From: an uncultured Microcaldota archaeon
GTDB lineage: Archaea; Micrarchaeota; Micrarchaeia; Norongarragalinales; CAINOH01
Direction of reading: 5' to 3'
Assembly (NCBI GenBank): GCA_903851445.1
Contig: CAINOH010000009.1
Location: 325,784-389,783, forward strand
DNA length: 64,000 nucleotides
Shown here piece by piece: positions 1 through 64,000 of the stretch. The notes beneath the pieces are model-generated. The model saw only the letters and a program-made list of their open reading frames with translations. It was not told the origin of the DNA and ran no database searches. Position 1 is the stretch's first letter. The number at the start of each line of letters is the position of its first letter. The position numbers and the translations under genes were made by a program.

Positions 1-234
1 TCGTCAATATTGTCGAAGAACCGGCTGGTGAACCTTTTCGCCTCGTTTTTCGAGGGTTTTGTGGAGTCTGACGCGGATTACCTCTCGGTTGTCACGATGT
101 TGGAATTTGCCAACGATTATCACGAAAAGGTCCTTGCGGAAGGCCACAAGTTTGCGGATAGGCGCGCGGAATGGCAAAAGGCCGCGCCTGTGGCGTCGGT
201 TGTCAAGTTGAAAAAAGGGCGGGGAAGGAAATGA
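1..234 (+). CDS. C-terminal fragment of an unidentified protein
   Basis: The reading frame is open from the left edge of the window to a TGA at 232-234, so this is most likely the end of a longer gene. The visible 78 residues are helical and end in a Lys/Arg-rich tail. I do not recognise the family. The stop overlaps the ATG of the next gene (ATGA at 231-234), so the two are probably translationally coupled. In view of its neighbour it may belong to a conjugation-like cluster, but that is inference. Confidence 0.55.
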   Translation, partial: SSILSKNRLVNLFASFFEGFVESDADYLSVVTMLEFANDYHEKVLAEGHKFADRRAEWQKAAPVASVVKLKKGRGRK

Positions 235-2516
235 CTTTTGTTGGTAGGTTGCTTCGCCTTGTTGGCGTGAAAAAGCGGGCGAAAAGGCGGTTGCCAAGGT
301 CCACTTTGTTGCCGTACTTGTTATCCCCGCCGCGTATTGAGAATAATTTTTCGTACATCAAGGTTGGTGACCAGTATCACAAGGCGATAGCGGTAATTGG
401 GGTCCCGCGGTCCATCCGCGCCGGGTTTTTGAACTCGTTGATGTCTTTGCAGGGCGATTTTGACGTGTCCATGCACGTGCAACCCGTTCAGACTGAGGCG
501 GTGGTGGAGCGGCTCAATCACGAGCTGATCAAGATTCAGACTGATATTTTTTCTATGGACGCGCGTGGCGAGGTGATCCCGCCAAGCTTGAGGCTCAAGA
601 AGGACGATACGGAAAAGACGCTGGCCAATGTGCAGACTGGGGAGGAGAAGTTCTTCGAATTGTCGATTTACATTAATGTCCGCGCGAGGTCTCTTGAGAA
701 GCTGAATGAGGCTACGGATAGGGTTGAGTCCGTCTTGGGCCAGCTTTCGTTGTTCTTCAAGCCTTGTGACATGCTGATGGACAAGGCGTTGGTTTCGGTG
801 CTGCCGTTGGCAACTAATGAGTTGGGCATTACGCGTAACATGACTTCCTCCGCGCTCGCGGCGTGCTTTCCGTTCACGTCGTCCAACCTCCAGGTTGCTG
901 AGAACGGGATTATCCTTGGCGTGAACGACCTGACCAACATTCCGATAGTGGTGAACCCTTTTGATATGCAGAACAGCAACGTGATGGTTATTGGCGCGAG
1001 CGGTTCGGGCAAATCATTTTCCGTCAAGACGATGCTTTTGCGCTTGCGGAGGGGCGGCGCGAAGGTGTTCGTTATTGACCCGCAGGGCGAGTACGCGGCG
1101 CTTGCCGGCAAGCTGGGGCACCGTGCGCAGGTGATTGATTTTTGCCCGAATTCGGGGTTTTCGGTTAACCCGTTTGACTTGGCTGGGCTTACTCCTAATG
1201 AGCGCATTCATTCCTTGATGTCCTTGTTCGCTATCCTGTTCGGGGGCGAGTTGACTGCTCCGGCCAAGTCGATGCTTGATGGCGTCCTGATTGACTTGTA
1301 CGCCCAGCGTGTTGGGTTGAGCGAGTCCGTCCTTTTTAGTGATGTTTACAAGCGTTTGATGGAGATTGCGAAGTGCAATAAGGGCGATGATTATCCTTTG
1401 CGTAACGTCGCGTTGTCCTTGGCTATTCGGATTAAGCCTTTTGTGGACGGGTCGATGCAGTGCTTCAACAGGCAGACCAAGGTTGACTTGGATTCGGATT
1501 TCATTGTTTTTGACATGGCTTATTTCATTGACAAGATGTCTACTGTCGCTCCGCCCGTGATGTTCATCATACTGGATTTTCTGTTGAACAAGATGAAGGA
1601 GGATGTGTCGGTACAGAAGGTGATCGTGGTCGATGAGGCCTGGCGTTTGCTTAAGTCGCCTAATATCAGTGATTATCTTTTGGTGTTCGCTAAGACCGCC
1701 AGGAAGTACAACACTTCTTTGCAGATTATCACGCAGGAGTTGGGGGATTTGGCGAAGAGCGATGCTGGTTTGGCTGTCCTTTCCAATACTTCAATCAAGT
1801 TGCTGTTACGGCAGGACCCTGCGGTTATCGATGAGGTGGCGGAGGCTCTGAAGCTGCATGCTGGTGAGCGTAATCGCCTGCTCATATCCGAAGCGGGTCA
1901 CGGCCTGTTGTTGCTGGAAAACAGCCGAATTCCGTACCACTCGATATTCATGCCCGAGGAGGAGCGTTTCATCTCCACAAAACCCATTCATTCCACTGCG
2001 TGGAATGAGCTGAAGCGGCAGTCTGGTTTGCAGGCGCGTTCAAAGGTGGGGGTGTTGGATTTCGAGCGCGGGCTGTACAAGCGTTCGGAATTGTCATCGG
2101 ACCAGTTCAGGGTGTTGTTTGACAAGGGGTATCGGACTGCCAAGGCTTATGAGCTTGAGACCGGCGTTCCGACTGACTACCTGTTCCTGCCTCAGCCGCC
2201 TGAGGGCGAGAAGCACACGATTCTCAAGATGCAATTGGCTGAGATTGCGCGCCGGTACACTGACAAGGTGGAGACCTTCTCGAGCGCTGGGCCGGACGTG
2301 CTTTTCTGTAACAAGCTTGGCCAGCGAATAGCGCTTGAGATAGAGACGGGGTTGAGCCAGCGGCCTGAGGAAAAGGTCAATGCGGGTCACTTGTCCAAGG
2401 TGGATGCGTTCTATTTTGTGGTGACTTCGCGGGAACTGGTGGCGGATTACCAGCGTTTCGGCAAGGTGATGACCAGGGGCGAGGCTGCGCGTTTCATCAA
2501 GGAGCAGTTCAAGTAG
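231..2516 (+). CDS. VirB4/TraC-like conjugation ATPase with C-terminal nuclease-like domain
   Basis: The protein has 761 residues. A Walker A motif (GASGSGKS) lies near residues 256-263 and a Walker B (IVVDEAW) near 465, with the spacing and surroundings typical of VirB4/HerA-type secretion ATPases. After the ATPase core, roughly residues 660-745 contain a GPDVLF strand followed by ALEIETG, which resembles a PD-(D/E)XK nuclease core such as that seen in relaxase-like families. The start at 231 is chosen because ATGA overlaps the upstream stop and the protein then begins at a plausible N-terminus. VirB4 proteins power type IV secretion or conjugation. The nuclease assignment is inferred from a short motif and is less certain than the ATPase call. 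Confidence 0.8.
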   Translation: MTFVGRLLRLVGVKKRAKRRLPRSTLLPYLLSPPRIENNFSYIKVGDQYHKAIAVIGVPRSIRAGFLNSLMSLQGDFDVSMHVQPVQTEAVVERLNHELIKIQTDIFSMDARGEVIPPSLRLKKDDTEKTLANVQTGEEKFFELSIYINVRARSLEKLNEATDRVESVLGQLSLFFKPCDMLMDKALVSVLPLATNELGITRNMTSSALAACFPFTSSNLQVAENGIILGVNDLTNIPIVVNPFDMQNSNVMVIGASGSGKSFSVKTMLLRLRRGGAKVFVIDPQGEYAALAGKLGHRAQVIDFCPNSGFSVNPFDLAGLTPNERIHSLMSLFAILFGGELTAPAKSMLDGVLIDLYAQRVGLSESVLFSDVYKRLMEIAKCNKGDDYPLRNVALSLAIRIKPFVDGSMQCFNRQTKVDLDSDFIVFDMAYFIDKMSTVAPPVMFIILDFLLNKMKEDVSVQKVIVVDEAWRLLKSPNISDYLLVFAKTARKYNTSLQIITQELGDLAKSDAGLAVLSNTSIKLLLRQDPAVIDEVAEALKLHAGERNRLLISEAGHGLLLLENSRIPYHSIFMPEEERFISTKPIHSTAWNELKRQSGLQARSKVGVLDFERGLYKRSELSSDQFRVLFDKGYRTAKAYELETGVPTDYLFLPQPPEGEKHTILKMQLAEIARRYTDKVETFSSAGPDVLFCNKLGQRIALEIETGLSQRPEEKVNAGHLSKVDAFYFVVTSRELVADYQRFGKVMTRGEAARFIKEQFK

Positions 2517-2729
2517 GACTTAACTTGAGTTAGGGCGAATCAGTGCTTTTTTTCGTATAGCGTTCCTGCGATGCTTATTTTAGGTTTTTTGAGGGCTGGG
2601 AAGGCGGGGTTTCCCCTGCAAACGCCAATCTTTCTTATTAGGGGAATTCGAAGGCGTCTGCGAGAGATTCTTTCGAAGGTAATTCTAGCGTTTTTATCAT
2701 GTATACTCGTCGTGTGGATTTGGTTCGGT

Positions 2730-3635
2730 TTATGATTGAACTACTGTGTATTGTCGCAGAAGCTGGGTTGCAAGGAATCCTACGAATGGTTTTTGGTTTT
2801 CTTTGTCTGCTGCTTCTATTGCTTTATAGTAGTCTTCCTTGTTGCTGGTCTCTATGATTGCTGGTGGGAAGCCGTTCCGTATGAGTATCCAGTTCATCAA
2901 AATTCGTGCGGTGCGGCCGTTGCCGTCGGAGAATGGGTGAATTTGTACGAGGCGGTTGTGGAGCCACGAGGCGAGTTCAACTGGGTGAAGGCTGTGCTTC
3001 TGTTTTTTGTACTGGTTGAATAGTTCTTCCATTAGGGCGGGTACTTGTCTTGCAAGGGGTGGTTTCCAGTCGGAACCGCCTATAATTACTTCGCTGTCGC
3101 GGTAGTTGCCTTGTATTCTGCAGGTGGTGTTCTTGGTGATTTCATATTGTATTTTGGTTGCAAACCCTTTGTTTACTTGTCCTTTGTATGCTTTTATGAA
3201 TTCCCAGGCGTCCCTGCTGTTGAGGACTTCGATTATGTCGTCCGTTTTTGCGCCTTGTGGTGAGATGCCTTCTGATAGTATGAGTGCGGTCTGCCGCAAT
3301 GTAAGTGGGTTGCCTTCTATTGCGTTGGTGTTGTATGTGAAGCGTATGAGGAAGTCGTCTGGTATCTTATCTTTTGCGTTTCCTTTGAATGCGATTGAAG
3401 ACGAGCGTAAATCCTCAAGCCGGTCCTCTGCTTCTTGTGTAAGCCAGGTTGCCGCGTAGGGTTTGGGTGTCTTTTTTTCGAGCTCGCGGAAGCGTTCCTG
3501 TAGTTCGTCGTGGCTTGGTGTTTTTCTTCCGAGGTAGATTCTGATTTTTTTGACTTTGGTGGGTAGGATGCGTATGTTTTTTACTAGGTAGAAGTAGTCG
3601 TGGTTTCCGTGCCTTTGTTTTTCTATGAATGCCAT
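2730..3635 (-). CDS. Fic family protein (probable AMP-transferase)
   Basis: The protein has 301 residues. It carries an intact Fic motif, HPFSDGNGRTAR, about residue 235, with the catalytic His and the Mg/phosphate-binding Asp-Gly-Asn-Gly. An upstream TNAIEGN matches the [S/T]xxxE[G/N] inhibitory helix, so the enzyme is probably auto-inhibited (N-terminal inhibitory class). Fic enzymes usually transfer AMP from ATP to hydroxyl groups of target proteins. The gene is single and convergent with the VirB4-like gene. Its start codon lies about 25 nt from a strong TATA box, so the transcript is likely leaderless. The cellular target cannot be deduced. Confidence 0.93.
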   Translation of the reverse strand: MAFIEKQRHGNHDYFYLVKNIRILPTKVKKIRIYLGRKTPSHDELQERFRELEKKTPKPYAATWLTQEAEDRLEDLRSSSIAFKGNAKDKIPDDFLIRFTYNTNAIEGNPLTLRQTALILSEGISPQGAKTDDIIEVLNSRDAWEFIKAYKGQVNKGFATKIQYEITKNTTCRIQGNYRDSEVIIGGSDWKPPLARQVPALMEELFNQYKKQKHSLHPVELASWLHNRLVQIHPFSDGNGRTARILMNWILIRNGFPPAIIETSNKEDYYKAIEAADKENQKPFVGFLATQLLRQYTVVQS

Positions 3636-3636
3636 G

Positions 3637-3717
3637 TTATGACTACATTTTCAGAATATTTAAATATTGTGGTCATAATGTCTACAAATACTATTATAGC
3701 TTAAACTGTAGTCATAA
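3637..3717 (-). promoter_or_regulatory. fic promoter with repeated TTATGACTAC operator
   Basis: An AT-rich TATA element (around 3655-3668) sits about 25 nt before the fic ATG. It is bracketed by an inverted repeat: TTATGACTAC at 3637-3646 and GTGGTCATAA at 3669-3678 (one mismatch). Another copy, GTAGTCATAA, lies at 3708-3717. A protein bound to these sites would cover the TATA box and the start codon, so repression is the likely outcome. The regulator is unknown. Confidence 0.6.
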
Positions 3718-3823
3718 GCAAAGGAAAAACACAGTCATACGCGCGCCTGTCTTTGCTCGTGTATCTTTCGTCGCTTTCGGCTTTCGCTTTTTGCCCTTTT
3801 TTTCGCGAGTCCAATTCCCTGTT

Positions 3824-3930
3824 TTCTCGAGCTATGCTTTTATTGCCCTTCCCCCTTCGGGGTCGCGTGTCCCCAGTCCCCTTTTGGGTCCTAGGGTCCC
3901 CTCGCTAAGGGCATAAAAGCCGCTCGAGAA
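3824..3930. repeat. Long inverted repeat with GC-rich loop and TATA box
   Basis: The left arm (3824-3850) and right arm (3907-3930) are nearly exact reverse complements: TTCTCGAGC, then GCTTTTAT, then GCCCTT, with small bulges. The 56-nt loop holds further C/G runs that can pair locally. The right arm contains ATAAAAG about 27 nt before the ATG at 3943 and so probably serves as the TATA box. The left arm carries the mirror-image TATA. The structure could be a regulatory hairpin, a divergent promoter or an element end. Confidence 0.6.
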
Positions 3931-3942
3931 TAACGGGGCCCT

Positions 3943-5502
3943 ATGGACTCGCTGTTTGGTTTGGGCAAAAAGCTTCGCCTGAGAGCTCTATCTTCGGGTA
4001 GTGTTCGTGTTGGGCGCTTGTGTTGGCGTTTGACTTTTCGCAAGGGCGTGTGGCGCAGGTGGTGGTTGGTGGTTTTGTGGCCGTATTCGTTGGCGTATTT
4101 TTGGTTGACGAGGGATGCTCTTGGGGCTGTTGCTCGTTTGGAGCGTCCTGTTTTTGGTGTTGCGCGCGTTCGGTTGGGCAGCGAGTTCAATTCTCATTTT
4201 CTCGTGGCTGGCATGAGCGGTGCTGGGAAGAGCAGTTTTTGCAAGGCGCTTGCTGTGGAGTTGTCGCGGGCGGGCAAGAGCGTGTGCGTGTTGGATGTGA
4301 ATGGCGAGTATGCTGATTGCGTGCGTTCTGTTGGCGGCCGGGTTTATGCGACTGGGAGTGTTGGTATCAGTTTGTGGGAGTTGGATGGCTGTTCGCCTGT
4401 TGACCGGAGTGCGGAGAATTGCGGGATTTTGCGTAGAGTATTGGGTTTGGGTGATGTGCAGGCGATTTTTCTTTCGCGGGTTGTGGCCGCGGCTTACAAG
4501 GCGAAGGGCATCCGTGAGGAGGACAGGGCTTCCTGGGGTCGTGAGCCACCGGTGATGGCGGATTTGTTGCGTGCGTGTGATGCTTTGTATGCGCAGCGGA
4601 AGGATGAGAGTCTTGCGGGTTTGCGTCGCCGTTTGGAGGGTTTGGCTGCGACGCGCGTTTTCGGCTCGAAGACGGTGTTGCCTTTGTCGAGCGTGGCTTG
4701 CGGGGCGGTGTGTTTTGACTTGTCTTTCTTGCGGTCGCGTGATTCGCAGGCGTTGTTCGTGGAGCTTTTCTTGCGGCGCTTGAACTCTTACTTGGAGTCG
4801 CAGAAGGGTGCGAACGGGGTGTTCGTTTTTTTGGATGAGGCGCAGGCGTTGTGCAGGCCTTGCGCCGGCGAACCCAGTTTTGTGGGCGAGGTGATGCGCA
4901 TGGGCCGCAAGTACGGGTTTTCGTTGGTGGTGTCGTCGCAGTCGCTTTCCGGCTTGGATTCTGCTGTAGTGTCCAATGCTGGCGTGCCGGTGTTGTTCCA
5001 GTTGCGCGGCGCTGGTGACGTTGAGGCCGGCTCGCGGCTGCTATCGGGCCGTGGTTTTTCGGAGAAGTCCGGGTTTATTGAGCACGAGCTTTCGGTGTTG
5101 GGCAAGTTCGAGTTCCTCTCGCGGTTGAATTGCGGCCGTGACGTGTGCAAGGTCAGCTTCAAACCGCCCTGTTTTCCCGTTGGCAATGGGTTTGCCTTTG
5201 ATTCGGAGAACCAGCGTCTTGCTTACCAGAGTTTCCGCGAGCTCTTGCCAAGCGAGGAGATGCGCTATTGCGACAAGTCCGTGCTCGGCGGTTTGGAGTT
5301 GGACTTCGTGTTCCCGAAGCGCAAGGCCGCTGTTGAGTGGAACGGGACATATTTTCACTCGCTGCCCGGCCGGGCCGAGAAGGATGAACGCAAGAAGGGT
5401 TTGTTGGAGCGGATGGGTTGGAGGTTGTTTACCGTGGAGGATGATGGCATGGCTCCTGAGGCAGTGCAGCAGGCAGTGTCAAATGTTGCGAGGGAACTGT
5501 GA
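3943..5502 (+). CDS. Membrane-anchored coupling-protein-like ATPase fused to a Vsr/DUF559-like nuclease domain
   Basis: The protein has 519 residues. A hydrophobic segment at about residues 40-60 suggests a membrane anchor. Walker A (GMSGAGKSS) is near residue 90 and Walker B (VFVFLDEAQ) near 293, as in VirD4/HerA-type DNA pumps. The C-terminal part (about 450-510) has LDFVFP, then AVEWNGTYFH, then a Lys/Arg-rich helix and a VEDDG end. That order matches the small Vsr/DUF559 class of PD-(D/E)XK nucleases. A membrane-bound translocase carrying a nuclease could act in DNA transfer or in cutting incoming DNA. The pairing with the VirB4-like gene at 231 favours a conjugation-like apparatus, but which role applies is inference. 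Confidence 0.75.
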   Translation: MDSLFGLGKKLRLRALSSGSVRVGRLCWRLTFRKGVWRRWWLVVLWPYSLAYFWLTRDALGAVARLERPVFGVARVRLGSEFNSHFLVAGMSGAGKSSFCKALAVELSRAGKSVCVLDVNGEYADCVRSVGGRVYATGSVGISLWELDGCSPVDRSAENCGILRRVLGLGDVQAIFLSRVVAAAYKAKGIREEDRASWGREPPVMADLLRACDALYAQRKDESLAGLRRRLEGLAATRVFGSKTVLPLSSVACGAVCFDLSFLRSRDSQALFVELFLRRLNSYLESQKGANGVFVFLDEAQALCRPCAGEPSFVGEVMRMGRKYGFSLVVSSQSLSGLDSAVVSNAGVPVLFQLRGAGDVEAGSRLLSGRGFSEKSGFIEHELSVLGKFEFLSRLNCGRDVCKVSFKPPCFPVGNGFAFDSENQRLAYQSFRELLPSEEMRYCDKSVLGGLELDFVFPKRKAAVEWNGTYFHSLPGRAEKDERKKGLLERMGWRLFTVEDDGMAPEAVQQAVSNVAREL

Positions 5503-5533
5503 TTGCTTGGATGGAGTAATCGGCTTCTGGCGT

Positions 5534-5556
5534 TCAGCGGAAATGCGGTCCCGAAA
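5534..5556 (+). repeat. Intergenic CGGAAAYGC motif, copy 1 (before vapB)
   Basis: TCAGCGGAAATGCGGTCCC followed by GAAA lies between the ATPase/nuclease gene and the vapBC promoter, in the same orientation as vapB. Related copies occur at 6323, 7035, 7507, 10659, 11058, 31345 and 31944. Confidence 0.6.
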
Positions 5557-5614
5557 GGCACCTATCCCTTACTGGTTTGATTAATCCTGGCCTTTCCCGC
5601 AAAGGTTAAAACCA

Positions 5615-5630
5615 TATATGTATACATATA
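5615..5630 (+). promoter_or_regulatory. vapBC promoter with perfect 16-nt palindrome
   Basis: TATATGTATACATATA is its own reverse complement and ends only 5 nt before the vapB ATG. It includes TATA-like sequence. An overlapping palindromic operator is what one expects for an auto-repressed toxin-antitoxin operon. Confidence 0.6.
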
Positions 5631-5634
5631 CTAT

Positions 5635-5862
5635 ATGACAAAGTTGGTGTCCTTGAGCAACGAAGCATATTTCCTCCTTTCAAAGCGCAAGCTTGAAGGC
5701 GATTCATTCTCAACCGTTGTAGTGCGGCTTGTTGGCAAGGACCAGAGTGGCATACTGGCGCTTGCCGGTGCGTTGAAGGGCGAGTCCAAGGCCCTTGAGA
5801 AGATGAAGGCCGACATCTATGAAAACCGCAGGACTGCCAAGTTGCGGTCGTTTCCCCTGTGA
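5635..5862 (+). CDS. vapB: VapB-type antitoxin
   Basis: This 75-residue protein begins with a short DNA-binding-like strand (TKLVSLSNEAYFLL) and SFSTVVVRL, the pattern of archaeal VapB antitoxins (DUF217 type), and has a charged C-terminal tail that would wrap the toxin. It normally neutralises the VapC RNase and represses its own operon. The stop codon lies just before the vapC ATG, so the two are co-translated. A palindrome overlaps the promoter. Confidence 0.85.
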   Translation: MTKLVSLSNEAYFLLSKRKLEGDSFSTVVVRLVGKDQSGILALAGALKGESKALEKMKADIYENRRTAKLRSFPL

Positions 5863-5867
5863 TTTTG

Positions 5868-6257
5868 ATGGTCTGCCTTGACTCCGACGTGATGATAGAC
5901 TACTTGCGAGACAAAGAATATGCCGTCCGCTTTGTCAATGACCGGCTTGCAACTGGCAGCCGCCTTTCTACGACCGTTATGAGCGTCTGCGAGCTTTACA
6001 AAGGCTCGGACCAACGCCTGCCAAAAGGCAGGTCCGAAGTTGACCGTTTCCTCGGTTTTCTTGAAATATACGACCTTGACATGCGAGCATGCCTGCTTTT
6101 CCGCGAGTGCCACCGGACGCTTTCCGCAAAGGGCCTGGCCATTGGCGACTTTGACATCCTGATTGCAAGCATCGCCATGGCGCACGGCGAGAGCCTGGCA
6201 ACTGGGAACGCAAAGCACTTTGCACGCGTGCCCGGGTTGAGAATTGAGAAAGTCTAG
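5868..6257 (+). CDS. vapC: VapC toxin, PIN-domain RNase
   Basis: The PIN domain shows the expected acidic residues: LDSDVMIDYL at the N-terminus, a central CELYKG, and IGDFDILIASIA near residue 100. These form the Mg-dependent RNase site of VapC toxins, which usually cut tRNA or rRNA. ATG 5868 is preferred over GTG 5859 because it sits after a GTGATTT ribosome-binding site. The last 17 codons lie in an 84-bp sequence that is repeated at 7515-7598. Confidence 0.92.
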   Translation: MVCLDSDVMIDYLRDKEYAVRFVNDRLATGSRLSTTVMSVCELYKGSDQRLPKGRSEVDRFLGFLEIYDLDMRACLLFRECHRTLSAKGLAIGDFDILIASIAMAHGESLATGNAKHFARVPGLRIEKV

Positions 6258-6290
6258 CATCATTCTGATTCTTTTCACGCAATCGTGTGC
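6207..6290. repeat. 84-bp direct repeat, copy 1
   Basis: This copy covers the last 17 codons of vapC and continues into sequence matching the 3' end of the MFS gene. It differs from copy 2 (7515-7598) at 4 of 84 positions. The two copies flank about 1.2 kb with a toxin-antitoxin pair and one unknown gene. Confidence 0.9.
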
Positions 6291-6322
6291 GCTTTTTTCC
6301 TAGTGAAAAATCAACTTTTAGT

Positions 6323-6344
6323 TAACGGAAATGCGGTCCCGAAA
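6323..6344 (+). repeat. Intergenic CGGAAAYGC motif, copy 2
   Basis: TAACGGAAATGCGGTCCC followed by GAAA lies upstream of the RHH antitoxin promoter, in the gene's orientation. It matches the copy at 5534 closely across the GGTCCCGAAA extension. Confidence 0.6.
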
Positions 6345-6451
6345 ACCCGTTATCCTCTTTCTTTCATCTTTCCTTTATGGATGAGGGAAACTTTCAGCAA
6401 TCCGGCGAAGAGCCTTCGGAAAAGCCATTAAATAGTGGTTTGACTACTAGA

Positions 6452-6718
6452 ATGACTATGAAAACCACTATTGCAGTGTCTGGCTTTCCTGACTTGGTGC
6501 TGTCAAGGGCTGTTGAGGCGGGGATAGCGCGCTCCAAGACCGATGCAATCCGTCTTGGCATACTTGCGCTCAATTCGCAGTACGGCCTTGTAAACAACGC
6601 AGAGGACGAGCTTGTGGCAGCCAAGATTCTCAGAGTCGAGGCGAAGAACCGCAAGCTTGGCAGGAAACCAGAAACTTTGCAGGAAGTTTTGAAAAAGTAC
6701 CCTCACCTGAAAGGATGA
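6452..6718 (+). CDS. Ribbon-helix-helix antitoxin-like protein
   Basis: Translation from ATG 6452 or 6458 gives about 87-89 residues. TTIAVSGFPDLVLSRAVEAG followed by SKTDAIRLGILAL is a ribbon-helix-helix DNA-binding pattern. The longer ORF from 6377 is less likely because a TATA box (about 6427-6436) lies 20-25 nt before 6452 and would give a leaderless mRNA. AGTGGTTT at 6434 and AAAACCACT at 6461 form an inverted repeat over the start, a likely operator. The RelE/ParE-like gene follows 27 nt downstream, so this is probably its antitoxin. Confidence 0.75.
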   Translation: MTMKTTIAVSGFPDLVLSRAVEAGIARSKTDAIRLGILALNSQYGLVNNAEDELVAAKILRVEAKNRKLGRKPETLQEVLKKYPHLKG

Positions 6719-6745
6719 TTTTCCTGTCGGCTGGGTGGATTGTTT

Positions 6746-7021
6746 TTGGAACTGTCGAAAGATTACGAACTGACTTTCGAGCCTAATTGGAATCGGCATT
6801 TGCTCAAATTCGACAAGACGCGCCAGGAAACAATCTTTCGGAAAATCCTTTCGCTCCAGACTGCAGTTTGCGGACGCCATCTTCGCCACGGCTTTCCTTT
6901 TTTCGTGGCAGAAGTCGGCGGATGCCGGATTGTCTATCGGTCGGATGACTTTTCCAGAACTCGGAAAATAGTCTTTGTCGGCGACCACAAGCAATACGAA
7001 AAGTGGTACGGGACGAGATGA
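6746..7021 (+). CDS. RelE/ParE-family toxin
   Basis: The 91-residue protein has the RelE/ParE layout: an N-terminal helix pair (RHLLKFDKTRQETIFRKIL), LRHGFPFFVAEVGGCRIVYR in the sheet, and a C-terminal KIVFVGDHKQYEKWY. The family consists of ribosome-dependent mRNA nucleases or gyrase poisons. There is no ATG. TTG 6746 is chosen because GGTG at 6734 stands 8 nt upstream, as in other genes here; TTG 6740 is possible. The gene follows its presumed RHH antitoxin. Confidence 0.75.
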   Translation: MELSKDYELTFEPNWNRHLLKFDKTRQETIFRKILSLQTAVCGRHLRHGFPFFVAEVGGCRIVYRSDDFSRTRKIVFVGDHKQYEKWYGTR

Positions 7022-7034
7022 ATTCTTGCCAATG

Positions 7035-7051
7035 CAAGCGCGGTCCCGAAA
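7035..7051 (+). repeat. Partial CGGAAAYGC-type motif, copy 3
   Basis: CAAGCGCGGTCCCGAAA retains the GCGGTCCCGAAA half of the motif. It lies just after the RelE-like stop and before the TATA box of the next gene. Confidence 0.45.
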
Positions 7052-7116
7052 CCGCCCGCAGTTTCACCGCCCTTTCGCCTTGCAGGTTAAAAAAACTCAG
7101 TCTGCAAAGGATTAGC

Positions 7117-7506
7117 ATGAGCCCTGCAGACGTCGCGCCAAAAAAAGGCGCGCCTTCCATAAGCCCGGCGTTCTTTTCGGAGCTCCGCAGGAGGGACTTT
7201 CACGTGCAGGCAGTCCGTGATAAGGGCGGCAACGGCTACACCATCAACCCCCTTGAGCGCAGGAACGTAAGGGCGCTCCTTAAGGCCAACGGGATTGAAC
7301 GTTTCAGCAAGGGCGTGCGCTTTGTCCTTTCAAAGGAAGGAACTGGTCTTCCGGAGGCTTTCCAGAGGCTTCCCCTCAAGCTCGCCGGCGAGTCCACGGG
7401 CCCGGAGGGCTTCCTGCGCAAGCTTGGCGACCTGCACGGAGCGGAAGTGACTTTCAGGCTTCCCGACAACCGCATCGTGATAGTGCCCAAGCGGCCCAAC
7501 CCCTAG
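7117..7506 (+). CDS. Hypothetical protein in the duplicated-junction insert
   Basis: The start is set at ATG 7117 because a TATA-like GTTAAAAAAAC (about 7086-7096) lies some 25 nt upstream. The 129-residue product is basic and includes GGNGYTINPLERRNVRALLKANG and a C-terminal strand-rich end (RLPDNRIVIVPKRP). I do not recognise the family. It lies between the RelE-like toxin and the second 84-bp repeat, so it belongs to the inserted segment. Confidence 0.6.
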   Translation: MSPADVAPKKGAPSISPAFFSELRRRDFHVQAVRDKGGNGYTINPLERRNVRALLKANGIERFSKGVRFVLSKEGTGLPEAFQRLPLKLAGESTGPEGFLRKLGDLHGAEVTFRLPDNRIVIVPKRPNP

Positions 7507-7519
7507 TCAGCGGAAACGC
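7507..7519 (+). repeat. CGGAAAYGC motif, copy 4, at an insertion junction
   Basis: TCAGCGGAAACGC starts right after the stop of the 7117 gene. The second 84-bp repeat begins inside it at 7515. The motif therefore coincides with a recombination junction. Confidence 0.55.
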
Positions 7520-7598
7520 AAAGCACTTTAGCCGCGTGCCCGGGTTGAGAATTGAGAAAGTCTAGCATCATTCTGATTCTTTTCACGCAATCGCGTGC
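7515..7598. repeat. 84-bp direct repeat, copy 2
   Basis: This copy consists of a non-functional vapC 3'-end remnant fused to the true 3' end of the MFS gene (stop at 7583). It is 80/84 identical to 6207-6290. Confidence 0.9.
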
Positions 7599-8998
7599 TG
7601 CCTCTCTTCCTTTCCCCTTGTTGCCGAGAGCCAGCCCGCAATCAAGAGCATGATTAGCGACAGGAACAGTGCGGCTTTAAGCCCTCCGAGGAACGCTTCC
7701 GGCAGGTTGCCTACGAGGTTGGAGTTTCCAAGGAAGATTCCGAACGCGACCTGCCTTGGGATTGCGATTGACGCTGCTGTAATCGCAAGCACGTAGCTTC
7801 CAAGGGTGCCGAGGTTGGAAAGGGTGCGCAGCAGGCCTGAGGTTGAGCCGTGCCTGTCCTGCACCGCTGCTGCCATTACTGCGCTGACGTTAGCCGGCCA
7901 GAACATCGACGCGCCCACTCCTGCAAACAGCGACGCTATTACTATCTCGTAAAGCGGAGTGTCCACTCCAAGCGACAGGTAAATCAGCACCGTTGTTGCC
8001 ATCAGGCCTATGCCTATGGTGGCTATCACCCTCGCGCCGTACCTGTCCGAAAGCGAGCCCATCTTGGGCGAAAGCACCGCGCTTACCAGGTACCCTGGAA
8101 GCAACAGCAGGGCCGCGTCAAGCGGGTCCAAACCCCTTAACCCCTGCAGGTACAAAGTCATCACAAAGGACACCGACAGGTAGCCGAGCGCCTGGAAGAA
8201 CGCGGCTAAAAGCGACGAGCGCAGCACGCCCTTCTTGAAAGCCGCCACGTCCAGCATCGGCTGCTTCTGTCGCGACTCCCACCAAAAGAATACCGGCAAC
8301 AGGGCCGCGCCAGCTGCAAGCAGGATTGCGTTGTCTGCATTTGCGCCCATTCCCGCAAAGTCAACCAGTCCGAGCGCCAAAAGCCCCAGGGACGCTGCAA
8401 GCAAAAGCATTCCAACAAGGTCAAAGGACTGCCTTGGCGCCGGGTTGTCCTTTGGAAGGTAGTGCCAGCCTGCAATGAACGCGGCTATCCCGATTGGCAC
8501 GTTGAGCCAGAAGATGAACCTCCAGCCCGCAAAAGTCGTAATTATCCCGCCCAGCACGATGCCCAGCACCGCGCCCACGTTCCAGCCGATCCCGGTAAAG
8601 CCGAACGCTCTTCCTCTTCTTGACTTTTCGAACGTGTCAGCCACAATCGCGCCCGAATTCGCCTCAAGCAAAGAACCGCCTATTGCCTGAACCGCCCTAG
8701 CCGCTATCAGGAAAAGAATGTCCGGCGCCAACCCGCACAAAGCCGAGCCGATCGTGAACACCGCAAAGCCCGCGTTGAACATCTTGCTCCTGCCAAGGAT
8801 GTCCCCAAGCCTTCCAAGCTGGGTAGTTGCAACGGCCACGATGAAAAGGTAGACCAGGATTGTCCAGATTGAAAGCGAAAGCGTCGCACCCAGCGCCTTG
8901 GTAATGTCGGGCAAAGCGAGGATGATTATGGTTGTATCCAGCGCTCCCATCACGATGCCCAGCACGATTATTGCGAGGATTTTGTTCTCATCTTTCAT
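7583..8998 (-). CDS. MFS drug exporter, DHA2 (14-TM) family
   Basis: This 471-residue membrane protein starts with the DHA2 signature (GALDTTIIILALPDI), followed by QLGRLGDILGRSKMF in the first cytoplasmic loop (motif A) and GxGxxxGP-like segments in TM5 (GIGWNVGAVLGIVLGG). About 14 hydrophobic segments are visible. Such proteins export hydrophobic drugs using the proton gradient. The gene is convergent with vapC, and its last codons lie in the 84-bp repeat. Confidence 0.9.
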   Translation of the reverse strand: MKDENKILAIIVLGIVMGALDTTIIILALPDITKALGATLSLSIWTILVYLFIVAVATTQLGRLGDILGRSKMFNAGFAVFTIGSALCGLAPDILFLIAARAVQAIGGSLLEANSGAIVADTFEKSRRGRAFGFTGIGWNVGAVLGIVLGGIITTFAGWRFIFWLNVPIGIAAFIAGWHYLPKDNPAPRQSFDLVGMLLLAASLGLLALGLVDFAGMGANADNAILLAAGAALLPVFFWWESRQKQPMLDVAAFKKGVLRSSLLAAFFQALGYLSVSFVMTLYLQGLRGLDPLDAALLLLPGYLVSAVLSPKMGSLSDRYGARVIATIGIGLMATTVLIYLSLGVDTPLYEIVIASLFAGVGASMFWPANVSAVMAAAVQDRHGSTSGLLRTLSNLGTLGSYVLAITAASIAIPRQVAFGIFLGNSNLVGNLPEAFLGGLKAALFLSLIMLLIAGWLSATRGKEERQHAIA

Positions 8999-9095
8999 AG
9001 GAAAAAGTCACTTCGAGAAAAAGGGAATTGATATGCAAATACTATTCGCTGCGGTGAAGTTAATAGTGGTTGTGAGCAGTCGATATGGCAATATC

Positions 9096-10031
9096 TTATT
9101 CGATATACTTGTTCAGACTGTAATTACTCGGTGAAGCCAAACAATTTTCTAATTCTCCGGCAGATTGAATTTCTTTTGCTTTATACGTTTCAATCGCTTT
9201 GAAAATTCCTTCATTTGGTTTGATACCAAGCTTGGTCGATGGAACAAAGATTGGTACTCGCTGTTCATAGGCGATTTTTGTTTGGACCATCGCACCGCCA
9301 TTAGTCAAACTCGCACACAAGAGAACCGCTTCCGATATTCCGGAGGTGATGCGGTTTCGATTAATAAACGCGAATCGATTACCTGGGAAGTTTGGCGTAT
9401 TTTCGCTTACCAACAGCCCTCCCTTTTGGCGAATCTCATCAAAGAGAGGTGCATTCTCTGGCGGATAGGGCTGAAAGAAGCCGTTTGCCAGAATGCAAAT
9501 TGTTTTTCCTGAGGCATCCAAACAGCCGCGATGCGCTGCCGTGTCTATTCCGCGGGCTCCCCCGCTTGCAATTACAAAATTCTTTTTCGAGAGCCCCTTT
9601 GCAGAGTCATATGCAAATTTCACTGCTTTTTCCGAAGGTTCGCGGGTTCCAACAATTGCAATGATTTGTCTGTCCAACAGTTCTACATCTCCCCACAGGT
9701 AAAGCGTCATGGGCGGAGATGGTTTTTGTTTCAATTTTTTTGGGTAGCGCGGGTCAATTAGTGGCATTATCAGAATATTTTTTTCTTGACACTCTTGAAC
9801 TACCTTATGAAAATTGTCCTCAGATGCAGACTTGAGTTTGTTCCATTCCTCGATCATTTTTTCATTGAAAATTCTAGTGGAAAACAACTTTTCTGACGAT
9901 GCGTCAAGGATTTCTTCGAACGAATTGAAGTGTTCGAATAGTCGAGTGATTCTGCTTGGGCCCAACCCTTTCACTAGACTTAGTTTGAGCCAATTTACCA
10001 AGTATTGTTCGTCGTAGTTTTTCATCGTCAT
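9096..10031 (-). CDS. DprA/Smf-like protein
   Basis: The 311-residue product has the DprA Rossmann core: IAIVGTREPSEKA, then IASGGARGIDTAAHRG, then ENTPNFPGNRFAFINRNRITSG. An N-terminal helical region with a GLGPSRITRLFEHF hairpin precedes it. DprA proteins bind single-stranded DNA and load RecA, and their SLOG-type fold also occurs in predicted defence sensors. Its ATG overlaps the stop of the phosphoribosyltransferase gene (TAATG at 10029-10033), so the pair is translationally coupled. Confidence 0.88.
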   Translation of the reverse strand: MTMKNYDEQYLVNWLKLSLVKGLGPSRITRLFEHFNSFEEILDASSEKLFSTRIFNEKMIEEWNKLKSASEDNFHKVVQECQEKNILIMPLIDPRYPKKLKQKPSPPMTLYLWGDVELLDRQIIAIVGTREPSEKAVKFAYDSAKGLSKKNFVIASGGARGIDTAAHRGCLDASGKTICILANGFFQPYPPENAPLFDEIRQKGGLLVSENTPNFPGNRFAFINRNRITSGISEAVLLCASLTNGGAMVQTKIAYEQRVPIFVPSTKLGIKPNEGIFKAIETYKAKEIQSAGELENCLASPSNYSLNKYIE

Positions 10032-10603
10032 TAACCGTTTATTCCCAGACAGAATGCTGTGACCTCATTTGCCCCCGCATTTCGTAAGATATGCGCGCAC
10101 TCCAAGACCGTCGCTCCCGAAGTTTTGACGTCATCCAATAAGAGGATGTTCTTCTCGGAAGCTTCGAGCGCGTCCAGTTGAAAGACTCCTTGGACTGCAG
10201 CAAATCGGGACTCAATGTCATGTATGTCCGCCTGTTTTGTTCCCGCCTTGATTCGACTTATTACATCCCGATGCGTCACTGCGAATTTATCGGAAATCCA
10301 ATTAGCAAAGTGACTCATGGTGGGTGAAAGAACCCGGCCGATTGGTGAGCGAGGGACAACCACAACCAAGTCCACTTTATGGGTAGAAAAAAGTTCGTCA
10401 ATCACCGGTTCTGCAAAAGGGAGAAAATATTCGAAATGATCCGCCTTCTTGCCAAAGACTATGTGTTTCGAATAGTCATCCCGACCTTTATTTGTCGAGA
10501 TATAGTTTGCTGGTGCGAATACTGGCACTGTGAGTGTGTTGTAGATTGAGGAGTGATATGCGTTCTCCCGAATCATTTTGGCCACCAAATACCGCAACTT
10601 CAC
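10031..10603 (-). CDS. Phosphoribosyltransferase-family protein (ComF-like fold)
   Basis: The 190-residue protein carries a PRPP-binding loop, ILLLDDVKTSGATVLEC, near residue 155. This is the hallmark of type I phosphoribosyltransferases and of ComF. The start is GTG 10603, about 20-25 nt from a TATA-like TTATATTA on the same strand. It is coupled to the DprA-like gene. The pair recalls competence ComF/DprA but stands alone among mobile genes, so a defence role is possible. Substrate is unknown. Confidence 0.82.
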   Translation of the reverse strand: MKLRYLVAKMIRENAYHSSIYNTLTVPVFAPANYISTNKGRDDYSKHIVFGKKADHFEYFLPFAEPVIDELFSTHKVDLVVVVPRSPIGRVLSPTMSHFANWISDKFAVTHRDVISRIKAGTKQADIHDIESRFAAVQGVFQLDALEASEKNILLLDDVKTSGATVLECAHILRNAGANEVTAFCLGING

Positions 10604-10658
10604 CTAAGGTTTTCTTAATATAATACAAAATACCTAATATAATAAGCGTTCCGTAAGT

Positions 10659-10671
10659 GCGTTTCCGCTGA
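10659..10671 (-). repeat. CGGAAAYGC motif, copy 5 (before the PRTase gene)
   Basis: On the minus strand this reads TCAGCGGAAACGC. It lies upstream of the TATA element of the phosphoribosyltransferase gene, in that gene's orientation. Confidence 0.6.
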
Positions 10672-10718
10672 TGATCACTTCAATCGACTTATCTTTTCAA
10701 ACAAAAAGTTGAAGCGGG

Positions 10719-10970
10719 TTATAGCTCTGATTTTTCCTTTAATTTTTTATTGTGTTCACGGTGGTGTTTTAGGTGGCAACTTTGGCAGAGAGGTTCTAGG
10801 TTGTTGATCGGGTCAGAATAATCTTCGTTGTGATAATCAATTCTCCCTTCTGTTTTTCCGCAACGATTGCACTTAGTTGGCTTTGGAATTATGCCCTTGG
10901 CAATGGCTTCCTTGGTCTTTTTTAAACTTGCAAGGCGTTGCGCACCAGTCCAGCCCTTGTAATCTTTCAT
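10719..10970 (-). CDS. Small HNH-type endonuclease
   Basis: The 83-residue protein has CNRCG and CQSCH zinc ligands bracketing RIDYHNEDYSDPINNLEPLC, which is an HNH core with the H-N-H positions in YHNED, NNLEPL and LKHH. HNH proteins nick or cut DNA with one divalent metal. ATG 10970 is preferred over GTG 10979. It is a single gene with no obvious partner. Confidence 0.82.
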   Translation of the reverse strand: MKDYKGWTGAQRLASLKKTKEAIAKGIIPKPTKCNRCGKTEGRIDYHNEDYSDPINNLEPLCQSCHLKHHREHNKKLKEKSEL

Positions 10971-11057
10971 TTTTCCCACAACAGTGCTAGTAACCTAATT
11001 CCGGCTCAATCTGTTTTGCAAACCTTATTTGGCAGGCGGGAAATTTAAACGGATTTT

Positions 11058-11070
11058 CAGCGGAAACGCG
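11058..11070 (+). repeat. CGGAAAYGC motif, copy 6
   Basis: TCAGCGGAAACGC lies 13 nt before a TATA-like CTTAAATATG and upstream of the endonuclease-like gene at 11120, in its orientation. Confidence 0.6.
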
Positions 11071-11119
11071 TCTTAAGTGGCCTTAAATATGACTTGAAGT
11101 ATTGGTCACTAGTGGTGCT

Positions 11120-11596
11120 ATGAACACTTCTGGGCTTATAGCGGAATTGGGCAAATCCAAGCTTATCGCAGAGTGCCCCTGCGGCGAGCAATTCGCATTA
11201 TCCGATGCCATCCTTTTTGATGGCCTTGGAAAGACTCCCTCGCAAGCCGAGGAGATAAAGCTTGCATTATTGTCCGATTTGAAGGAACGCGAAGACGCCT
11301 TGAAGAAGCAGAAGCTCTCCGCGCAGGAAGGGGCGGAGCAGAAGGCAATCGAGGTTGGGATCGGGAAGATAGTCGAGAAGATAATCCCGACCTACGCCGA
11401 CTTCACCATCCCGATCACGGATTGCCGCCCTCTTTTCGAACCCATAGACCTGATTGCATTCAACGGCCTGTCTGATGGGAATACTGCCTCGATTACTTTC
11501 ATGGAAATCAAGACCGGCAAGGCGCGCCTCAACGGTCACCAGCGGATGGTGCGGGACGCGATAGAAGACCACCAAGTGGCCTACAAGGAGATATAG
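11120..11596 (+). CDS. Holliday-junction-endonuclease-like protein (PD-(D/E)XK)
   Basis: The 158-residue product has an N-terminal CPCG motif, a charged coiled-coil-like middle, and EPIDLIAFNGL then ITFMEIKTGKARL. That is the D-(x)n-E-x-K core of the predicted Holliday-junction-resolvase-related family (Endonuc_Holl type). ATG 11120 follows GGTG and stands about 32 nt from a TATA-like element. A paralogue begins one base after its stop. Confidence 0.75.
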   Translation: MNTSGLIAELGKSKLIAECPCGEQFALSDAILFDGLGKTPSQAEEIKLALLSDLKEREDALKKQKLSAQEGAEQKAIEVGIGKIVEKIIPTYADFTIPITDCRPLFEPIDLIAFNGLSDGNTASITFMEIKTGKARLNGHQRMVRDAIEDHQVAYKEI

Positions 11597-12106
11597 ATGG
11601 CCTCTTCACTGCTTGAAAGCTTCCAGTCCTTCCGTACCATCCTCTGCGTCTGCCCCTGCTGCGGCCAAATCCGCCGCCTCAGCGACCTTAAGCTCCGCTA
11701 TGCCGGCAAGGCGCCATCGACTTGGCTTGACAAGCTGGACGAGAAGTCCTTGGCTTTGGACGATAAAGAGGCGCTTTTTGAGGAGAAAGAGGCGAAAATG
11801 CGCGAGGCGGCCGCAGAGCGCGGCCGAAAGAAAGTCGACGTCATACTCCGCAAATGCATGGCCAAGGACCTCGCCTGCCTCAAGTTCAACCCCTATGACA
11901 TCAAGACCATAATGCACCCCGTTGACTACGTCGTCTTCGACGGCCTCAACGATGGCGAGATGAACAAGATTGTCTTCCTCTCGAAGTCGTCCGCGTCGCC
12001 CCCGCTTGTCACCCTGCGGAATCAGATACAAAAATCAATCGAGAACAAGGCGTACGATTGGAAAGTGGCACGGGTGGACATTACTGGAAAAATCAGCTAC
12101 GAGTAG
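11597..12106 (+). CDS. Paralogue of the preceding endonuclease, catalytic motif lost
   Basis: This 169-residue protein aligns with its neighbour (CPCCG, charged helix, HPVDYVVFDGLNDG, KIVFLSKSS). The E-x-K of the neighbour (FMEIKTG) is replaced by FLSKSS, so the metal-binding Glu and catalytic Lys appear absent. The Asp of VDYVVF is kept. It may be a structural or DNA-binding partner in a heterodimer. The ATG follows the upstream TAG directly. Confidence 0.7.
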   Translation: MASSLLESFQSFRTILCVCPCCGQIRRLSDLKLRYAGKAPSTWLDKLDEKSLALDDKEALFEEKEAKMREAAAERGRKKVDVILRKCMAKDLACLKFNPYDIKTIMHPVDYVVFDGLNDGEMNKIVFLSKSSASPPLVTLRNQIQKSIENKAYDWKVARVDITGKISYE

Positions 12107-12168
12107 GTCCCTCGAAATTCGTGCATTGATTTTTATTCTAAGGTGAATTCATAGTCATAGGTGGGTTA

Positions 12169-12999
12169 GTGAAAGTAAATTTGGTGTACTTAGGTGACGC
12201 AAACGACGTACTAAGAACGCTTCCAGATGAAAGTGTCGATTTAATAGTCACTTCTCCCCCTTACGCAGATAAAAGGAAGCACTCTTATGGGGGTGTTCAT
12301 CCTGATAAGTACGTTGGCTGGTTTTTACCAATATCTTCTGAGCTTTTTAGGGTCCTTAAGCCCAACGGTTCGTTTGTTTTAAATATAAAAGAAGGATCTA
12401 ATGGTCAAAGACAAACATATGTCTTGAAGCTAATTCTAGGTATGCAAGATCAAGGTTGGTTATGGATAGAAGAATATATCTGGCGAAAAACTACCTGCAT
12501 GCCTGGCAAATGGCAGAATCGTTTTAGAGATGGTTGGGAACGATGTTTACACTTCACAAAAAATAATAAGTTCAAGATGTATCAAGAAGAAGTTATGCTT
12601 CCTATCGGAGATTGGGCAAAAAAAAGAATGTCAAATCTTTCAAAAAAAGATAAGTCTAGAACGACATCTGCAACAAAAAGTGGGTTTGGACGCAATCTTT
12701 TGAAATGGAAAGGCAGGGCCAGAGTCTATCCAGATAATGTTCTAACATTCGCGCCGTCTTGTTCTAATCGAAAGCATAGCGCTGTTTTTCCAAAGGAATT
12801 GCCTTCCTGGTTCATCAAATTATTTACTAAGGAGGGAGATGTTGTTTTGGACCCATTTATCGGTTCAGGAACCACCGCTATTGCAGCAAAAGAACTCGGA
12901 CGAAAATATATAGGGATTGAAATATACTCACCATATTTCAAGCTTGCGTTGGCAAATGTAAAATCGGTTAAAAAAGTCCAGAGGGATTCGTATGATTGA
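12169..12999 (+). CDS. Site-specific DNA methyltransferase (beta class)
   Basis: Motif IV (TSPPY) is near residue 29 and motif I (LDPFIGSGTT) near 227, the order of beta-class N4-cytosine or N6-adenine amino-methyltransferases. The start is GTG 12169 after AGGTGGGTTA. The 276-residue gene is visibly AT-rich against the GC-rich pair just upstream. It overlaps the next gene by 8 bp and is the first of four linked genes, so it is likely the modification arm of a restriction-like system. Its target sequence is not predictable. Confidence 0.9.
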   Translation: MKVNLVYLGDANDVLRTLPDESVDLIVTSPPYADKRKHSYGGVHPDKYVGWFLPISSELFRVLKPNGSFVLNIKEGSNGQRQTYVLKLILGMQDQGWLWIEEYIWRKTTCMPGKWQNRFRDGWERCLHFTKNNKFKMYQEEVMLPIGDWAKKRMSNLSKKDKSRTTSATKSGFGRNLLKWKGRARVYPDNVLTFAPSCSNRKHSAVFPKELPSWFIKLFTKEGDVVLDPFIGSGTTAIAAKELGRKYIGIEIYSPYFKLALANVKSVKKVQRDSYD

Positions 13000-14149
13000 A
13001 CGGGAAACGCTTACTCAAAAATTATCTGACTATTTAAAACAAAATAAAGCGGCAGAAACAGGAGAAAAGATAAGTGTGTTTCTCAAAGGTAAATATCAGG
13101 ACCTTGAGGTTTATCGGTTTCCGATTGATATGATGATTTTCAATCTTGAAAATACTAGATTCAACGTACAAAAAATTAATGACGAAAAAATAAATGGACC
13201 TATAGATCCATCAACCGATAATGGAAGAAACCGAATTATTAATTTACTTCTTAACGACGAATCTGGAAATATTACTCATGATAGCAAAAAGCTTATCGAA
13301 GATATTAAACAGAACGGACAGCTGGACCCCGGCGTTATATCACATGATGGTGCAGTAATAAACGGAAATCGTAGACTTGCTTGTCTAATACACCTTTATC
13401 AGAAAACTTCCGACGAGCGATTCAAGTATTTTGAAGCAGGGAGATTACCCCTGGGTACTAACGAAAAAGATTATTTTATGATTGAGGCGAAGCTCCAATG
13501 GGCGAATACGTTCAAACTCGAATATGATTCGATGAATAAGTATATGATGTTAAAAAAGGCAATTAACGACCACAAAATGTCAATTCCTGAAATTGCGAAA
13601 TTGGTAAACAATAACGAAAAAAACATAAAACGTTGGAAAGACGAATTAGAACTTATAGAAGAATTCCTAGATACGACCGATCAGCCTGATGATTTTACTC
13701 AAATAAGTGGCCAAACCGAGATGTTTACTGAGGCAGCAAAAAAATTAAGTGAAATGAAGTCGCGTGGCGAAAAAGCCGCTGAATTCGTTAAATACAAAAA
13801 AACGATTTTTAATTACGCGAGGATGAATATAGAAAAGCCAAAAACAGTTACCTACCGCGATATACGCACCCTAAACCGAGCAATTAACCAAGTGGATAAA
13901 CGGGTCGTGTCAAAATTTGTTGAAGCGTCAAAAGAAAAAAAACCAGAAAAAGCCAGAGCAGCGCTTGATGTATGCTCTAATAAAGCGAAAGAACACAAGC
14001 ACGACAAAAAACCAGAAAAGGTTGCACGAGATATATACGATAAGTGTAGACATTTACAAAATCTTAGTGCCGACCATGACTTTTCAAAGAAAGCAGAAAA
14101 ATTCATTGATGAGAGTATCGTAATTCTTAAGAAAATATTAGAATCTTGA
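12992..14149 (+). CDS. ParB/Srx-like protein in the methylase-helicase cassette
   Basis: The 385-residue product begins with a ParB/sulfiredoxin-like domain (VYRFPIDMMIFN, then IKQNGQLDPGVISHDGAVINGNRRLACL). NGNRR sits at the place of the nucleotide-binding GERR motif. An HTH-like stretch (SIPEIAKLVNNNEKNIKRW) follows at about residues 190-210, then a long lysine-rich helical tail. ParB-like domains bind DNA and hydrolyse CTP or ATP, and similar proteins occur in phosphorothioate and other defence systems. It overlaps both neighbours. Confidence 0.75.
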   Translation: MIERETLTQKLSDYLKQNKAAETGEKISVFLKGKYQDLEVYRFPIDMMIFNLENTRFNVQKINDEKINGPIDPSTDNGRNRIINLLLNDESGNITHDSKKLIEDIKQNGQLDPGVISHDGAVINGNRRLACLIHLYQKTSDERFKYFEAGRLPLGTNEKDYFMIEAKLQWANTFKLEYDSMNKYMMLKKAINDHKMSIPEIAKLVNNNEKNIKRWKDELELIEEFLDTTDQPDDFTQISGQTEMFTEAAKKLSEMKSRGEKAAEFVKYKKTIFNYARMNIEKPKTVTYRDIRTLNRAINQVDKRVVSKFVEASKEKKPEKARAALDVCSNKAKEHKHDKKPEKVARDIYDKCRHLQNLSADHDFSKKAEKFIDESIVILKKILES

Positions 14150-16023
14150 TGAGTTGCATGGCAGATATTTTGTTAAGCTATACCGTTCCACACTTAGAGG
14201 CATATTTCGAAGTTGATAATAAAAATTTCAGAGAATATTTGATGCTTGGGTTCGGATTTAGAAGAAAAGATGAACACACATTAATAAAAAAATATGAGGA
14301 TTATACGTTGTTGGGCAACAACTTACATGAAATGAATGAAGAAGCCAAAAAAAATAATATTACTCTCGAACTTGATCCGTATCTCACAAGCTTAATAAAA
14401 ACTGTTGAATGTGACGTATCTTCATTAGAACAAAGTAGGCATAATGGATTGAATACACAGCGTAATCAATACTCAAAAATTGACTTGCCAGATAATTTTT
14501 ATCGTAAACCAAAAAGTTTTCAGCTTCGATCTATTGCTCATGTTCTTTCTGTTCAAAATTCTGCAAATTTTTCAGTTCCTGGAAGCGGAAAAACGACTAT
14601 TAGTTTAGCTGCGTATTCTATTTTGAAAGAAAAAAAAGTAATAGAGAAACTTTTAGTGGTTGGTCCATTGAGTTCTTTCTTAGCATGGGAAGAAGAATTT
14701 GAACAATGTTTTCAGAGGCGGCCAAAAAGTGCAAGAATCACTGGAGAAAAAAATCAAAGGCATGTGCAGTATCAAAACAGCGATGACTACGAAATGTTTT
14801 TAGTTACTTATCATATGCTAAAATTTGAACAAAAAAATATTGAAGCGTTGTTACAAAAACACAATTTTATGATGATTCTTGACGAATCGCATCACATAAA
14901 GAATTTTTATGGTGGTATACACTCGTCAATAGCGCTAGGCTTAGGTAAACACGCAAGAAAGAAATTAATTTTATCGGGTACTCCGGTCCCAAATAGCTTA
15001 GAAGACCTTTGGAGTCAGTTCACATTTCTTTGGCCTAGAGAAGATTTACTTGGAACTAAATTAGCGTATAAGGAAAGTATCAATAGAGACTGGAAGGCAA
15101 CAAAGAAGCGAATCGAGCCATTTTTTGTCAGAATTACTAAAGACGAACTAAAAATTCCAAAACCAAAAATTGAAAGAGTCCACGTCAAACTAGCGCCAGA
15201 ACACTACGATTTTTACTATGAATTATCGCGCACTTTTATAACAAAATCAAAACAATATTGCGGCGCAAGAGAAAATGAATTTTATCGGGTTTGTATGGCC
15301 TGGCTCCTGCAAGCTATCGACGATCCAAATCGTTTAATGATGAAACAAAATACATTTATGAGATTAAACAAAAACAAAGAATTAATGAAAATGTTGTTTA
15401 AATATAGAAAAAACGCCCGCCCCCAAAAAATCATGAATTCTTATGAAACCGTAAGAAAACTTATATCCGCAAATAAAAAAGTGCTCTATTGGACATATTT
15501 TGTCAATAATATAGAAGGCCTTGCGGCAAATGAATTCAAAAAATTTAGACCGCTGGTAGTTTATGGCGAAATCCCAAAAGACGATAGTGTTGATGAGGAC
15601 AACAGAGAAAAACGTATAAGATTATTCAAGGCCGATCCAAAAAGGAAACTCTTAATTGCAAATCCGGCTGCATGTGCCGAATCTATTTCATTACATAGCG
15701 TTTGTAGTGATGCCATTTATCTAGATAGAACCTTAAATTGCGCGCAATATCTGCAATCTCTCGATAGGATACATAGAATAGGTATTACTACAAATCCGCA
15801 TATCCGGTTATATATTGCATCTAAAACATTTGATGTTAGAGTTGATGAAAGACTTAAAGAAAAAGAGCAGCTTATGTTAAAAATTCTCGATGATCCTTTT
15901 GAGCCGATAAATTTGGAAACATCTGAAAATGATTATTACGGTGCGATTAACCTAAGAATGGAAAGAGAAGCTGCAGTTGATAACGAGTTAATAAAGGAGG
16001 AGCTTATCGGGGCGAAAAAGTAA
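14149..16023 (+). CDS. SNF2-type DEAD/DEAH helicase
   Basis: The 624-residue protein has Walker A VPGSGKTT near residue 143, DESHH near 243, LSGTPVPNSLEDLW near 276 and a C-terminal helicase half ending in LDRIHRIG (about 543). These are the SNF2 superfamily 2 motifs. SVPGSGKT replaces the usual DEMGLGKT of chromatin remodellers, a variant I associate with restriction-type helicases. ATG 14149 overlaps the upstream stop (TGATG). It probably translocates on DNA for the nuclease encoded next. Confidence 0.88.
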   Translation: MSCMADILLSYTVPHLEAYFEVDNKNFREYLMLGFGFRRKDEHTLIKKYEDYTLLGNNLHEMNEEAKKNNITLELDPYLTSLIKTVECDVSSLEQSRHNGLNTQRNQYSKIDLPDNFYRKPKSFQLRSIAHVLSVQNSANFSVPGSGKTTISLAAYSILKEKKVIEKLLVVGPLSSFLAWEEEFEQCFQRRPKSARITGEKNQRHVQYQNSDDYEMFLVTYHMLKFEQKNIEALLQKHNFMMILDESHHIKNFYGGIHSSIALGLGKHARKKLILSGTPVPNSLEDLWSQFTFLWPREDLLGTKLAYKESINRDWKATKKRIEPFFVRITKDELKIPKPKIERVHVKLAPEHYDFYYELSRTFITKSKQYCGARENEFYRVCMAWLLQAIDDPNRLMMKQNTFMRLNKNKELMKMLFKYRKNARPQKIMNSYETVRKLISANKKVLYWTYFVNNIEGLAANEFKKFRPLVVYGEIPKDDSVDEDNREKRIRLFKADPKRKLLIANPAACAESISLHSVCSDAIYLDRTLNCAQYLQSLDRIHRIGITTNPHIRLYIASKTFDVRVDERLKEKEQLMLKILDDPFEPINLETSENDYYGAINLRMEREAAVDNELIKEELIGAKK

Positions 16024-16883
16024 TGTTAGTAACCACCCAGCTAAAACATATTTTGGTTATATTGTCTTCTTATGGAAAATCAGATGCTAAGCGAATATCT
16101 TACCTTCTTGATTTTACGCCGGTTAAGGCCGAAAGAGCAAGCTCAATGTGTAATGACTTGTTATGCCTTGCTCTGAAATTAAGAATAATAACTAAAAGTG
16201 GATCGCTCTTTTTTCCGTCATTTAAAATAGAAAATAATAATTCTTCGTCATTTAGTGATTCTGAGAAGCAGTTGCTAATTAAACAAATACTACAGTCAGA
16301 CATACTTACAGAATTAGCTCAAAAAAAGACAAAAGAAGGCACATTTTTATATGAAAATAATAATTTGGTTCACCGGTTACTTTTTGAACTGGGCCTGATA
16401 TACAAGATAAAAAAAAATTATTATGCTGGTCCCAGACTAGATAAAGAAATCAAAAACAGAGAAATAAAAATAGTGTATAACGATGACGAACACGATGAAA
16501 TTGGAAAATATGCTGAAAAAATAATTTACCAACAGGAATATCAAAAACTCTCCGAGTATGAAAAATATATATCAAAGCTGGATCACGTGTCCCTGACAAA
16601 TGATGCAGCGGGTTATGATATACTCTCTTTTGATCCAATAGGAAAAAAACAGGTGTTTATAGAGGTCAAAGGCACAAAAATGAAAAAAGCCGATTTTTTC
16701 TTGACACTAAACGAATTTGAAACATTACAAAGAAAAAAAAAGCAATACAAAATCATGGTGGTTTATGGAATTGATATAGAAAATAATACTCATGACGGAG
16801 TTGAAACTATTATCAATCCGTATATTTATCTACCAAAAAAATATGATATCCGATCTGTACTATACCGAGTTAGTAAAAAATAA
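16023..16883 (+). CDS. DUF3883-type nuclease-fold protein
   Basis: The 286-residue product has a helical N-terminal half and a C-terminal domain with GYDILSF (about 196) and VFIEVKGTK (about 212), the D and E-x-K of a PD-(D/E)XK nuclease of DUF3883 (NOV C-terminal) type. It starts on the ATG that overlaps the helicase stop (TAATG). As the last gene of the cassette it is the likely restriction nuclease. A displaced lhr 3' end follows 29 bp downstream. Confidence 0.8.
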   Translation: MLVTTQLKHILVILSSYGKSDAKRISYLLDFTPVKAERASSMCNDLLCLALKLRIITKSGSLFFPSFKIENNNSSSFSDSEKQLLIKQILQSDILTELAQKKTKEGTFLYENNNLVHRLLFELGLIYKIKKNYYAGPRLDKEIKNREIKIVYNDDEHDEIGKYAEKIIYQQEYQKLSEYEKYISKLDHVSLTNDAAGYDILSFDPIGKKQVFIEVKGTKMKKADFFLTLNEFETLQRKKKQYKIMVVYGIDIENNTHDGVETIINPYIYLPKKYDIRSVLYRVSKK

Positions 16884-16912
16884 CGTCAGTTGAACAAAAT
16901 TGATTGGACTCG

Positions 16913-17008
16913 TTATCTTTTCCAGAAAGATTTCGTCCTTATGAACGTCTTCTGCGCCACCAGCAAGTCATAAAAGAAGTCGTGCTCGTTCTTGTGCATC
17001 CGCGAAAG
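16913..17008 (-). pseudogene. Displaced 3' end of the lhr helicase gene, copy A
   Basis: Read on the minus strand this stretch encodes the last 29 residues of the Lhr-like protein (RMHKNEHDFF ... FWKR) and a stop. The 13 nucleotide differences from 27507-27596 in these codons and the stop are all silent. Further upstream similarity falls away. It is a former functional gene end, now separated from the gene body by about 10.5 kb. Confidence 0.88.
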
Positions 17009-17064
17009 AATGATACAACCAGCCTTAAATAGAGACAGAATTAGGCTATTAGTGTGGTAGTCTT

Positions 17065-17409
17065 ATGCCCATTGATAAAGTCGTTTATGAAAAACTGAAG
17101 GAAGTGGCAAGAGAACAGACCGTTATACCTTATTCTCAATTGAACATTGTCTGCAGGCTTAAACTTGACCTAAGCAAAATAAAGGACAGAAACGAACTTG
17201 CCCGCATTTTAGGCGAAATATCCGAATTTGAGGTATTACACGGGCGACCCATGCTTTCTGCCGTCGTTGTCTTGAAAGACCAGCGTCCCATTACGCCCGC
17301 ATACGGCTTCTTTACTTATGCTGACGAGCTTGGAGTCAGAAAGAAGGGCGAGTCAGATACAGCACTTTTTGCAAGACAGCTCCAAGAATGCTTTACCAAA
17401 TGGAAATAG
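17065..17409 (+). CDS. Hypothetical protein, module A
   Basis: The 114-residue protein has an N-terminal helical part (LKEVAREQTVIPYSQLN) and a C-terminal LSAVVVLKDQRPITPAYGFFTYADELG. The pattern is one I have seen in uncharacterised proteins of mobile DNA, but I cannot name the family. It is the first of three same-strand genes between two displaced lhr ends. Confidence 0.65.
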   Translation: MPIDKVVYEKLKEVAREQTVIPYSQLNIVCRLKLDLSKIKDRNELARILGEISEFEVLHGRPMLSAVVVLKDQRPITPAYGFFTYADELGVRKKGESDTALFARQLQECFTKWK

Positions 17410-17467
17410 AAACTTTTTAGCAAAACCTAAATGAACGATGATTTGGACGTTGGTTAGGTGAAGAATT

Positions 17468-18001
17468 ATGGCAATAGAACAACCACCATACACACTCCGC
17501 TTTTTCAAGCAATACTACTTCAAGCTGGCGAACGAACTTGGAAGCGCACGCATGACTTTGCTTTACAAGCTTGCCATCAATTCCCGCGACACGATGGTTT
17601 CAATGTCCAACAGCATAGACGAGTTCGTAGAACGCTCAGTGTTTCCAAAAGAGGCACACGCATTTGGTAGAGAAGCAGAAGAAGCCAAGCTAAGCTTCAT
17701 TCGCAGCTTATTGGCTGGCTGCAGTCTGGACTATTGCGAATACTCGGCGAACAATCTCAAGCTCGAACCGCTTGCAGAATTCAAATACAAACCTCCAAAA
17801 AGAATTGCACTTTTCCTGTCACAGAAAACCTACGGAGACCTCAAACACGCAATAGAACGATACGAAGAACTAAACAAGAAATATAGCTACGATGCTGCAT
17901 TTTCAACCCACAAATATGACGCCAACGATTACATCCTCTACGGAGATCCGACACCAAACTATCTCGCAGGCTCGAACGAGGATATGACTTGCGAAAAGTG
18001 A
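17468..18001 (+). CDS. Hypothetical helical protein, module A
   Basis: The 177-residue product is mostly helical with several conserved-looking Lys/Tyr segments and a cysteine pair near residue 92. It starts after AGGTGAAGAATT. No family is recognised. It lies between the 17065 gene and the predicted nuclease at 18112, so it is likely part of the same unit. Confidence 0.6.
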   Translation: MAIEQPPYTLRFFKQYYFKLANELGSARMTLLYKLAINSRDTMVSMSNSIDEFVERSVFPKEAHAFGREAEEAKLSFIRSLLAGCSLDYCEYSANNLKLEPLAEFKYKPPKRIALFLSQKTYGDLKHAIERYEELNKKYSYDAAFSTHKYDANDYILYGDPTPNYLAGSNEDMTCEK

Positions 18002-18111
18002 GCAAAAAAAGATCACGCTCCCGGCTCACTCAAGGGGGAAATATGCGGGTGACTGCGGCTTCGACGGCACCTGCAAAATATCAATCGGCAAGAGCAAAGA
18101 GATGAAAGAAA

Positions 18112-18897
18112 ATGGAAAATATCATCCAAAAAATCCGTCAACTTAATTCCGCACGCGCCGGCTCGCTTGCAGAACTAGCTTTTGCGTTAACCGCCGCACG
18201 AGATGTGGGTGGAGAAATCAAGCTCGGAAAATTGAAGATACAGCACGCGGACCAAACGGACTTCGTCACCGTCAGCGGACGAAGAATAGACGTAAAAAGC
18301 AGGAGATTCCGCGCAAACGAACCGCTTCCCCCACTCCGCGCGTATCAGGGTCCCCGGGTAAAAGAGATAGAATACGGCGTAGTAGAATTCTATGATAACG
18401 GCGCCCGCATATCTCTAGAAGGACAGCTACTGGCAGAAATAGATGAAAACAAGCTAGAAACAATCTGGCGCGAGTGGCTCAAAGGACGCGCCCAAGAGAT
18501 TCCGTCAGCCGAAAAACCAGCCAGCGAAGAAGCTGCGCTAGAAATCTCCAGTGAAGTAAAATCCTTTTTTACAGCCAAAGGCTTTGCTCCCCGCGTGATA
18601 TACCGCACCTGCGAACCTAGCTTCGGCAAGGAAAGCCCCGGCAACCTGAAGCCTACAAAGCTAGTGCCAAAAGGCATCTCGATCTACCTTTCATTCTATC
18701 CGGGCAACGTAAACCGAGACAATCTATACCGTCTCATCGCGTTCCCTGACAACCAGGCAAGCAAGCTCCCCATGCACGCAAAAACACACCTTCACCTTCC
18801 CAAAGTCAACCTTGAAGAAGTTGACCCGAAATACAAGTTCAAAAACATAAACGACCTCCTAGAAAATTACTTCAAGAGGTTTCCAAAAAGCGATTAA
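18112..18897 (+). CDS. Predicted PD-(D/E)XK nuclease, module A
   Basis: The N-terminal 70 residues contain GSLAELAFALTAAR, a D-rich turn, and GRRIDVKSRRF. The E...D-x-K order resembles archaeal Holliday-junction-resolvase-like and type II restriction folds. The remaining 190 residues are unassigned and include a YLSFYPGNVNRDNLYRL segment. It is the third gene of its module. The nuclease call rests on one motif region. Confidence 0.6.
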   Translation: MENIIQKIRQLNSARAGSLAELAFALTAARDVGGEIKLGKLKIQHADQTDFVTVSGRRIDVKSRRFRANEPLPPLRAYQGPRVKEIEYGVVEFYDNGARISLEGQLLAEIDENKLETIWREWLKGRAQEIPSAEKPASEEAALEISSEVKSFFTAKGFAPRVIYRTCEPSFGKESPGNLKPTKLVPKGISIYLSFYPGNVNRDNLYRLIAFPDNQASKLPMHAKTHLHLPKVNLEEVDPKYKFKNINDLLENYFKRFPKSD

Positions 18898-18920
18898 ACA
18901 AGGAAAAGGCGATTCATTAG

Positions 18921-18944
18921 TCATATTTTCCAAAAGTTTTTCGT
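18921..18944 (-). pseudogene. Degenerate lhr 3'-end remnant, copy B
   Basis: On the minus strand this reads TKNFWKI plus stop, against TKSFWKR plus stop in Lhr, in the same register. About 21 of 26 nucleotides match copy C. It lies between module A and the HNH gene at 19012. Confidence 0.6.
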
Positions 18945-19011
18945 CCAAATTGGTAACCCTTTAAATCTACCTTCCACCTATTTCTTCCTATGAACACGGA
19001 GTTAGGCTGCA

Positions 19012-20070
19012 ATGAATATGCGTAGTCTGATTCTAGTGTTGTTTATGCTGCCAATGTTAGCTTCTGCGTTGACTTGTCAGTATAATGAAAAAACACTGAT
19101 TTCTGAAGAAACCGCGATGGCGCCGTTTTATTTGAACGGCACGCAGCTCGAATTTTTGATTGTAAAATTTGAAGACCTTCCTACTACTCCCATATTACTC
19201 CAGAATCCAAATTCCGTTCCGATTAATATCATTTTTTCAGTAAGCGTAGCAACTCCCGACTTCAATTGCCCTGATTATGGATTGCAAACATACAACCTTA
19301 CAATTCCTGCATCGGGAGAATACGAAGTAAAATGGCAGTTTAGCAAATGGCCAAACGAATTCTACTGTAAAAACCTGCATTTCACATCGCCATATAAAAT
19401 TACATATTATTCGAGTGACCGCGTAGAAGTCAAACTTACCACGATTAGAAATTACTCTGAAAAATGTCTGGGATTCGACGATGACGCAATCTGCCAAACC
19501 AACGATCAGTGCGGCAGCAAGCTCTGTCTGCAAAGCAAATGCGCGAACCAAACAGCTGTTTTAGAGTACAACAAACAGCAAGAGTATCCAGGAATGACAC
19601 TCTTAGGTGTAATTGTCCTTTTCATAATACTCGGATTAGGTCTACGCCTAACTAGATGGGTAAAACGCCAGGTTAAAACAAAAAAAGAACAACGAAAACC
19701 ACACGATGGTTCAATTGATGAAAATACTTTCGAACTTATAAATGAGAGAGAAAAACGTACGAAAGAAATTGATAGTGCCTTACTGACTCCGCATTATGAT
19801 CCACAAGCAAATGGCCGCCAAGTAGTAATTAGTCCAATCAACGGGTACAAGTATTTTTACAACAAAAATAAACCAAACGCGCCTATAGACGAGCCGGACA
19901 GAAACCTAGTCCATGTATGGGTTTGGGAGAAGGCAAATAAGAAGAAGAAAAGATACGGCTACGAAATTCACCATAAAGATTTTAACAAACTTAACAACGC
20001 ACCCGAAAATCTGGAAGAATTGTCACCCGAAGAACACAAAAAACGGCATCACGATCGCTACATTCACTAG
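19012..20070 (+). CDS. Membrane protein with cytoplasmic HNH nuclease domain
   Basis: The 352-residue protein has a signal peptide (MRSLILVLFMLPMLASALTC), an external domain with several cysteines (about 20-185), one membrane helix (about 195-218), and a cytoplasmic C-terminus. The C-terminus holds YGYEIHHKDFNKLNNAPENL and EEHKKRHH, an HNH nuclease core. The topology would place the nuclease inside the cell under an extracytoplasmic sensor-like domain. It is the only gene between remnants B and C, which suggests a one-gene defence cargo. Confidence 0.8.
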   Translation: MNMRSLILVLFMLPMLASALTCQYNEKTLISEETAMAPFYLNGTQLEFLIVKFEDLPTTPILLQNPNSVPINIIFSVSVATPDFNCPDYGLQTYNLTIPASGEYEVKWQFSKWPNEFYCKNLHFTSPYKITYYSSDRVEVKLTTIRNYSEKCLGFDDDAICQTNDQCGSKLCLQSKCANQTAVLEYNKQQEYPGMTLLGVIVLFIILGLGLRLTRWVKRQVKTKKEQRKPHDGSIDENTFELINEREKRTKEIDSALLTPHYDPQANGRQVVISPINGYKYFYNKNKPNAPIDEPDRNLVHVWVWEKANKKKKRYGYEIHHKDFNKLNNAPENLEELSPEEHKKRHHDRYIH

Positions 20071-20085
20071 TGAATTTTGAATTCG

Positions 20086-20124
20086 TTATCTCTTCCAAAA
20101 ACTTTTCGTCCTTATGAACGTCTT
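20086..20124 (-). pseudogene. Displaced lhr 3' end, copy C
   Basis: This encodes KTFIRTKSFWKR plus stop on the minus strand, identical to the Lhr C-terminus with only synonymous base changes. Similarity stops sharply beyond 12 codons, so the shared core here is about 39 bp. Confidence 0.85.
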
Positions 20125-20154
20125 CTATGTCACTCGGGCGAATTTACGGTAACG

Positions 20155-20168
20155 TGTAGTGCCTAACT
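20155..20168 (-). repeat. AGTTAGGCACTACA repeat, distant copy
   Basis: The 14-mer occurs here on the minus strand and twice in tandem at 32535-32548 and 32558-32571. It lies about 30 nt from lhr remnant C. Its function is unknown. Confidence 0.4.
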
Positions 20169-20290
20169 GTTATTCTATCTTCTCTGTAAAAATCATTTTC
20201 TGGAAAAGGTTGACTGAGAAACCGGTTGAGTACTCAAAGAAGGGGCAAAACGCCACCTTAGGTTAGCCTTTTGTTCTAACGTTCGTACGG

Positions 20291-20926
20291 TTATTTCTTA
20301 TGGTGGTCAGAGTCATATATTTTTTTGAAAACTTCACAAATTAATACGCCTGCTGCATCCCAAGCTAATACGAATATTATTAATTTCGCAAACGCACTCC
20401 AAAGCTCTAGCTCTGTAAAAATATTTGGGGATTGAATAAATGCAGTCTGACCTTTATGTACGGTGAGGTTTCCCGCAAAATATATTTTTGCAGAAAAATT
20501 TTCTCCTATATGAATCGAGGTACATACTGGATTTTCTGGCTGTCTAATAATGAAACTCTGATTTCCTGACATATCAACATGTAAAGCAAAAAGTTGATTG
20601 CTTTCCTTAGGCGGATTAAAAATACTCATGTCTTCGAAACAAAGACGATACCAGTTAAAACCTGGTGGAGAGTTAAAAACATCTCGAAGAAGTGCGAACG
20701 GCCCAGGTTGATCTTGACTAGGATTTTCACTAACAAATATAGTTGTATTCGCGCCGGCTTGATAAGTTTCTTTGTATAAGGGGTATTGCACTTGAGGTTC
20801 CCAAAGAAAAAGATATATACCAAGAATAATTGGAGCGAATAGAAGTAGGACGACAGCAACAAAGTTTATTCTTTTTATAAAAGACAAGTTTTTGATTAAA
20901 TCGTCAATCCTGTCGTCATGTGCCAT
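20291..20926 (-). CDS. Two-helix membrane protein, module C
   Basis: The 211-residue protein has a hydrophobic helix near residues 20-43 and a second near 178-198, with an extracytoplasmic domain between that contains several N-glycosylation-type sequons (NTT, NQS, NFS, NLT). It is divergent from the next membrane-protein gene. No family is recognised. Confidence 0.65.
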   Translation of the reverse strand: MAHDDRIDDLIKNLSFIKRINFVAVVLLLFAPIILGIYLFLWEPQVQYPLYKETYQAGANTTIFVSENPSQDQPGPFALLRDVFNSPPGFNWYRLCFEDMSIFNPPKESNQLFALHVDMSGNQSFIIRQPENPVCTSIHIGENFSAKIYFAGNLTVHKGQTAFIQSPNIFTELELWSAFAKLIIFVLAWDAAGVLICEVFKKIYDSDHHKK

Positions 20927-20972
20927 GCAAGAAGTTCATTTTAAGAGTTAAAAAAAGGGTCAGAAGCAGGCT

Positions 20973-21431
20973 ATGCCTAGCCTTTTGAGAGCAAACTGTA
21001 TCGGTGGCAGTATATGTTTTTTGGATCACGTGTTATCTATGGGAGATACGTTTTTTGGAAGCAAGGCGCGCTTTACTCCGTTCTTGGCTGCCTTTTACTG
21101 CGGTTTGTGCTTTGCAATCTTAATCACTACTCAACAGGATATTACCCGCGCAGGCATTCAGGAAACCGTCGCCATCGAAATAGTAAACGCAATCGCGCCG
21201 CCGTTTGTTGTAAGCATTGTATCTATTCTTGAGTGGCTGTCATTCTTCGCCGCTATCTGGTATACCTTCGCAAATCTTGCTGATCAGTGGTATGAACACA
21301 AACTATGGCCGTTCTTTGGGTTCGTGGCCGGCTTCTCAGTCCTGGTCGTTCCATCCGACTATTATTATATGATACTGCTCGGGCTGGGCCTGCTCTGGTT
21401 GTGTCGAATAAAGTTTTGCGATTTGGACTGA
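20973..21431 (+). CDS. Multi-pass membrane protein, module C
   Basis: The 152-residue product has about three hydrophobic helices (FLAAFYCGLCFAILI, VVSIVSILEWLSFFAAIW, MILLGLGLLWLC). A TATA-like GTTAAAAAAAGG lies about 25 nt before ATG 20973. An internal ATG at 21039 is an alternative start. It precedes the DUF559-like nuclease gene. Confidence 0.6.
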   Translation: MPSLLRANCIGGSICFLDHVLSMGDTFFGSKARFTPFLAAFYCGLCFAILITTQQDITRAGIQETVAIEIVNAIAPPFVVSIVSILEWLSFFAAIWYTFANLADQWYEHKLWPFFGFVAGFSVLVVPSDYYYMILLGLGLLWLCRIKFCDLD

Positions 21432-21472
21432 CTCAAGTTAGCCTTTAATGAACATGACCTTGTGATTATCAT

Positions 21473-22000
21473 ATGTCAAAGGAAGCAGAGCAATCCAAGT
21501 ATTCTTGTGCACATTGCGGAAAGCCCGTTGATGATGAACTAGCAGAGATTGCTATTGATTGTCATGAAAAAACTCTTTGCTTTAAACATCAGAAAGAAGC
21601 TTCAGATGAACGTGAAAAAAGAGCTCCGAAACCGGTAATTATGAAGTGTGAAAATACACTTCGAAACGAATTGATGCAGCAAAAGCCGGATCTATATCTT
21701 CTGCAACAAAAATGGGATGGCTACAAGCACATAGACTTGACCCTGCCGCACTATATGCTGAATATCGAAGTAGATGGGCCATACCACAAAAGAAAGTACA
21801 AGCCACATCACAAAGAGCCGTATGAGGTTATGTTAACGGACTTTATACGCGACTATTATTCTTTCAGGAGAGGATGGGTGACCATCAGAGTATCAAATGA
21901 ACTTGTAGAAAATAAGCTTGAGAAGACCGCACACTATATTTTGAGATTCGCCGAAGCACGGAGAAAGCAACTACAGAAAATTACTCCTTCTATGGAGTAA
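21473..22000 (+). CDS. Zinc-finger plus DUF559/Vsr-like nuclease, module C
   Basis: The first 40 residues carry CAHCG and a CHEKTLCFKH pair, a treble-clef-like zinc site. Residues about 65-160 have an acidic HIDLTLPHYMLNIEVDGPYH stretch followed by a basic helix and RRGWVTIRVSNEL, the DUF559/Vsr nuclease pattern (D...E-x-D). A GTGATT ribosome-binding site precedes the ATG. It is likely the effector of the module. Confidence 0.72.
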   Translation: MSKEAEQSKYSCAHCGKPVDDELAEIAIDCHEKTLCFKHQKEASDEREKRAPKPVIMKCENTLRNELMQQKPDLYLLQQKWDGYKHIDLTLPHYMLNIEVDGPYHKRKYKPHHKEPYEVMLTDFIRDYYSFRRGWVTIRVSNELVENKLEKTAHYILRFAEARRKQLQKITPSME

Positions 22001-22325
22001 TAAGGGCGTGGCTGTTCACCAGAAGTCTCATCTCAGGATAGACTTTTATAGCCCTGGTGGAGATAGAAGACCATGTCACACAACATTGCCGGCTGTGAAC
22101 CGCTTCCCTTAAGCTCGGGATCAAGGTACCTTTTCGAGCTTATGGTGGCAGGAACGCAGCCGCCTGCAATTTGACCTGAACATATTCGTTGGTCGCGAGC
22201 ATTACTGTAAAGTAATGCGTACTTCGCTTTCCAGAAAGGGTAGTCCTTAAGTCGGTATAGTGCCCTGAGGAGGGGTAAAATACCTTGTTAGGCAGCTTTT
22301 TCCCTCTTTCCAGCCAGATTAATAC
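22001..22325. other. Non-coding stretch of 325 bp
   Basis: No convincing ORF is present. A TATA-like element (about 22046) is followed by GC-richer sequence that could be a small RNA, without support. At 22227-22256 TTTCCAGAAAG and GTCCTTA recall the lhr 3' end with a gap, which may be a decayed remnant between modules C and D. Confidence 0.4.
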
Positions 22326-24089
22326 ATGGCAATCAGTCAGAACATAAAGTCAGTTTTGGCACAGCTGGACGCCCTGGCATACGAGGACGAATACGCCTAC
22401 GATAAAAATGAGATAATCGGTAAGGCGGTGCACATGGCTGCAGAAACAAAGGACGTCGAAGATGAAAAGCAGCTCAGAGATGAATGGATGCTTTTGAATA
22501 GTCCTCTTACGCCTCCAGGTCAAATCGGAAACATCTGGGAGCATATTCTAAGCCAGGAGAATACTTCCCTGAATGCACGACAGCCTTTCTGGAATTATGA
22601 CGCTGCTACTGTTGATTACTTCAAGAACCGCTTAAGCGATTCCTTACCGCCCATTACTGCAGGAAGAATTTGTTTCTATCTCTGGACGGCGACGCGAGAA
22701 ATTGATTATGCGGTCAAAGCCATTGAATATTTCTTTAAAGCATTTGAGATGCATGCGTTCAGCACGGAGTTTGATCATGGCAACACGTGTCAATTATGTT
22801 GCCGGTTTGCATTTCGTCTACTTCTGTCTTTGAACTATTTTGAACCATTGCAAAAGACGTATTTGCCCCGAGCTTTTGCCATATTCGATTCTTTGTCTGA
22901 CAAAAAAGAATTTGGAAGCAGGCATTTCGAACTCGCAAAGATACTGTTGCCGGCCTATGTGACGGTTTGGTCAAGTTTATCTGATCCAGAAAAGGCCAAT
23001 GCTCAAAAAATCATAGAATACTATTGGAGTAAAGCAAATGTTCTTTGCAAGCAAGGCACATTTCACTTCGCTGTGGACATCATGTCTATGATTGAGCTGT
23101 TTGCCAAGGCCACCAAAGACAACAATCTCTTATCTCGTGCCCAGACCTTTCATCTCAACGCAATTATCACTGAAGGTGATCAGTTCCCGGCGGCAATGCT
23201 GAAGGCGGATTGGTACAAATCTGCAGTGAGTTACATGCAGGCAAACAACATCACTGATAAAATACTTCTTGCTGACTTGATGAAAAAAATAGAAAAATTC
23301 AGTTCAGAGTCCTTGAAGGACTTCAAAGTGGTTAGTGTTGAATCAACAATGCCTACTGCTGCGTTTGATGCGGCAGCCGAGTCGGTTTGCCAAGATTCAT
23401 TAGGTATAGACAGACTAGAGCGGCTCGCGCAGTTTGTACTGCCTCCTTTAGAAGAAATAAAAAAACTCGCATCGGCCAAAGACGGAACTCTGATGAGTAT
23501 TCTTCCCATTACTATTCAAAGGGACGGATATATCTCGAAGGCAATAACCGATCCTGAAGAACGTGCCAAGTTAGAGCTGGTCCATGCAACGATAAATAGT
23601 CTGCAGTTCAGTTCCTCTCTGATTAGACACGCATTAGAAAAGTACGCAATACCGCTTTCAGATTTTTTGTCGGCTATTCAATCGGCAGAGGTAACCGAAG
23701 GCTCAAAAACAATACTGACGCATGGCTTAGGTGAGCACTTTGAAGCAGATTATATCTCATCCTGTCATGTGCTAGTTCCTCAGATTGAGTCGTTAATTCG
23801 CCAAGAGGCTAAACGAAGAGGCAAGACATCCATAGTATATGATACAAAGAACAGAGCAATTGTATTGCAGACGCTTAGTTATCTTGCTGGAAACGAAGAA
23901 GTAACGGAAATCTATGGAGAACCTTTCTGCAATGTCCTCCGGGCATACTATACTGACATGAACGGTAACAACTTGCGGAATGAAATAGCACATGGATTTG
24001 TCGACATAGAGACTCTCAATAGGAGTAATTCAATTATTACCGTGTTTCTCCTGGTGTACATGCTATCTGTAACAAAGATTTCTGTCTAG
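22326..24089 (+). CDS. DUF4209-like protein with C-terminal HEPN-type RNxxxH motif
   Basis: The 587-residue protein is helical throughout. Near residue 550 it has LRNEIAHG, the R-x4-H motif of HEPN ribonucleases as found in DUF4209 proteins, preceded by a long alpha-repeat-like region. HEPN RNases commonly act as abortive-infection effectors. It is convergent with the small membrane protein at 24142. The family name is from pattern memory. Confidence 0.65.
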   Translation: MAISQNIKSVLAQLDALAYEDEYAYDKNEIIGKAVHMAAETKDVEDEKQLRDEWMLLNSPLTPPGQIGNIWEHILSQENTSLNARQPFWNYDAATVDYFKNRLSDSLPPITAGRICFYLWTATREIDYAVKAIEYFFKAFEMHAFSTEFDHGNTCQLCCRFAFRLLLSLNYFEPLQKTYLPRAFAIFDSLSDKKEFGSRHFELAKILLPAYVTVWSSLSDPEKANAQKIIEYYWSKANVLCKQGTFHFAVDIMSMIELFAKATKDNNLLSRAQTFHLNAIITEGDQFPAAMLKADWYKSAVSYMQANNITDKILLADLMKKIEKFSSESLKDFKVVSVESTMPTAAFDAAAESVCQDSLGIDRLERLAQFVLPPLEEIKKLASAKDGTLMSILPITIQRDGYISKAITDPEERAKLELVHATINSLQFSSSLIRHALEKYAIPLSDFLSAIQSAEVTEGSKTILTHGLGEHFEADYISSCHVLVPQIESLIRQEAKRRGKTSIVYDTKNRAIVLQTLSYLAGNEEVTEIYGEPFCNVLRAYYTDMNGNNLRNEIAHGFVDIETLNRSNSIITVFLLVYMLSVTKISV

Positions 24090-24141
24090 ATGTGCGCCTC
24101 TCTTTCCATACGCAGTGGTCTATTTCGTAGGGTTTGCAACT

Positions 24142-24519
24142 CTATTCTTTTTTCAAGTGTTTGGGATGTGGAAATTTCCGGAGATCTTCTACGACTTTCG
24201 ACGTGACGTCTATAGTTGATTTCATACTGCCTATTTTTTGAGTATATTTTTTCCAGAAATATATTAGGCCCATTACTGTCAGTAGAGCAAAAACCCCATT
24301 TATTGGAATCGTCCATTCAAAAAATGGAAACGAAACACCTCGGGAAAATTCGAAAAGAGATTGAGCAGCAAAGCCTCCAAAGATACCGAGAAGCACTCCA
24401 TCAACGAACAAATAATGTTGTTCAATTTGATCAAACATTTTTCGTCTTTCTTTACTAAGGTATTCTGCTAGAAACGCTCGGTTTTCCGAGGTGAGTGATT
24501 GATTAAGCGGATCTTCCAT
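24142..24519 (-). CDS. Small two-helix membrane protein
   Basis: The 125-residue product has a helical N-terminus, two membrane helices (about 42-60 and 72-88) and a charged tail ending in KHLKKE. The layout resembles small membrane partners or effectors in defence modules, but no family is recognised. Confidence 0.6.
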   Translation of the reverse strand: MEDPLNQSLTSENRAFLAEYLSKERRKMFDQIEQHYLFVDGVLLGIFGGFAAQSLFEFSRGVSFPFFEWTIPINGVFALLTVMGLIYFWKKYTQKIGSMKSTIDVTSKVVEDLRKFPHPKHLKKE

Positions 24520-24776
24520 ACGACTCCCCCACTGCCTTAGATGATATTATGAGAGTCTATTTATGAGGTTTTAAGACTTCTTGTTCGTGCACTTCAAAAC
24601 AACCACCGCTCTTCAGATGACGTCCCATATGGATGACCCTGCACGACTTGCAAATCCGGCGCTGATCATTTCGGAGCCGACTCCCTATGCTGGCCTTCAC
24701 AGGAAATCTCGTTTAGCCAACCTTAAATATCCCTCTCGGACCACATTATTATTGGCAGTTTTTCTGGACGATTTTC

Positions 24777-25601
24777 ATGGAACGCAAGGCGTCACCGATA
24801 GTAAAATGGGCTGGGGGCAAGAGGCAGTTGCTAGACGAGCTTCTTGCGCGCGTTCCCGCCAAGTTCAACGCATACCACGAGTTTTTCCTCGGAGGCGGCG
24901 CGCTGTTTTTCGAGCTTTACAACACCGGCAGGATAGACCGCGCGGTTCTTTCGGACATCAATCCTCGCCTAATCAATCTTTACAAAGTCGTTCAGAACCA
25001 GCCTTATGAGCTTATTGAGGAATTGAAGGACAAGACGTACGCGAACAACGAGCGTGCTTTCTACAACATCCGCAAGAGCGAGCCTTCTGACGAAGTAGAG
25101 ATGGCTGCTCGATTCGTTTATCTGAACAAGACCGCTTTCAATGGCCTTTACCGCGAGAATTCTTCAGGTAAGTTCAATGTTCCTTTCGGCCGGTACAAGA
25201 ACCCGCGGATTCTGGACGAGGAGGGCATCCTAGCTGCGTCGGAAGCGTTTTCGAAGGCAACGCTTCTTTGCGGGGATTTTTCAAAAGTAGAGGATTACGC
25301 CAACACCGGTGACTTCGCGTATTTCGATCCGCCGTATTATCCTCTGGATAACACTGCCAGCTTTACTGCGTACAATTCAAGGTCTTTCAGCGGTTTCGAC
25401 CAGAAAAGACTAAAAAAAACATTCGACGTCTTGACCAACAGGGGCGTAAACATTCTACTTTCCAATTCGCACACGAATTTCATAACCGATCTCTTTTCCG
25501 ATAGGGACATTGCTTCCGTCATGGCGAACCGCATGATAAACTGCAAGGCAAACGGCCGCGGTCCAATCCGCGAGGTCATGATTACCAGCGGATACGCCTA
25601 A
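24777..25601 (+). CDS. Dam-family N6-adenine DNA methyltransferase (D12 class)
   Basis: The product shows the alpha-class order: PIVKWAGGKRQLL (motif X/I region), FFLGGGALFFEL (motif I), SDINPRLINLY, and FAYFDPPYYPL (motif IV DPPY) near residue 182. Length (274) is usual for Dam/MjaIII/DpnM-type enzymes, which often modify GATC, though specificity cannot be read from sequence. A zinc-ribbon ORF follows 5 nt later, and an opposite-strand unknown gene may be its restriction partner. A TATA-like CCTTAAATAT lies near 24722. Confidence 0.93.
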   Translation: MERKASPIVKWAGGKRQLLDELLARVPAKFNAYHEFFLGGGALFFELYNTGRIDRAVLSDINPRLINLYKVVQNQPYELIEELKDKTYANNERAFYNIRKSEPSDEVEMAARFVYLNKTAFNGLYRENSSGKFNVPFGRYKNPRILDEEGILAASEAFSKATLLCGDFSKVEDYANTGDFAYFDPPYYPLDNTASFTAYNSRSFSGFDQKRLKKTFDVLTNRGVNILLSNSHTNFITDLFSDRDIASVMANRMINCKANGRGPIREVMITSGYA

Positions 25602-25605
25602 TTCG

Positions 25606-25800
25606 GTGTTCTTTATTCCAGAATCAACCGTGTACTGCCCATTCTGCCAAAAATTCGGCGTAAAAGTATTCGAAATTCCCCAATACAAAGCACGCGACCA
25701 CGCAAGCCAGTATTCAAGCAAACGAGGAGGCGGGGTTACCGTCCTGTCCGCCTGCCCGTCCTGCGGGAAAGCAGCTTCGGAAATACAGAAAGAACTCTGA
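25606..25800 (+). CDS. Small zinc-ribbon protein
   Basis: The 64-residue protein has CPFC and CPSC knuckles spaced as in a zinc ribbon. It directly follows the Dam-type gene. Start near 25606 is GTG or further in. The role is unknown; it may assist DNA binding. Confidence 0.5.
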   Translation: MFFIPESTVYCPFCQKFGVKVFEIPQYKARDHASQYSSKRGGGVTVLSACPSCGKAASEIQKEL

Positions 25801-25801
25801 G

Positions 25802-26413
25802 CTATTTTCCGAGGTACCAAAGCTTGTCGCGATTTTTTTCGTAGTGCCGGCACTTCTTGTTTTCCAAGTTGGTGTACCTGCTTGCCGGAGGCTGGCCGTT
25901 GGAGACGCTCATGCACAAGTTGTCTATTTCCTTAGGACTGTCCAGGAACTCCCTTATCCAACCTTGATAGAACAATGTCGGCGGCTCGAACTTGCTTTCC
26001 CTGTGATAGCCATATGCCTGTTCGATTATGAAAAGTTGGGCCAGAACCGCTATTGTTTTCAGCGAGTTGAGGTAAAGCGGGAACTTTTCCTTTCGAAGCT
26101 TGGATATTGCCTTTTCCGGCGATTCACCGTAAAAAATGTCGTCAAATGCGAGAAGAAGGGCTTCCTTCAGGTCCGGCCTTGAGCGAATCCGCAGGTTCAG
26201 GTCAAGAAAGACCCGTAGGTGGTTCGGCCGGAACTTGCGCTCGCCGTCCTTGAGCCAAATCTGGAAGTTCTTCTTCTTGTCGTAAGTCTTGAACCTGCTT
26301 GAAAGCACCGACGGCCTCAGGATATAGACTTCGACGCCGCCCGTAACGTCAACCGTTGTTTCCTTGTCAAACGGCAACTTCTTAACTCGCTTGAACATTT
26401 CAGCATATTTCAT
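25802..26413 (-). CDS. Hypothetical protein beside the Dam-type methylase
   Basis: The 203-residue, basic protein is convergent with the zinc-ribbon gene. A central acidic region (ALLLAFDDIFYGESPEKAI) and FQIWLKDGERKF are visible. I do not recognise it. Position suggests a restriction endonuclease partner of the methylase, which is only inference. Confidence 0.55.
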   Translation of the reverse strand: MKYAEMFKRVKKLPFDKETTVDVTGGVEVYILRPSVLSSRFKTYDKKKNFQIWLKDGERKFRPNHLRVFLDLNLRIRSRPDLKEALLLAFDDIFYGESPEKAISKLRKEKFPLYLNSLKTIAVLAQLFIIEQAYGYHRESKFEPPTLFYQGWIREFLDSPKEIDNLCMSVSNGQPPASRYTNLENKKCRHYEKNRDKLWYLGK

Positions 26414-26540
26414 AAAATACTACTCGCAAGAGCCCGATTTAAGGGTATGGTGTCCTCGCTTCAACTTATGTTTTTCTTTACCCTTCATTCAATTTTTTGA
26501 TAAGTTGCCACTGGCTACTTATGTATTTTTTCATTTTCGC

Positions 26541-26573
26541 CTATCTTTTTCAGAACGGTTTCATCTTGATAAC
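26541..26573 (-). pseudogene. Degenerate lhr 3'-end remnant, copy E
   Basis: About 24 of 31 nucleotides match copy A in the same orientation, and an in-register TAG stands where the lhr stop should be. It separates the HEPN-like gene at 26599 from the methylase module. Confidence 0.55.
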
Positions 26574-26598
26574 TCCTTTCTGCAGGTTTAGTGAAAGA

Positions 26599-27465
26599 TT
26601 AATCTTGCAAGAAAATTTCTAAGTCCTTCATGGATTTTTCTAACGCATCGCATATTTCGTTGTGCATTTTTACAATTCCGTTAGTCTCTGTGTAATCTTT
26701 TGGTTCTATTTTACCACCCGGATAACGCGTATACGCAAAATGTGGATAGGTTATAACTGAAAGAATAAAGATGCATAAAAACGAGCTGATGTTGGAAAGG
26801 GTTTGTTCAACTTTTTGACTAATTTTTTGATTATTGTATTGCTTTGTATACTTTCTGGGAAGTTGCGACAAAAATTCGAGTACTTTTTTAATTGCTTCTT
26901 GTTTTTTTTCGTCCAATTTTATTCCTATTTTTTTGTTTAATTCAAGGAGTTGTTTTATCTCATCACCACTCATTTTTGCTATTTTGGCTGGTTTATTTTC
27001 AATTAATTTTTCAAAGGTTTTCACATCAGGGTCGATATTACTTTCCAATGCGAAGGATTTCATCAGCTGTGTAAAAGATACTGATATTTTTTTCTTGAGC
27101 AATCGGACAAATATCCTTGGTGCGACATGTGATATGCCTTTTTTTCCACCTAGTTCGTTTATTTTAACTATATTCATTGCTAGACCATAGGCTTTTGCGG
27201 TTTTCTCAACGGATTGTTCTAAATGGTATATTGAATTAGGTTTGTCCGTTGAGAAAAGAAGTTTTGACGCGGTTAAATCTCTTTTTGCACATTCTAACAA
27301 TTCTAAACCAAATTCTTTAGTTGTTTGATTTGCTGGTCCATTGTCAGTCAAGAATTGCATATATTCTGAAAGCATGGATAGTTGCTCTGCTGAAAGCTTC
27401 CCAATCCCAGGAATTTCAATCTGCGTCAAATCAATATCGATTTTTTCTTGCTCCATAAAAGTCAT
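26599..27465 (-). CDS. HEPN-domain protein (AbiV-like)
   Basis: The 288-residue protein contains AKRDLTASKLLF and YHLEQSVEKTAKAYGL around residues 53-90, the HEPN two-helix pattern seen in AbiV and nucleotidyltransferase partners. No clear R-x4-6-H catalytic motif is seen. The gene is AT-rich and is the only gene between remnant E and the intact lhr 3' end. Start is ATG 27465, or 27456. Confidence 0.65.
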   Translation of the reverse strand: MTFMEQEKIDIDLTQIEIPGIGKLSAEQLSMLSEYMQFLTDNGPANQTTKEFGLELLECAKRDLTASKLLFSTDKPNSIYHLEQSVEKTAKAYGLAMNIVKINELGGKKGISHVAPRIFVRLLKKKISVSFTQLMKSFALESNIDPDVKTFEKLIENKPAKIAKMSGDEIKQLLELNKKIGIKLDEKKQEAIKKVLEFLSQLPRKYTKQYNNQKISQKVEQTLSNISSFLCIFILSVITYPHFAYTRYPGGKIEPKDYTETNGIVKMHNEICDALEKSMKDLEIFLQD

Positions 27466-27506
27466 CGTGCATTTACTGGTATTATACTAGTGTTACTTCT
27501 CCGAAA

Positions 27507-30500
27507 TCATCTCTTCCAGAAGCTCTTTGTCCTTATGAATGTTTTCTGCGCCACCAACAAGTCGTAAAAGAAGTCGTGCTCGTTCTTATGCATCCTCGCC
27601 AACAGACGGGCGGCCGTCTCCGGTCCGATGCCAAAAACCTCTAAGGCAATCACTGCTCGCATCCCATACGTGGCAATCAGCCCGGCAACCGCGTACATGT
27701 CGGCCTCGCGCTTCTTTTTCCCCGCGCCAGTCGAGCTAACCGCACCACCCGCAGCGCCAAAATACCCCCCATGTGCGGCGGCTACTTCGTTAGGTTGAGT
27801 TGACGCCGCCGAAGAAGACAGGGCAGGCTTGGAGAACAAGGCTGGCTTGCGCTTGCCTCTTTTCTTTGCCCTTGTTTCCTTGATGTTCGAAAGGATTTCC
27901 TTGCGCTCGGACTCCTTCAGGTTATCCTCGTAATTGTCAGTCGTGACTTGAGTAGATGCGCAGAATGGGCAGGAAATCTTCCCGTTCCAGTCGTCCGAGA
28001 GGGAAACGGAGAAAGATTTATGGCAAAAAGTGCAGACAAGACGGGAAGTCTTTTCCTTGGTTGATGCGACGAACTGCTCCAAGGAGTCCTCGCTGGGTTC
28101 AATCTCAGAGGCGGAAACGTCGTGGGAGAATGCAGAGTCAAGCATCGCCTTGGAAAGTGCCGAGGCAGCGGAAGGAGAGACGACCACTACTCGTGTTCTG
28201 GAGCCGACTCGTAGGGTGGAGTATAGCGCCTTCAGGCGAGGCAAGTCAAACTTGTCCTTCAAAATCTCGTCCATTGCCTCCAGGAACACGGGCGAGGACT
28301 GGTATCTCTCAACAAGCCTGCGCAAAGCATAAGGGTTGCGGAACGGTGTTGCCTTACGAGGAAGAACGCCAAAGCGTTGTGCGACGTGGAAGAACCTGGC
28401 ACGCAAGAGGGGAGTGGAGGAGACGCTTTTCTCAACAGCATAGGCAAAAGCCTCCGGCGAGAGCGCCGAAATCAACGCAGCGAGCTTGGAAGCGTCGTAG
28501 GGCTGTTCAAAGTCAAGCAGGATCCCGTAAGTGCCGGGCCGGGTCCGCACGCGGTTCTTGTCTTGGGAGAGTAAGTTGGAAAGGCAGATTGCGAAGGCCT
28601 CGTTGAACGCGTCGCCAAGGAAGCAATGGACTGCAATGCGCTGGAAAGGCAGGTTTTCGACAAAAATCTCAGCAGGCGTTGCTTGGAATGCCTTTGACTG
28701 GCTTGATGCGAGGCCGTGGATCTTGGCAGCTGCGGTTGAATTGCAGTGGTACTTGGAGGAAATCTCGGCAACGGATAGCCGGGCGCATTCTGCCAGAAGC
28801 TGACAAACCATCGACGAAGTCGATGAGGATACGGGTATTTCCTCGCCCCGCCACTCGGGTATTGCTGCGGTGTAGTCAGTTGACTGTTCGACTGCGACCT
28901 CGTCTTCGGATACCGAGAGCACTTTCCAGGGACGGCCGCGGGAGATGAACGTCGCGCCTATTGCCAGGAACTGGGCTGCGAAGTCCTCGTCCAGCACGCC
29001 CATTGACTTGTTGGTGGAGGCGTTGCGTATGAAGAGGTTCTTTTTGTCCGAGATTGTGGAGACGTTCTCGTAGTAGTACAAAAGCGTGCGGGGCATCCGG
29101 CGCAAGGCCAGGGCCGATAGGTCGGCATCAGTGGCGTCCTCAAGGACGGGCAGGTTTTTGCCAATGCCGAGGTTGAGGATGCGTTTTCGCGACAATTCCA
29201 AGGCTAAGTCGAAGTATTCGCGGCAAGTCACCGAGGCAAAAGCAGGTGCGGTTGAGAGGATGGAGCGCACCTGTCCGAGAGTAGTTTGAGGATGCAGGTC
29301 AAGAACAGCCCCCACTATGGCGTGCGCAAGCACGTCGCGAGCTGGCCTCTGCTCGTGGCGGATTTCCAGCTCGCGGTTATTGGCTTGCAAACACAAAATC
29401 GCGGATTCCGCGCAATCCAGCGCGTCAGCAGAGAGCACGATTCCGGATGGCACCAAGTGAGTCCGGTGGCCGCTCCTGCCTACCCTCTGCAGGAGGCGGG
29501 TTGACTGACGAGGAGAGACGATTTGGATGACCAGGTCCACGTCGCCGATGTCAATTCCAAGCTCCAGCGAGGAGGTGCAGACAATTGCCCGGAGGCCTTC
29601 GGGGTGCTTGAATGCCTCTTCGGTCTCTTTCCTCGCTGTCGTGGACAGCGAACCGTGATGCACGGCAACCAGGTCAGTCAAGTCTGGCTGTTGGTGTAGT
29701 TGCGAGCCCAGCCACTCGGCATTCGAGCGCGTGTTGGAAAAAATGAGCGTCTTCTTGTGGGAAAGCACCAAGTCGCGGATACGGGCAATCAATGGGCTGG
29801 ATTTTGAGGAATCGGAAGCAGAGACGGCTTTTGCTGCTGGCAAGAGGGCATTTGTTGCATCCGGGATTTGGGTTTTCGGCTTCTCGATGCATTCAACTGA
29901 AAGCTTGTATTCTCGTTTTTCGTCAAGGACCGAAGCAACGGCGTTGGTGGAAAGCGTCTTGGCGGCCTTTTCAGGTTCGGCAATCGTTGCGGAGAGGCCG
30001 ATTAGTTGGATTGGTTGGAGGGCTTTCTTGCGCAAGCGGGCAATCGAGAGGCTCAACTGTATGCCCCTTTTTCCCTCTAAAAGCTCATGGTACTCGTCGA
30101 TGATAACAAAGCGAGTCGAGGAGAGCGCAGGCGAGAGTTTTTGGTGAACTAGCACCGAGCAGAGCGTCTCCGGAGTGGTAATCAAAAACTGGGGTGGATT
30201 GTCAGCCTGTTTTTGCCTCTCAGACTGGGGCGTGTCTCCGTGCCTTACTGCGAGGCGGATTCCAAGCTCGGAGCACCATTTTTCAAGACGCAAAAGGATG
30301 TCGCGATTAAGCGCGCGCAGGGGTGTTACGTAGATGGCCAGTATCCCCCAATCGTTTCCCGCTCGCTTCAAGCGAGCGAGCTCGGAGAACACCGGCATAA
30401 TCGCAGCTTCCGTCTTGCCGTAGCCAGTAGGCGCAACAACCAGCACGTCCTTGCCGGAAAGAATCTTGGGAATGGCAAGAGTCTGGATGCTCGTAAGCGT

Positions 30501-30557
30501 AGTGATGCCGAATTTTTTAGCAGTCGAAATGACTTGCGGGTCGAGCGTGGAGTCCAT
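27507..30557 (-). CDS. lhr: Lhr-like superfamily 2 helicase
   Basis: The 1016-residue protein has Walker A APTGYGKT (42-49), DEYH (154-157), a SATI motif (about 185) and the helicase C domain with SLELGIDIGDVDLV and QRVGRSGH. A zinc site (CTFCH and CPFC, about 840-865) and a helix-hairpin-helix-like GIGPETAARLLARM near the C-terminus follow. Lhr helicases unwind DNA and DNA:RNA hybrids in repair. The final 12-29 codons are copied in remnants at 16.9 and 20.1 kb, so its 3' end appears to be an insertion site. Confidence 0.92.
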   Translation of the reverse strand: MDSTLDPQVISTAKKFGITTLTSIQTLAIPKILSGKDVLVVAPTGYGKTEAAIMPVFSELARLKRAGNDWGILAIYVTPLRALNRDILLRLEKWCSELGIRLAVRHGDTPQSERQKQADNPPQFLITTPETLCSVLVHQKLSPALSSTRFVIIDEYHELLEGKRGIQLSLSIARLRKKALQPIQLIGLSATIAEPEKAAKTLSTNAVASVLDEKREYKLSVECIEKPKTQIPDATNALLPAAKAVSASDSSKSSPLIARIRDLVLSHKKTLIFSNTRSNAEWLGSQLHQQPDLTDLVAVHHGSLSTTARKETEEAFKHPEGLRAIVCTSSLELGIDIGDVDLVIQIVSPRQSTRLLQRVGRSGHRTHLVPSGIVLSADALDCAESAILCLQANNRELEIRHEQRPARDVLAHAIVGAVLDLHPQTTLGQVRSILSTAPAFASVTCREYFDLALELSRKRILNLGIGKNLPVLEDATDADLSALALRRMPRTLLYYYENVSTISDKKNLFIRNASTNKSMGVLDEDFAAQFLAIGATFISRGRPWKVLSVSEDEVAVEQSTDYTAAIPEWRGEEIPVSSSTSSMVCQLLAECARLSVAEISSKYHCNSTAAAKIHGLASSQSKAFQATPAEIFVENLPFQRIAVHCFLGDAFNEAFAICLSNLLSQDKNRVRTRPGTYGILLDFEQPYDASKLAALISALSPEAFAYAVEKSVSSTPLLRARFFHVAQRFGVLPRKATPFRNPYALRRLVERYQSSPVFLEAMDEILKDKFDLPRLKALYSTLRVGSRTRVVVVSPSAASALSKAMLDSAFSHDVSASEIEPSEDSLEQFVASTKEKTSRLVCTFCHKSFSVSLSDDWNGKISCPFCASTQVTTDNYEDNLKESERKEILSNIKETRAKKRGKRKPALFSKPALSSSAASTQPNEVAAAHGGYFGAAGGAVSSTGAGKKKREADMYAVAGLIATYGMRAVIALEVFGIGPETAARLLARMHKNEHDFFYDLLVAQKTFIRTKSFWKR

Positions 30558-30628
30558 TCTAGGAATATATGACCACCAAAAGATAAAATCCGAGGAGGCT
30601 GCGGGTCTTTTCGAGCCTTATGTCTTGG

Positions 30629-31030
30629 TTATGCGGCGTTTTGTTCTATAGTCAACTGCTGTTTGGCGTCGTCGAAAGTTATCCTGGCCTTGGAAAAGAG
30701 CGGCTTACGCCCGAGCAGGTTGATGCCGCCTTTGTAGTCGCGTCCGAAGAATGTTTTGGCATCGAAAGCGATTTCCGTGCCGTTTATCTCGTACCGGATA
30801 TCCTGGCTTGACAGCTCTATCATGCCGCCTATCCCGCGTATTTTTTTCTTCGGAAGCCGATCAAGAGGTATTCCCAAACCCTCTGCAAGCTCGGCGGTCA
30901 TTATGGAGTAGTCCGCCCCGGAGTCTACTAGGAAAATAGTCTCGAATTCCTTGCCCAGCCTCTTCAGCTTAACGAAGACGTACGGTTTGGACTCCTTGGT
31001 CTTGGCATAGTCCAGGCAGATTGCGGGCAT
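30629..31030 (-). CDS. Retropepsin-like aspartyl protease
   Basis: From ATG 31030 the protein has 133 residues with VDSGAD at 35-40, the catalytic loop of retropepsin-fold proteases, followed by ELAEGLGIPL and a glycine-rich flap-like IRGIGGMIELSS. The fold acts as a homodimer. It lies 2 nt after the DUF5678-like gene, so the two form an operon. The substrate is unknown. Confidence 0.82.
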   Translation of the reverse strand: MPAICLDYAKTKESKPYVFVKLKRLGKEFETIFLVDSGADYSIMTAELAEGLGIPLDRLPKKKIRGIGGMIELSSQDIRYEINGTEIAFDAKTFFGRDYKGGINLLGRKPLFSKARITFDDAKQQLTIEQNAA

Positions 31031-31032
31031 TG

Positions 31033-31242
31033 TCAGTAGAACCCCGCGTATTCCTCGTCCGTGGGCACCTTGTGGACCACCTGCGTCTTGGGGTTGACTC
31101 CCTTGGCTTTCAGGAGTTCCTTGAGGGTGGTTGCAACTGCCACTATGCCTTTGTCGCTCAATGCAACCCACTTGCCTGCGTACGAGTCAAGTTCGGACTG
31201 GTTCTTGGAAAGCCAGTTGTTTATCAGGTTTACTTGAGCCAT
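31033..31242 (-). CDS. DUF5678-like small protein
   Basis: The 69-residue protein shows LDSYAGKWVALSDKGIVAVATTLKELLKAKG, the pattern of DUF5678, which often accompanies retropepsin-like genes. It ends 2 nt before the protease start. The pairing resembles a toxin-antitoxin-style unit, but the function is not known to me. Confidence 0.7.
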   Translation of the reverse strand: MAQVNLINNWLSKNQSELDSYAGKWVALSDKGIVAVATTLKELLKAKGVNPKTQVVHKVPTDEEYAGFY

Positions 31243-31344
31243 GAACTTCGCCTTTTCGTATCTTAAGATGCTTTTTTGCCTATAAATAACATTTCAGACC
31301 CGATTTCCCCTATTAACACGTTCTGGAATAGCAGAATAGGCAGG

Positions 31345-31355
31345 GTTTCCGCTGA
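31345..31355 (-). repeat. CGGAAA-type motif, copy 7
   Basis: TCAGCGGAAAC on the minus strand lies between the 31364 gene and the DUF5678-like gene, in the orientation of the latter. Confidence 0.45.
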
Positions 31356-31363
31356 GCAGAGGC

Positions 31364-31906
31364 TTATTTGCGTTTTTTTCCGCGTTTCAGCTTTAGTTTC
31401 TTCAAAACATCCGCATGGGAATAAAACTTTCCTTTGCCTCTCGAGGCTTTTCCCATTATCTTATCCGCTCGTGCTATATCCTCTTGGTCTTCCATTTCAG
31501 AGAGCCGCTCGCGTCTAGCTTCGAGTAGACTCCGCCTAAACTCCGGCGTGTATTCTCCTTCCTCGTCACCTAGAGGTATTTGCTTAAGCGTGATTCTCTT
31601 GGCCTGCGCTTTTTCTTTGCTTGGGTTTGAATTGCGGAAGTATTTTTCAAAGTCCCTCTCGCTCTTGTCCCTCTCGAAAGGTCCGAGACCCTCTGGAAAC
31701 ACGTCGGCAAGCCGTGTGAGTATCTCCAAAGCAGATTCGCCTTTTGGGGTTCGACGTGATTTTCCGCGCTCAGCCCGATCCTTCTTTATTTCCTTAATCA
31801 CTTTCGCCCGGGTGAGCTTCTCCCTCTTGGCGAGTGCCTGGAACTGCTTGAACATCGCTTCCAGCTCTGAAATAGGCAGTTTTTTCGTTTTCTTTGATTT
31901 TACCAT
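31364..31906 (-). CDS. Hypothetical highly charged protein
   Basis: Start ATG 31906 is chosen because a TATA-like CTTAAATG lies about 25 nt upstream. The 180-residue protein is Lys/Arg/Glu-rich and helical, and ends GKGKFYSHADVLKKL followed by a basic tail. The end resembles antitoxin C-termini that target a partner, but there is no obvious toxin beside it. It is bracketed by copies of the CGGAAA motif. Confidence 0.55.
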   Translation of the reverse strand: MVKSKKTKKLPISELEAMFKQFQALAKREKLTRAKVIKEIKKDRAERGKSRRTPKGESALEILTRLADVFPEGLGPFERDKSERDFEKYFRNSNPSKEKAQAKRITLKQIPLGDEEGEYTPEFRRSLLEARRERLSEMEDQEDIARADKIMGKASRGKGKFYSHADVLKKLKLKRGKKRK

Positions 31907-31943
31907 ATTTCTAGTCCTGTTCAGATGCATTTAAGCACATCTT

Positions 31944-31960
31944 GACCACATTTCCGCTGA
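31944..31960 (-). repeat. CGGAAAYG motif, copy 8
   Basis: On the minus strand it reads TCAGCGGAAATGTGGTC, matching copy 1 for 16 of 17 positions. It lies upstream of the TATA box of the 31364-31906 gene. Confidence 0.55.
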
Positions 31961-32056
31961 AAACGCATCCAGCCTGGCGGCTATGGGCAGAAAATTTGGA
32001 AAAAGGAGGAAGGATAGGTCGTTTCCGGCCCTTTTTCCCGTCCTACGCGGGGAAAA

Positions 32057-32344
32057 CTACTGTACCGTGATGCCAAGGAGCTTGAGGATGATGAGCAGCC
32101 CCACCCCGGCAAGGCCCAGTACGGCCGTAATCAGGACGCTTATGAGGTTGATGGATATCTTCAGCGCGTCCATCTTGAGCAGTTCTGCGAGGTAGTTTAT
32201 CACGAATAGGGCGATCAGGCCGACTACGGAGTTGACTAGGACCTTCTTGAGGAATCCGATTATGAATATGCCTAGAATTATGGCGCCAATGCCAAGCAGG
32301 CATATTCCTGCGAATATGGGCAGTTCCAGAGGTAAAATGGCCAT
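32057..32344 (-). CDS. BofA-like membrane protein
   Basis: From ATG 32344 (after GGAGAG) the protein has 95 residues with three hydrophobic helices. NSVVGLIALFVINYL and ISINLISVLITAVLGLAGVGLLIIL match the pattern of SigK-processing-inhibitor BofA-like proteins, which are widespread small membrane proteins in archaea. Its archaeal role is unknown. Confidence 0.72.
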   Translation of the reverse strand: MAILPLELPIFAGICLLGIGAIILGIFIIGFLKKVLVNSVVGLIALFVINYLAELLKMDALKISINLISVLITAVLGLAGVGLLIILKLLGITVQ

Positions 32345-32676
32345 TTTTTGCTCTCCTCCCCAACGCCCTCCGCGAGGGCAATTCACGAAATAGCATTAGG
32401 TAGTTTTTGAATCAAAAGCGTTCCGATTAGGCCCGGTTTGGGTTTTTTTCGGATTTTCATTTTTTGAGCGTTTTGCATTTCCGTCCATTTTTCCTGTCCG
32501 GCATTTTCAAAGAACCTCCCGCCATTTTAATGCAAGTTAGGCACTACAATATCAACGAGTTAGGCACTACAGATTACCTATAAGCAAAAGTAAATCTTGT
32601 TTACATTTGATACTTTAGTTGCATATGTTTTGCGGCTTTCCGGCACCCTTTTAATGCCCGGCTGCCTAATTATTCC
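32345..32676. other. Non-coding stretch with AGTTAGGCACTACA tandem repeat
   Basis: No ORF is supported. The 14-mer AGTTAGGCACTACA occurs at 32535-32548 and 32558-32571, 23 nt apart, and again on the minus strand at 20155. A TATA-like CTTTTAATG lies about 25 nt before the start at 32677. Confidence 0.55.
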
Positions 32677-32892
32677 ATGTCAAAGCTCGTGCGCATCGAC
32701 GCCGATGCCTACCGGGGCCTTACCTGCTATGCAGGCAGGCTGCAGTCGCGCCTGGGAAGGCCGGTCAGCCTCAACGCTGCCTTGGGTTACCTGGTGGCAA
32801 AGGCCGAGGGCCGCACTCCCGGTTTTATACGCCTTCTGAGGCAGAAGAAGACTGCAAGGAAAATTAAGGCAAAGTCCAAGAAAAAGAAATGA
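32677..32892 (+). CDS. Small basic DNA-binding-like protein
   Basis: The 71-residue protein begins SKLVRIDADAYRGL, continues LGRPVSLNAALGYLVA, and ends in a Lys-rich tail. This suggests a ribbon-helix-helix fold. A TATA-like element 25 nt upstream suggests a leaderless transcript. It could be the regulator of the nearby palindromes, but that is speculative. Confidence 0.6.
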   Translation: MSKLVRIDADAYRGLTCYAGRLQSRLGRPVSLNAALGYLVAKAEGRTPGFIRLLRQKKTARKIKAKSKKKK

Positions 32893-32898
32893 TTATTT

Positions 32899-32914
32899 TT
32901 CATACTGGTATGAA
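32899..32914. promoter_or_regulatory. Palindromic operator TTCATAC-TG-GTATGAA
   Basis: This is a perfect 7-bp inverted repeat just before the Shine-Dalgarno of the 32926 gene. Further sites lie at 33170, 33717, 33762, 33853 and 33944. Confidence 0.6.
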
Positions 32915-32925
32915 CTGGTGATTTT

Positions 32926-33165
32926 ATGGAAAAAACCGATTCAAAAGACAAAAAACGCCTAAAACCCGAGCTCCACTTCTCTCAGTACTCCGCATACGGC
33001 ATTCAGAAGGACCTTGAAACAGACCTCAAGGCAAAGGCAAAAGTATTCGGACTCCCCTCGCAGGACCTCGTCCTGACTGCGGATGACGTCATACGCAAGG
33101 ACGACGGCGAAGATCGCGTTGAGAAGCTTGGAAAGAAGTTCGGAATGAAGCAGCAAAGACGCTGA
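32926..33165 (+). CDS. Hypothetical charged protein under palindromic operator
   Basis: The 79-residue lysine-rich protein starts after GGTGATTTT. HFSQYSAYGIQKDLETDLKAKAKVFG and LVLTADDVIRKDDGED are the main segments. No family is recognised. Confidence 0.55.
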   Translation: MEKTDSKDKKRLKPELHFSQYSAYGIQKDLETDLKAKAKVFGLPSQDLVLTADDVIRKDDGEDRVEKLGKKFGMKQQRR

Positions 33166-33169
33166 ATTA

Positions 33170-33185
33170 TTCATACGAGTATGAA
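33170..33185. promoter_or_regulatory. Palindromic operator TTCATAC-GA-GTATGAA
   Basis: The second perfect copy of the inverted repeat lies between the 32926 and 33195 genes and touches the GTGGATTTA leader of the latter. Confidence 0.6.
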
Positions 33186-33194
33186 GTGGATTTA

Positions 33195-33716
33195 ATGGTT
33201 GAAAAAGCGGTTCAAAGGCGCCCTCAGGAAGAGGTAATAGAGAGGATGTCCATTGGAGAATACGTCCCTCTTTCACGGATCCGGGAGCAAATAGCCAGGA
33301 ACCCAAAATATTTGAATGTCGTCTCTGGCTTATCGCGGGAACAGCTTATTTCCATGGCCAGGCATGGTCGTTCTTCTTTTTCTTCCCCCAAAATTGAGGC
33401 CATAAAGGAAAGGAGGCTTCCTGGTGCTGTGCATACTGCACTCAGTGCACTCGTTCCGGGGTACTATGCAACAACTGCGGTTTTGGGTCTTGCAGATGTC
33501 CTCAAAGAAGAGGTACTTGGAGCCAAACCTCGGATAGATTTGAATAATCAGCAGAAGAAAACCTTCAGTACTTTAGTTGCAGCAAAAAGAATCGGCGTCA
33601 AGGTGCCCAGCAATTATGACAGTATCCTACAACGAGCCAAGGAAAATCCAAAGCCACTGGCTTTGCTAGTAGCTGCAAAAAGGGGCAATTTCGGACTCCA
33701 AAACCGCAAGCGTTAG
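33195..33716 (+). CDS. Hypothetical protein under palindromic operator
   Basis: From ATG 33195 the protein has 173 residues. It has a charged N-terminus, a central hydrophobic segment (HTALSALVPGYYATTAVLGLADVL) that may be one membrane helix, and a basic C-terminus. No family is recognised. Confidence 0.55.
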   Translation: MVEKAVQRRPQEEVIERMSIGEYVPLSRIREQIARNPKYLNVVSGLSREQLISMARHGRSSFSSPKIEAIKERRLPGAVHTALSALVPGYYATTAVLGLADVLKEEVLGAKPRIDLNNQQKKTFSTLVAAKRIGVKVPSNYDSILQRAKENPKPLALLVAAKRGNFGLQNRKR

Positions 33717-33961
33717 TTCATACCAATATGATTGAATTCCACGCAATCCGCAATTCAAACGTTCATACAAGTATGTTCGAAATGGCCTGATTCGTTTCTT
33801 CCAGGCACTTTGTGGCACTTGGGCAGGGGTTCGCTGCAGGTAGCCTCAAACGTTCATATATTGATGAAGTACTGCAGAAAGAGGAAAATGGCAAAAATCA
33901 TCTGAGTATGAACGTTAGTAAATCGATTTGTGGAAAATAAACGTTCGACTTGGTATGAACG
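33717..33961. promoter_or_regulatory. Cluster of imperfect TTCATAC palindromes
   Basis: Imperfect copies stand at 33717-33732, 33762-33777, 33853-33868 and 33944-33959, and a half-site near 33904. The stretch separates two converging genes and holds no ORF. So many sites suggest cooperative binding, or an iteron-like function. Confidence 0.5.
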
Positions 33962-34831
33962 TTAACTGCGTCTAGAAAACTCCTTTTCCACCCACTTAAT
34001 CAGCGCAGAGCACGCCCCGGGGTCGTTCCTTGCAACGATTTTCATCCGCCTTTTTGCGGCAACAGACTTTGCCAGTTCAGCCATCTTTTGCGCCATCGGC
34101 ATCTTCAACCGGTAAATCTTTGTCCAGTCCGCCATAGCCTTCTTTTCAAGCCGCAGCTCGAAGACAAACCCCCTGCAGGCAAGTATGTCGTAATCGAACT
34201 TGAGCTTTGCGCCTGTTTTTGGAAGCATCCTGATTTTCTTGAAGAACTCGGCAAAATGCCGGTCAACTTCGGTATTGCCCTTGCAAAGCACGAACCCGCC
34301 GTTCTTTGCCAGGACTGCAGTGACAATTGCCTGCTCCTTTGGCGACATGTATGAAAGGGGCCACATGTTCTGGCAGCAAACAAGCGACTTTTCCTTTCCT
34401 GAGCGGTCTCCCGGGCTTATCTTGTCAGCTTCCTCAAAAATCCAGTAGTAGGGGATGACCTTCGGGCCGAAGAACTCGTACGTCTCGGACTCGCCTTGTG
34501 CAAGCTCGCTTGGAAGCTTTTTCTGGCCAACCCAGTAGCGCATATCCAGCTCGCGCGTTTCTGCCTTCTGCATCTCAATCCATTTTTTGCTGATTGCATA
34601 CCTGCCTGCCGAGTCCTTTTCAATCACTCCGGTCTTCACAAGCGAAAGCACGGCCTTGCGAACGCCCTGGTACGTTATTTCTTTGGGAAAATTATCGCGC
34701 ACGTTTTCAAAAATTTCAGTAAGCGAAAGCGGGTGGCGCTTGGTGAGTACGAGAAAGACTGCGGCCTTGGTGTTTGAAGCCTGCGGGTCGGAGAGAAGTG
34801 AGGGGTCCACAGCAATTTGATTATTCTGCAA
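33962..34831 (-). CDS. Winged-helix-type regulator-like protein
   Basis: The N-terminal third (KAAVFLVLTKRHPLSLTEIFENV to KAVLSLVKTGVIEKDSAGRYAISKKW) fits a winged helix. The remaining 190 residues have LVCCQNMWPLSYMSPKEQ and KFDYDILACRGFVFELRL and are unassigned. It is convergent with the palindrome-controlled genes. The function is unknown. Confidence 0.6.
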   Translation of the reverse strand: MQNNQIAVDPSLLSDPQASNTKAAVFLVLTKRHPLSLTEIFENVRDNFPKEITYQGVRKAVLSLVKTGVIEKDSAGRYAISKKWIEMQKAETRELDMRYWVGQKKLPSELAQGESETYEFFGPKVIPYYWIFEEADKISPGDRSGKEKSLVCCQNMWPLSYMSPKEQAIVTAVLAKNGGFVLCKGNTEVDRHFAEFFKKIRMLPKTGAKLKFDYDILACRGFVFELRLEKKAMADWTKIYRLKMPMAQKMAELAKSVAAKRRMKIVARNDPGACSALIKWVEKEFSRRS

Positions 34832-34881
34832 CTATATGTTGCTTTCACTCCTTGCAAAAGCGAATTTATTTGCTTTGTAAG

Positions 34882-35283
34882 TCACTCTTGATAGAGGTCG
34901 GGATATTTTTTTACGAATTTCTTGATGGCCGCAATCACATCCTCTGTTTTTTGTCGGGTCCCATCAGCCATTGCAGACGCCGCCCGACAAGAAATTAAAC
35001 GGTAGTCCTCCACAAACCCCGAGCCAATGCGTGAACGAATCTTTAGGTTTGTTGGTGGAATGTGCGTCAGGCAGCCTGCCATTCCTCTTCCAAACGCACG
35101 TTCGTACCATACGAAGAGCTCTCTGTGATGCTCCTCCGGGCCGACCTTAAAATTAGGAATTATCCTTGTGCCTTTTTCGTCAATGAACACGCGGGTGTGG
35201 CCAGAGGCGTTTGGTCCGAGAGATTTTTCCTGTTGAATCTTCAGGGGTGGATATTTTTGTAAAATCCGTTCAATATCGGGCAT
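34882..35283 (-). CDS. Hypothetical protein downstream of sod
   Basis: From ATG 35283 it has 133 residues, including TRVFIDEKGTRIIPNFKV and SRIGSGFVEDYRLISCR. It starts 13 nt after the superoxide dismutase stop and is likely co-transcribed. No family is recognised. Confidence 0.55.
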   Translation of the reverse strand: MPDIERILQKYPPLKIQQEKSLGPNASGHTRVFIDEKGTRIIPNFKVGPEEHHRELFVWYERAFGRGMAGCLTHIPPTNLKIRSRIGSGFVEDYRLISCRAASAMADGTRQKTEDVIAAIKKFVKKYPDLYQE

Positions 35284-35296
35284 TCTTATCCACTTT

Positions 35297-35917
35297 TCAC
35301 TTCTTCCCAAAATGCGCCGCGTGCGCCTGGAACTTTAAGCCGCCAACTTTCTTCCAGTCAACATTCGAAAGGTACGCCTCGATGTATTTGGCGCGGTCGG
35401 GGCCGTAGTCGCCGTAATAGGCGTGCTCGAAAACATCAATTGCAAGGAGCGGGATTGCTCCCCACACCGCGCCAATGTTGTGCGAGTCGCAAAGGTAGTT
35501 GTGCAGCCGGCCGTCGGAAGGGTCGAGGCAGAGTATTGCCCAGCCTGTAGAGGCCTTCGCTGTTGCAACCATGTCCGCTTTCCAGTTCTCGAACGAGCCG
35601 AATTCTTCTACGATGGCCTTTCCGATTGCAGAATTCGGGTCAAGCGTGCCGTCGCCGCCGAGCACATCCCAGTACAATTCGTGCAAAATCTGTCCGGAAG
35701 CGTTGAACGTTTCCTTGCGCTTGAGCTCGCCGAATTCGGAAAAGTTGGCATTCGCCTTGGTCCTGTCCGCAGCGGCAAGCTTCTGTTCGACCTCATTGCG
35801 CTTCGCGACATAACCCGCATAGTGCGTGTCGTGGTGGCGCTTGTCAGTAAGCTCGCTAATACCCTTCTGCGAGCCATACGCAAAAGGCAATGCCTTGACC
35901 TTGTGTTCGAACGCCAT
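35297..35917 (-). CDS. sod: Fe/Mn superoxide dismutase
   Basis: From ATG 35917 (after GGAGGCG) the protein has 206 residues. Metal-ligand regions are visible: an N-terminal HHDTHYAGYV, a central ILHELYWDVLGG, and the C-terminal DVFEHAYYGDYG with its Asp and His. The enzyme converts superoxide to oxygen and peroxide in the cytoplasm. The choice between Fe and Mn cannot be made by eye. Confidence 0.93.
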   Translation of the reverse strand: MAFEHKVKALPFAYGSQKGISELTDKRHHDTHYAGYVAKRNEVEQKLAAADRTKANANFSEFGELKRKETFNASGQILHELYWDVLGGDGTLDPNSAIGKAIVEEFGSFENWKADMVATAKASTGWAILCLDPSDGRLHNYLCDSHNIGAVWGAIPLLAIDVFEHAYYGDYGPDRAKYIEAYLSNVDWKKVGGLKFQAHAAHFGKK

Positions 35918-35988
35918 GCGCTTTCGCCTCCTACCCAAACTGGTTAAGGCACGCTGCGCTCCCGAAAGGCCAACGAATGGCCGTTGGT

Positions 35989-38928
35989 TCACGCAACGAG
36001 CTTGAATACCTTGACCGCGCCGTTTGTCGACTTGTGCACGAGCTCGAACCCGTCCAGCTTCTCGTAGAAGAAAAGCTGCACGTACGGCGCGTCAAAGAGC
36101 GAGCTCTTCCTGGTGCCGTTGCTTGGCGTTTCAAAGTCCGGGTTGAGGTTGAGCATCGCCGCGCTAGTGTCTATGAACATTTCAGTCGAGCCCGAGCTTC
36201 CGATGTACGCGTAGGACGGCGTGCCGCCGCCAATCTGCAGTATCTTGGGGTTCTTCAGCTGCACCTGGTCTCCTGCAGCGGTCTTGTGCAGGAACAGGTT
36301 GACCGTGTTGTTCTGGCCGACGCTTGCGCAGTAAATCTGCCCCGTAAGTTGCGAGTACAAAGCCTGCCGCGAAATGAGGCCGGGACAATTCATCGGAACA
36401 GCGTTGCCGGACTCGTTGGCGGTGTATACTGGGTAGACGAACTCGAACGCGTGCTCGGTTTCCCACTCGCTCGCGCCCGGACCCTTCGTCCAGTCAACCG
36501 CGGGAGTGATGTTGTAGTCCGCTGACGCGTCGGGCTCGCGGTAGAGCCCCTGGAACGTGCCTGCAAGGAAGTTGAGCGCGCCCCACTTTGAAATCAGCTC
36601 AGAGTCAAGCATGAGGTAGGTCGAGTTGTGGTACTTCATCACGCGCACAAGCTCCTCCTTCGGGCCTTCCACCAACGCACGGGCGACCTCCTGGTTGTAT
36701 TCCGGATATGCGTTGCCCGGGTCCGTGGCTGTTTTCTTTCCCGCAAGGAACGTGGTCCAGTGGCCGTAGTCCCACCAGGAGAGCACGCGGTCATTAGAGC
36801 CGAGGTTGAGGCTCAGCCAGGTCATCGTGTCGCGCCAGTCGTCGCTAATCCGTTGGCCGCACAGGTCCGCAACAGTCGAGCCCGAGGAGACGAACGGGAG
36901 TCCAAGCTGGCTAGTGAAGCCATTGAGCGACTTGCCCCAGCCCGCGTCATTGCAGCCAAGCTGCAAGGGCGAGCCAGCTGCGTGGGTGAACTGCGCGACA
37001 ACCAACACGAAGCCAAGTGCGAGCACGCCCCAAGTAGCGTACTTCATTGTAGCGGGCGCCGCCGAGTGGCCAAAGTAGTGCGAGAGGATTTCGCAAAGTT
37101 CCCACAACAGGAACAGTATGAACGCGACTGCGATGGGCAGCGCGGTTGCAAGGTGTGCTATGTACTTGAGCTTGTGTATGCCGATGAACGAAATCGGGAA
37201 GAATATCAGCACGAAAAGCAGCGGCAGCCGGTTCTTCCTGTCCGCAAACACGTACGTGACTATTGTCGAGACGATTGCAAGGCCAAGGTAGTAGAATATG
37301 TCATTCTGGCCGATGAACGTGGCCATGCTGCCAAGCCCGAACGGCTCCGCAACAGCCTGCACCATCGGGTCGAAGACCGAGTTGAACACGAAAACGAACG
37401 CGACAACCGCGACAGACGCGAGGGCGAGCTTCTTCTTGTTCTTCTTCCAAAGAGTCGCGAACATTATCACGTAGCAAAGGAGCGCCGAGAACATCAGGAG
37501 GTTCTTTGGCGAGAGCGCGTAAGAGAACACGCCGTATGACGAGAAGTCCATTGCATCAGTTGCCTGGTTCTCCTCCGCAACGGTCATCATTATGGCGCTG
37601 TTCGGCTTTGCGAAGTTGAGGCCGTAGTTGAGGTAGGACACCACCTTGCCTCCGAGCGGGGTGAATGCCATTATCGCTGCGAAGGCGACAAAGCCAACTC
37701 CCAGGAACACGAGCTTGGCGTTCCCGTCCGAAAGTTCAAGCGCAAGGCCGATGCGGCGTATCACCTTGTACTTCGCTGCCGCAAAGAGCAGGCAGGCAAA
37801 TGCAAGGGCCGCGACAAGAAGCTGTATGCCATTGAATATTTCCAGCGGCGAGCCGGCCTGGTATGCCTGCAGCAGCATGTTTCCCGCAAGCGCGCCAACT
37901 ACCACCATGGCGTTGACTATAATCCACCGGCTGTCAAGCTCGCCTGCCCAGAATTCCATGAGCGAGGAGAAGAACAAGTATGCGGTGATGACAAGCATTG
38001 GCCAGACGAACTGAGTTGAGCCCATCAGGATGAGGAACGCCGAAAGCCCTGCAAGCGCGCCCCAGCGCAGGCTCCTCGTCTTGACCGCGATGATGTACGT
38101 TGAGAATATGAGTATGGTTGCAAAAAGCGCGAAGGGCTGCTGCTCGGCAACTCCAGCAGCCATCTTGTCGATGAGCTGCGGGGTGAACGCAAACAGCGCA
38201 GCAGCAACAAGCGCAATTCTCCTGTCCGCCTCCTCGCGCACGATTAGGTATCCGAGGAAGGAAAGCAGCGCGCCCAGAAGCGGCGGGTAAAGCTGCATGA
38301 ATGCCGAGATGAGCTCCTTTGAGTAGGATGCGCCGGTCACGCCCTGCCAGATGAAATACCAGCCCGCTGCCATGTAGTGCACGAGCGGGGCAACACGCTG
38401 GAACTTAAGCTGGGGGGAATAGGCGTCGTCGTTGAACAGCGGGATGTGGCCCTGCGTTGCCACGAACTCGGTCACGTGCGTGTAGTAGAACGGGTCGATT
38501 TCGGAAAAGTAAAAGTCATTTGACGTTGCGTAGCGCGCGTAGAACCCGAAGATTACCAGAAGCACGAGGATGATGAGCGTCTTGTTTGCGTTGAACGTGC
38601 GCTCCCAGAACTCGGAAGTGGAGTACTCCTCCTTCCAATGCAGCCCGACTTGCGGGAGCTTCTTCGCCTGATAGTAGTAAAGGATGAGCCCGATTGCTGC
38701 CGCAAGGAGCGAGTTGAACGCGACCACCGAAAAGCTCATGTCCATCCCGAGGAAGACGAACTCGAGCACCCCAAACATCGGCGGTATGAACAGGCCCAGT
38801 ATGATGCCGATGAAGAACTTCTCGAACCGGCCCATCGCGGTGCGGTAAAGCAAGGCCCACGAAAGCAGCATTCCCGGAACGGCGACTGACAGCATCACTG
38901 CGAGCGCCCCGATGGTTTCAGCTATCAC
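35989..38928 (-). CDS. aglB: AglB/STT3 oligosaccharyltransferase
   Basis: The 979-residue multi-pass protein has the conserved acidic loop FSEIDPFYYTH near residue 140 and WWDYGHWTTF near 715 in the soluble C-terminal domain. These are the catalytic and sequon-recognition motifs of STT3-type enzymes, which transfer a lipid-linked glycan to Asn-x-Ser/Thr of exported proteins. The start is GTG 38928. The gene is followed by sod on the same strand. Confidence 0.95.
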   Translation of the reverse strand: MIAETIGALAVMLSVAVPGMLLSWALLYRTAMGRFEKFFIGIILGLFIPPMFGVLEFVFLGMDMSFSVVAFNSLLAAAIGLILYYYQAKKLPQVGLHWKEEYSTSEFWERTFNANKTLIILVLLVIFGFYARYATSNDFYFSEIDPFYYTHVTEFVATQGHIPLFNDDAYSPQLKFQRVAPLVHYMAAGWYFIWQGVTGASYSKELISAFMQLYPPLLGALLSFLGYLIVREEADRRIALVAAALFAFTPQLIDKMAAGVAEQQPFALFATILIFSTYIIAVKTRSLRWGALAGLSAFLILMGSTQFVWPMLVITAYLFFSSLMEFWAGELDSRWIIVNAMVVVGALAGNMLLQAYQAGSPLEIFNGIQLLVAALAFACLLFAAAKYKVIRRIGLALELSDGNAKLVFLGVGFVAFAAIMAFTPLGGKVVSYLNYGLNFAKPNSAIMMTVAEENQATDAMDFSSYGVFSYALSPKNLLMFSALLCYVIMFATLWKKNKKKLALASVAVVAFVFVFNSVFDPMVQAVAEPFGLGSMATFIGQNDIFYYLGLAIVSTIVTYVFADRKNRLPLLFVLIFFPISFIGIHKLKYIAHLATALPIAVAFILFLLWELCEILSHYFGHSAAPATMKYATWGVLALGFVLVVAQFTHAAGSPLQLGCNDAGWGKSLNGFTSQLGLPFVSSGSTVADLCGQRISDDWRDTMTWLSLNLGSNDRVLSWWDYGHWTTFLAGKKTATDPGNAYPEYNQEVARALVEGPKEELVRVMKYHNSTYLMLDSELISKWGALNFLAGTFQGLYREPDASADYNITPAVDWTKGPGASEWETEHAFEFVYPVYTANESGNAVPMNCPGLISRQALYSQLTGQIYCASVGQNNTVNLFLHKTAAGDQVQLKNPKILQIGGGTPSYAYIGSSGSTEMFIDTSAAMLNLNPDFETPSNGTRKSSLFDAPYVQLFFYEKLDGFELVHKSTNGAVKVFKLVA

Positions 38929-39083
38929 AATAAGTACCCCCCTAAAACTGCGAATCCCCTATAGGAACGTGATTTTTTCCAGAATGATTTTCTGCATGAA
39001 GGCTATTATAATGGTATAATCGGGGCCGATTTTTGCAGCAGCGCCCGAACGATTCCGCAAGGCCAACCCCATGTGCGGGCGGT

Positions 39084-39962
39084 TTACTTGCTGCCTTTAT
39101 TTGCCTTGGAGAACGCAGCCAGCACGAACGCGCGCGAGAGCGCGGCCGAATCCTTTGCCTTTGAAAGCGCGGTTTTCGGTATTGACACCTCGGCGCCCAC
39201 CAGGTTCTTGTGCGACATGATGTGCGAAATCATGCCAACTGCCGCGCTGATGCCAGCATCCTTTCCCTGTGTCGAGCCTGTTTTTTGGCCTGCCGGTGGC
39301 AGCCTTGCCGTTACGCAGGGCACGCCGCTCTGCACTATGGCCTCTTCCGAGAGCGCCCGTCCGCCGCGCACGACGTTCAAAAAATCAGCTGACAGCGGCT
39401 TCTTTGCCTCGATGGCCTCGTGCGACGCTAGGATTATCCTGTCGACTTTCGAGCGCCTGCAGGCATTGGCAAGCACAATCGAAGGCTTGAGTGTGTTCTC
39501 GAAATAGTTCGAAGCAAGCCTCGCCTCGCCATAAGCCTTCTTGGCCTCCCAGATGCGCACGACCTGTGAGACGCGCGAGAACAGCTTGGTCGCCTTGTCC
39601 TCATCGTCGAGCTTGTCAGCTACTATCTTGAGCCCGGTTCCCTTGTAGTGCTTCAGCGCCTTCGTAATCTTGTCAAGGACCTCGATTGCCTCCTCGACTT
39701 TTTTCACGAACGCAATCACGTCGAAGTCGTCGTTGGCAAGTCCGGAGACTATTCCCGCGCCAACGTCGCCACCAGCGTCGATTACCGCCACCCTTTTCTT
39801 CCTGCGCTCGATGCGCTCCGAAGGCGGCACCCCGCGCTCCTCCATCTCCTCGTCCAGCAAAAGGTCGTGCAGGCTTTCGTATACTATGCCTTCCGCTCGC
39901 GCCAGGCGGACCCTGCGCTCGATGCGCTCAATGGAAACAGGCCGTCTTGTTCTTCTTGGCAT
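39084..39962 (-). CDS. Rossmann-fold NAD(P)-binding-like protein
   Basis: From ATG 39962 the protein has 292 residues. After a basic N-terminal helix region comes KKRVAVIDAGGDVGAGIVSGL, a dinucleotide-binding glycine loop of the NmrA/SDR type, followed by IILASHEAIEAKKPL and a C-terminal helical domain. It is divergent from ubiA. The reaction is unknown. Confidence 0.7.
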   Translation of the reverse strand: MPRRTRRPVSIERIERRVRLARAEGIVYESLHDLLLDEEMEERGVPPSERIERRKKRVAVIDAGGDVGAGIVSGLANDDFDVIAFVKKVEEAIEVLDKITKALKHYKGTGLKIVADKLDDEDKATKLFSRVSQVVRIWEAKKAYGEARLASNYFENTLKPSIVLANACRRSKVDRIILASHEAIEAKKPLSADFLNVVRGGRALSEEAIVQSGVPCVTARLPPAGQKTGSTQGKDAGISAAVGMISHIMSHKNLVGAEVSIPKTALSKAKDSAALSRAFVLAAFSKANKGSK

Positions 39963-40068
39963 ACGCAATGTGGAAGCGTTTTGGCCGATAAAAGCGTTTT
40001 CAGTAGGTTGGAAGACGGCATACCTGCAGGAGGGTATTAAACCGAGTCCGGCAATTAGTATTTTGCAT

Positions 40069-40908
40069 ATGGACCGCAACATTGCAAAGGCAGTCGCGAT
40101 AGTCGAGCTCTTGCGTCCGCTCGACTGTACGATGGCCGGCTTTGCCGCGCTTTTGGGGTACTGGGTTTCAATAGGCCGCGTCGCCGTCCCGGCAACCGCA
40201 ATCCTGGTCGCCGCATCCACCTTCCTAATCTGCGGCGCGGGCATGGCAATCAATGATTACTACGACCGCATGGTTGACAAGAAGGTAAAGAAAGCGCGGC
40301 CAATCCCAAGCGGAAGGCTTACCGCGCCAGAAGCACAGAGCATCGCAATCTCGCTATTTTTCCTGGGCATCGCAGTCGCATTCTACGCAAACCAGGCCGC
40401 GTTCGGCGTTGCAGTAGCCTTCTCAATCCTGCTTTACGTGTATTCCTCGCGGCTTTCCAGCCTCAAGTACTTCGGCAACGCTGTTGTGGCGCTCTCAACT
40501 GCATTCACGTTCGTGATGGGCGCAAGCGTCTCGGGAAATTTTGCAATCGTGGCAATCCTCGCAGCAGCGTCCTTCTTCTCGACCTGGGCGCGCGAAATCA
40601 CCAAGGATTTGGAAGATTACAAGGCCGACCGGGGAAAAAAGCACACGCTGCCGATGCTCGTTGGAAAGAAGGCAGCTGCGAACGCGGCGATACTCTCGAC
40701 AATAGTCTCCATTGCGATAGCCGTGACTCCCTTCGCGTTCGGACTGACCGATTCGCTCTTGTTTGCAGCGGTACTTGCAGTCTCGATAGCGGTTTTCCTG
40801 CAGGCGCTGCTACAGCTGATGGCCGGAAAGTTCGCTGCATCACAACAGAGCTACAAGTACGGCATGCTGCTGGCGCTCGCTGCTTTCGCCTGCCTTCTTG
40901 TGCCTTGA
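40069..40908 (+). CDS. UbiA-family prenyltransferase (DGGGP synthase-like)
   Basis: The protein has 279 residues and about 8 membrane helices. NDYYDRMVDKKVKKARPIPSG and REITKDLEDYKADRGKKHTLP are the two Asp-rich motifs that bind Mg-prenyl diphosphate. In archaea the closest role is geranylgeranylglyceryl phosphate geranylgeranyltransferase, which adds the second isoprenoid chain of membrane lipids. A TATA-like GGTATTAAA lies about 30 nt upstream of ATG 40069. Confidence 0.87.
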   Translation: MDRNIAKAVAIVELLRPLDCTMAGFAALLGYWVSIGRVAVPATAILVAASTFLICGAGMAINDYYDRMVDKKVKKARPIPSGRLTAPEAQSIAISLFFLGIAVAFYANQAAFGVAVAFSILLYVYSSRLSSLKYFGNAVVALSTAFTFVMGASVSGNFAIVAILAAASFFSTWAREITKDLEDYKADRGKKHTLPMLVGKKAAANAAILSTIVSIAIAVTPFAFGLTDSLLFAAVLAVSIAVFLQALLQLMAGKFAASQQSYKYGMLLALAAFACLLVP

Positions 40909-40970
40909 CCAGGACACAACAAAGCCGTTTATAATTCTGGCTCGGCAAAATATTACTCAGAGCGATAAGG

Positions 40971-41153
40971 ATGGGCAAAAAATCAGTTGACGCGCTATTC
41001 GACGCATTGTACGCGCTTACAGACCTGCGGGTTATTTTCCGCAAGACCGCGCCAAAGCACGAGCTTTCCGCAGGGCAGAAAAAGGAAGCCAAGGAGTCCC
41101 TTGATACTGCAAAGAAAGCGATTGATACTATTGAAAAGGAGCTGAAGCTCTGA
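40971..41153 (+). CDS. 60-residue helical protein before SepCysS (possible SepCysE-like)
   Basis: The product is a short, charged two-helix protein. It is in the same reading frame as the SepCysS gene, separated only by one TGA (41151-41153) and 21 sense codons without ATG. In methanogens a helper, SepCysE, bridges SepRS and SepCysS, and partial SepCysE-like domains fused to SepCysS have been described. The position fits such a helper. I cannot confirm homology by eye. Confidence 0.55.
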   Translation: MGKKSVDALFDALYALTDLRVIFRKTAPKHELSAGQKKEAKESLDTAKKAIDTIEKELKL

Positions 41154-41216
41154 GCATACGCAGGTGAACTTGCCATTTCCATTCCACTTTCAAAAACTGG
41201 CTACGTCTGCAACGGC

Positions 41217-42377
41217 TTGGAGACCCGCTCGCGCGAGGAGCTCTACATAAACGTACAGCCCATACAGGCAGCAGGCAGGCTTACAGCTGACGCGATGAAG
41301 GCGATGATTTCCTACGGCGACGGCTATTCCGTGTGCGACTTCTGCCTCAAACCATTCCGCCTTGACAAGATAAAGAAGCCTGCAATCGAGGAATTCCACT
41401 TCGAGCTTGCAAAGTTCGTTGGGATGGACGAGGCGCGCACGGTTCCCGGTGCAAGGAGGGGGTTCCAGGCGGTCGTATCGTCATTAGTCAACAAGGGCGA
41501 TTCTGTTGTGCTGCAGGCAGTTGGGCACTACACCGAGTTTTTGGCAATCGAACAGGCCGGGGGGATTGCGCACGAAGTCCCCATCAACACAAGCGGCATC
41601 ACAACAGGCGATGCGGTTGCGCAGACTATTGAGAAGGCCAGGAAAAAGGACGGCAAGCTGCCCAAGCTCGTAATATTCGACCACTTTGATTACACTAATG
41701 CGAACGAGCACGACATCAAGGGCGCGGTCAAGGCTGCAAAGGAGTTCGGCATCCCGGTCCTGTACAATGGAGCTTACACCGTTGGAATCAAGCCAGTTGA
41801 CGGCAAGGCACTTGGAGTTGATTTTGTCGTAGGCTCGGGGCACAAGAGCATGGCAAGCCCTGCCCCAAGCGGGGTGCTTGCAACAACAAAGGAAGGGGCG
41901 AAGAAAGTCTTCCGCACCACCAAGATTGAGGGCGACGTTTCCGGACGCAAGTTCGGAATAAAGGAAGTCGAGATGCTCGGCTGCACCCTGATGGGCGCAA
42001 ACATCGTCGCGATGATGGCAAGCCTCCCGACACTCAGGGAGCGCGTAAAGCACTGGGATGCCGAGGTAAAGAATTCCAATTATTTTGTCAACGAGTTTTT
42101 GCGAGTTGACGGCAACAAGGTGGTAAGCGAGTGCCCGCGAAAGCACTGCCTTACCAAGGTTGACTGCACCGAAAGCTTCGACAAGATTGCACAGAAGCAC
42201 AAGGACCACGGATACTTCTTCACCCACGAGCTTGACAGTCGGGGAATCACAGGCATCTTCCCCGGCGCAACCCGCTCGTTCAAGATGAGCACCTATGGGC
42301 TTACCGAGAGCCAGGTCAAGTACCTGGCCGAGGCGTTCGTGGAGATTGCGCGAAAGCACAGCCTGGAAGTCCATTAG
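41217..42377 (+). CDS. O-phosphoseryl-tRNA(Cys):Cys-tRNA synthase, SepCysS
   Basis: The 386-residue PLP enzyme converts Sep-tRNA(Cys) to Cys-tRNA(Cys). It has YINVQPIQAAG at the N-terminus, GYSVCDFC (Cys40 and Cys43) for persulfide chemistry, a PLP lysine in GSGHKSMASP (about 209), and a third cysteine in LGCTLMG (about 254). No ATG is available. TTG 41217 gives an N-terminus of the same length as remembered euryarchaeal homologues. It is followed by SepRS. Confidence 0.92.
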   Translation: METRSREELYINVQPIQAAGRLTADAMKAMISYGDGYSVCDFCLKPFRLDKIKKPAIEEFHFELAKFVGMDEARTVPGARRGFQAVVSSLVNKGDSVVLQAVGHYTEFLAIEQAGGIAHEVPINTSGITTGDAVAQTIEKARKKDGKLPKLVIFDHFDYTNANEHDIKGAVKAAKEFGIPVLYNGAYTVGIKPVDGKALGVDFVVGSGHKSMASPAPSGVLATTKEGAKKVFRTTKIEGDVSGRKFGIKEVEMLGCTLMGANIVAMMASLPTLRERVKHWDAEVKNSNYFVNEFLRVDGNKVVSECPRKHCLTKVDCTESFDKIAQKHKDHGYFFTHELDSRGITGIFPGATRSFKMSTYGLTESQVKYLAEAFVEIARKHSLEVH

Positions 42378-42410
42378 AGCAACTGCATGGAGAATACAAG
42401 GGTTTTGTTC

Positions 42411-43979
42411 ATGAAGCTTGACATAAAAAAAATCCGCGAACTGTCTGAAGAGGATTTCGAAAAGGCTTGGCTCGAAACTGCCGAGATGCTGCCCAAGAAA
42501 GGAGAGATTTCCCTGAAAAAGAAGCAGGGCGAGCCGAGTGCGATGAGGCAGATGGCCCAGAAAATCCGCGAAGCCCTGCTTTCGCTTGGCTTTGACGAGA
42601 TGGAGAACCGCCACGTGCTTGAGGAAGCCGAGGTCTACAAGCAATACGGCCCCGAATCTCCAGTCATCCTTGACCGGTGCTTCTACCTTGCAGCCCTCCC
42701 GCGGCCCGAGCTTGGGATTAGCAAGGAAAAGGAAGGCATCATCCACAAGATAGACCCGAAATTCACTGCGCAAAAAAAGGACAAGCTTGCAGAAATTCTC
42801 CGGCGTTACAAGTCAGGCGACTTGGAAGGCGACGACTTCGTCGACGCGCTCGTGCAGGGCCTGGGCTGGAAGGAAGAGCAGGCAACAGCAGTGATGGAAA
42901 AGGCGTTTCCCGAACTGCGCAAAATCCGGCCAATTGCAACGAACATGGTGCTTCGCTCGCACATGACCGCGGTTTGGTTCGAGACCCTCGCTGCCTTGCA
43001 GGACAAGCGCGAGCACCCAGTTGCACTTTTTTCCATAGGCCCGCGTTTTCGCAACGAGCAGAAGGAGGACGCGAGCCACCTGCGCGTGCACCACGGCGCC
43101 TCAATAGTCATAATGGGCGAGGATGTCTCGGTTGAAGCCGGGAACAAGATTGCCGCGAAAGTCTTCGAAAAGCTCGGGTTCTCAAAGCCCGAGTTCGAGC
43201 TCAAGGCAGCAACCTCAAAATATTACGCTCCAAAAAGCGAGTACGAAGTTTATGTTGACTGGAAAGGAAAGCGGCTCGAAGTAGCTGACTCGGGAATGTA
43301 TTCCCCAGTTGCCCTTGCAAACTACGGCATCAAGTACCCCGTATACAATATCGGCTTTGGCCTCGAGCGGATGGCGATGATACTCTACGGCTACGGCGAC
43401 GTGCGCGAGCTGGTTTACCCGCAGTTCTTCTCGCGGCTCGAGCTTACGGACGGCCAGGTGGCTGCTGCAATCCGCATCGCAGTGGAGCCAAAGACCGAGG
43501 AAGGAAAGGAGCTTGCAAACTTGCTTTACCACAAGACCCTGAAGGAAAAGGACAGGGAAACGCCCTACACGTTCACCGCGTTCAAAGGAAGGCTCAGCAA
43601 GAAGTCGATAGTGCTTGATGTTTTCAAGGACGAGGCTGGAAAGAAGCTGCTCGGGCCTGCTGGCCTGAACCGCATCTACGCCTACGATGGCGGCATAATC
43701 GCCTTTGCGCCTGAAAAGCTTGAAGCGGAAGTGCGCGAAAAGGGGATTGACACCGGCCTTGATTTTCTCAAGGCAATGTGCAGCCTCATAGCGGCAAAGG
43801 CCGAGGATGCCGTTGCCTCAGGCGAGAAGGAGTTCGAGTACGTCTTCGGGATTGCCAAGGCGCCAAGCGACGTCAACATCGCAATACCCGAGCACGTAAA
43901 CCGCTTCATCACATCAAAGAACAAGAAGATCGATTTTCGCGGCCCCATATTCTTCGGAGTCCGCTTCAAGCTAGCCTGA
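42411..43979 (+). CDS. sepS: O-phosphoserine-tRNA(Cys) ligase, SepRS
   Basis: The 522-residue class II synthetase charges tRNA(Cys) with O-phosphoserine. LRSHMTAVWFETLA, FSIGPRFRNEQKEDASHL (motif 2) and NIGFGLERMAMILYG (motif 3) are visible. ATG 42411 (MKLDIKKIREL) matches the usual SepRS N-terminus; ATG 42387 is a possible longer start. It lies 33 nt after SepCysS, and the opposite-strand SerK-like gene abuts its 3' end. Confidence 0.95.
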   Translation: MKLDIKKIRELSEEDFEKAWLETAEMLPKKGEISLKKKQGEPSAMRQMAQKIREALLSLGFDEMENRHVLEEAEVYKQYGPESPVILDRCFYLAALPRPELGISKEKEGIIHKIDPKFTAQKKDKLAEILRRYKSGDLEGDDFVDALVQGLGWKEEQATAVMEKAFPELRKIRPIATNMVLRSHMTAVWFETLAALQDKREHPVALFSIGPRFRNEQKEDASHLRVHHGASIVIMGEDVSVEAGNKIAAKVFEKLGFSKPEFELKAATSKYYAPKSEYEVYVDWKGKRLEVADSGMYSPVALANYGIKYPVYNIGFGLERMAMILYGYGDVRELVYPQFFSRLELTDGQVAAAIRIAVEPKTEEGKELANLLYHKTLKEKDRETPYTFTAFKGRLSKKSIVLDVFKDEAGKKLLGPAGLNRIYAYDGGIIAFAPEKLEAEVREKGIDTGLDFLKAMCSLIAAKAEDAVASGEKEFEYVFGIAKAPSDVNIAIPEHVNRFITSKNKKIDFRGPIFFGVRFKLA

Positions 43980-44375
43980 TTATTTCCGACCGTACTTCAG
44001 CCTGGTCGGCTTCTTTGTCCTGAACTTGTGCGTGTGCCTCGAGGTCTTTGGCGAAAAAAGCTTTCCCGACAGGCCGCGGCGTATGACCTCTTCCTTTGTC
44101 ACTTTTTTCCCGCGCCTCCAGCTTCCCACCTGGACGTCCTTTCCAAAGTAGTCCACCAGGATTACCGGAGCCTTGTCCACCTTGAGCTTTTGCAGCGTTG
44201 CAAGCCGGTGGTGGCCATCAAGAACCACAAGCGTCTTTTTGTCAACCAAAAGCGGGTAAACCGCCTTGGCCTTGGACACCTCGGCGTGAATCTTCCTCAG
44301 GTTCCTGCTGTCTGTGCGCTCGTGCGGCCGGAGAAGCGAGACTTTGACGTGGGTTTTTCTCATCTTGCTTTTCAT
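43980..44375 (-). CDS. ParB-fold serine kinase-like protein (SerK-like)
   Basis: The 131-residue product has RPHERTD, VLDGHHRLATL (53-60) and a C-terminal LFSPKTSRHTH. This pattern matches the ADP-dependent free-serine kinase SerK, a ParB-like enzyme that makes O-phosphoserine. Its placement next to SepRS/SepCysS supports this role, since O-phosphoserine is the SepRS substrate. ATG 44375 is chosen because a TATA element lies about 27 nt upstream. A different ParB-like function is not excluded. Confidence 0.75.
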   Translation of the reverse strand: MKSKMRKTHVKVSLLRPHERTDSRNLRKIHAEVSKAKAVYPLLVDKKTLVVLDGHHRLATLQKLKVDKAPVILVDYFGKDVQVGSWRRGKKVTKEEVIRRGLSGKLFSPKTSRHTHKFRTKKPTRLKYGRK

Positions 44376-44396
44376 CAATATACTTTTCATACCAAC

Positions 44397-44407
44397 AGGA
44401 TAAAACC
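44397..44407. promoter_or_regulatory. Shared TATA region between divergent genes
   Basis: GGATAAAACCTT lies about 25 nt from ATG 44428 on the plus strand and about 27 nt from ATG 44375 on the minus strand. One TATA element could serve both the hydrogenase-protease-like gene and the SerK-like gene. Confidence 0.4.
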
Positions 44408-44427
44408 TTTGGCTGTGATTCCTTATT

Positions 44428-44904
44428 ATGCACCGCGGACACACCGGATGGAACCCGTTCCACACGCACCCCCACGGCGACCTTTCGGAAAAGCAGGCGG
44501 TGAAACGCAAACCCGGTCACTTCATCCTGGTCTTTGGCAACCCGCTTGTGCGCGAGGACTCGCTCGCCCTTCGCATACTCCCAAAGCTCCGCAAGCAGTT
44601 CTCCTCAATCGAGTTTATCGAGCTTGACGCGACCGAGGAGCTTACAGAGTACGGCCAGCACCTAATCATACTAGATGTTGCGAAGGGCATAGGGAAGCCC
44701 GCAATAATTACCGACTTGGATGACCTTGAGCTTGACCGCGTGCTCACCATGCACGACTTCGACCTTGCCTGGAACCTGAAAATCCTCAAGACCGCAGGCA
44801 AGATAAAATCAGTAAAGATTATCGCGCTGCCCTACAACCTGGACGAGAAGAAGGCGCTTGAGAAGGCCGCTGCGCTAATCAAAAAAATTCATGCGACCGA
44901 TTGA
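44428..44904 (+). CDS. Hydrogenase maturation protease-like protein
   Basis: The 158-residue protein has ILVFGNPLVREDSLALRILPKL and an acidic HLIILDVAKG, the pattern of HycI/HyaD/FrhD-type endopeptidases that trim the [NiFe] large subunit after nickel insertion. An N-terminal histidine-rich stretch (HRGHTGWNPFHTHPHG) may bind metal. The [NiFe] hydrogenase genes lie 0.6 kb downstream. Confidence 0.8.
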   Translation: MHRGHTGWNPFHTHPHGDLSEKQAVKRKPGHFILVFGNPLVREDSLALRILPKLRKQFSSIEFIELDATEELTEYGQHLIILDVAKGIGKPAIITDLDDLELDRVLTMHDFDLAWNLKILKTAGKIKSVKIIALPYNLDEKKALEKAAALIKKIHATD

Positions 44905-45013
44905 ATCTAGTCAATAGCCCGGTCGGGTTCTACTTTATTTTGTACTCTACTTCGGTCTTCTGCCAGCATACTATTCAAATATATTCATCAATATGAAAAG
45001 TCGTATTGATAAT

Positions 45014-45499
45014 ATGGAAAGAGGGCCCGCAGGGGAATTGACGCACGAGGAAATCCGCAAAACGCTCGGCCTGAAAGGCAACTGCAACCCGGCTCTTTCC
45101 GAAGGCCTGCTTGTGAATATGCATGCTCTTATTCAGGATCACAATCTACCCCCTGTCTCAGTCGGCCGCAGCATCGGGCTCAATTTAAAGGAGTCCAACA
45201 AGTTTCTTTCCTACCCGCACCTGAAGAAGTTCTCAACTGACAAGTTCGGAAACGTGCGGATGTTCTTTCAACGCACCAACGAAGCGAAGGCCGAAGTCAG
45301 ACGGCTTTACGAGCAAAGCGGCGGCGACCACAACGCGGTTGCATTCCAGTTAGGCCTGGATACCGTTACGGTAAAAAACCTGCTTGGAAAAGTCAAGTCA
45401 GTTCCAGAGCAAACGCACGGAAAGGGGATACGGCTGCGTGTTGCCGGGAACACGTTCAGCGTAAGGGAATTGGTTGATCGGCAAAACAGAAAGAAGTAG
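45014..45499 (+). CDS. Hypothetical HTH-like protein
   Basis: From ATG 45014 the protein has 161 residues. LTHEEIRKTLGLKG and HNAVAFQLGLDTVTVKNLLGKVKS each fit a helix-turn-helix. A TATA-like AAATATATT is about 25-30 nt upstream, and ATCAATA and TATTGAT form an inverted repeat around it. A regulatory role is inferred. ATG 44993 is an alternative start. Confidence 0.55.
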   Translation: MERGPAGELTHEEIRKTLGLKGNCNPALSEGLLVNMHALIQDHNLPPVSVGRSIGLNLKESNKFLSYPHLKKFSTDKFGNVRMFFQRTNEAKAEVRRLYEQSGGDHNAVAFQLGLDTVTVKNLLGKVKSVPEQTHGKGIRLRVAGNTFSVRELVDRQNRKK

Positions 45500-45505
45500 G
45501 CTGGT

Positions 45506-46807
45506 TTATTTTTTCCACTTGACCTTTAGGAAATGAGTCGCGCAGCTCATGCACGGGTCGTACGCCCGAACCAGTTTTTCCATCTCGTGCACGATGTAGT
45601 CCTTTTCCTTTCCAACGTCGATTTGCTGCTGCACCTGTTCAGCCAAGTCCTTTTCTATGCGGACCTGGTTCTGTCCGGTGGGTATGGCCAGGTTTATGTT
45701 CTGCACCTTGCCGTCGCGGATGTTCACGTTGTAATAAAGCACTCCGCGCGGTGCCTCGACTACGGCGAATCCTGCGCCATCCTTTCTTGTGGGTTGAACC
45801 GGGGCTTCCGGCTTGAAATCGTAAGACTGGAGCACATCTATTGACTGGTTGATCGAGTCTATAGTCTCGATTGCCTGCGCGAGGTTGTTGTCATAGATGT
45901 TCTTCGACGGGAATTTTCCGAGTTGCTTTGCGCAGTCCTTCTGCGTCTGCCTGTGCAAGAATTTCTTTCCAAGGTTCAGCCGCGCCATCGAGCCCACCAT
46001 GTAGTCCTTGCCCTGCAAAAGGAACGCGGATGCGGTTGAGTAGTCGTGCCAAATCCTCTGCGCGTACTGGCCGAAGTGCTGCTCCGGAATCTTCAGCCCG
46101 TCAGAGGAGAGCAGGTCTCCTGAAAGGTAGTCGAAGTTGGGTCCGACCATCCCCACGTAAGTGGTCTTGTGTTCGAACTTCCACGAGCAGTCATAAAAGA
46201 CGTCGAGAAGCTCTAGCGAGTGCTCGCGTGCGTGCTCGAGCTGGTGGATGATGTCCGGGTATTTTGCCTTGTCCGGAACCTGCGTAAAGCCGCCGAGAAC
46301 GGGCCACGGCGCGTGGATTGAGCGTCCGGCAACCATCTTTGAAAGGTTGTTCCCAGCTGCCTTGATTTCAAGAGCAGTTGCGATGATTTTCTTCTCTTCA
46401 GTCGAGGTGAACTCGAACACTGAGCCCTTGTTGAACATGTCCGGAAGCACGAAGAAATACAAGTGGAGCGGGTGGTCGCGGATAAGGTGCGCCCACATCG
46501 AGAGCCTTCTCTGCTTCATAGTCTGCTCGGAAGGAACCAGTCCAACAGCGTCCTCTATGGACTTGGTGCAGGCGAAGATGTGCGACATCGAGCACGTTCC
46601 GCAGATTCGCGAGACCAGCTGCGCGATTGCCTGCATCGGCTTTCCGCGCACAGCCTGCGTGTAGAAACGCTTGCTTTCCGGAATCTTGAGCTTTGCATAC
46701 TCGACCTTTCCTTTCGTGACCTTGACTTCCAGGTCGGCGTGGCCTTCGACCTTGCTTAAGCCCTCAAGCCCAAGCTCCAAATTCTCGGAATCGTTGCCGC
46801 CGTGCAT
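45506..46807 (-). CDS. [NiFe] hydrogenase large subunit
   Basis: The 433-residue protein carries both nickel-binding motifs: RICGTCSMSH (about 67) and DPCMSCATH near the C-terminus, with all four cysteines. Only eight residues follow the final His, so either a very short tail is removed or none. The sequence resembles soluble group 3 enzymes. The small-subunit stop is directly before its ATG (TGAATG), so the two are co-translated. Confidence 0.95.
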   Translation of the reverse strand: MHGGNDSENLELGLEGLSKVEGHADLEVKVTKGKVEYAKLKIPESKRFYTQAVRGKPMQAIAQLVSRICGTCSMSHIFACTKSIEDAVGLVPSEQTMKQRRLSMWAHLIRDHPLHLYFFVLPDMFNKGSVFEFTSTEEKKIIATALEIKAAGNNLSKMVAGRSIHAPWPVLGGFTQVPDKAKYPDIIHQLEHAREHSLELLDVFYDCSWKFEHKTTYVGMVGPNFDYLSGDLLSSDGLKIPEQHFGQYAQRIWHDYSTASAFLLQGKDYMVGSMARLNLGKKFLHRQTQKDCAKQLGKFPSKNIYDNNLAQAIETIDSINQSIDVLQSYDFKPEAPVQPTRKDGAGFAVVEAPRGVLYYNVNIRDGKVQNINLAIPTGQNQVRIEKDLAEQVQQQIDVGKEKDYIVHEMEKLVRAYDPCMSCATHFLKVKWKK

Positions 46808-47287
46808 TCATTGGTCACCGTACATCTTGATTACTGCAGTAAGCGCCTCGAGGAACTTGTTCTCGTCCATCGGGCAACCGGGCACTTCCATGTCAACCTT
46901 GACTATGTCCTTCAGCGGGTGCACCTTGTCAAGCAGGTTGAACTTATCCTTCAAAAAGCGTATTTCGTGCTGCGTGTTCTCATCAAAATTATTGCGGTGA
47001 GCTGAGGGCATCCCGGTACACGCGCACGAGCCGATTGCAACAACCGTTTTGCTCAGGCCCCTGATTTTCTTAAGAGTCTCCTCGTCGTGCGGGTTTGCAA
47101 TCGCGCCTTCCACGAAGGCAACGTCCATCTCTTCCCACTTGTTGACGTTCTGCAGGACCTTGGCGTTGATTATATCGAACTTTTCCTGCACCATGAAGAA
47201 ATGGTCGTTGAGTATCTCGGCAAACAGCACGGTGTTGTCTTCGCAGCACGAGAACGAGAACCAGCCGATGCGTATCTTCTTTGCCAT
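46808..47287 (-). CDS. [NiFe] hydrogenase small subunit
   Basis: From ATG 47287 the protein has 159 residues, with FSFSCCEDN, IGSCACTG and VPGCPMD. These cysteines ligate the proximal [4Fe-4S] cluster. There is no twin-arginine signal and no C-terminal cluster domain, as in F420-non-reducing or related soluble enzymes. No electron-transfer subunit gene is adjacent. Confidence 0.93.
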   Translation of the reverse strand: MAKKIRIGWFSFSCCEDNTVLFAEILNDHFFMVQEKFDIINAKVLQNVNKWEEMDVAFVEGAIANPHDEETLKKIRGLSKTVVAIGSCACTGMPSAHRNNFDENTQHEIRFLKDKFNLLDKVHPLKDIVKVDMEVPGCPMDENKFLEALTAVIKMYGDQ

Positions 47288-47380
47288 ATACTCACTTTGG
47301 AAGCGACAAAAGCATTTAAAGTTACCCTTCAAAAAACCAATGGGGTTAACAATCATCTTTCCAAGGGGGCTGATTCTTTC

Positions 47381-48355
47381 ATGGCAATCGAACTTTCAGA
47401 GAAAAAGGGCATCGCGCTCGCGCTTGCAGCTGCTTTCATAAGCGGCCTGTCAGTATTCGTCAATTCAGTTGGCGTCGCAGGCCAGGACCCGTTCGCCTAT
47501 ACCATATTGAAGAACGCGTTCGCAGGGGTCCTGTTCGCAGCAGCGTTGATGGTCTTCGGCAACTACAAGGAGCTGTTTTCGCTTTCGCGCAGCCAGCTGT
47601 CCAGGCTTTCCATCATTACAGTCATAGGCGGCAGCGTGCCTTTCCTGATGTTCTTCTACGGCCTCTCAATGCTCGGAGGCCCGGCAGGCTCGTTCCTCTA
47701 TCGCTTCCTCTTCGTATTCAGCGCAATATTTGCAGGAATCGCGCTCAAGGAAAAGCTCGACGCAAAGTTTGCTGTTGGGGCAGGCCTTGCAATTGCAGGC
47801 AACTTCATCCTCCTTGGCAAAGGCTTGCTCTCGCTTGGGCTTGGAGAAGCGCTGGTCCTTGGCGCAACGGTGCTTTGGGCAATTGAGTGGACGCTTACAA
47901 AGAAGTTCATCTCCGAGATTCCCGGGCGCGTGATTGCCACAAGCAGGATGCTTGCAGGAGCAATCGCGATGGTGGCGATTTTGTTTGCAGTGGGTAAAGC
48001 GGATTCGGTTTCCGCGTTGTTCTCATTCAATTCCTCCACTCTCTTATGGGGCGCAGCAGTAGGTGCGCTTTTGTTCCTCTACCTGACTGCCTGGTATTCA
48101 GCACTCTCAAGGATTTCAGTCACCAAGGCAACAGCAATCCTCGCACTTGCAGGCCCGGTCACCACCCTTCTCGGAGTAGCATTCGCAGGCTCGGCAGTGA
48201 CGCTTTCAACAGCATTCGGGATGGTCTTGCTTTCAGCAGGCGCGTTATTGATTGCAGGATACTCCGAAGTGCTTGCGGCTGCGGTTGAATACGCGCCAAA
48301 GTCCCTGCGGCTTATTCTAACGCCATCAAAGGCAATCGCAAAATGGAAGGAATAG
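47381..48355 (+). CDS. EamA/DMT-family transporter
   Basis: The 324-residue protein has ten hydrophobic helices in two EamA repeats (about 8-140 and 155-290). It probably exports a small metabolite; the substrate is unknown. ATG 47381 is chosen over the longer ORF. Its end overlaps the next gene by 13 bp. Confidence 0.85.
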   Translation: MAIELSEKKGIALALAAAFISGLSVFVNSVGVAGQDPFAYTILKNAFAGVLFAAALMVFGNYKELFSLSRSQLSRLSIITVIGGSVPFLMFFYGLSMLGGPAGSFLYRFLFVFSAIFAGIALKEKLDAKFAVGAGLAIAGNFILLGKGLLSLGLGEALVLGATVLWAIEWTLTKKFISEIPGRVIATSRMLAGAIAMVAILFAVGKADSVSALFSFNSSTLLWGAAVGALLFLYLTAWYSALSRISVTKATAILALAGPVTTLLGVAFAGSAVTLSTAFGMVLLSAGALLIAGYSEVLAAAVEYAPKSLRLILTPSKAIAKWKE

Positions 48356-49092
48356 AGCTCTGCGCCCGGTTCGGGCTCGCACCCAACCTTCGCGGCTACT
48401 GCGGCGACCCTAAATTCCAAAGCCCTTTCTCGAAATATTTGGAAAATCCATCGAAGGAAAACTCCGTCCGATTGCGCAAGGAGCTTGGAAAGTTCGGAAC
48501 CCAGAAAGCGTACCTTGAAACCATAGCGGAAGCCAACGGCATTGACGACATCTACGATTACAAAGTAGCTGAAGCGTTCTGGATTGGGAACAGACTCCTA
48601 GATTCCGTCACCCGAGAGGATGTTGTCGAATTGTTCGAGGGGAAATGGGTTGCAAGAAAGTTCGCCTCAAAAAAGCGCGCAAAAGAAATAATCTCCGGCC
48701 TGCCGAAAGAAATCCCGCCGCTGCAGCACACCTTCCACCCCTACCTGGCTGGTTTTGTGTCGCAGAAAGCCAGAAAGAGCGCAAAAAACAAGGACCTGTG
48801 CAGGCCAAGCTGGGCGAGAGTTGTTGGTTTTGATTCTGGAAAGGAAAAATTTTCGGTTGAAAGGCAGCCCGTAGTACTTTCTGCTGGAAAATTCGTGTTG
48901 GGAAAGGCGAAAAGCGAACGCCTTCCATTCAAGGTTGGCAAGATTCCTCTTGTTGAAGACTATGCAAGCACTGTTGCGTGCCACTGGGGTGTTGCGGTAA
49001 AGGAAATCTCGAAAAAGGAGGCGTCGGCGATGGAAAAGTATTCCGCCCGTATTCTTTCCGGCCTGGCAGGAAGCGGAAATGCCGTTAAATAG
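48343..49092 (+). CDS. DUF6390-like protein
   Basis: The 249-residue protein begins with FGLAPNLRGYCGD and has HTFHPYLAGFV and CHWGVAVKEIS, which I associate with DUF6390 proteins near hydrogenases. It may act in hydrogenase maturation or regulation, but the role is not established. It overlaps the EamA gene. Confidence 0.6.
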   Translation: MEGIELCARFGLAPNLRGYCGDPKFQSPFSKYLENPSKENSVRLRKELGKFGTQKAYLETIAEANGIDDIYDYKVAEAFWIGNRLLDSVTREDVVELFEGKWVARKFASKKRAKEIISGLPKEIPPLQHTFHPYLAGFVSQKARKSAKNKDLCRPSWARVVGFDSGKEKFSVERQPVVLSAGKFVLGKAKSERLPFKVGKIPLVEDYASTVACHWGVAVKEISKKEASAMEKYSARILSGLAGSGNAVK

Positions 49093-49134
49093 CCTTATTA
49101 AATGTTAAATAACCTTATTTTTTAGGTGGGTTTC

Positions 49135-49377
49135 ATGGCACTTAAGACTTTCAATGTGGATTCGGACGTCTATGCGCGCTTTTCTGGCTTCTGCAAGGAG
49201 AATGGGTTTAGCATGAGCCGACAGGTAGAATGGTTCATGGCTGCCCAGACTGAAGAAGACCCCAAAGCACGGGAAAGCTACCTCCGCAAGCTTGAAAAGC
49301 TGCGCGCCGGCCAATTCGTAAGCGTGAAGGATTTTTCCAAGCGCTATGGGCTGGGCAAGAATGGCTTACGGACTTGA
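49135..49377 (+). CDS. Ribbon-helix-helix antitoxin-like protein
   Basis: The 80-residue protein (LKTFNVDSDVYARFSGFCKENG, then SMSRQVEWFMAA) has the RHH layout. It follows GGTGGGTTTC and overlaps the frameshifted RelE-like gene by 17 bp. It is likely an orphaned antitoxin. Confidence 0.72.
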   Translation: MALKTFNVDSDVYARFSGFCKENGFSMSRQVEWFMAAQTEEDPKARESYLRKLEKLRAGQFVSVKDFSKRYGLGKNGLRT

Positions 49378-49626
49378 TTTGGCGCCACATGTCGACCGCA
49401 GGTTCAAGAGGCTTTCAAAAAAGAACCGCGGGCAACTCGAAATTATCCACAAGAAAATCAGATTTTGGTGGACCCCTACCGTTTCAAGCCGCTTCGCGGG
49501 GACATGCACGGCAGCCGCAGGGTGCATGTTGAGTCCAGTTTTGTATTAGTCTATGAGATTGACGAACCAAGAAAGACGGTAAAAGTGCTGGACTACGACC
49601 ATCACGACAAGGTTTTCGAAAGGTAA
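49361..49626 (+). pseudogene. Frameshifted RelE-family toxin
   Basis: Frame 1 gives MAYGLDLAPHVDRRFKRLSKKNRG, and the -1 frame after about 49461 gives DPYRFKPLRGDMHGSRRVHV and VLVYEIDEPRKTVKVLDYDHHDKVF. Together these are a whole RelE toxin with its DHHD-like end. A single missing nucleotide near 49460-49466 would restore it. It is a pseudogene, a sequencing error or, less likely, programmed frameshifting. Confidence 0.78.
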
Positions 49627-49636
49627 TTCGGCTTGC

Positions 49637-49951
49637 CTATTTTTTCATCGGGCTGACCCGGAACCCTTTCGGCCCTATTGTGATGTTTATCAGGTTGCGG
49701 TTGGTTCCGGTCACGTACTTGGAGACCTGCCTTTCTATGGCCTCATAAGCCGAAGAGACTCCGTGGGTCTTTTCAAGCGCGTCCAGCTTTTGATTATTGT
49801 CCTTGTCCAGCGCGACGAACACGTACTCCTTTTCCTTCTGAGCCTCGATAAGTCCCGATAATGCGTTGTAGACTTCGGTCAATTTTTCCTGCTCGGAAAG
49901 CCGATGGAATACTTCCGGCGTGATGTGTGTTTTCCTTGAAAGTTCAGTCAT
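49637..49951 (-). CDS. Hypothetical protein
   Basis: The 104-residue, helical protein (HITPEVFHRLSEQEKLTEVYNAL) has a central FVALDKDNNQKLDALEKTHG. It lies 6 nt after the DUF1858 fusion gene on the same strand. No family is recognised. Confidence 0.55.
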   Translation of the reverse strand: MTELSRKTHITPEVFHRLSEQEKLTEVYNALSGLIEAQKEKEYVFVALDKDNNQKLDALEKTHGVSSAYEAIERQVSKYVTGTNRNLINITIGPKGFRVSPMKK

Positions 49952-49957
49952 CAAAAT

Positions 49958-50527
49958 CTACTTTCCATTCGGATTGCGAATTGTAAACCCGGCGCCCTGC
50001 ACGGTCTCGTGAAAGTCAATGACTGCCCCGCGCACTTCGGGTTCTATTGCATTTGCCACGATTATGCGGATGCTCCGGCAGTCGAACTCCAGGTCATCCT
50101 TTCCTGCGGTCTGCTCGAAGTCCATCTCGAACCTTCCGACAGGGCCGCCCTGTGGCTTGATTATGCGCAGGCCAAAGCCGGTCTTGCCCTCGGCGTCCAT
50201 AATCCTTGCAAACTGCAGGCCGGCTGCCTCGGTAATCTTTACCGGAGCGCCGGTGCAGCTTTCCTGCATCTTCTTCTCGTCAGCGGCAATGGCCGCGTTG
50301 ATCTCGTCAATGAGCGCGTCGATTTGAGTAGGCTTCATGCCGTGGGCTTCCGCACCCTGCCTGATTGTCTCGAACTCGGAAGCGTGGCAGCCTACGCAAT
50401 GCATGCCGTGCGAAAACATGATGCCTATCGCAATCCGGTATTTTGCCGCCACTTCGCCGATTGTGCTGTCCTTGGTCACGTACTGCTTTACTGTTGGTTT
50501 TTTTCGTGCGTGCACGGGGTTTGACAT
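49958..50527 (-). CDS. DUF1858 plus degenerate A-type (IscA/HesB) fusion
   Basis: From ATG 50527 the protein has 189 residues. Residues about 15-75 match the DUF1858/ScdA-N domain with HGMHCVGCHASEFETI. The C-terminal part (VKITEAAGLQFARIM to GAGFTIRNPNG) follows the HesB/IscA fold, but the usual three cluster-binding cysteines are absent (GGPVG, and no CGCG end). It may be a redox or scaffold-like protein without cluster binding in the second domain. Confidence 0.72.
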   Translation of the reverse strand: MSNPVHARKKPTVKQYVTKDSTIGEVAAKYRIAIGIMFSHGMHCVGCHASEFETIRQGAEAHGMKPTQIDALIDEINAAIAADEKKMQESCTGAPVKITEAAGLQFARIMDAEGKTGFGLRIIKPQGGPVGRFEMDFEQTAGKDDLEFDCRSIRIIVANAIEPEVRGAVIDFHETVQGAGFTIRNPNGK

Positions 50528-50709
50528 ACGAATCACTTGCAAAATAGAATATGCTCCTTCCAGAATATTAACCGGCAAGAAACTCCCCGGTTTTGCCGCG
50601 CCCGTCTACACCCTCTCCAAGGCAACGTCGTTTGCCGGTTCTGCGAACTTTTTTTAACCGCCCCGCAGTTAGTAAGACAACCACTTTCAGAGCGCCAGAG
50701 TAGTTACAT

Positions 50710-51261
50710 ATGCTTGCCGAAATCAGGTTCCACGGCCGCGCAGGCCAAGGGATGGTCACCGCAGCCGAGCTTTTGGCAGCAGCCGCAGGCGCCGAGGGGA
50801 AGTACTCGCAGGCGTTCCCGGTTTTCGGCTCGGAAAAGCGTGGCCCGCCGGTAATGAGCTTTTGCAGGATTTCCGACTCGCCAATCACAACCTACGACCA
50901 GGTTTCCGAGCCCGACATAGTCGTAGTTGCCGACCCGAGCGTGCTCTCAAGCGTCAATGTCGCAGCCGGCCTGAAAAAGGGCGGGATAGTAATCGCAAAC
51001 TGCAACTGCAAGGCATCGGAGTTAGGCATTACAGATGCCAAGGTTTTCGTTGTTGACGGCACCAAGATAGCGCTTGAGCACCTTCATCAGCCGATTTTCA
51101 ACACGGTGATGCTTGGCGCGTTCATCAAAATCACCGGCCTTGTGAAGATGGAATCGGTCGAGAAGGCAATACACGAGGAGTTCGACGAAAAGAGCAAGGC
51201 GATGGCGGACGAGAACGTCGATGCAGTCCGCGCCTGCTACGAGCTCGCAAAGAAAGATTAG
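50710..51261 (+). CDS. porG: Pyruvate:ferredoxin oxidoreductase gamma subunit
   Basis: The 183-residue protein starts LAEIRFHGRAGQGMVTAAELLA and continues with FPVFGSEKRGPPV, the gamma-subunit pattern of 2-oxoacid oxidoreductases. It opens the G-D-A-B operon typical of archaea. The complex converts pyruvate and CoA to acetyl-CoA, CO2 and reduced ferredoxin. Confidence 0.95.
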   Translation: MLAEIRFHGRAGQGMVTAAELLAAAAGAEGKYSQAFPVFGSEKRGPPVMSFCRISDSPITTYDQVSEPDIVVVADPSVLSSVNVAAGLKKGGIVIANCNCKASELGITDAKVFVVDGTKIALEHLHQPIFNTVMLGAFIKITGLVKMESVEKAIHEEFDEKSKAMADENVDAVRACYELAKKD

Positions 51262-51282
51262 AAATCTGGATGTTTGGTTGAA

Positions 51283-51552
51283 ATGAAATTCGCTGTTTCA
51301 AAACCGGGAACAACCGTCGCAGTCAAGACCGGCGAGTGGCGCTCGCAAAAGCCGGTTGTTGACCTTTCAAAGTGCATAAAGTGCGCGACCTGCCAGAACT
51401 ACTGCCCCGAAGGGTGCATGGGCACTCCGGGCCAGGCGCCTGACATCGATTACGATTACTGCAAAGGATGCGGGCTGTGCAGTCAGGAGTGCCCGGTCAA
51501 ATGCATCAGGATGGAGCAGGAAATCAAGCAGGTTGGAAAACCGAAAGTATAG
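51283..51552 (+). CDS. porD: Pyruvate:ferredoxin oxidoreductase delta subunit
   Basis: The 89-residue protein carries two ferredoxin-type motifs, CIKCATCQNYCPEGC and CKGCGLCSQECPVKC, for two [4Fe-4S] clusters. It relays electrons to ferredoxin. ATG 51283 is chosen; TTG 51274 is possible. Confidence 0.94.
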   Translation: MKFAVSKPGTTVAVKTGEWRSQKPVVDLSKCIKCATCQNYCPEGCMGTPGQAPDIDYDYCKGCGLCSQECPVKCIRMEQEIKQVGKPKV

Positions 51553-51604
51553 AATTTGGGCAAAAGACGCCGATATGTTATTTGCAATGGAATGAAAAGA
51601 AAAA

Positions 51605-52747
51605 ATGGCCTTGACCACAATCAACAACTCCGCCGCAATCGCGCTCGCGGCATCCTACTGCAAAGTCGACGTGGTCGCATCCTACCCGATTACCCCGAGC
51701 ACTCCAATCACCCACGAGCTTGACAAACTCTACGTCAATGGTGGCTTCCCAAAGTTCATCCCAGTCGAGGCCGAGTTCTCCGCAATCTCCTCGCTTTTGG
51801 GCGCAAGCGCAGCAGGGGCGCGAACATTCTCCGCAACCTGCGGCCAGGGCCTGATGCTCATGCACGAGGCGCTCTTCTCAACAGCGGGGCTGCGCCTTCC
51901 GGTTGTGATGGCTGTTGCAAACCGCGCAATCAGCTCTCCTTTGAACATCTGGAACGACGAGCAGGACTCGATGTGCCAGCGCGACTCGGGCTGGATACAA
52001 TTGTACTGCAAGAACGGCCAGGAAGCGGTTGACACCGTGATACAGGCATTCAAGATTGCTGAAAAGGCGATGCTTCCTGCGATGGTCTGCCTTGACGGGT
52101 TCTATCTGACCCACTCAGTAGGGCAGGTTGACATTCCGGACAGGGACAAGGTCGCCGCTTTCCTTCCGCCATACAAGAACCCCTGCGTGCTTGACCCGCA
52201 GAACCCGCTTACAGTAGGTGCTTACGCCGTCCCTGCTGACTACCAGGATTTCCGCGAGGACTTGAGCGCGGACCTGGAAGCCTCGGCAAGGACAATCGAG
52301 GAAGTGGGTAAGGAATTCGGCAAGGCTTTTGGCCGCGAGTATGGCCTGGTGGAATACCACAACTGCAAGGACGCAGACAGAGTCATCGTCACACTCGGTT
52401 CAGTCTACAACACTATTGAACTGGTCGCTGACGCACTCAGGGCAAAGGGCGAGAAAGTCGGAGTGGCGCACCTGCGCTCGTTCCGGCCGTTCCCTGCTGC
52501 TGACCTACGTGCAAACCTTGGCGGAAAGCACGTGCTAGTTGTTGAGCGCGACATCTCGCCAGGAGCAGTGCCGCCAGTATACGCTGAATTGTCCGAAGCG
52601 CTTGCAGGCACAGGCTCGACGGTTTCAGTAGCTGCCGGCTTGCTTGGCGGACGCGAGGCCAAGCGCCAGGCCTTCGAGTCCTTGTTTGAGCGTATGAAGC
52701 AGGGCAAGGTCAAAGGCTGGTTCTGCTCCAAGGAAAAGAAGTTGTGA
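51605..52747 (+). CDS. porA: Pyruvate:ferredoxin oxidoreductase alpha subunit
   Basis: The 380-residue subunit has YPITPSTPITHEL near residue 27 and SATCGQGLMLMHEAL near 80, the substrate and CoA-site elements of the alpha chain. Its stop overlaps the GTGATTT ribosome-binding site of porB. Confidence 0.95.
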   Translation: MALTTINNSAAIALAASYCKVDVVASYPITPSTPITHELDKLYVNGGFPKFIPVEAEFSAISSLLGASAAGARTFSATCGQGLMLMHEALFSTAGLRLPVVMAVANRAISSPLNIWNDEQDSMCQRDSGWIQLYCKNGQEAVDTVIQAFKIAEKAMLPAMVCLDGFYLTHSVGQVDIPDRDKVAAFLPPYKNPCVLDPQNPLTVGAYAVPADYQDFREDLSADLEASARTIEEVGKEFGKAFGREYGLVEYHNCKDADRVIVTLGSVYNTIELVADALRAKGEKVGVAHLRSFRPFPAADLRANLGGKHVLVVERDISPGAVPPVYAELSEALAGTGSTVSVAAGLLGGREAKRQAFESLFERMKQGKVKGWFCSKEKKL

Positions 52748-52752
52748 TTTTG

Positions 52753-53676
52753 ATGAGCACGCAATCAGAGATGCACTTGTACGCGCCCGGGCACTCCGGC
52801 TGCCCCGGATGCGCGCCCAGCCTTACGCTCATCACCGTGTTGGACGCGCTCGGGAAGGACATCATAGTGGTCAACGCAACTGGCTGCATGGAAATCAACT
52901 CCAGCCAGTATCCCAACAGCGCCTGGCGCGTGCCTTACATCCATTCCTTGTTTGAGAATGCGGCCGCAGTCGCAAGCGGAATCTCCGCAGCGCTTCGCGC
53001 AAAAGGAAACGACCACACCACCGTAGTCGTGATTGCAGGAGACGGCGCCACCTATGACATCGGCTTCGGAGCGCTTTCGGGGATGATGGAAAGAAACGAC
53101 GACGTTCTCTACATCTGCTACGACAACGAGCTTTATGCGAACACGGGAGTGCAGAAAAGCGGGGCAACTCCTTTTGGCGCGAACACCAACACCACCCAGG
53201 TCGGCTCAAAGCACCGCGGAAAGGAAGGCGACCGCAAGGCGCTCATCGAGATTGCAGCTGCCCACGGCATCCCCTATGCAGCACAGTCCAACATCGCGTT
53301 CATCCACGACGTGCGCGCAAAAGTAAAGAAAGCCCAGGGGATGCGCGGCAGCCGTGTAATCAACATCTTCGCGCCCTGCGCGCTCGGAGCGGGATTTGAC
53401 GGCTCGCAAAGCATCAAGGTGGCGCGGCTTGCAGCGCAGACTCGCATGTGTCCGATGTTCGAAGTCGAGAACGGCGAGTACAAGCTCTCGGTCAATGTCG
53501 CACCGGCGCAGAAAAAACCGGTTCTTGAATATCTTTCGCTCCAGCAACGCTTCAAGCACTTTACGCCTGACGACGTTTCAAAAGTCCAGATGAAAGCAGA
53601 CAAATACTGGAACCACTTGATGAAGTTATGCGGACTGCCCACTGATGAGCAGGTTGCGGCGCAGGAAAAGAAATAG
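52753..53676 (+). CDS. porB: Pyruvate:ferredoxin oxidoreductase beta subunit
   Basis: The 307-residue subunit has GCPGCAPSLTL, a TPP-binding GDGATYDIGFGALSG and CYDNELYANTGVQ, with cysteines for a [4Fe-4S] cluster. ATG 52753 is chosen over GTG 52744. It closes the por operon. Confidence 0.95.
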   Translation: MSTQSEMHLYAPGHSGCPGCAPSLTLITVLDALGKDIIVVNATGCMEINSSQYPNSAWRVPYIHSLFENAAAVASGISAALRAKGNDHTTVVVIAGDGATYDIGFGALSGMMERNDDVLYICYDNELYANTGVQKSGATPFGANTNTTQVGSKHRGKEGDRKALIEIAAAHGIPYAAQSNIAFIHDVRAKVKKAQGMRGSRVINIFAPCALGAGFDGSQSIKVARLAAQTRMCPMFEVENGEYKLSVNVAPAQKKPVLEYLSLQQRFKHFTPDDVSKVQMKADKYWNHLMKLCGLPTDEQVAAQEKK

Positions 53677-53705
53677 AATATTCTTCTGCTTTGAGAGCCA
53701 GGCGC

Positions 53706-54152
53706 CTATGGCGCCTGCCTTGCCTTGACGTCCTCGGAAAGCTTGGAAAGCAAAACCTGGGCTTCCTCGTTGGCTCCGGCAAGCTCCTCAAGGGTTTTCT
53801 CAAGCTCGACTGCGATTGCCTTCACAGCAGAAGCGTCAACCGAGGGCTTTTCCTTCCGGAGCACGCTGGTCTCGACCTTTGCCGAGATTATTGAAAGCCT
53901 CGCGTTCACTGCCTCGGTGCGGAACTTGAGTGCCTCGGCCTTTATCGCAAGCTCGAACCACTTCTTCGCGGTTGATTGCGAAAAGTACTGGTTGGAAGAG
54001 AAGCTGTTGAGCGATTCGGAAAGCTTCTTTGCCGACTCGGAAGCTTCGTGCGCAAGCTCGATTGAAAAGTTGTGCTCCTGCGCAAAGTAGGCGGCCACCT
54101 TCTGGCCAGCCTTCTCCTCAACATCGTCACCCGCCTTCTTCTCGTCAGCCAC
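53706..54152 (-). CDS. Hypothetical helical protein
   Basis: The 148-residue product is Ala/Glu/Lys-rich and predicted all-helical. GTG 54152 lies about 20 nt from a TATA-like TTATAATAA on the minus strand. No family is recognised. Confidence 0.6.
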   Translation of the reverse strand: MADEKKAGDDVEEKAGQKVAAYFAQEHNFSIELAHEASESAKKLSESLNSFSSNQYFSQSTAKKWFELAIKAEALKFRTEAVNARLSIISAKVETSVLRKEKPSVDASAVKAIAVELEKTLEELAGANEEAQVLLSKLSEDVKARQAP

Positions 54153-54233
54153 AGCAGTTCACTATCCCTTATTATAATCAGGAAATTCTTATGGCCTTCA
54201 AAGATTAATAACCGCAGCGGGTAAATCTACTCT

Positions 54234-55001
54234 ATGCAAAAGATGCCCAGACTTTCCAGGTTCGCAGTCATCGGCTACGAGCCGCCGCGATTTCGCCAAT
54301 TCCTGGAGTCGAAGGGCCTTCGCCAGGTTACGAAGGACCCGGATGCAGTGATTTCCTACGGCGGCGACGGCACCACCCTAAAGACCGAGCACCTCTACCC
54401 CGGAGTGCCCAAGATATGCGTGCGCGACTGGGACGTGTGCCCGGCGTGCGGCCCCCTGGCAAAGCACGTCGACATCCCGCGCAGGAGCGGGGTGCAGCTT
54501 TGCGCGGCTTGCTTTGAGGAAGTGCTCGACCGTGCAATCAAAGGCAATTACAAAATCATCGAGGAAACCAAGCTCGTAGCCTCAACCAATGCCGGCGGAA
54601 AGAAGTTTGAGGCCGAGGCCTTGAACGAAGTCCAGCTTCACAACCTCAACCCCATGCAGGCAGTGCGCTTCGACCTCTATCTCAACGGCAAGATATTCCA
54701 GAGGGAATGCGTCTCCGACGGCGTAATCATAAGCACGCCCTACGGCTCAACGGGATACTATTACTCCGTAAGCGGCGGGAAGACCTTCCGCAAAGGCATT
54801 GGGATAATCCAGAACAACCCCAAGTTCGCGCAGGAGCCCACAGTTATTACGCAGGACCTGGGCAAGTTCGTGCTCCGCGGCGTAGTCACGCGCACCAAAG
54901 GCCTCCTTTTCGTTGACAACCTCCCGCGATTTGCAAAGCTGTCGCAAGGCGACGAGTTCTTCGTGCGAAAAGCCAAAGGCACGGCAAGGTTCATCGTTTA
55001 A
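54234..55001 (+). CDS. NAD kinase-like protein with inserted cysteine motif
   Basis: The 255-residue protein has SYGGDGTTL (41-49), the NAD kinase nucleotide motif, and GVIISTPYGSTGYYYS. Between them are CPAC (69-72) and CAAC (90-93), a four-cysteine set that looks like a zinc knuckle inserted in the N-terminal domain. NAD kinases make NADP. A TATA-like AGATTAATAA lies about 25 nt upstream. The insertion is unusual. Confidence 0.82.
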   Translation: MQKMPRLSRFAVIGYEPPRFRQFLESKGLRQVTKDPDAVISYGGDGTTLKTEHLYPGVPKICVRDWDVCPACGPLAKHVDIPRRSGVQLCAACFEEVLDRAIKGNYKIIEETKLVASTNAGGKKFEAEALNEVQLHNLNPMQAVRFDLYLNGKIFQRECVSDGVIISTPYGSTGYYYSVSGGKTFRKGIGIIQNNPKFAQEPTVITQDLGKFVLRGVVTRTKGLLFVDNLPRFAKLSQGDEFFVRKAKGTARFIV

Positions 55002-55059
55002 TATTTTGGCTTGGGCAAATAACTGCATTGGTGATTTTTTCTTCAGGTGAATTTCCCTT

Positions 55060-55566
55060 ATGGTCTTAAACTCAGCTCAAATGCGCAAGCTCATCGAAAA
55101 GGAAAGGCTAGTCTATGATTACTTTGACTTGGAAAAGCAGCTCCAGCCAGCCTCTTTCGACCTGACTGTCGCAAAAGTGTTCAAGATTACGAGCAAGGGC
55201 GCTGTTGACTTTGACAACTCCCAGCGCGTAATATCAAAAACCGAGGAAATCCCCTTCGACGCCGATGGCTGGGTTGACCTTGCACCCGGAATCTACAAAG
55301 TCCAATACGCCGAGGCAGTGAAAATCCCGGCTGACCTGGTCGGAGTCACGTTCTGCCGTTCCTCCCTCTCAAGGTGCGGGATTGACCTTTACAACGGCTA
55401 CTGGGACCCAGGATACGAAGGACGCGGAGAATCCGTCTTGATTGTCCACAACCCGCACGGCGCAAAGCTCAAGAAACGCGCTAGGATCGCGCAGATTGCA
55501 TTCTTCGAACTGGGCGAGGCAACTGGGCACCTTTATGCGGGAATGCACCACAAGGAAAATTTGTGA
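55060..55566 (+). CDS. dCTP deaminase/dUTPase family protein
   Basis: The 168-residue protein has QPASFDLTV, CRSSLSRCGIDL and GYWDPGYEGRGES, which are motifs of the DCD/DUT trimeric fold. Such enzymes turn dCTP or dUTP into products that keep uracil out of DNA. Whether it deaminates, cleaves or does both cannot be decided by eye. Confidence 0.85.
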   Translation: MVLNSAQMRKLIEKERLVYDYFDLEKQLQPASFDLTVAKVFKITSKGAVDFDNSQRVISKTEEIPFDADGWVDLAPGIYKVQYAEAVKIPADLVGVTFCRSSLSRCGIDLYNGYWDPGYEGRGESVLIVHNPHGAKLKKRARIAQIAFFELGEATGHLYAGMHHKENL

Positions 55567-55679
55567 GTCCATACTCTCCGAGGCACCTCATTTTTTCAGT
55601 TCATTCCCCTCTTTTTTAATTCCCAAAACCTAATAAACACTAGTTGTCACTATATAGTAGTTACAAATAGGTCTGGCTT

Positions 55680-56027
55680 ATGGTGGGTATCATAGAGTTC
55701 CTTGGAAGCGACGTGGCCCTGGTTGCCGCGGTTGCAATCGCAGCGTACGCCTACCTGGCCATCGACAAGAGCGGCCAAGGCCCCTGGGATTTTTTTCCCA
55801 TCTCGGTTTTCTTCGCAGTCCCCTGGGTGAACTCGATTGTGACCATAGTATTCTACCTCGCGGCACTTTACTTTCTCCTCCCGTTCCTTGTCGGCCTGGG
55901 CTTTCCCGCAGTCTACACTCTGATGATTGCGCTTGCGTACATCTACACCAAGGCATTCAACTTCCGGCTAGAATACGGCGCGGCGTTCTCGCTCCTTACC
56001 ATAATGATCCTTGGCACGGGAATATAG
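55680..56027 (+). CDS. Small multi-pass membrane protein
   Basis: The 115-residue protein has about four hydrophobic helices. The palindromic ACTATATAGT (55650-55659) is a likely TATA box with a nearby ATG at 55680. No family is recognised. Confidence 0.6.
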   Translation: MVGIIEFLGSDVALVAAVAIAAYAYLAIDKSGQGPWDFFPISVFFAVPWVNSIVTIVFYLAALYFLLPFLVGLGFPAVYTLMIALAYIYTKAFNFRLEYGAAFSLLTIMILGTGI

Positions 56028-56241
56028 GCCGCTGGCGAAAAGCCTTGTGCATCCTTCGTTTCCCTATATATGCCTGATTCTTCCTTTTTTTTGACATCGT
56101 GCTTGCTTTCTGTTTTTGCTGCATCGATTTTGGCATAAACCAGGCGGTTTTGAACGAAAGGCTTTTAATATTGCTATTGCAGAATAGGTAAACCGTTCGA
56201 AAAGTCAGAGGGGAAGCGGCAGGGACGCAAGGTCGCTTGAT

Positions 56242-56469
56242 ATGGTTCCTTCCTATACCGTTGACTTGTCGGCAATGCTTCTGGCATTCGGTTTTCCGTA
56301 CGCGTACTTTCATCTGAAAGCAGGCGACAGGCTGGTAACCAACCCCAAGCGGTTCGCACGTTTCGCCTTCGAAGTGGGTGCAATCCTGCTGCTGCTTGTG
56401 GTGAACTGGCAGCTTGCGGCGAACATTGCCATATGGCTGATGGTCATCGTTGCATTGCGGGAATTCTGA
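56242..56469 (+). CDS. Small membrane protein
   Basis: The 75-residue protein has two hydrophobic helices (LSAMLLAFGFPYAYF and FEVGAILLLLVVNWQLAANIAIWLM). It lies just before rpoP. No family is recognised. Confidence 0.5.
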   Translation: MVPSYTVDLSAMLLAFGFPYAYFHLKAGDRLVTNPKRFARFAFEVGAILLLLVVNWQLAANIAIWLMVIVALREF

Positions 56470-56489
56470 CGGAAAAAAGAGTGAAAAAT

Positions 56490-56615
56490 ATGTACAAGTG
56501 CATGAAGTGCGGAAAGCAATTCGACAACATCGAGTTCATCCGCTGCCCGTACTGCGGAAGCAAGGTCTTCTTCAAGACGACCCCGCCGATTGCGCGCAAG
56601 CTCAAGGCAGTTTAG
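56490..56615 (+). CDS. rpoP: RNA polymerase subunit P (RpoP)
   Basis: The 41-residue protein is YKCMKCGKQFDN then RCPYCGSKVFFK, the Rpb12/RpoP zinc ribbon with a basic C-terminus. ATG 56490 gives the family's usual length; the longer ORF is not supported. It lies close upstream of the ribosomal protein operon. Confidence 0.9.
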   Translation: MYKCMKCGKQFDNIEFIRCPYCGSKVFFKTTPPIARKLKAV

Positions 56616-56665
56616 ATTCGCTTCAGGCTTTTTCGAAATATCACGCTTAGACGGTTGATTCATTT

Positions 56666-57637
56666 ATGGGTAAACGCTCGACAAAACGCGGTTCGCAGGC
56701 CGTCTGGCACAGGCGCCGCGCAAAGCGCATGGTTCCGCGCGTGGCAGGATGGGCAAACCACGGGAAGGTCCTTCCAGAGGCGCTCCTAGGCTACAAGGTG
56801 GGAATGACCAGCGTGCTCTACTCGGACGACTCCGATTCGCCGACAAAGGGCCAGGACATAGTCGCGCCAGTCACCGTAATCGAGGTGCCCCCGCTTTTTG
56901 TCTATTCAATCACCCTTCTTGGGAACACCCCGCTCGGGCTCAAAGTCCTCACCGAGGTAACCGCATCAACTTCGCCCAAGAACGCAAACCGCATAATCAC
57001 CCCCTCAAAGAAGTCAGACCTCTCAAAGCTTGACAAGTTCGCCTCACAGGCCGCTGACGTTCGCATCAAGATGATTTCCATTCCCGAAAAGACCGGCTTG
57101 GGAAAGAAGACTCCGGAGATATTCGAGACGCCAATCGGCGGCGCCGATGCAAAGGCAAAGATAGAGTACGCCAAGGGAATCCTTGGAAAGGAGCTCGGAA
57201 TCACTGACATTATTTCCGAAGGCGAGTACCTTGACGCAATCGCGGTCACTACCGGCAAGGGCTGGCAGGGCGTAGTCAAGCGCTACGGAGTCGCACTCAA
57301 CACCCACAAGTCAACCAAGGCAAGGCGCCACGGAGGCTCGATAGGCCCCGAGACCCAGGCCAAGGTAATGTACACAATCCCGCGGCCAGGCCAGATGGGC
57401 TTCCACCGCAGGGTTGACAAGGCAAAGCGCGTGATGATGATTTCACAGGACGCAAAGGCGGTCCTCCCGGTTGACGGGTTCATCCACTATGGAATGATCA
57501 AGTCGCCGTACATCCTCATAGATGGCAGTGTCCCCGGCCCGGCAAAGCGCGCAATAATCCTGCGAAAGTCAGTGCTCGGACGCACCACAAAGAAGCCCGT
57601 AATCAAGGAAATCAGCAAGGAGTCAAAACAGGGATAA
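56666..57637 (+). CDS. rpl3: Ribosomal protein L3 (uL3)
   Basis: The 323-residue protein begins GKRSTKRGSQAVWHRRRAKR and has LLGYKVGMT, TGKGWQGVVKRYG and GSIGPETQAKVMYT, all uL3 signatures. It binds 23S rRNA at the subunit centre. It is the first gene of the operon. Confidence 0.97.
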   Translation: MGKRSTKRGSQAVWHRRRAKRMVPRVAGWANHGKVLPEALLGYKVGMTSVLYSDDSDSPTKGQDIVAPVTVIEVPPLFVYSITLLGNTPLGLKVLTEVTASTSPKNANRIITPSKKSDLSKLDKFASQAADVRIKMISIPEKTGLGKKTPEIFETPIGGADAKAKIEYAKGILGKELGITDIISEGEYLDAIAVTTGKGWQGVVKRYGVALNTHKSTKARRHGGSIGPETQAKVMYTIPRPGQMGFHRRVDKAKRVMMISQDAKAVLPVDGFIHYGMIKSPYILIDGSVPGPAKRAIILRKSVLGRTTKKPVIKEISKESKQG

Positions 57638-57657
57638 TTTTTTTCACGTGATTTTTA

Positions 57658-58464
57658 ATGAAAGCTCAAGTTGTTGCAATCGACGGAAAGAAGGGCGCCG
57701 AAGTCGCGCTCCCGGCGCAGTTTGCCGAGGCATACAGGCCCGACCTCATCCGCCGTGCGTTCCACTCCGAGCGCTCCTTTACCTACCAGCCCAAGGGAAA
57801 CTACCCGATGGCCGGACGCAATTACACTGCCGAATACTACGGACGACGCCACGCGTGGCGCCAGACCATCAACACTGGCCGCTCAAGGCTCCCCCGCGTG
57901 AAAATTCCGGGCGGAAGGAGCGGACGCGTGTTGACCGTGCCCCATGCAACTCACGGGACCCGCGCGCACCCGCCCAAGGTCCAGAAGATTTTGCGCGAGC
58001 GCATCAACATCAAGGAAAAGAACTACGCAATCCGCAGCGCAATCGCGGCAACCGGCGTAAAGGAGCTCGTGGTAAAGCGCGGGCACAAGTTCGCGGACTC
58101 AACAGCATTCCCAATCATCATAGACGCATCGCTCGAGCAGCTCAAGAAGGCCAAGGAAGCAAAGTCGGCTCTCGTCGCCCTCGGTTTTGAGGCTGACATC
58201 GAGCGCTGCCACAAGGCGCGCACGATGAGAAGCGGCCGCGCAAGGCTACGCCGCGGCGGTTACCGCACGCCCAGCTCGGTGCTCATAGTCATAGGAAAGG
58301 ACAGCGGCATCTGGAAGGCCGCACGCAACCTCCCCGGAGTTGACGTCGTGTCAGTTGAGAAGCTCACAGTCGAGCTGCTCTGCCCGGGCGGCGACGCGGG
58401 AAGGCTCACGCTCTGGACCAAGGATGCTGTTGAAAAGCTCGGCTCGGACAAGCTTTACATGTGA
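57658..58464 (+). CDS. rpl4: Ribosomal protein L4 (uL4)
   Basis: The 268-residue protein has GRSRLPRVKIPGGRSGRVLTVP and a C-terminal NLPGVDVVSVEKLTVELLCPGG of archaeal/eukaryotic L4 type. It follows CGTGATTTTTA, a typical ribosome-binding site in this genome. Confidence 0.97.
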   Translation: MKAQVVAIDGKKGAEVALPAQFAEAYRPDLIRRAFHSERSFTYQPKGNYPMAGRNYTAEYYGRRHAWRQTINTGRSRLPRVKIPGGRSGRVLTVPHATHGTRAHPPKVQKILRERINIKEKNYAIRSAIAATGVKELVVKRGHKFADSTAFPIIIDASLEQLKKAKEAKSALVALGFEADIERCHKARTMRSGRARLRRGGYRTPSSVLIVIGKDSGIWKAARNLPGVDVVSVEKLTVELLCPGGDAGRLTLWTKDAVEKLGSDKLYM

Positions 58465-58469
58465 TTTTC

Positions 58470-58718
58470 ATGAAGATTCTTTACGCACTGACAACGGAAA
58501 AGGCCGCAGGCTCAATGGAGACTTCAAACACGCTTACGTTCGTGGTAGCTGACGACGCTTCCAAGACCGAAATCAAGAAGGAAGCGGAGACAACTTGGGG
58601 CGAGAAGGTCGTATCAGTGAACACGCTTCGCACAATCAACGGCCGCAAGAAGGCCATCATAAAGTTCGTAAAGAAGGGCGCGGCATCCCAGATTGCCGGC
58701 AAGCTCAAGCTCATATAA
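58470..58718 (+). CDS. rpl23: Ribosomal protein L23 (uL23)
   Basis: The 82-residue protein has TTEKAAGSMETSNTLTFVV and VNTLRTINGRKKAIIKF. ATG 58470 follows GTGATTTTC, which overlaps the L4 stop. L23 forms part of the peptide exit site. Confidence 0.96.
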   Translation: MKILYALTTEKAAGSMETSNTLTFVVADDASKTEIKKEAETTWGEKVVSVNTLRTINGRKKAIIKFVKKGAASQIAGKLKLI

Positions 58719-58729
58719 GGTTGGAATGA

Positions 58730-59509
58730 ATGGGTACTCATCTTAAGACGCAAAAGCGCGGACGCGGCTCGCCAAGGTACCGCACTCCGGGCCACCGCTA
58801 CTACGGCCACGTCGCATACGAGCAAAAGCTCGAGGGCATGGGCCAGGTCACCGCGCTCATCCACGACGCGGGCCGCCGCTCGCTCGTAGCAGAGCTACTC
58901 TTGGATGATGGCAAGACCATGTTCACCGCAATCGCGCCTGAAGGGATGCGCATCGGCGACAAGGTCCACCTTCGCACAATCAACTCTTACGTAAAGCCCG
59001 AAGTGTTCGAGTACGACAATGCACTCGTGACAACCGGTTCAATCCTCCCGCTTTCAATGATTCCCGACGGCACTGCTGTGTTCAACCTCGAGTTGCGCCC
59101 CCTTGACGGCGGAAAGCTCGGCCGCACCAGTGGAGCAGGCGTCATGATAGTCAGCCGCGACGAGAACAATGGAGACGTCAACGTCAAGCTCTCCTCGAAA
59201 TCAATCAAGGTCATCGACCCGCGCTGCCGCGCAACAATAGGGATATGCGCCGGCGGCGGAAGGACCGAGAAGCCCTTCAAGAAGGCCGGATACAAGTTCT
59301 ATGCAATGCACGCGCGCGGCCAGCAGTGGCCGAAGGTGCGTGGCTCGGCAATGTCCGCATACGACCACCCGCACGGCGGCAAGTCAATGGGCAAGCCCAC
59401 GACCATAGCGCGCAACGCGCCACCCGGACAGAAGGTAGGGCTGATTGCAGCTAGCAGGACCGGAAGGCGCCGCGGCAAGAAAATCAAGGCCGACGTGGCC
59501 AAGAAGTAA
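58730..59509 (+). CDS. rpl2: Ribosomal protein L2 (uL2)
   Basis: The 259-residue protein has the uL2 fold with RGQQWPKVRGSAMSAYDHPHGG near residue 200 and a basic tail. It contacts the peptidyl-transferase centre. Confidence 0.97.
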   Translation: MGTHLKTQKRGRGSPRYRTPGHRYYGHVAYEQKLEGMGQVTALIHDAGRRSLVAELLLDDGKTMFTAIAPEGMRIGDKVHLRTINSYVKPEVFEYDNALVTTGSILPLSMIPDGTAVFNLELRPLDGGKLGRTSGAGVMIVSRDENNGDVNVKLSSKSIKVIDPRCRATIGICAGGGRTEKPFKKAGYKFYAMHARGQQWPKVRGSAMSAYDHPHGGKSMGKPTTIARNAPPGQKVGLIAASRTGRRRGKKIKADVAKK

Positions 59510-59535
59510 ATATTCATCAGGTGAAAATTGGTTAA

Positions 59536-59922
59536 ATGGCAAAGAAGTTTCTGTACCACGGAAAGACTGCAGAGGAACTGGCGACGATGCCGCTTGACGC
59601 TTTCCTGCTTACGCTTACATCAAACCAGCGCCGCACGATGCAGCGCGCGTCGCCGAAGATAAAGCAGTTCCTTGCCCGCATACGCAAGGCGAAGCCATTG
59701 AACAAGCCGCTCAAGACGCACATCCGCGAGATGCCGATAATCCCGGACATGCTCGGGATGCGCATAAAGGTTTACAACGGCAAGGATTACCAGGACCTGC
59801 TCATACAGGCCGAGATGCTCGGGCACCGCCTGGGCGAGTACTCGCACACGACCAAGATGGTCAAGCACTCGGGCCCCGGTATCGGCGCAACCCGCGGAAG
59901 CAAGTCAGTTGACCTCAAGTAA
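59536..59922 (+). CDS. rps19: Ribosomal protein S19 (uS19)
   Basis: The 128-residue protein has KPLKTHIREMPIIPDMLGMRIKVYNGK and LGEYSHTTKMVKHSGPG, as in archaeal S19. It lies in the small-subunit head. It follows an AGGTGAAAA site. Confidence 0.97.
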   Translation: MAKKFLYHGKTAEELATMPLDAFLLTLTSNQRRTMQRASPKIKQFLARIRKAKPLNKPLKTHIREMPIIPDMLGMRIKVYNGKDYQDLLIQAEMLGHRLGEYSHTTKMVKHSGPGIGATRGSKSVDLK

Positions 59923-59940
59923 ATTTGGTGCAATATTCAG

Positions 59941-60582
59941 ATGGGACTTTACAAGTATTCAGTAAAAGCCGACAAGGCAAAAGTAGGCCAGGCCCAGGGC
60001 TACGACCTTGACGTTTCCTACAAGGACCTGTGCAACGTATGCGCAGCGCTCCGCAACAGGAACGTCGCAAAGGCGCGCTCAATCCTTGACGACGCCATCG
60101 CGCTGAAGATACCCATACTGTTCAAGAAGTTCAACACCGGAGTCGGCCACCGCTCCCAGCTTGGAGGCCGCAAGGGACGCTTCCCCAAGAAGGAATGCAG
60201 GGCCGCACTGGCAATACTCAACAACGCGGTTGCAAACGCGACAAAGAAGGGGCTCGACGAGAGCCTGCTCTGCGTCAAGAGCGCCTGCGCATACAAGCAG
60301 AACGTGCTCCCGCGCTACCGCAGGACCTGGGTCGGCGGAGCCGCACTCGGGTACGGAAAACAGGCCATCCGTTCCGACTACGTCACAGCAAGGATGGAAA
60401 TCACTGTTGAAGAGAGGCCCGCACTGCCGGGAAAGCCCAAGAAGAAGGCCGCAGCAGCAAAGGCAGCTTTAAAGCCCGCTGGCGCAAAGCCCGAGGCGAA
60501 AGGCGAAAAGAAGGCCGAAAAGCCGGTGGCCGTTGCACCGGCAACCGCCGCGACAACCAAGGCGGAGAATAAGGGGGCATAA
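59941..60582 (+). CDS. rpl22: Ribosomal protein L22 (uL22) with Lys/Ala-rich tail
   Basis: The 213-residue protein has the L22 core (YKDLCNVCAALRNRNVAKARSIL, GVGHRSQLGGRKGRFPKK) ending near residue 155. A tail rich in Lys, Ala, Pro and Glu of about 50 residues follows, longer than usual. S3 begins 2 nt later. Confidence 0.94.
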   Translation: MGLYKYSVKADKAKVGQAQGYDLDVSYKDLCNVCAALRNRNVAKARSILDDAIALKIPILFKKFNTGVGHRSQLGGRKGRFPKKECRAALAILNNAVANATKKGLDESLLCVKSACAYKQNVLPRYRRTWVGGAALGYGKQAIRSDYVTARMEITVEERPALPGKPKKKAAAAKAALKPAGAKPEAKGEKKAEKPVAVAPATAATTKAENKGA

Positions 60583-60584
60583 GA

Positions 60585-61511
60585 ATGGGCATTGAAAGAA
60601 AGTTCATCAACAAGGCGATTTCCGACCACAAGGTCCGCGCGTTCATAAAGAAGGAAATGGATCGTGCAGGCGTATCGCAAGTCATACTCCAAAAGACGCC
60701 GATGGCAACACGCATCATAATCTACGTTCGCAGGCCCGGGGTCGTCGTAGGAAAGAAGGGAAGCTCCATCAAGGACCTGTGCGAGAAGCTCACAGCACGC
60801 TTTGGAGTGGACAACCCGCAACTGGATGTCATCGAAGTTGAGAACCCCTCGCTTGACGCTACTTTAATGGCTGAGAAAATCGGCCGCCAGATTGAGATTC
60901 GCGGCAACATCAAGCAAATCATGCGCATGACGCTCAAGGACATCATGGCAGCAGGCGCTGTAGGCGCCGAAATTCGCCTCGCAGGGAAAGTCGTCGGAAA
61001 GGGCGGCAAGGCAAAGGCAATGAAGATTTCAGCAGGCCACCTCAAGAAATCCGGGGACCCTGTTCACCTGATTCCCGAAGGCCGCTACGTATGCTATTTG
61101 AAGGCAGGGACCATCGGAGTGAAGGTCAAGATCGCCTCGCCGAAGGTCAAGTACCCTGACTCTTACGACATGAAGGCGCTCAACGAGAAGCTCGCAGTAA
61201 AGCCGCTTGCAGAGGAAGTTGCTGCAGCAGAGCAGGTAGACGCGCCGGCAGCAGCTGATGCGGAGCTTGAGAAGAAAATAGACGACAAGCTCGAGGCAGC
61301 GAAGGCTCCGGCAAAGAAGGAAGAAAAGGCCGCTCCGAAGAAGGACAAGAAGCCCGAAGCCAGGGTAGAGGCAAAGAAGGCTCCTGTAAAGAAGAAGGCC
61401 GAGAAGCCCGCAGAGGCAAAGGCAGAGCAGAAGGCCGAGAAAATCGAAGCCAATGCAGAGGCAAAAGTTGAAAAGGCCGAAGAGAAGTCAGCAGAGGCTT
61501 CAAAGGAGTAA
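60585..61511 (+). CDS. rps3: Ribosomal protein S3 (uS3) with long Lys/Ala/Glu tail
   Basis: The 308-residue protein has the KH domain with VVVGKKGSSIKDLCEKL and the C-terminal GKVVGKGGKAKAMK. From about residue 210 on it is an Ala/Lys/Glu repeat-like tail of nearly 100 residues. Tails of this kind occur in some archaea and may bind RNA; their role is unknown. Confidence 0.95.
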   Translation: MGIERKFINKAISDHKVRAFIKKEMDRAGVSQVILQKTPMATRIIIYVRRPGVVVGKKGSSIKDLCEKLTARFGVDNPQLDVIEVENPSLDATLMAEKIGRQIEIRGNIKQIMRMTLKDIMAAGAVGAEIRLAGKVVGKGGKAKAMKISAGHLKKSGDPVHLIPEGRYVCYLKAGTIGVKVKIASPKVKYPDSYDMKALNEKLAVKPLAEEVAAAEQVDAPAAADAELEKKIDDKLEAAKAPAKKEEKAAPKKDKKPEARVEAKKAPVKKKAEKPAEAKAEQKAEKIEANAEAKVEKAEEKSAEASKE

Positions 61512-61524
61512 AAAGGTAATTCTT

Positions 61525-61728
61525 ATGGCAATCATCTCAAAGCGCGAAATCGCAGGAATGGACAAGGAAGCCCTGAAGAAGAAGCTTGCCGAGATCGAGA
61601 CCGAGATAGCGCAGAACATGGGCGCAATCCAAAGCTCCGGGAAGCCAAACAACAACAAGTTCCGCGAGCTGAAGAAGCTCCGCGCCTCAATCAAGCTCGC
61701 GCTCGGAAAGAAGGGCATTAAGGTCTGA
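61525..61728 (+). CDS. rpl29: Ribosomal protein L29 (uL29)
   Basis: The 67-residue protein has MDKEALKKKLAEIETEIAQ and NNNKFRELKKLRASIKLAL, matching L29. ATG 61525 is used, not the longer ORF. A toxin-antitoxin pair on the opposite strand follows. Confidence 0.93.
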   Translation: MAIISKREIAGMDKEALKKKLAEIETEIAQNMGAIQSSGKPNNNKFRELKKLRASIKLALGKKGIKV

Positions 61729-61794
61729 TTGCCGGAAGCGCGGCCAGGGCTTAGCCTGTCAACCTATTTCGAGAACTAGTTTTAGTAACTGCAT

Positions 61795-62169
61795 TTATGG
61801 CGTCGCAGTCCTGACATATCTTTTTGCCTGTGCAAGCAACTTGCGGTCATAAGTAATGAGCATTGCGTGTGCAGCAAGCGCGCCTGCGACTATGGGTCTA
61901 TCGGAGTGGTCGTCGATGACTATTTTTCGGCAGGCTTCCGCACTTGGTGACGGCAATACCCTGCAGTACTGGCGGATTCTATCTACTGCCAACCCGATGT
62001 CTTCCTGTGTCATGTCGAATGTGTGCAGGAGAACGCGCCGCATCTCCTTTATTGCATACTCGTTGGTCACAAGCTCGGAACCCGAAGAGAAGACTAGATT
62101 GACTGCATTTCTTTCCCTTCCAGTTGTCGAGGACACGAGTACGCCCGTATCTAGAAAAAGTGCAGTCAT
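61795..62169 (-). CDS. PIN-domain toxin
   Basis: The 124-residue protein begins ALFLDTGVLVSS and has IVIDDHSDRPIVAGALAAHAMLITYD, a PIN RNase pattern with Asp residues at the metal site. It lies 11 nt after the AbrB-type antitoxin. The pair sits inside the ribosomal protein gene run on the opposite strand. Confidence 0.8.
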   Translation of the reverse strand: MTALFLDTGVLVSSTTGRERNAVNLVFSSGSELVTNEYAIKEMRRVLLHTFDMTQEDIGLAVDRIRQYCRVLPSPSAEACRKIVIDDHSDRPIVAGALAAHAMLITYDRKLLAQAKRYVRTATP

Positions 62170-62180
62170 GTTTCACCAGC

Positions 62181-62450
62181 TTACCCTTCGCCATACTCTT
62201 CCTTGTAGACTTCTGTCCTTACCTCGCGGCAAATCCTGACTATGTCCTTTTGCGTGAGTCCCTTCTCGTCGGCAATCCTGCGGATCTTCACTAATATGTC
62301 CTCGCTTACGGGCGTTGTCTTGCGCAAGAGCAGGCCATCCTTGTGCTCGACGACGTAAAGCGATGTGCCTGGCAGTATGCCCAGCTTTTTCCGGTCGCGT
62401 GCGGGAAGCGTCACTTGGCCGTTTACGTTTACTGTTACGAAGTTTGACAT
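62181..62450 (-). CDS. AbrB/SpoVT-type antitoxin
   Basis: The 89-residue protein has VTVNVNGQVTLPARDRKKLGILPGTSLYV, a swapped-hairpin AbrB DNA-binding domain, and a helical toxin-binding tail. A perfect inverted repeat overlaps its promoter region. Confidence 0.87.
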   Translation of the reverse strand: MSNFVTVNVNGQVTLPARDRKKLGILPGTSLYVVEHKDGLLLRKTTPVSEDILVKIRRIADEKGLTQKDIVRICREVRTEVYKEEYGEG

Positions 62451-62474
62451 TCAAACCACCCTGAATAATTCATT

Positions 62475-62497
62475 AAATCTAATGATTTATTAGATTT
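62475..62497 (-). promoter_or_regulatory. Operator/promoter of the AbrB-PIN pair
   Basis: AAATCTAAT (62475-62483) and ATTAGATTT (62489-62497) form a perfect 9-bp inverted repeat in AT-rich DNA about 25-45 nt before the antitoxin start. This is likely the autoregulatory site overlapping the TATA box. Confidence 0.6.
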
Positions 62498-62706
62498 ATT
62501 AAATCCCGTCAGTTCAGGGTAAACGAGCTTTGGCTTCCATCCAGCCAAAAAGATGGCGTTTAGCGCAGGTAAAAAAACAGTTTATCTTTGCCAGAAGACA
62601 AAACCCGCTTCACCAGAACCGCGGCCTGCGCCTGTATTAAAAACGTATATCGCTACTATTATCAAGCGCCGAAAACGGCGGGAATCTACGGAGTGTAAAA
62701 CTAAGA

Positions 62707-63021
62707 ATGTCTGACATCTGTTCCAAATGCGGCCTTCCACAGGATATCTGCGCGTGCAGGACCCTTGAGAAGGAGACCACCAAGCAGTTGCGCGTGTACG
62801 CAACCAAGAAGCGCTTCAACAAACTAGTCACCATCGTCGATGGCCTGACTGACGATGAGCTCTTCAAGGTCCGCAAGGAGCTCAAGAGCAAGCTCGCGTG
62901 CGGCGGGACCGCAAAGAACGGCCTGATAATACTCCAAGGCGACCACCTGGACAAGGTGGTCGATTACATCGTTTCCCTCGGCTATCCCAGAGAAGCCATT
63001 AAAAACCTTGGTTTGCAATAA
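62707..63021 (+). CDS. Translation initiation factor aIF1 (SUI1)
   Basis: The 104-residue protein has an N-terminal CSKCGLPQDICAC zinc-like motif, then the SUI1 domain with KRFNKLVTIVDGL and GGTAKNGLIILQGDHLDKVVDYI. It is the archaeal start-site selection factor, usually encoded between L29 and the RNase P subunit, as here after the toxin pair. Confidence 0.93.
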   Translation: MSDICSKCGLPQDICACRTLEKETTKQLRVYATKKRFNKLVTIVDGLTDDELFKVRKELKSKLACGGTAKNGLIILQGDHLDKVVDYIVSLGYPREAIKNLGLQ

Positions 63022-63066
63022 TTGCTTCCGCATTTTCTTGCAACTGCACTCGTGCCATTGCACCAA

Positions 63067-63411
63067 ATGCATGATTTGATATTGATGGACGCAAAGACGT
63101 CCGTTCCCTTTCGCCGAAGCCAAAAGCAAGGCATGGGATTCCTCTGCGAAGAGCTCATCGGGCTTTCCGCACGGGTCCTTGGTTCGCCCTGCAAAGGTCT
63201 TTGCGGCTTGGAGGGAAAAGTGGTCGACGAGACGAAGGACACCTTCGTAATCCGGACCGCCAAGGGCGACAAACTAGTACCCAAGCAGGGTTCGGTCTTC
63301 GAGTTCGAAGGCCACCCCGGAGCAGCTGTAAAGGGCGACTGGATTTGTTTCCGACCCGAGGACCGCACCAAGAAAGTATCCGACCTCCTGCGAAGGAACC
63401 GGCTGCGATGA
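63067..63411 (+). CDS. RNase P protein p29 (Rpp29/Pop4-like)
   Basis: The protein has EELIGLSARVLGSPCKGLCGLEGKVVDET and DWICFRPEDR, the Sm-like core of Rpp29. It assists tRNA 5' processing. Start is uncertain (63067, 63085 or 63133). The stop overlaps the S17 ATG (ATGA). Confidence 0.88.
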   Translation: MHDLILMDAKTSVPFRRSQKQGMGFLCEELIGLSARVLGSPCKGLCGLEGKVVDETKDTFVIRTAKGDKLVPKQGSVFEFEGHPGAAVKGDWICFRPEDRTKKVSDLLRRNRLR

Positions 63412-63719
63412 AAAGAAGGAAAGAAGTTGAGCTTATGGAAAAGAAATCCGAAGGAAAATCCGCAACGGTCATCTCTACTCGCGGAATGATATTCACGGGG
63501 ACAGTGGTAAGCCGCAAGGCGGAGAAGACCGCAGTTGTATCCATTGACTACCTGCGCAAGGTGCCAAAGTTCGAGCGGGTTGAAAAGCGCAGGACCAAGC
63601 TCCACGTCCACGTTCCTGACGGCATGGACGTAAAGGAAGGCGACAAGGTCAAGTTCGTCGAGTGCCGCAAGCTCTCAAAGACAAAGAGCCACGTAGTAAC
63701 CGAGGTTCTCAAGGGATAA
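63408..63719 (+). CDS. rps17: Ribosomal protein S17 (uS17)
   Basis: The 103-residue protein has GMIFTGTVVSRKAEKTAVVSIDYLRKVPKFERVEKR and VKFVECRKLSKTKSHVV, the S17 fold. ATG 63408 overlaps the p29 stop; ATG 63435 is an alternative. Confidence 0.95.
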   Translation: MKRRKEVELMEKKSEGKSATVISTRGMIFTGTVVSRKAEKTAVVSIDYLRKVPKFERVEKRRTKLHVHVPDGMDVKEGDKVKFVECRKLSKTKSHVVTEVLKG

Positions 63720-63737
63720 TTTTTTTCGTGATTTACA

Positions 63738-64000
63738 ATGCAGGGACTCACAGCGCGCATCACAAAGCCACTTACCATCGGCACCCGCCTGACTTGCGAT
63801 GACAACTCCGGCGCAAAAATAGTCGAAATCATAGGGGTAATAGGTTGCCACGGCAGGCTTCGCCGCTACCCGTCAGCCGGAATCGGCGACATCGTCATCG
63901 TGTCCGTAAAGAAGGGCAAGCCCGAGATGGTCAAAAAGAAGGAACGCGCCGTCATCACCCGGCAGAAGTTCGCATTCAGGCGCGGAAAGGAGCGCATAAA
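63738..64000 (+). CDS. rpl14: Ribosomal protein L14 (uL14), cut by the window end
   Basis: The visible 87 residues have LTCDDNSGAKIVEIIGV and GDIVIVSVKKGKPEMVKKK, typical of archaeal uL14. The gene runs off the right edge. It follows a CGTGATTTACA site. Confidence 0.94.
   Translation, partial: MQGLTARITKPLTIGTRLTCDDNSGAKIVEIIGVIGCHGRLRRYPSAGIGDIVIVSVKKGKPEMVKKKERAVITRQKFAFRRGKERI

What the first reader, a model, noticed from the sequence alone, without database searches (positions are those of the whole stretch)
6207..7598. 84-bp duplication of a convergent vapC/MFS junction flanking a toxin-antitoxin insert
Positions 6207-6290 and 7515-7598 match at 80 of 84 bases. The first copy is the true vapC end plus an MFS-gene-end remnant; the second is a vapC remnant plus the true MFS end. 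The original state was therefore vapC directly convergent with the MFS gene, and about 1.2 kb carrying an RHH/RelE-like pair and an unknown gene entered between them. No transposase or integrase is present. Integration of a circle by recombination through a shared junction, or by a recombinase acting in trans, would give this layout.
Basis: partly seen in the sequence, partly recalled or inferred. Interest (0 to 1): 0.7.

Follow-up and report, generated by a model that had tools for sequence, protein, structure and literature searches.

The report
Displaced gene end flanking toxin genes
In an uncultured archaeon, a small toxin-antitoxin segment appears to have slipped in behind another toxin gene and left a second copy of that gene's last 84 bases on its far side, an insertion scar that recurs around other toxin modules in related archaea, although no mobility enzyme was found in it.

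Summary
The repeat is real: 6207-6290 and 7515-7598 match at 80 of 84 bases, with no third copy in the 1.09-Mb Micrarchaeota assembly. Copy 1 is the genuine vapC end. Copy 2 is an in-frame vapC C-terminus with its own stop (NAKHFSRVPGLRIEKV*) fused to the convergent MFS gene. The 1,221 bp between them hold an antitoxin/RelE-like pair and an orphan ORF, with no recombinase.

New here: the left edge of copy 2 cuts a lineage-specific promoter motif (TCAGCGGAAAYGC) at shared AACGC, a microhomology-type junction. The layout also recurs. In a same-order genome a gene's 3' end is repeated, in frame and differing mostly at third codon positions, behind each of two toxin-like cassettes. In this genome, two tRNA-anchored arrays of Fic and PIN/AbrB cassettes carry displaced tRNA 3' ends.

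Best reading: 3'-end displacement by an incoming toxin-antitoxin segment, most likely homology-facilitated illegitimate recombination. A trans-acting recombinase or a template-switch duplication is not excluded. Modest interest for this locus, more for the recurring pattern.

The parts
5535..5559 (+). promoter-associated motif E1 (CAGCGGAAATGCGGTCCCGAAAGGC) upstream of vapBC
5635..5862 (+). vapB antitoxin (Pfam VAPB_antitox)
   Evidence: E=1.6e-11
5859..6257 (+). vapC PIN-domain toxin; its last codons and stop lie in copy 1
   Evidence: PIN 1.8e-8; VapC; solved VapC homologues
6207..6290 (+). repeat copy 1: true vapC 3' end plus 33 bp downstream
6276..6298 (+). weak terminator-like hairpin (6276-6289) followed by T6 just outside the repeat
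   Evidence: hairpin count is at chance level in the scan, T6 within 60 nt of a stop in 97 of 804 genes
6306..6344 (+). motif E2 with 20-bp upstream extension; 33 bp shared at 94% with two toxin-module promoters on contig C4
6377..6718 (+). antitoxin-like ORF (start probably 6458); paralogues at C15, C3 and C24
   Evidence: no significant Pfam match
6740..7021 (+). RelE/ParE/HigB-like toxin ORF, relatives in 79 of 295 genomes of the class
7031..7051 (+). motif E3 upstream of the orphan ORF
7117..7506 (+). orphan 129-aa ORF, no relative in 295 genomes of the class
7507..7519 (+). truncated promoter motif E4 (TCAGCGGAAACGC) fused to the vapC tail; shared AACGC at the join
   Evidence: the 13-mer occurs 3 times in the genome, the two others in promoters
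7515..7598 (+). repeat copy 2: displaced in-frame vapC 3' end plus the end of the MFS gene
7583..8998 (-). MFS efflux-type transporter, convergent

Best explanation
This is a 3'-end displacement scar. An earlier vapBC module ended directly against the convergent MFS gene. A segment carrying an antitoxin/RelE-like pair and an orphan ORF then entered at the vapC 3' end, together with a vapC 3' end of its own. The new end became the functional vapC terminus (copy 1), and the old end was pushed 1.3 kb downstream, where it remains as an in-frame but headless tail beside MFS (copy 2). The most likely route is homology-facilitated illegitimate recombination: incoming DNA paired with the resident vapBC on the left and was joined on the right by microhomology, its promoter motif (GGAAACGC) to the resident vapC end (GGGAACGC). 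Shown: the repeat, the fusion point, the reading frames, the lack of a recombinase in the insert, and the recurrence of the layout. Inferred: polarity, foreign origin and mechanism. The donor would have had to share the 33 bp after vapC.
For: Copy 2 is an intact in-frame VapC C-terminus with its own stop, differing by one A-to-S codon that changed at all three bases, as between diverged alleles rather than decay. The left edge of copy 2 is a promoter motif cut at shared AACGC: TCAGCGGAAACGC occurs three times in the genome, the other two upstream of genes. The same layout occurs independently in G008:C8, where the 3' end of gene 112632-113084 is repeated at 114010 and 115098 behind two cassettes, in frame, with differences biased to third codon positions (15 of 32 and 18 of 30). 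Of four non-tandem intergenic local repeat families in this genome, three enclose TA or Fic modules (rough Monte Carlo P 1e-5 for all four, 9e-4 leaving the window out). The model is published for toxin-immunity arrays in Vibrio (PMC5361080).
Against: No uninserted vapC-MFS junction or donor was found. The donor would need the same 33 bp after vapC, including the five codons that now end MFS, so an earlier event in the donor lineage is required. A weak vapC terminator (hairpin plus T6) spans the right edge of copy 1, as if the sequence to its right were native to vapC. The microhomology is only 5 bp exact. The enrichment around TA modules was noticed after the fact and some TA positions were found while examining those loci.
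Confidence: 0.48

Rival explanations
1. A small non-autonomous integrative cassette: a recombinase supplied in trans inserted the segment at an attachment site in the vapC 3' end, as elements do at tRNA 3' ends. The 84-bp copies are attL and attR.
For: Gene-end restoration plus a displaced remnant is the integrative-element signature. The same genome has tRNA-Leu and tRNA-Asp anchored arrays of Fic and PIN/AbrB cassettes with displaced tRNA 3' ends and no integrase inside. One XerA-like recombinase is present in the genome.
Against: The window repeat contains no tRNA sequence and shows no similarity to those att-like repeats that survives correction (best p 0.01 in 24 comparisons). It lacks an obvious core with arm repeats. 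Its left edge is a promoter half-site. The recombinase scores 89 bits against the XerA model, below its cut-off of 220, and no link to this locus was shown.
Confidence: 0.2
2. Template switching or a templated patch in one chromosome. Either a stalled fork copied 1.2 kb from elsewhere and returned 84 bp upstream, or a break next to the orphan ORF was filled with 84 bp copied from the vapC tail.
For: Microhomology at the left edge (AACGC), with GTGC at the right edge, and single-base mismatches just outside them; both copies otherwise near identical. The terminator-like T-run adjoining copy 1 suits copy 1 being the original.
Against: Needs a donor or lost gene not seen; does not explain recurrence behind TA cassettes or the coding-type divergence of the analogous tails.
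Confidence: 0.2
3. Remnant of a second vapBC module. The array was vapBC, RelE pair, orphan ORF, second vapBC; a deletion from the promoter motif E4 to the second vapC tail removed the rest.
For: E4 has the same sequence class as E1, the motif in front of vapBC, and a deletion between GGAAACGC and GGGAACGC would give the junction.
Against: Requires a recent duplication of the whole vapBC and a later deletion; no other vapBC residue is detectable upstream of 7512.
Confidence: 0.07
4. Assembly chimera of strain variants in a metagenome-assembled genome.
For: Assembly is 81% complete, in 25 contigs, and read data are not available.
Against: The repeat has only a 61-bp exact core, lies inside a 452-kb contig, and the coding frames are coherent on both sides.
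Confidence: 0.04

Closest known systems
Toxin-immunity module displacement by homology-facilitated illegitimate recombination (Vibrio T6SS arrays, PMC5361080; also proposed there for Rhs orphan 3' ends)
   Same: Homologous anchor on one side, non-homologous join on the other, displaced 3' end or partner left downstream, arrays built stepwise
   Different: Here type II toxin-antitoxin cassettes in an archaeon; only one displaced tail at this locus; the donor is unknown
Integrative elements at tRNA or gene 3' ends in archaea (PMC4158269, PMC3718332)
   Same: Gene end restored by one copy of a direct repeat, the second copy at the far end; vapBC cargo is common
   Different: About 1.2 kb, no integrase gene or fragment, no tRNA sequence or recognisable att core in the window repeat
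Gene transposition with flanking direct repeats (Arabidopsis, PMC2869330)
   Same: Flanking repeats over 30 bp, often genic, often present at the orthologous unoccupied site; the circle model is proposed there
   Different: Eukaryote; parental and unoccupied sites were available there, not here
Integron gene cassettes, including archaeal integrons with TA cassettes (PMC9668308)
   Same: Small TA cassettes in arrays separated by repeated sites
   Different: No IntI, no attC-like site at the window locus; repeats are locus-specific

Membership tests
Homology-facilitated illegitimate recombination scar | one join at microhomology | tested here: met
   AACGC shared (7 of 8 over GGxAACGC) between motif E4 and vapC at the left edge of copy 2
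Homology-facilitated illegitimate recombination scar | homologous anchor between donor and recipient on the other side | not testable with these tools
   no donor or recipient haplotype in the collections
Homology-facilitated illegitimate recombination scar | displaced resident gene end keeps the frame of a once functional gene | tested here: met
   NAKHFSRVPGLRIEKV* in copy 2; same in G008
Integrative element (tyrosine recombinase type) | direct repeats restoring a gene 3' end | tested here: met
Integrative element (tyrosine recombinase type) | integrase gene or fragment in the element | tested here: not met
   only one recombinase found in the genome, on contig C23
Integrative element (tyrosine recombinase type) | excised circle | not testable with these tools
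   no reads
Insertion sequence or transposon | terminal inverted repeats and a short target duplication | tested here: not met
   no inverted repeat pair at the ends; the duplication is 84 bp
Integron cassette | IntI and attC sites | tested here: not met
   no integron integrase above cut-off; the repeat contains vapC coding sequence and only a 5-bp hairpin

The most novel reading that the evidence does not exclude
Micrarchaeota carry a cassette system of about 1-kb toxin-antitoxin or Fic modules that insert repeatedly at the 3' ends of tRNA and protein genes, each bringing a replacement gene end and displacing the old one, mobilised by a recombinase in trans; the window locus is one protein-gene site of that system.
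Probability: 0.13. Interest if true: 0.72.

Novelty: new member of a known kind. Interest (0 to 1): 0.36.

Why it matters
How small toxin-antitoxin modules spread without a mobility gene is unsettled. A duplicated, in-frame gene end marks an insertion event and suggests its polarity within one genome. Finding the same mark at a second protein gene and at tRNA genes in these archaea gives a concrete footprint that can be searched for genome-wide and tested in strains or reads.

Tried and rejected
Motif CGGAAATGCGGTCCCGAAA as a cassette recombination site: rejected as such, because weaker forms sit about 15 nt before TATA-like boxes of unrelated genes across the genome, so it reads as a promoter element; it is absent before most related TA pairs in other genomes. 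Shared 11-mer TCTAGCATCAT between the window repeat and the tRNA-Leu array: another copy lies inside a coding gene and the alignment is not significant after correction. MFS C-terminus as evidence of polarity: variable in relatives, uninformative. Fold of the orphan ORF: pLDDT 41, useless. Mobile-element records: no relatives of the orphan ORF or the RelE family in viral contigs, no exact repeat core there, one distant VapC in a phage record. Paralogue of the insert at C24 104 kb: chance matches. Empty site for the G008 loci: its congeners give no syntenic match, only a 36% homologue in a different context.

Full report
Observation. The window lies in contig C9 of a 1.09-Mb assembly, 81% complete; the nearest named relatives by the MFS protein include Micrarchaeota. 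Positions 6207-6290 and 7515-7598 agree at 80 of 84 bases with a 61-bp exact core; the full pair is 87 nt at 94%. No third copy exists in the assembly (the stretches fetched for read as N for small contigs under 2.2 kb), and the only other hit in a 301-genome phylum sample is a 33-bp marginal match. Copy 1 completes vapC (VAPB_antitox and PIN matches; VapC models; solved tRNA-endonuclease VapC structures). Copy 2 gives NAKHFSRVPGLRIEKV and a stop in frame, then runs into the convergent MFS gene.

The insert. Between the copies lie 1,221 bp: an antitoxin-like ORF, a RelE-like toxin ORF and an orphan. The toxin belongs to a family with relatives in 79 of 295 genomes of the class, a conserved HK-x-YEKWY-type C-terminus, weak ParE/HigB matches and a marginal match to a solved toxin-like protein. 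The orphan (7117-7506) has no relative in the class sample. No transposase, integrase or inverted repeat pair is present.

Edges. A motif CAGCGGAAAYGCGGTC precedes vapBC, the RelE pair and, in a weaker form, the orphan. Genome-wide it is a promoter-associated motif: its strongest copies precede toxin modules, and weaker ones sit before TATA-like boxes of unrelated genes. The exact form TCAGCGGAAACGC occurs three times: in two promoters and at 7507-7519, directly after the orphan's stop and fused to the vapC tail. The fusion falls on AACGC, shared by the motif and by vapC. So the left edge of copy 2 joins a cut promoter to a gene end, which suits an illegitimate microhomology join better than a conservative crossover. 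The right edge is less informative: a weak hairpin and T6 span it.

Recurrence. I put the fetched stretches of the archaeal genome together and listed direct repeats of at least 45 bp within 5 kb. Apart from tandem or coding repeats, four families remained: the window; C14:24459/26086, next to tRNA-Thr, bracketing a transglutaminase-like gene; C23:64545/65702/66767, bracketing two Fic genes; and C3:46924/47744 with a third copy at 45838, bracketing a Fic gene and a PIN/AbrB module. The C3 copies carry the tRNA-Leu 3' end CTCCCCCTGCAT, and the C23 copies the tRNA-Asp end CGGTCAAGGCGC, each array lying downstream of that tRNA. GTCTAGAC occurs at four places in the whole genome: after tRNA-Asp and in the three C23 repeats. 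These look like displaced tRNA ends, as left by integrative elements. About 1.2 Mb from three relatives gave four intergenic or gene-end cases: G006:C1:899/1695 around an antitoxin/ParE unit, G008:C8:163871/166160 starting inside a tRNA around AbrB/PIN, G008:C8:112974 and its copies, and G056:369540, a fragment of an ordinary gene.

The closest analogue is G008:C8. A 150-aa gene (112632-113084) is followed by a first cassette (RHH protein plus a PIN-like protein assigned by eye), then a 3'-end copy at 114010, a second cassette (HTH protein plus a PIN-like protein assigned by eye), then another copy at 115098. Both displaced ends read in frame to a stop, with differences concentrated at third codon positions (15 of 32, 18 of 30). 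They were probably functional ends once. In the window the single codon difference, GCA to AGC, changes all three bases for a conservative Ala/Ser swap, which fits a diverged allele rather than random decay.

Strength of the pattern. Placing the four own-genome spans at random encloses a whole TA or Fic module in three of four with P about 1e-5, or two of the three others with P about 9e-4 leaving out the window. This is a rough, after-the-fact test, and some modules were found while looking at these loci. The window repeat does not resemble the tRNA-type repeats significantly, so one shared recombinase is not demonstrated.

Mechanism. Homology-facilitated illegitimate recombination explains the diverged tails, the lack of a recombinase and the microhomology join, and has been proposed for toxin-immunity arrays in Vibrio. 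Recombinase action in trans and template switching remain open. Circle integration through flanking repeats has been proposed for plant genes but presupposes the bracketed structure. No empty allele was found, so polarity and mechanism remain inferences.

Noticed in passing
L098 (C3:40001-54763), 5838-8710: tRNA-Leu-anchored array: two PIN-type modules (one with AbrB) and a Fic gene separated by three copies of a repeat holding the tRNA-Leu 3' end and AGACTCTAG motifs; no integrase. A related repeat end lies at C2:721.
   Followed up: partly
L089 (C23:60001-80000), 3663-6845: tRNA-Asp followed by a DUF3795 gene and two Fic genes, with displaced tRNA-Asp 3' ends between units; GTCTAGAC occurs only here (four places) in the genome.
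   Followed up: partly
genome-wide, contigs of G000: CTAG is about five-fold depleted (0.80 per kb against 3.84 expected) but recurs in the tRNA-linked repeats.
   Followed up: partly
window 5535, 6323, 7031, 7507 and about 15 other sites in G000: Promoter-associated motif TCAGCGGAAAYGCGG upstream of TATA-like boxes, strongest before toxin modules of different families; mostly not seen before related modules in other genomes.
   Followed up: partly
G008:C8 6406, 8783, 23518, 76116; G006:C1 168158: Several tRNA genes have a second copy of their last 17-22 bases 70-150 bp downstream, never upstream (6 hits against 0 for exact 12-mers, one of them 5.3 kb away).
   Followed up: no
window 3943-5502: HerA-like ATPase with a C-terminal DUF559/MTES-type nuclease domain directly upstream of vapBC, a possible defence gene.
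   Followed up: no
C14:24459-24535 and 26086-26164: 79-bp direct repeat (94%) starting 3 bp after tRNA-Thr and bracketing a transglutaminase-like zinc-ribbon protein.
   Followed up: partly

Follow-up and report, generated by a model that had tools for sequence, protein, structure and literature searches.

Downstream of the gene for an Lhr-type helicase in an uncultured archaeon we found displaced copies of the gene's own 3' end, separated by small modules whose genes differ from one interval to the next. The reading that we favour, and to which we give about an even chance, is that this region arose by accretion of small recombinase-less elements at the lhr 3' end via reciprocal recombination. 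The window analysed here is a stretch of 64,000 nucleotides (C9:325784-389783) from C9, a complete contig of 452 kb in a 1.09 Mb draft genome (25 contigs, 81% complete) that is the sole member of its family in the collection compared. On our own reading, its ORFs presumably include an archaeal-type proline-tRNA ligase, ribosomal proteins and an oligosaccharyltransferase-like protein, a set that suggests an archaeal host whose genome is small.

The intact lhr gene occupies 27507-30557 on the minus strand and encodes a 1016-residue protein with the Pfam domains DEAD, Helicase_C, DEAD_assoc and WH_Lhr; a reading made from the sequence alone had placed its end at 27507, as we did. The duplicated segment is the conserved Lhr C-terminal tail, AQKTFIRTKSFWKR, with the stop codon that follows it. 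The longest copy, C, which the sequence-only reading had placed at 16913-17008, is real and extends to 17011 on the minus strand, covering the last 32 codons and the stop, with 93.8% amino-acid identity to lhr over those codons (tblastn E = 9e-15). Over the last 29 codons and the stop, 13 nucleotides differ and all 13 changes are silent as claimed, a pattern with a chance of about 1e-9 under neutrality; just upstream lie A/S and L/I changes. Copy B (20086-20133, minus strand) had likewise been reported as silent-only, and its 12 codons and stop, ending at 20124, indeed show seven silent differences out of seven, with a weak match continuing to 20133. The third copy, D (18921-18944, minus strand), reads TKNFWKI followed by a stop and has two non-silent changes. 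It had been listed as degenerate, and the case for it proved stronger than stated: against a PSSM of the last 24 bases of the lhr end it scores 24.9 bits, ranking fourth among the 2.94 million positions scanned across three genomes, with the next best at 17.8 bits. As had been noted, lhr, C, D and B all lie on one strand, the copies downstream of the gene, and measured from left edge to stop the remnants C, B and D are of unequal length (about 99, 39-48 and 24 nt). Between lhr and C the longest identical block is 23 bp, and silent divergence is spread across the entire repeat.

Two other proposed copies were rejected as chance-level matches. The site at 26541-26573 has a PSSM score of 16.2, equal to that of unrelated sites in other genomes; its gapped score of 18.5 exceeds those of shuffles, yet a match within a coding gene at 20483 reaches 18.0. 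The site at 22227-22256, doubtful from the outset, scores 13.5, which is inside the shuffle range. Wide scattering of such sequences would have spoken against insertion scars, and when the entire 1.09 Mb assembly was searched with a degenerate pattern allowing up to three mismatches, lhr, C and B were the only three matches. A scan of IMG/VR with the lhr-end DNA gave no match. Codon usage was also considered as a sign of foreign origin of the lhr tail and was set aside as weak, the tail being at the 5th percentile for 12 codons and unremarkable for 30. As copy C contains an in-frame ATG from which a 28-residue Lhr-tail peptide might be made, and its changes are silent, the copies could themselves be functional. 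We consider this highly improbable, since copies B and D lack a start codon, none of the lhr loci examined elsewhere in the class showed a comparable displaced tail, and the same pattern is seen at proS and vapC (described below).

Each interval between the lhr ends holds different cargo. To the left of C lies a plus-strand defence operon (12169-16883) comprising an N6/N4 methylase (12169-12999), an unknown protein, an SNF2-type helicase (ZorD/DpdE/DrmD-like) and a NOV_C protein. The module between C and D (17012-18920, plus strand) consists of three ORFs (17065-17409, 17468-18001 and 18112-18897) without Pfam or PADLOC matches, and the last of them (261 residues) has no detectable relative in 246 genomes of the class, GTDB or IMG/VR. 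Between D and B (18945-20085, plus strand) is a membrane protein with a C-terminal HNH_3 domain (19012-20070; PF13392, E = 5.8e-10), which has only weak matches within the class. The stretch from B to the intact lhr gene (20134-27506) contains, among others, a DUF559-like gene, a DUF4209 gene (22326-24089; PADLOC PDC-S39), a D12 adenine methylase (24777-25601) and a gene at 26599-27465 that had been called AbiV-like, for which we found nothing beyond a weak HEPN match below the cut-off. The modules at lhr measure 1.1-7.4 kb. Stop codons of the plus-strand modules sit 29, 23 and 15 bp before C, D and B, respectively, and the cargo genes at the junctions are whole, without truncation. When the ORFs lying between the repeats were scanned with Pfam, no recombinase or transfer genes were detected, in keeping with the earlier statement that the island lacks a recombinase. 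Defence genes make up most of the cargo, and this would account for its retention.

This arrangement bears on a further explanation, that the remnants are tandem duplications of lhr and its neighbours that were later deleted down to the gene ends. Such a history would fit the direct orientation of the copies and the decay of copy D. We regard it as distinctly unlikely, as the cargo differs in each interval, partial lhr bodies were not found, and the last codons of C and B carry many silent but zero amino-acid changes relative to lhr. This silent-only divergence suggests that they diverged while functional in separate lineages.

The lhr-end copies sit inside a low-GC island rich in defence genes, with 33-49% GC over 12000-27500 and 50-57% in most of the flanks. 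No tRNA genes were found within the window, nor any Rfam matches in 9000-31000, and the tRNA gene end that marks the boundary of a tRNA-targeted island is therefore missing here. Further left, DprA-like and phosphoribosyltransferase genes (9096-10603) form a ShosTA-like toxin-antitoxin defence pair according to PADLOC, and the genes at 171-2516 and 3943-5502 encode TraG/VirB4-like and HerA-like ATPases, hinting at a conjugation-related element.

When the 452 kb of C9 were compared with themselves, short direct repeats of more than 80% identity occurred in only three places, lhr, vapC and proS. The intact vapC gene (5859-6257, plus strand; PF01850) encodes a VapC-like PIN toxin and follows VapB (5635-5862; PF02697). 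Its displaced 3' end, which reads LVSGNAKHFSRVPGLRIEKV and a stop ending at 7565, lies with adjoining flank at 7503-7611 on the plus strand, the flank reaching the end of a convergent MFS gene. The direct repeat (6204-6301 and 7512-7611) is 90% identical, includes an identical block of about 66 bp and encloses a plus-strand insert (6302-7506) with an ORF at 6377-6718, a ParE-like toxin at 6740-7021 (weak match) and an ORF at 7003-7506. This scar (5635-7611) is of the same type as those at lhr. Outside the window, the end of proS is repeated 442 bp downstream (C9:420168-422050, L131 11168-13050; repeat at C9:420611 and C9:420168), with a 125-residue ORF in the 0.44 kb between. The displaced proS end reads PAKVTAYFAKSY, with silent changes, a different stop codon and an identical block of 32 bp. 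In the relative G006, the end of a uS10-like gene is repeated 113 bp downstream (G006:C2:242700-242980; L160 2700-2980), with 18 codons, silent-only changes and an identical block of 42 bp, and the module of 0.1 kb at this site includes a GC-rich insert of about 57 bp between the two ends. A similar GC-rich insert is enclosed in another genome, G012 (L191 15860-16110), by two perfect 34-bp copies of the 5' end of a gene, which are also 113 bp apart.

A peptide-based scan for displaced gene ends, searching 15 kb in both directions from each gene, covered all of C9 and C23 together with 120 kb of C24. On C9 (452 kb) it found four short displaced ends (lhr twice, proS and vapC), all four downstream of their genes; on the two other contigs (267 kb) it found no short displaced ends, the matches on C23 stemming from a long tandem duplication. 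Two control genomes (751 kb) yielded one displaced end, the uS10-like case, in 351 kb of G006 and nothing comparable in 400 kb of G056. Nothing comparable was seen in 673 kb of lhr neighbourhoods either. Since displaced ends occur at vapC, proS and uS10 besides lhr, the process appears to act on the ends of several genes; the proposal of serial insertion marked by displaced gene ends is supported, and the idea of lhr as a uniquely targeted gene is not.

The same distribution bears on the concern that contigs of different strains, each beginning inside a gene end, were joined during assembly. The genome is a draft of limited completeness in 25 contigs and the remnant lengths fall in the range of read overlaps, as such an artefact would predict. 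We nevertheless think it unlikely, since C9 contains zero Ns, the genes at the junctions are untruncated, three genes are affected on one contig and zero on two others of the same assembly, and the uS10 case comes from an independent genome.

We also compared lhr loci among relatives. Of 246 genomes of the class, 184 contain the Lhr tail, nearly always once, with extra matches in about a dozen, and none of the 39 lhr loci examined in relatives has a displaced end comparable to C, B or D. The sequence-only reading had advised a search for empty or differently filled lhr sites. No empty site beside this left flank was found in the collection compared, where this genome is the family's only member, or in scans of GTDB and IMG/VR with lhr, and differently filled sites were found in G003 and G026, two species of genus g4. 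Their alignment breaks off at the lhr stop codon and resumes at the purH stop codon; in between, G003 has two unidentified genes and G026 has a methylase and a putative endonuclease. The G026 methylase is 60.6% identical to the island methylase at 12169-12999, and the stop of the endonuclease gene lies 18 bp from the lhr stop, compared with 15-29 bp for the modules here. No displaced lhr end was seen in G026. From the differing fillings, the related methylase and the similar stop spacing, we therefore infer that defence genes recur at the lhr 3' site across more than one family. A DNA-level core, TTCATAAGGAC, is shared with G026 and absent from its sister G003; it also occurs in a distant genome and was dismissed as not significant. 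Conserved gene order after lhr had been named as evidence against insertion. Such an order exists in families f3 and f4, which belong to the same order as the present genome, where a ubiquitin-like cluster follows lhr at 0.1-4 kb with variable intervening content; in the present genome a relative of the cluster's E1-like protein sits 180 kb away.

As to a recombinase, a Pfam-level search found none within the island. The sole tyrosine recombinase found in the 81%-complete assembly is on another contig, C23, one without lhr ends, so the suggested link between a recombinase and lhr-end copies was not borne out, and no serine recombinase was found in the assembly. The lhr neighbourhoods of 60 relatives, a set with no genome of the same family, contained no tyrosine recombinase either. 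Among 16 recombinase neighbourhoods of relatives, no displaced protein-gene ends were detected; the only repeat was that of a tRNA end in G045 (L195 14585-15484), where the intact tRNA gene and its displaced end are 840 bp apart, an ordinary case of insertion at a tRNA gene. In G043 (G043:C1:341001-418977; L185-L189) we observed three identical 26-kb tandem units, each with a tyrosine recombinase gene and with overlaps of 10 bp.

Under our favoured reading, incoming DNA, probably circular, would carry a short copy of the lhr end, and reciprocal (Campbell-type) recombination would take place between the resident gene end and this copy. Each insertion would leave an intact gene with the newcomer's end, followed by the cargo, with the old end shifted outward. 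The recombination would be site-specific and att-like and not ordinary homologous recombination, with a recombinase that works in trans or was lost. A short repeat with an identical block marking the crossover would be expected, and the identical blocks (23 bp for lhr/C, 32 bp for proS, about 66 bp for vapC and 42 bp for uS10) lie in or near the range of 8-60 bp given for att repeats (PMC5704250). No remnant exceeds about 100 nt, although our method would have picked up longer ones. Unchanged codons cluster beyond the expectation for scattered silent divergence (combined P = 9e-5, in tests picked after the data had been seen), a result carried by proS (P = 0.003) and uS10 (P = 0.002). Against this model, the block at lhr taken alone is not significant (P = 0.35), the lhr remnants are unequal in length when one recombinase should cut in one place, and weak similarity to the gene extends upstream beyond the identical block in several repeats. 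The missing link between a recombinase and lhr, here and in 60 relatives, and the 16 recombinase neighbourhoods without displaced protein-gene ends also count against it.

The main rival is homology-facilitated illegitimate recombination, which needs no special recombinase and which we hold possible but less probable. DNA from a related cell, carrying an lhr end with its own neighbours, would recombine homologously on one side and be joined illegitimately at its far end, so that the remnants of the resident gene end would vary randomly in length. The varying lengths of the lhr remnants, the several different genes hit, the want of a linked recombinase and the spread of silent divergence over the full lhr/C repeat all fit this route, and this mechanism has been put forward for Vibrio cholerae, where 3' ends of T6SS effector genes are displaced (PMC5361080). 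It does not readily account for remnants that all stay at or below about 100 nt, for the clustering of unchanged codons at proS and uS10, or for cargo genes that are intact at the junctions.

The region shares features with several known systems. In integron gene-cassette arrays, each gene is followed within tens of bases by a site in the same orientation, as is the case here; unlike in integrons, the sites are gene ends, no recombinase adjoins them, and the copies lack an attC-type fold (DNA fold z-scores of -0.7, 1.1 and 1.9). A closer parallel is offered by the CIMEs (1.2-13 kb) and microCIMEs (130-220 bp) at the 3' ends of streptococcal protein genes (PMC7563491), which form composite islands as stacks at rpmG, rpsI, fda and rplL (PMC7563491, PMC5704250). 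Both cases involve stacks of recombinase-less elements of similar sizes at the 3' end of a protein gene with a housekeeping role, with direct repeats that restore the gene end, adaptive cargo, and neither recombinase nor transfer genes inside the element. Here, however, the host is an archaeon, the targets are the genes for a helicase and for a proline-tRNA ligase, a partner element with a recombinase was not found, and repeats at one gene differ in length; descent from conjugative elements would be conjecture. Counted from the stop, the left edges at lhr are at about 99, 39-48 and 24 nt and share no common att core position in the target gene, so we do not claim that these elements are CIMEs, only that the arrangement works like one. 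The earlier remark that elements at gene 3' ends target mostly tRNA genes understates the literature, in which rpsI, rpmG, rplL, fda, guaA and trmE are established targets, including for tandem elements without a recombinase (PMC7563491, PMC5704250).

Two other precedents are instructive. The ssrA islands of Dehalococcoides are arranged in tandem, each bounded by a displaced ssrA end, and 15 of them have no integration module and were suggested to be cis-mobilizable (PMC3146451). They resemble the present region in the many tandem islands downstream of one gene with displaced 3' ends as borders; they differ in their RNA gene target, a constant 20-bp repeat and sixteen islands with an integration module including a serine recombinase. 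In the V. cholerae T6SS, effectors are displaced sequentially (PMC5361080), and modules added beside a conserved gene part, with an array of displaced 3' ends and no recombinase, are common to both cases, whereas the cargo there belongs to the effector locus. The pattern looks like known gene-end insertion in a new setting, not special to lhr.

Displaced gene ends with silent-only changes would thus be readable scars of the module-by-module growth of a defence island, without a recombinase or tRNA marker. Such scars can be detected simply by searching downstream of each gene for a repeat of its final codons, so that sequence alone suffices to map hidden insertion sites in uncultivated archaea and to put the two competing mechanisms to the test. 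It is a tentative and rather doubtful extension that the lineage has a gene-end recombination system whose recombinase, acting in trans, adds defence cassettes at the 3' ends of lhr, proS, vapC and uS10. If this were true, insertion sites would be set by gene ends, and many conserved gene ends would be entry points.
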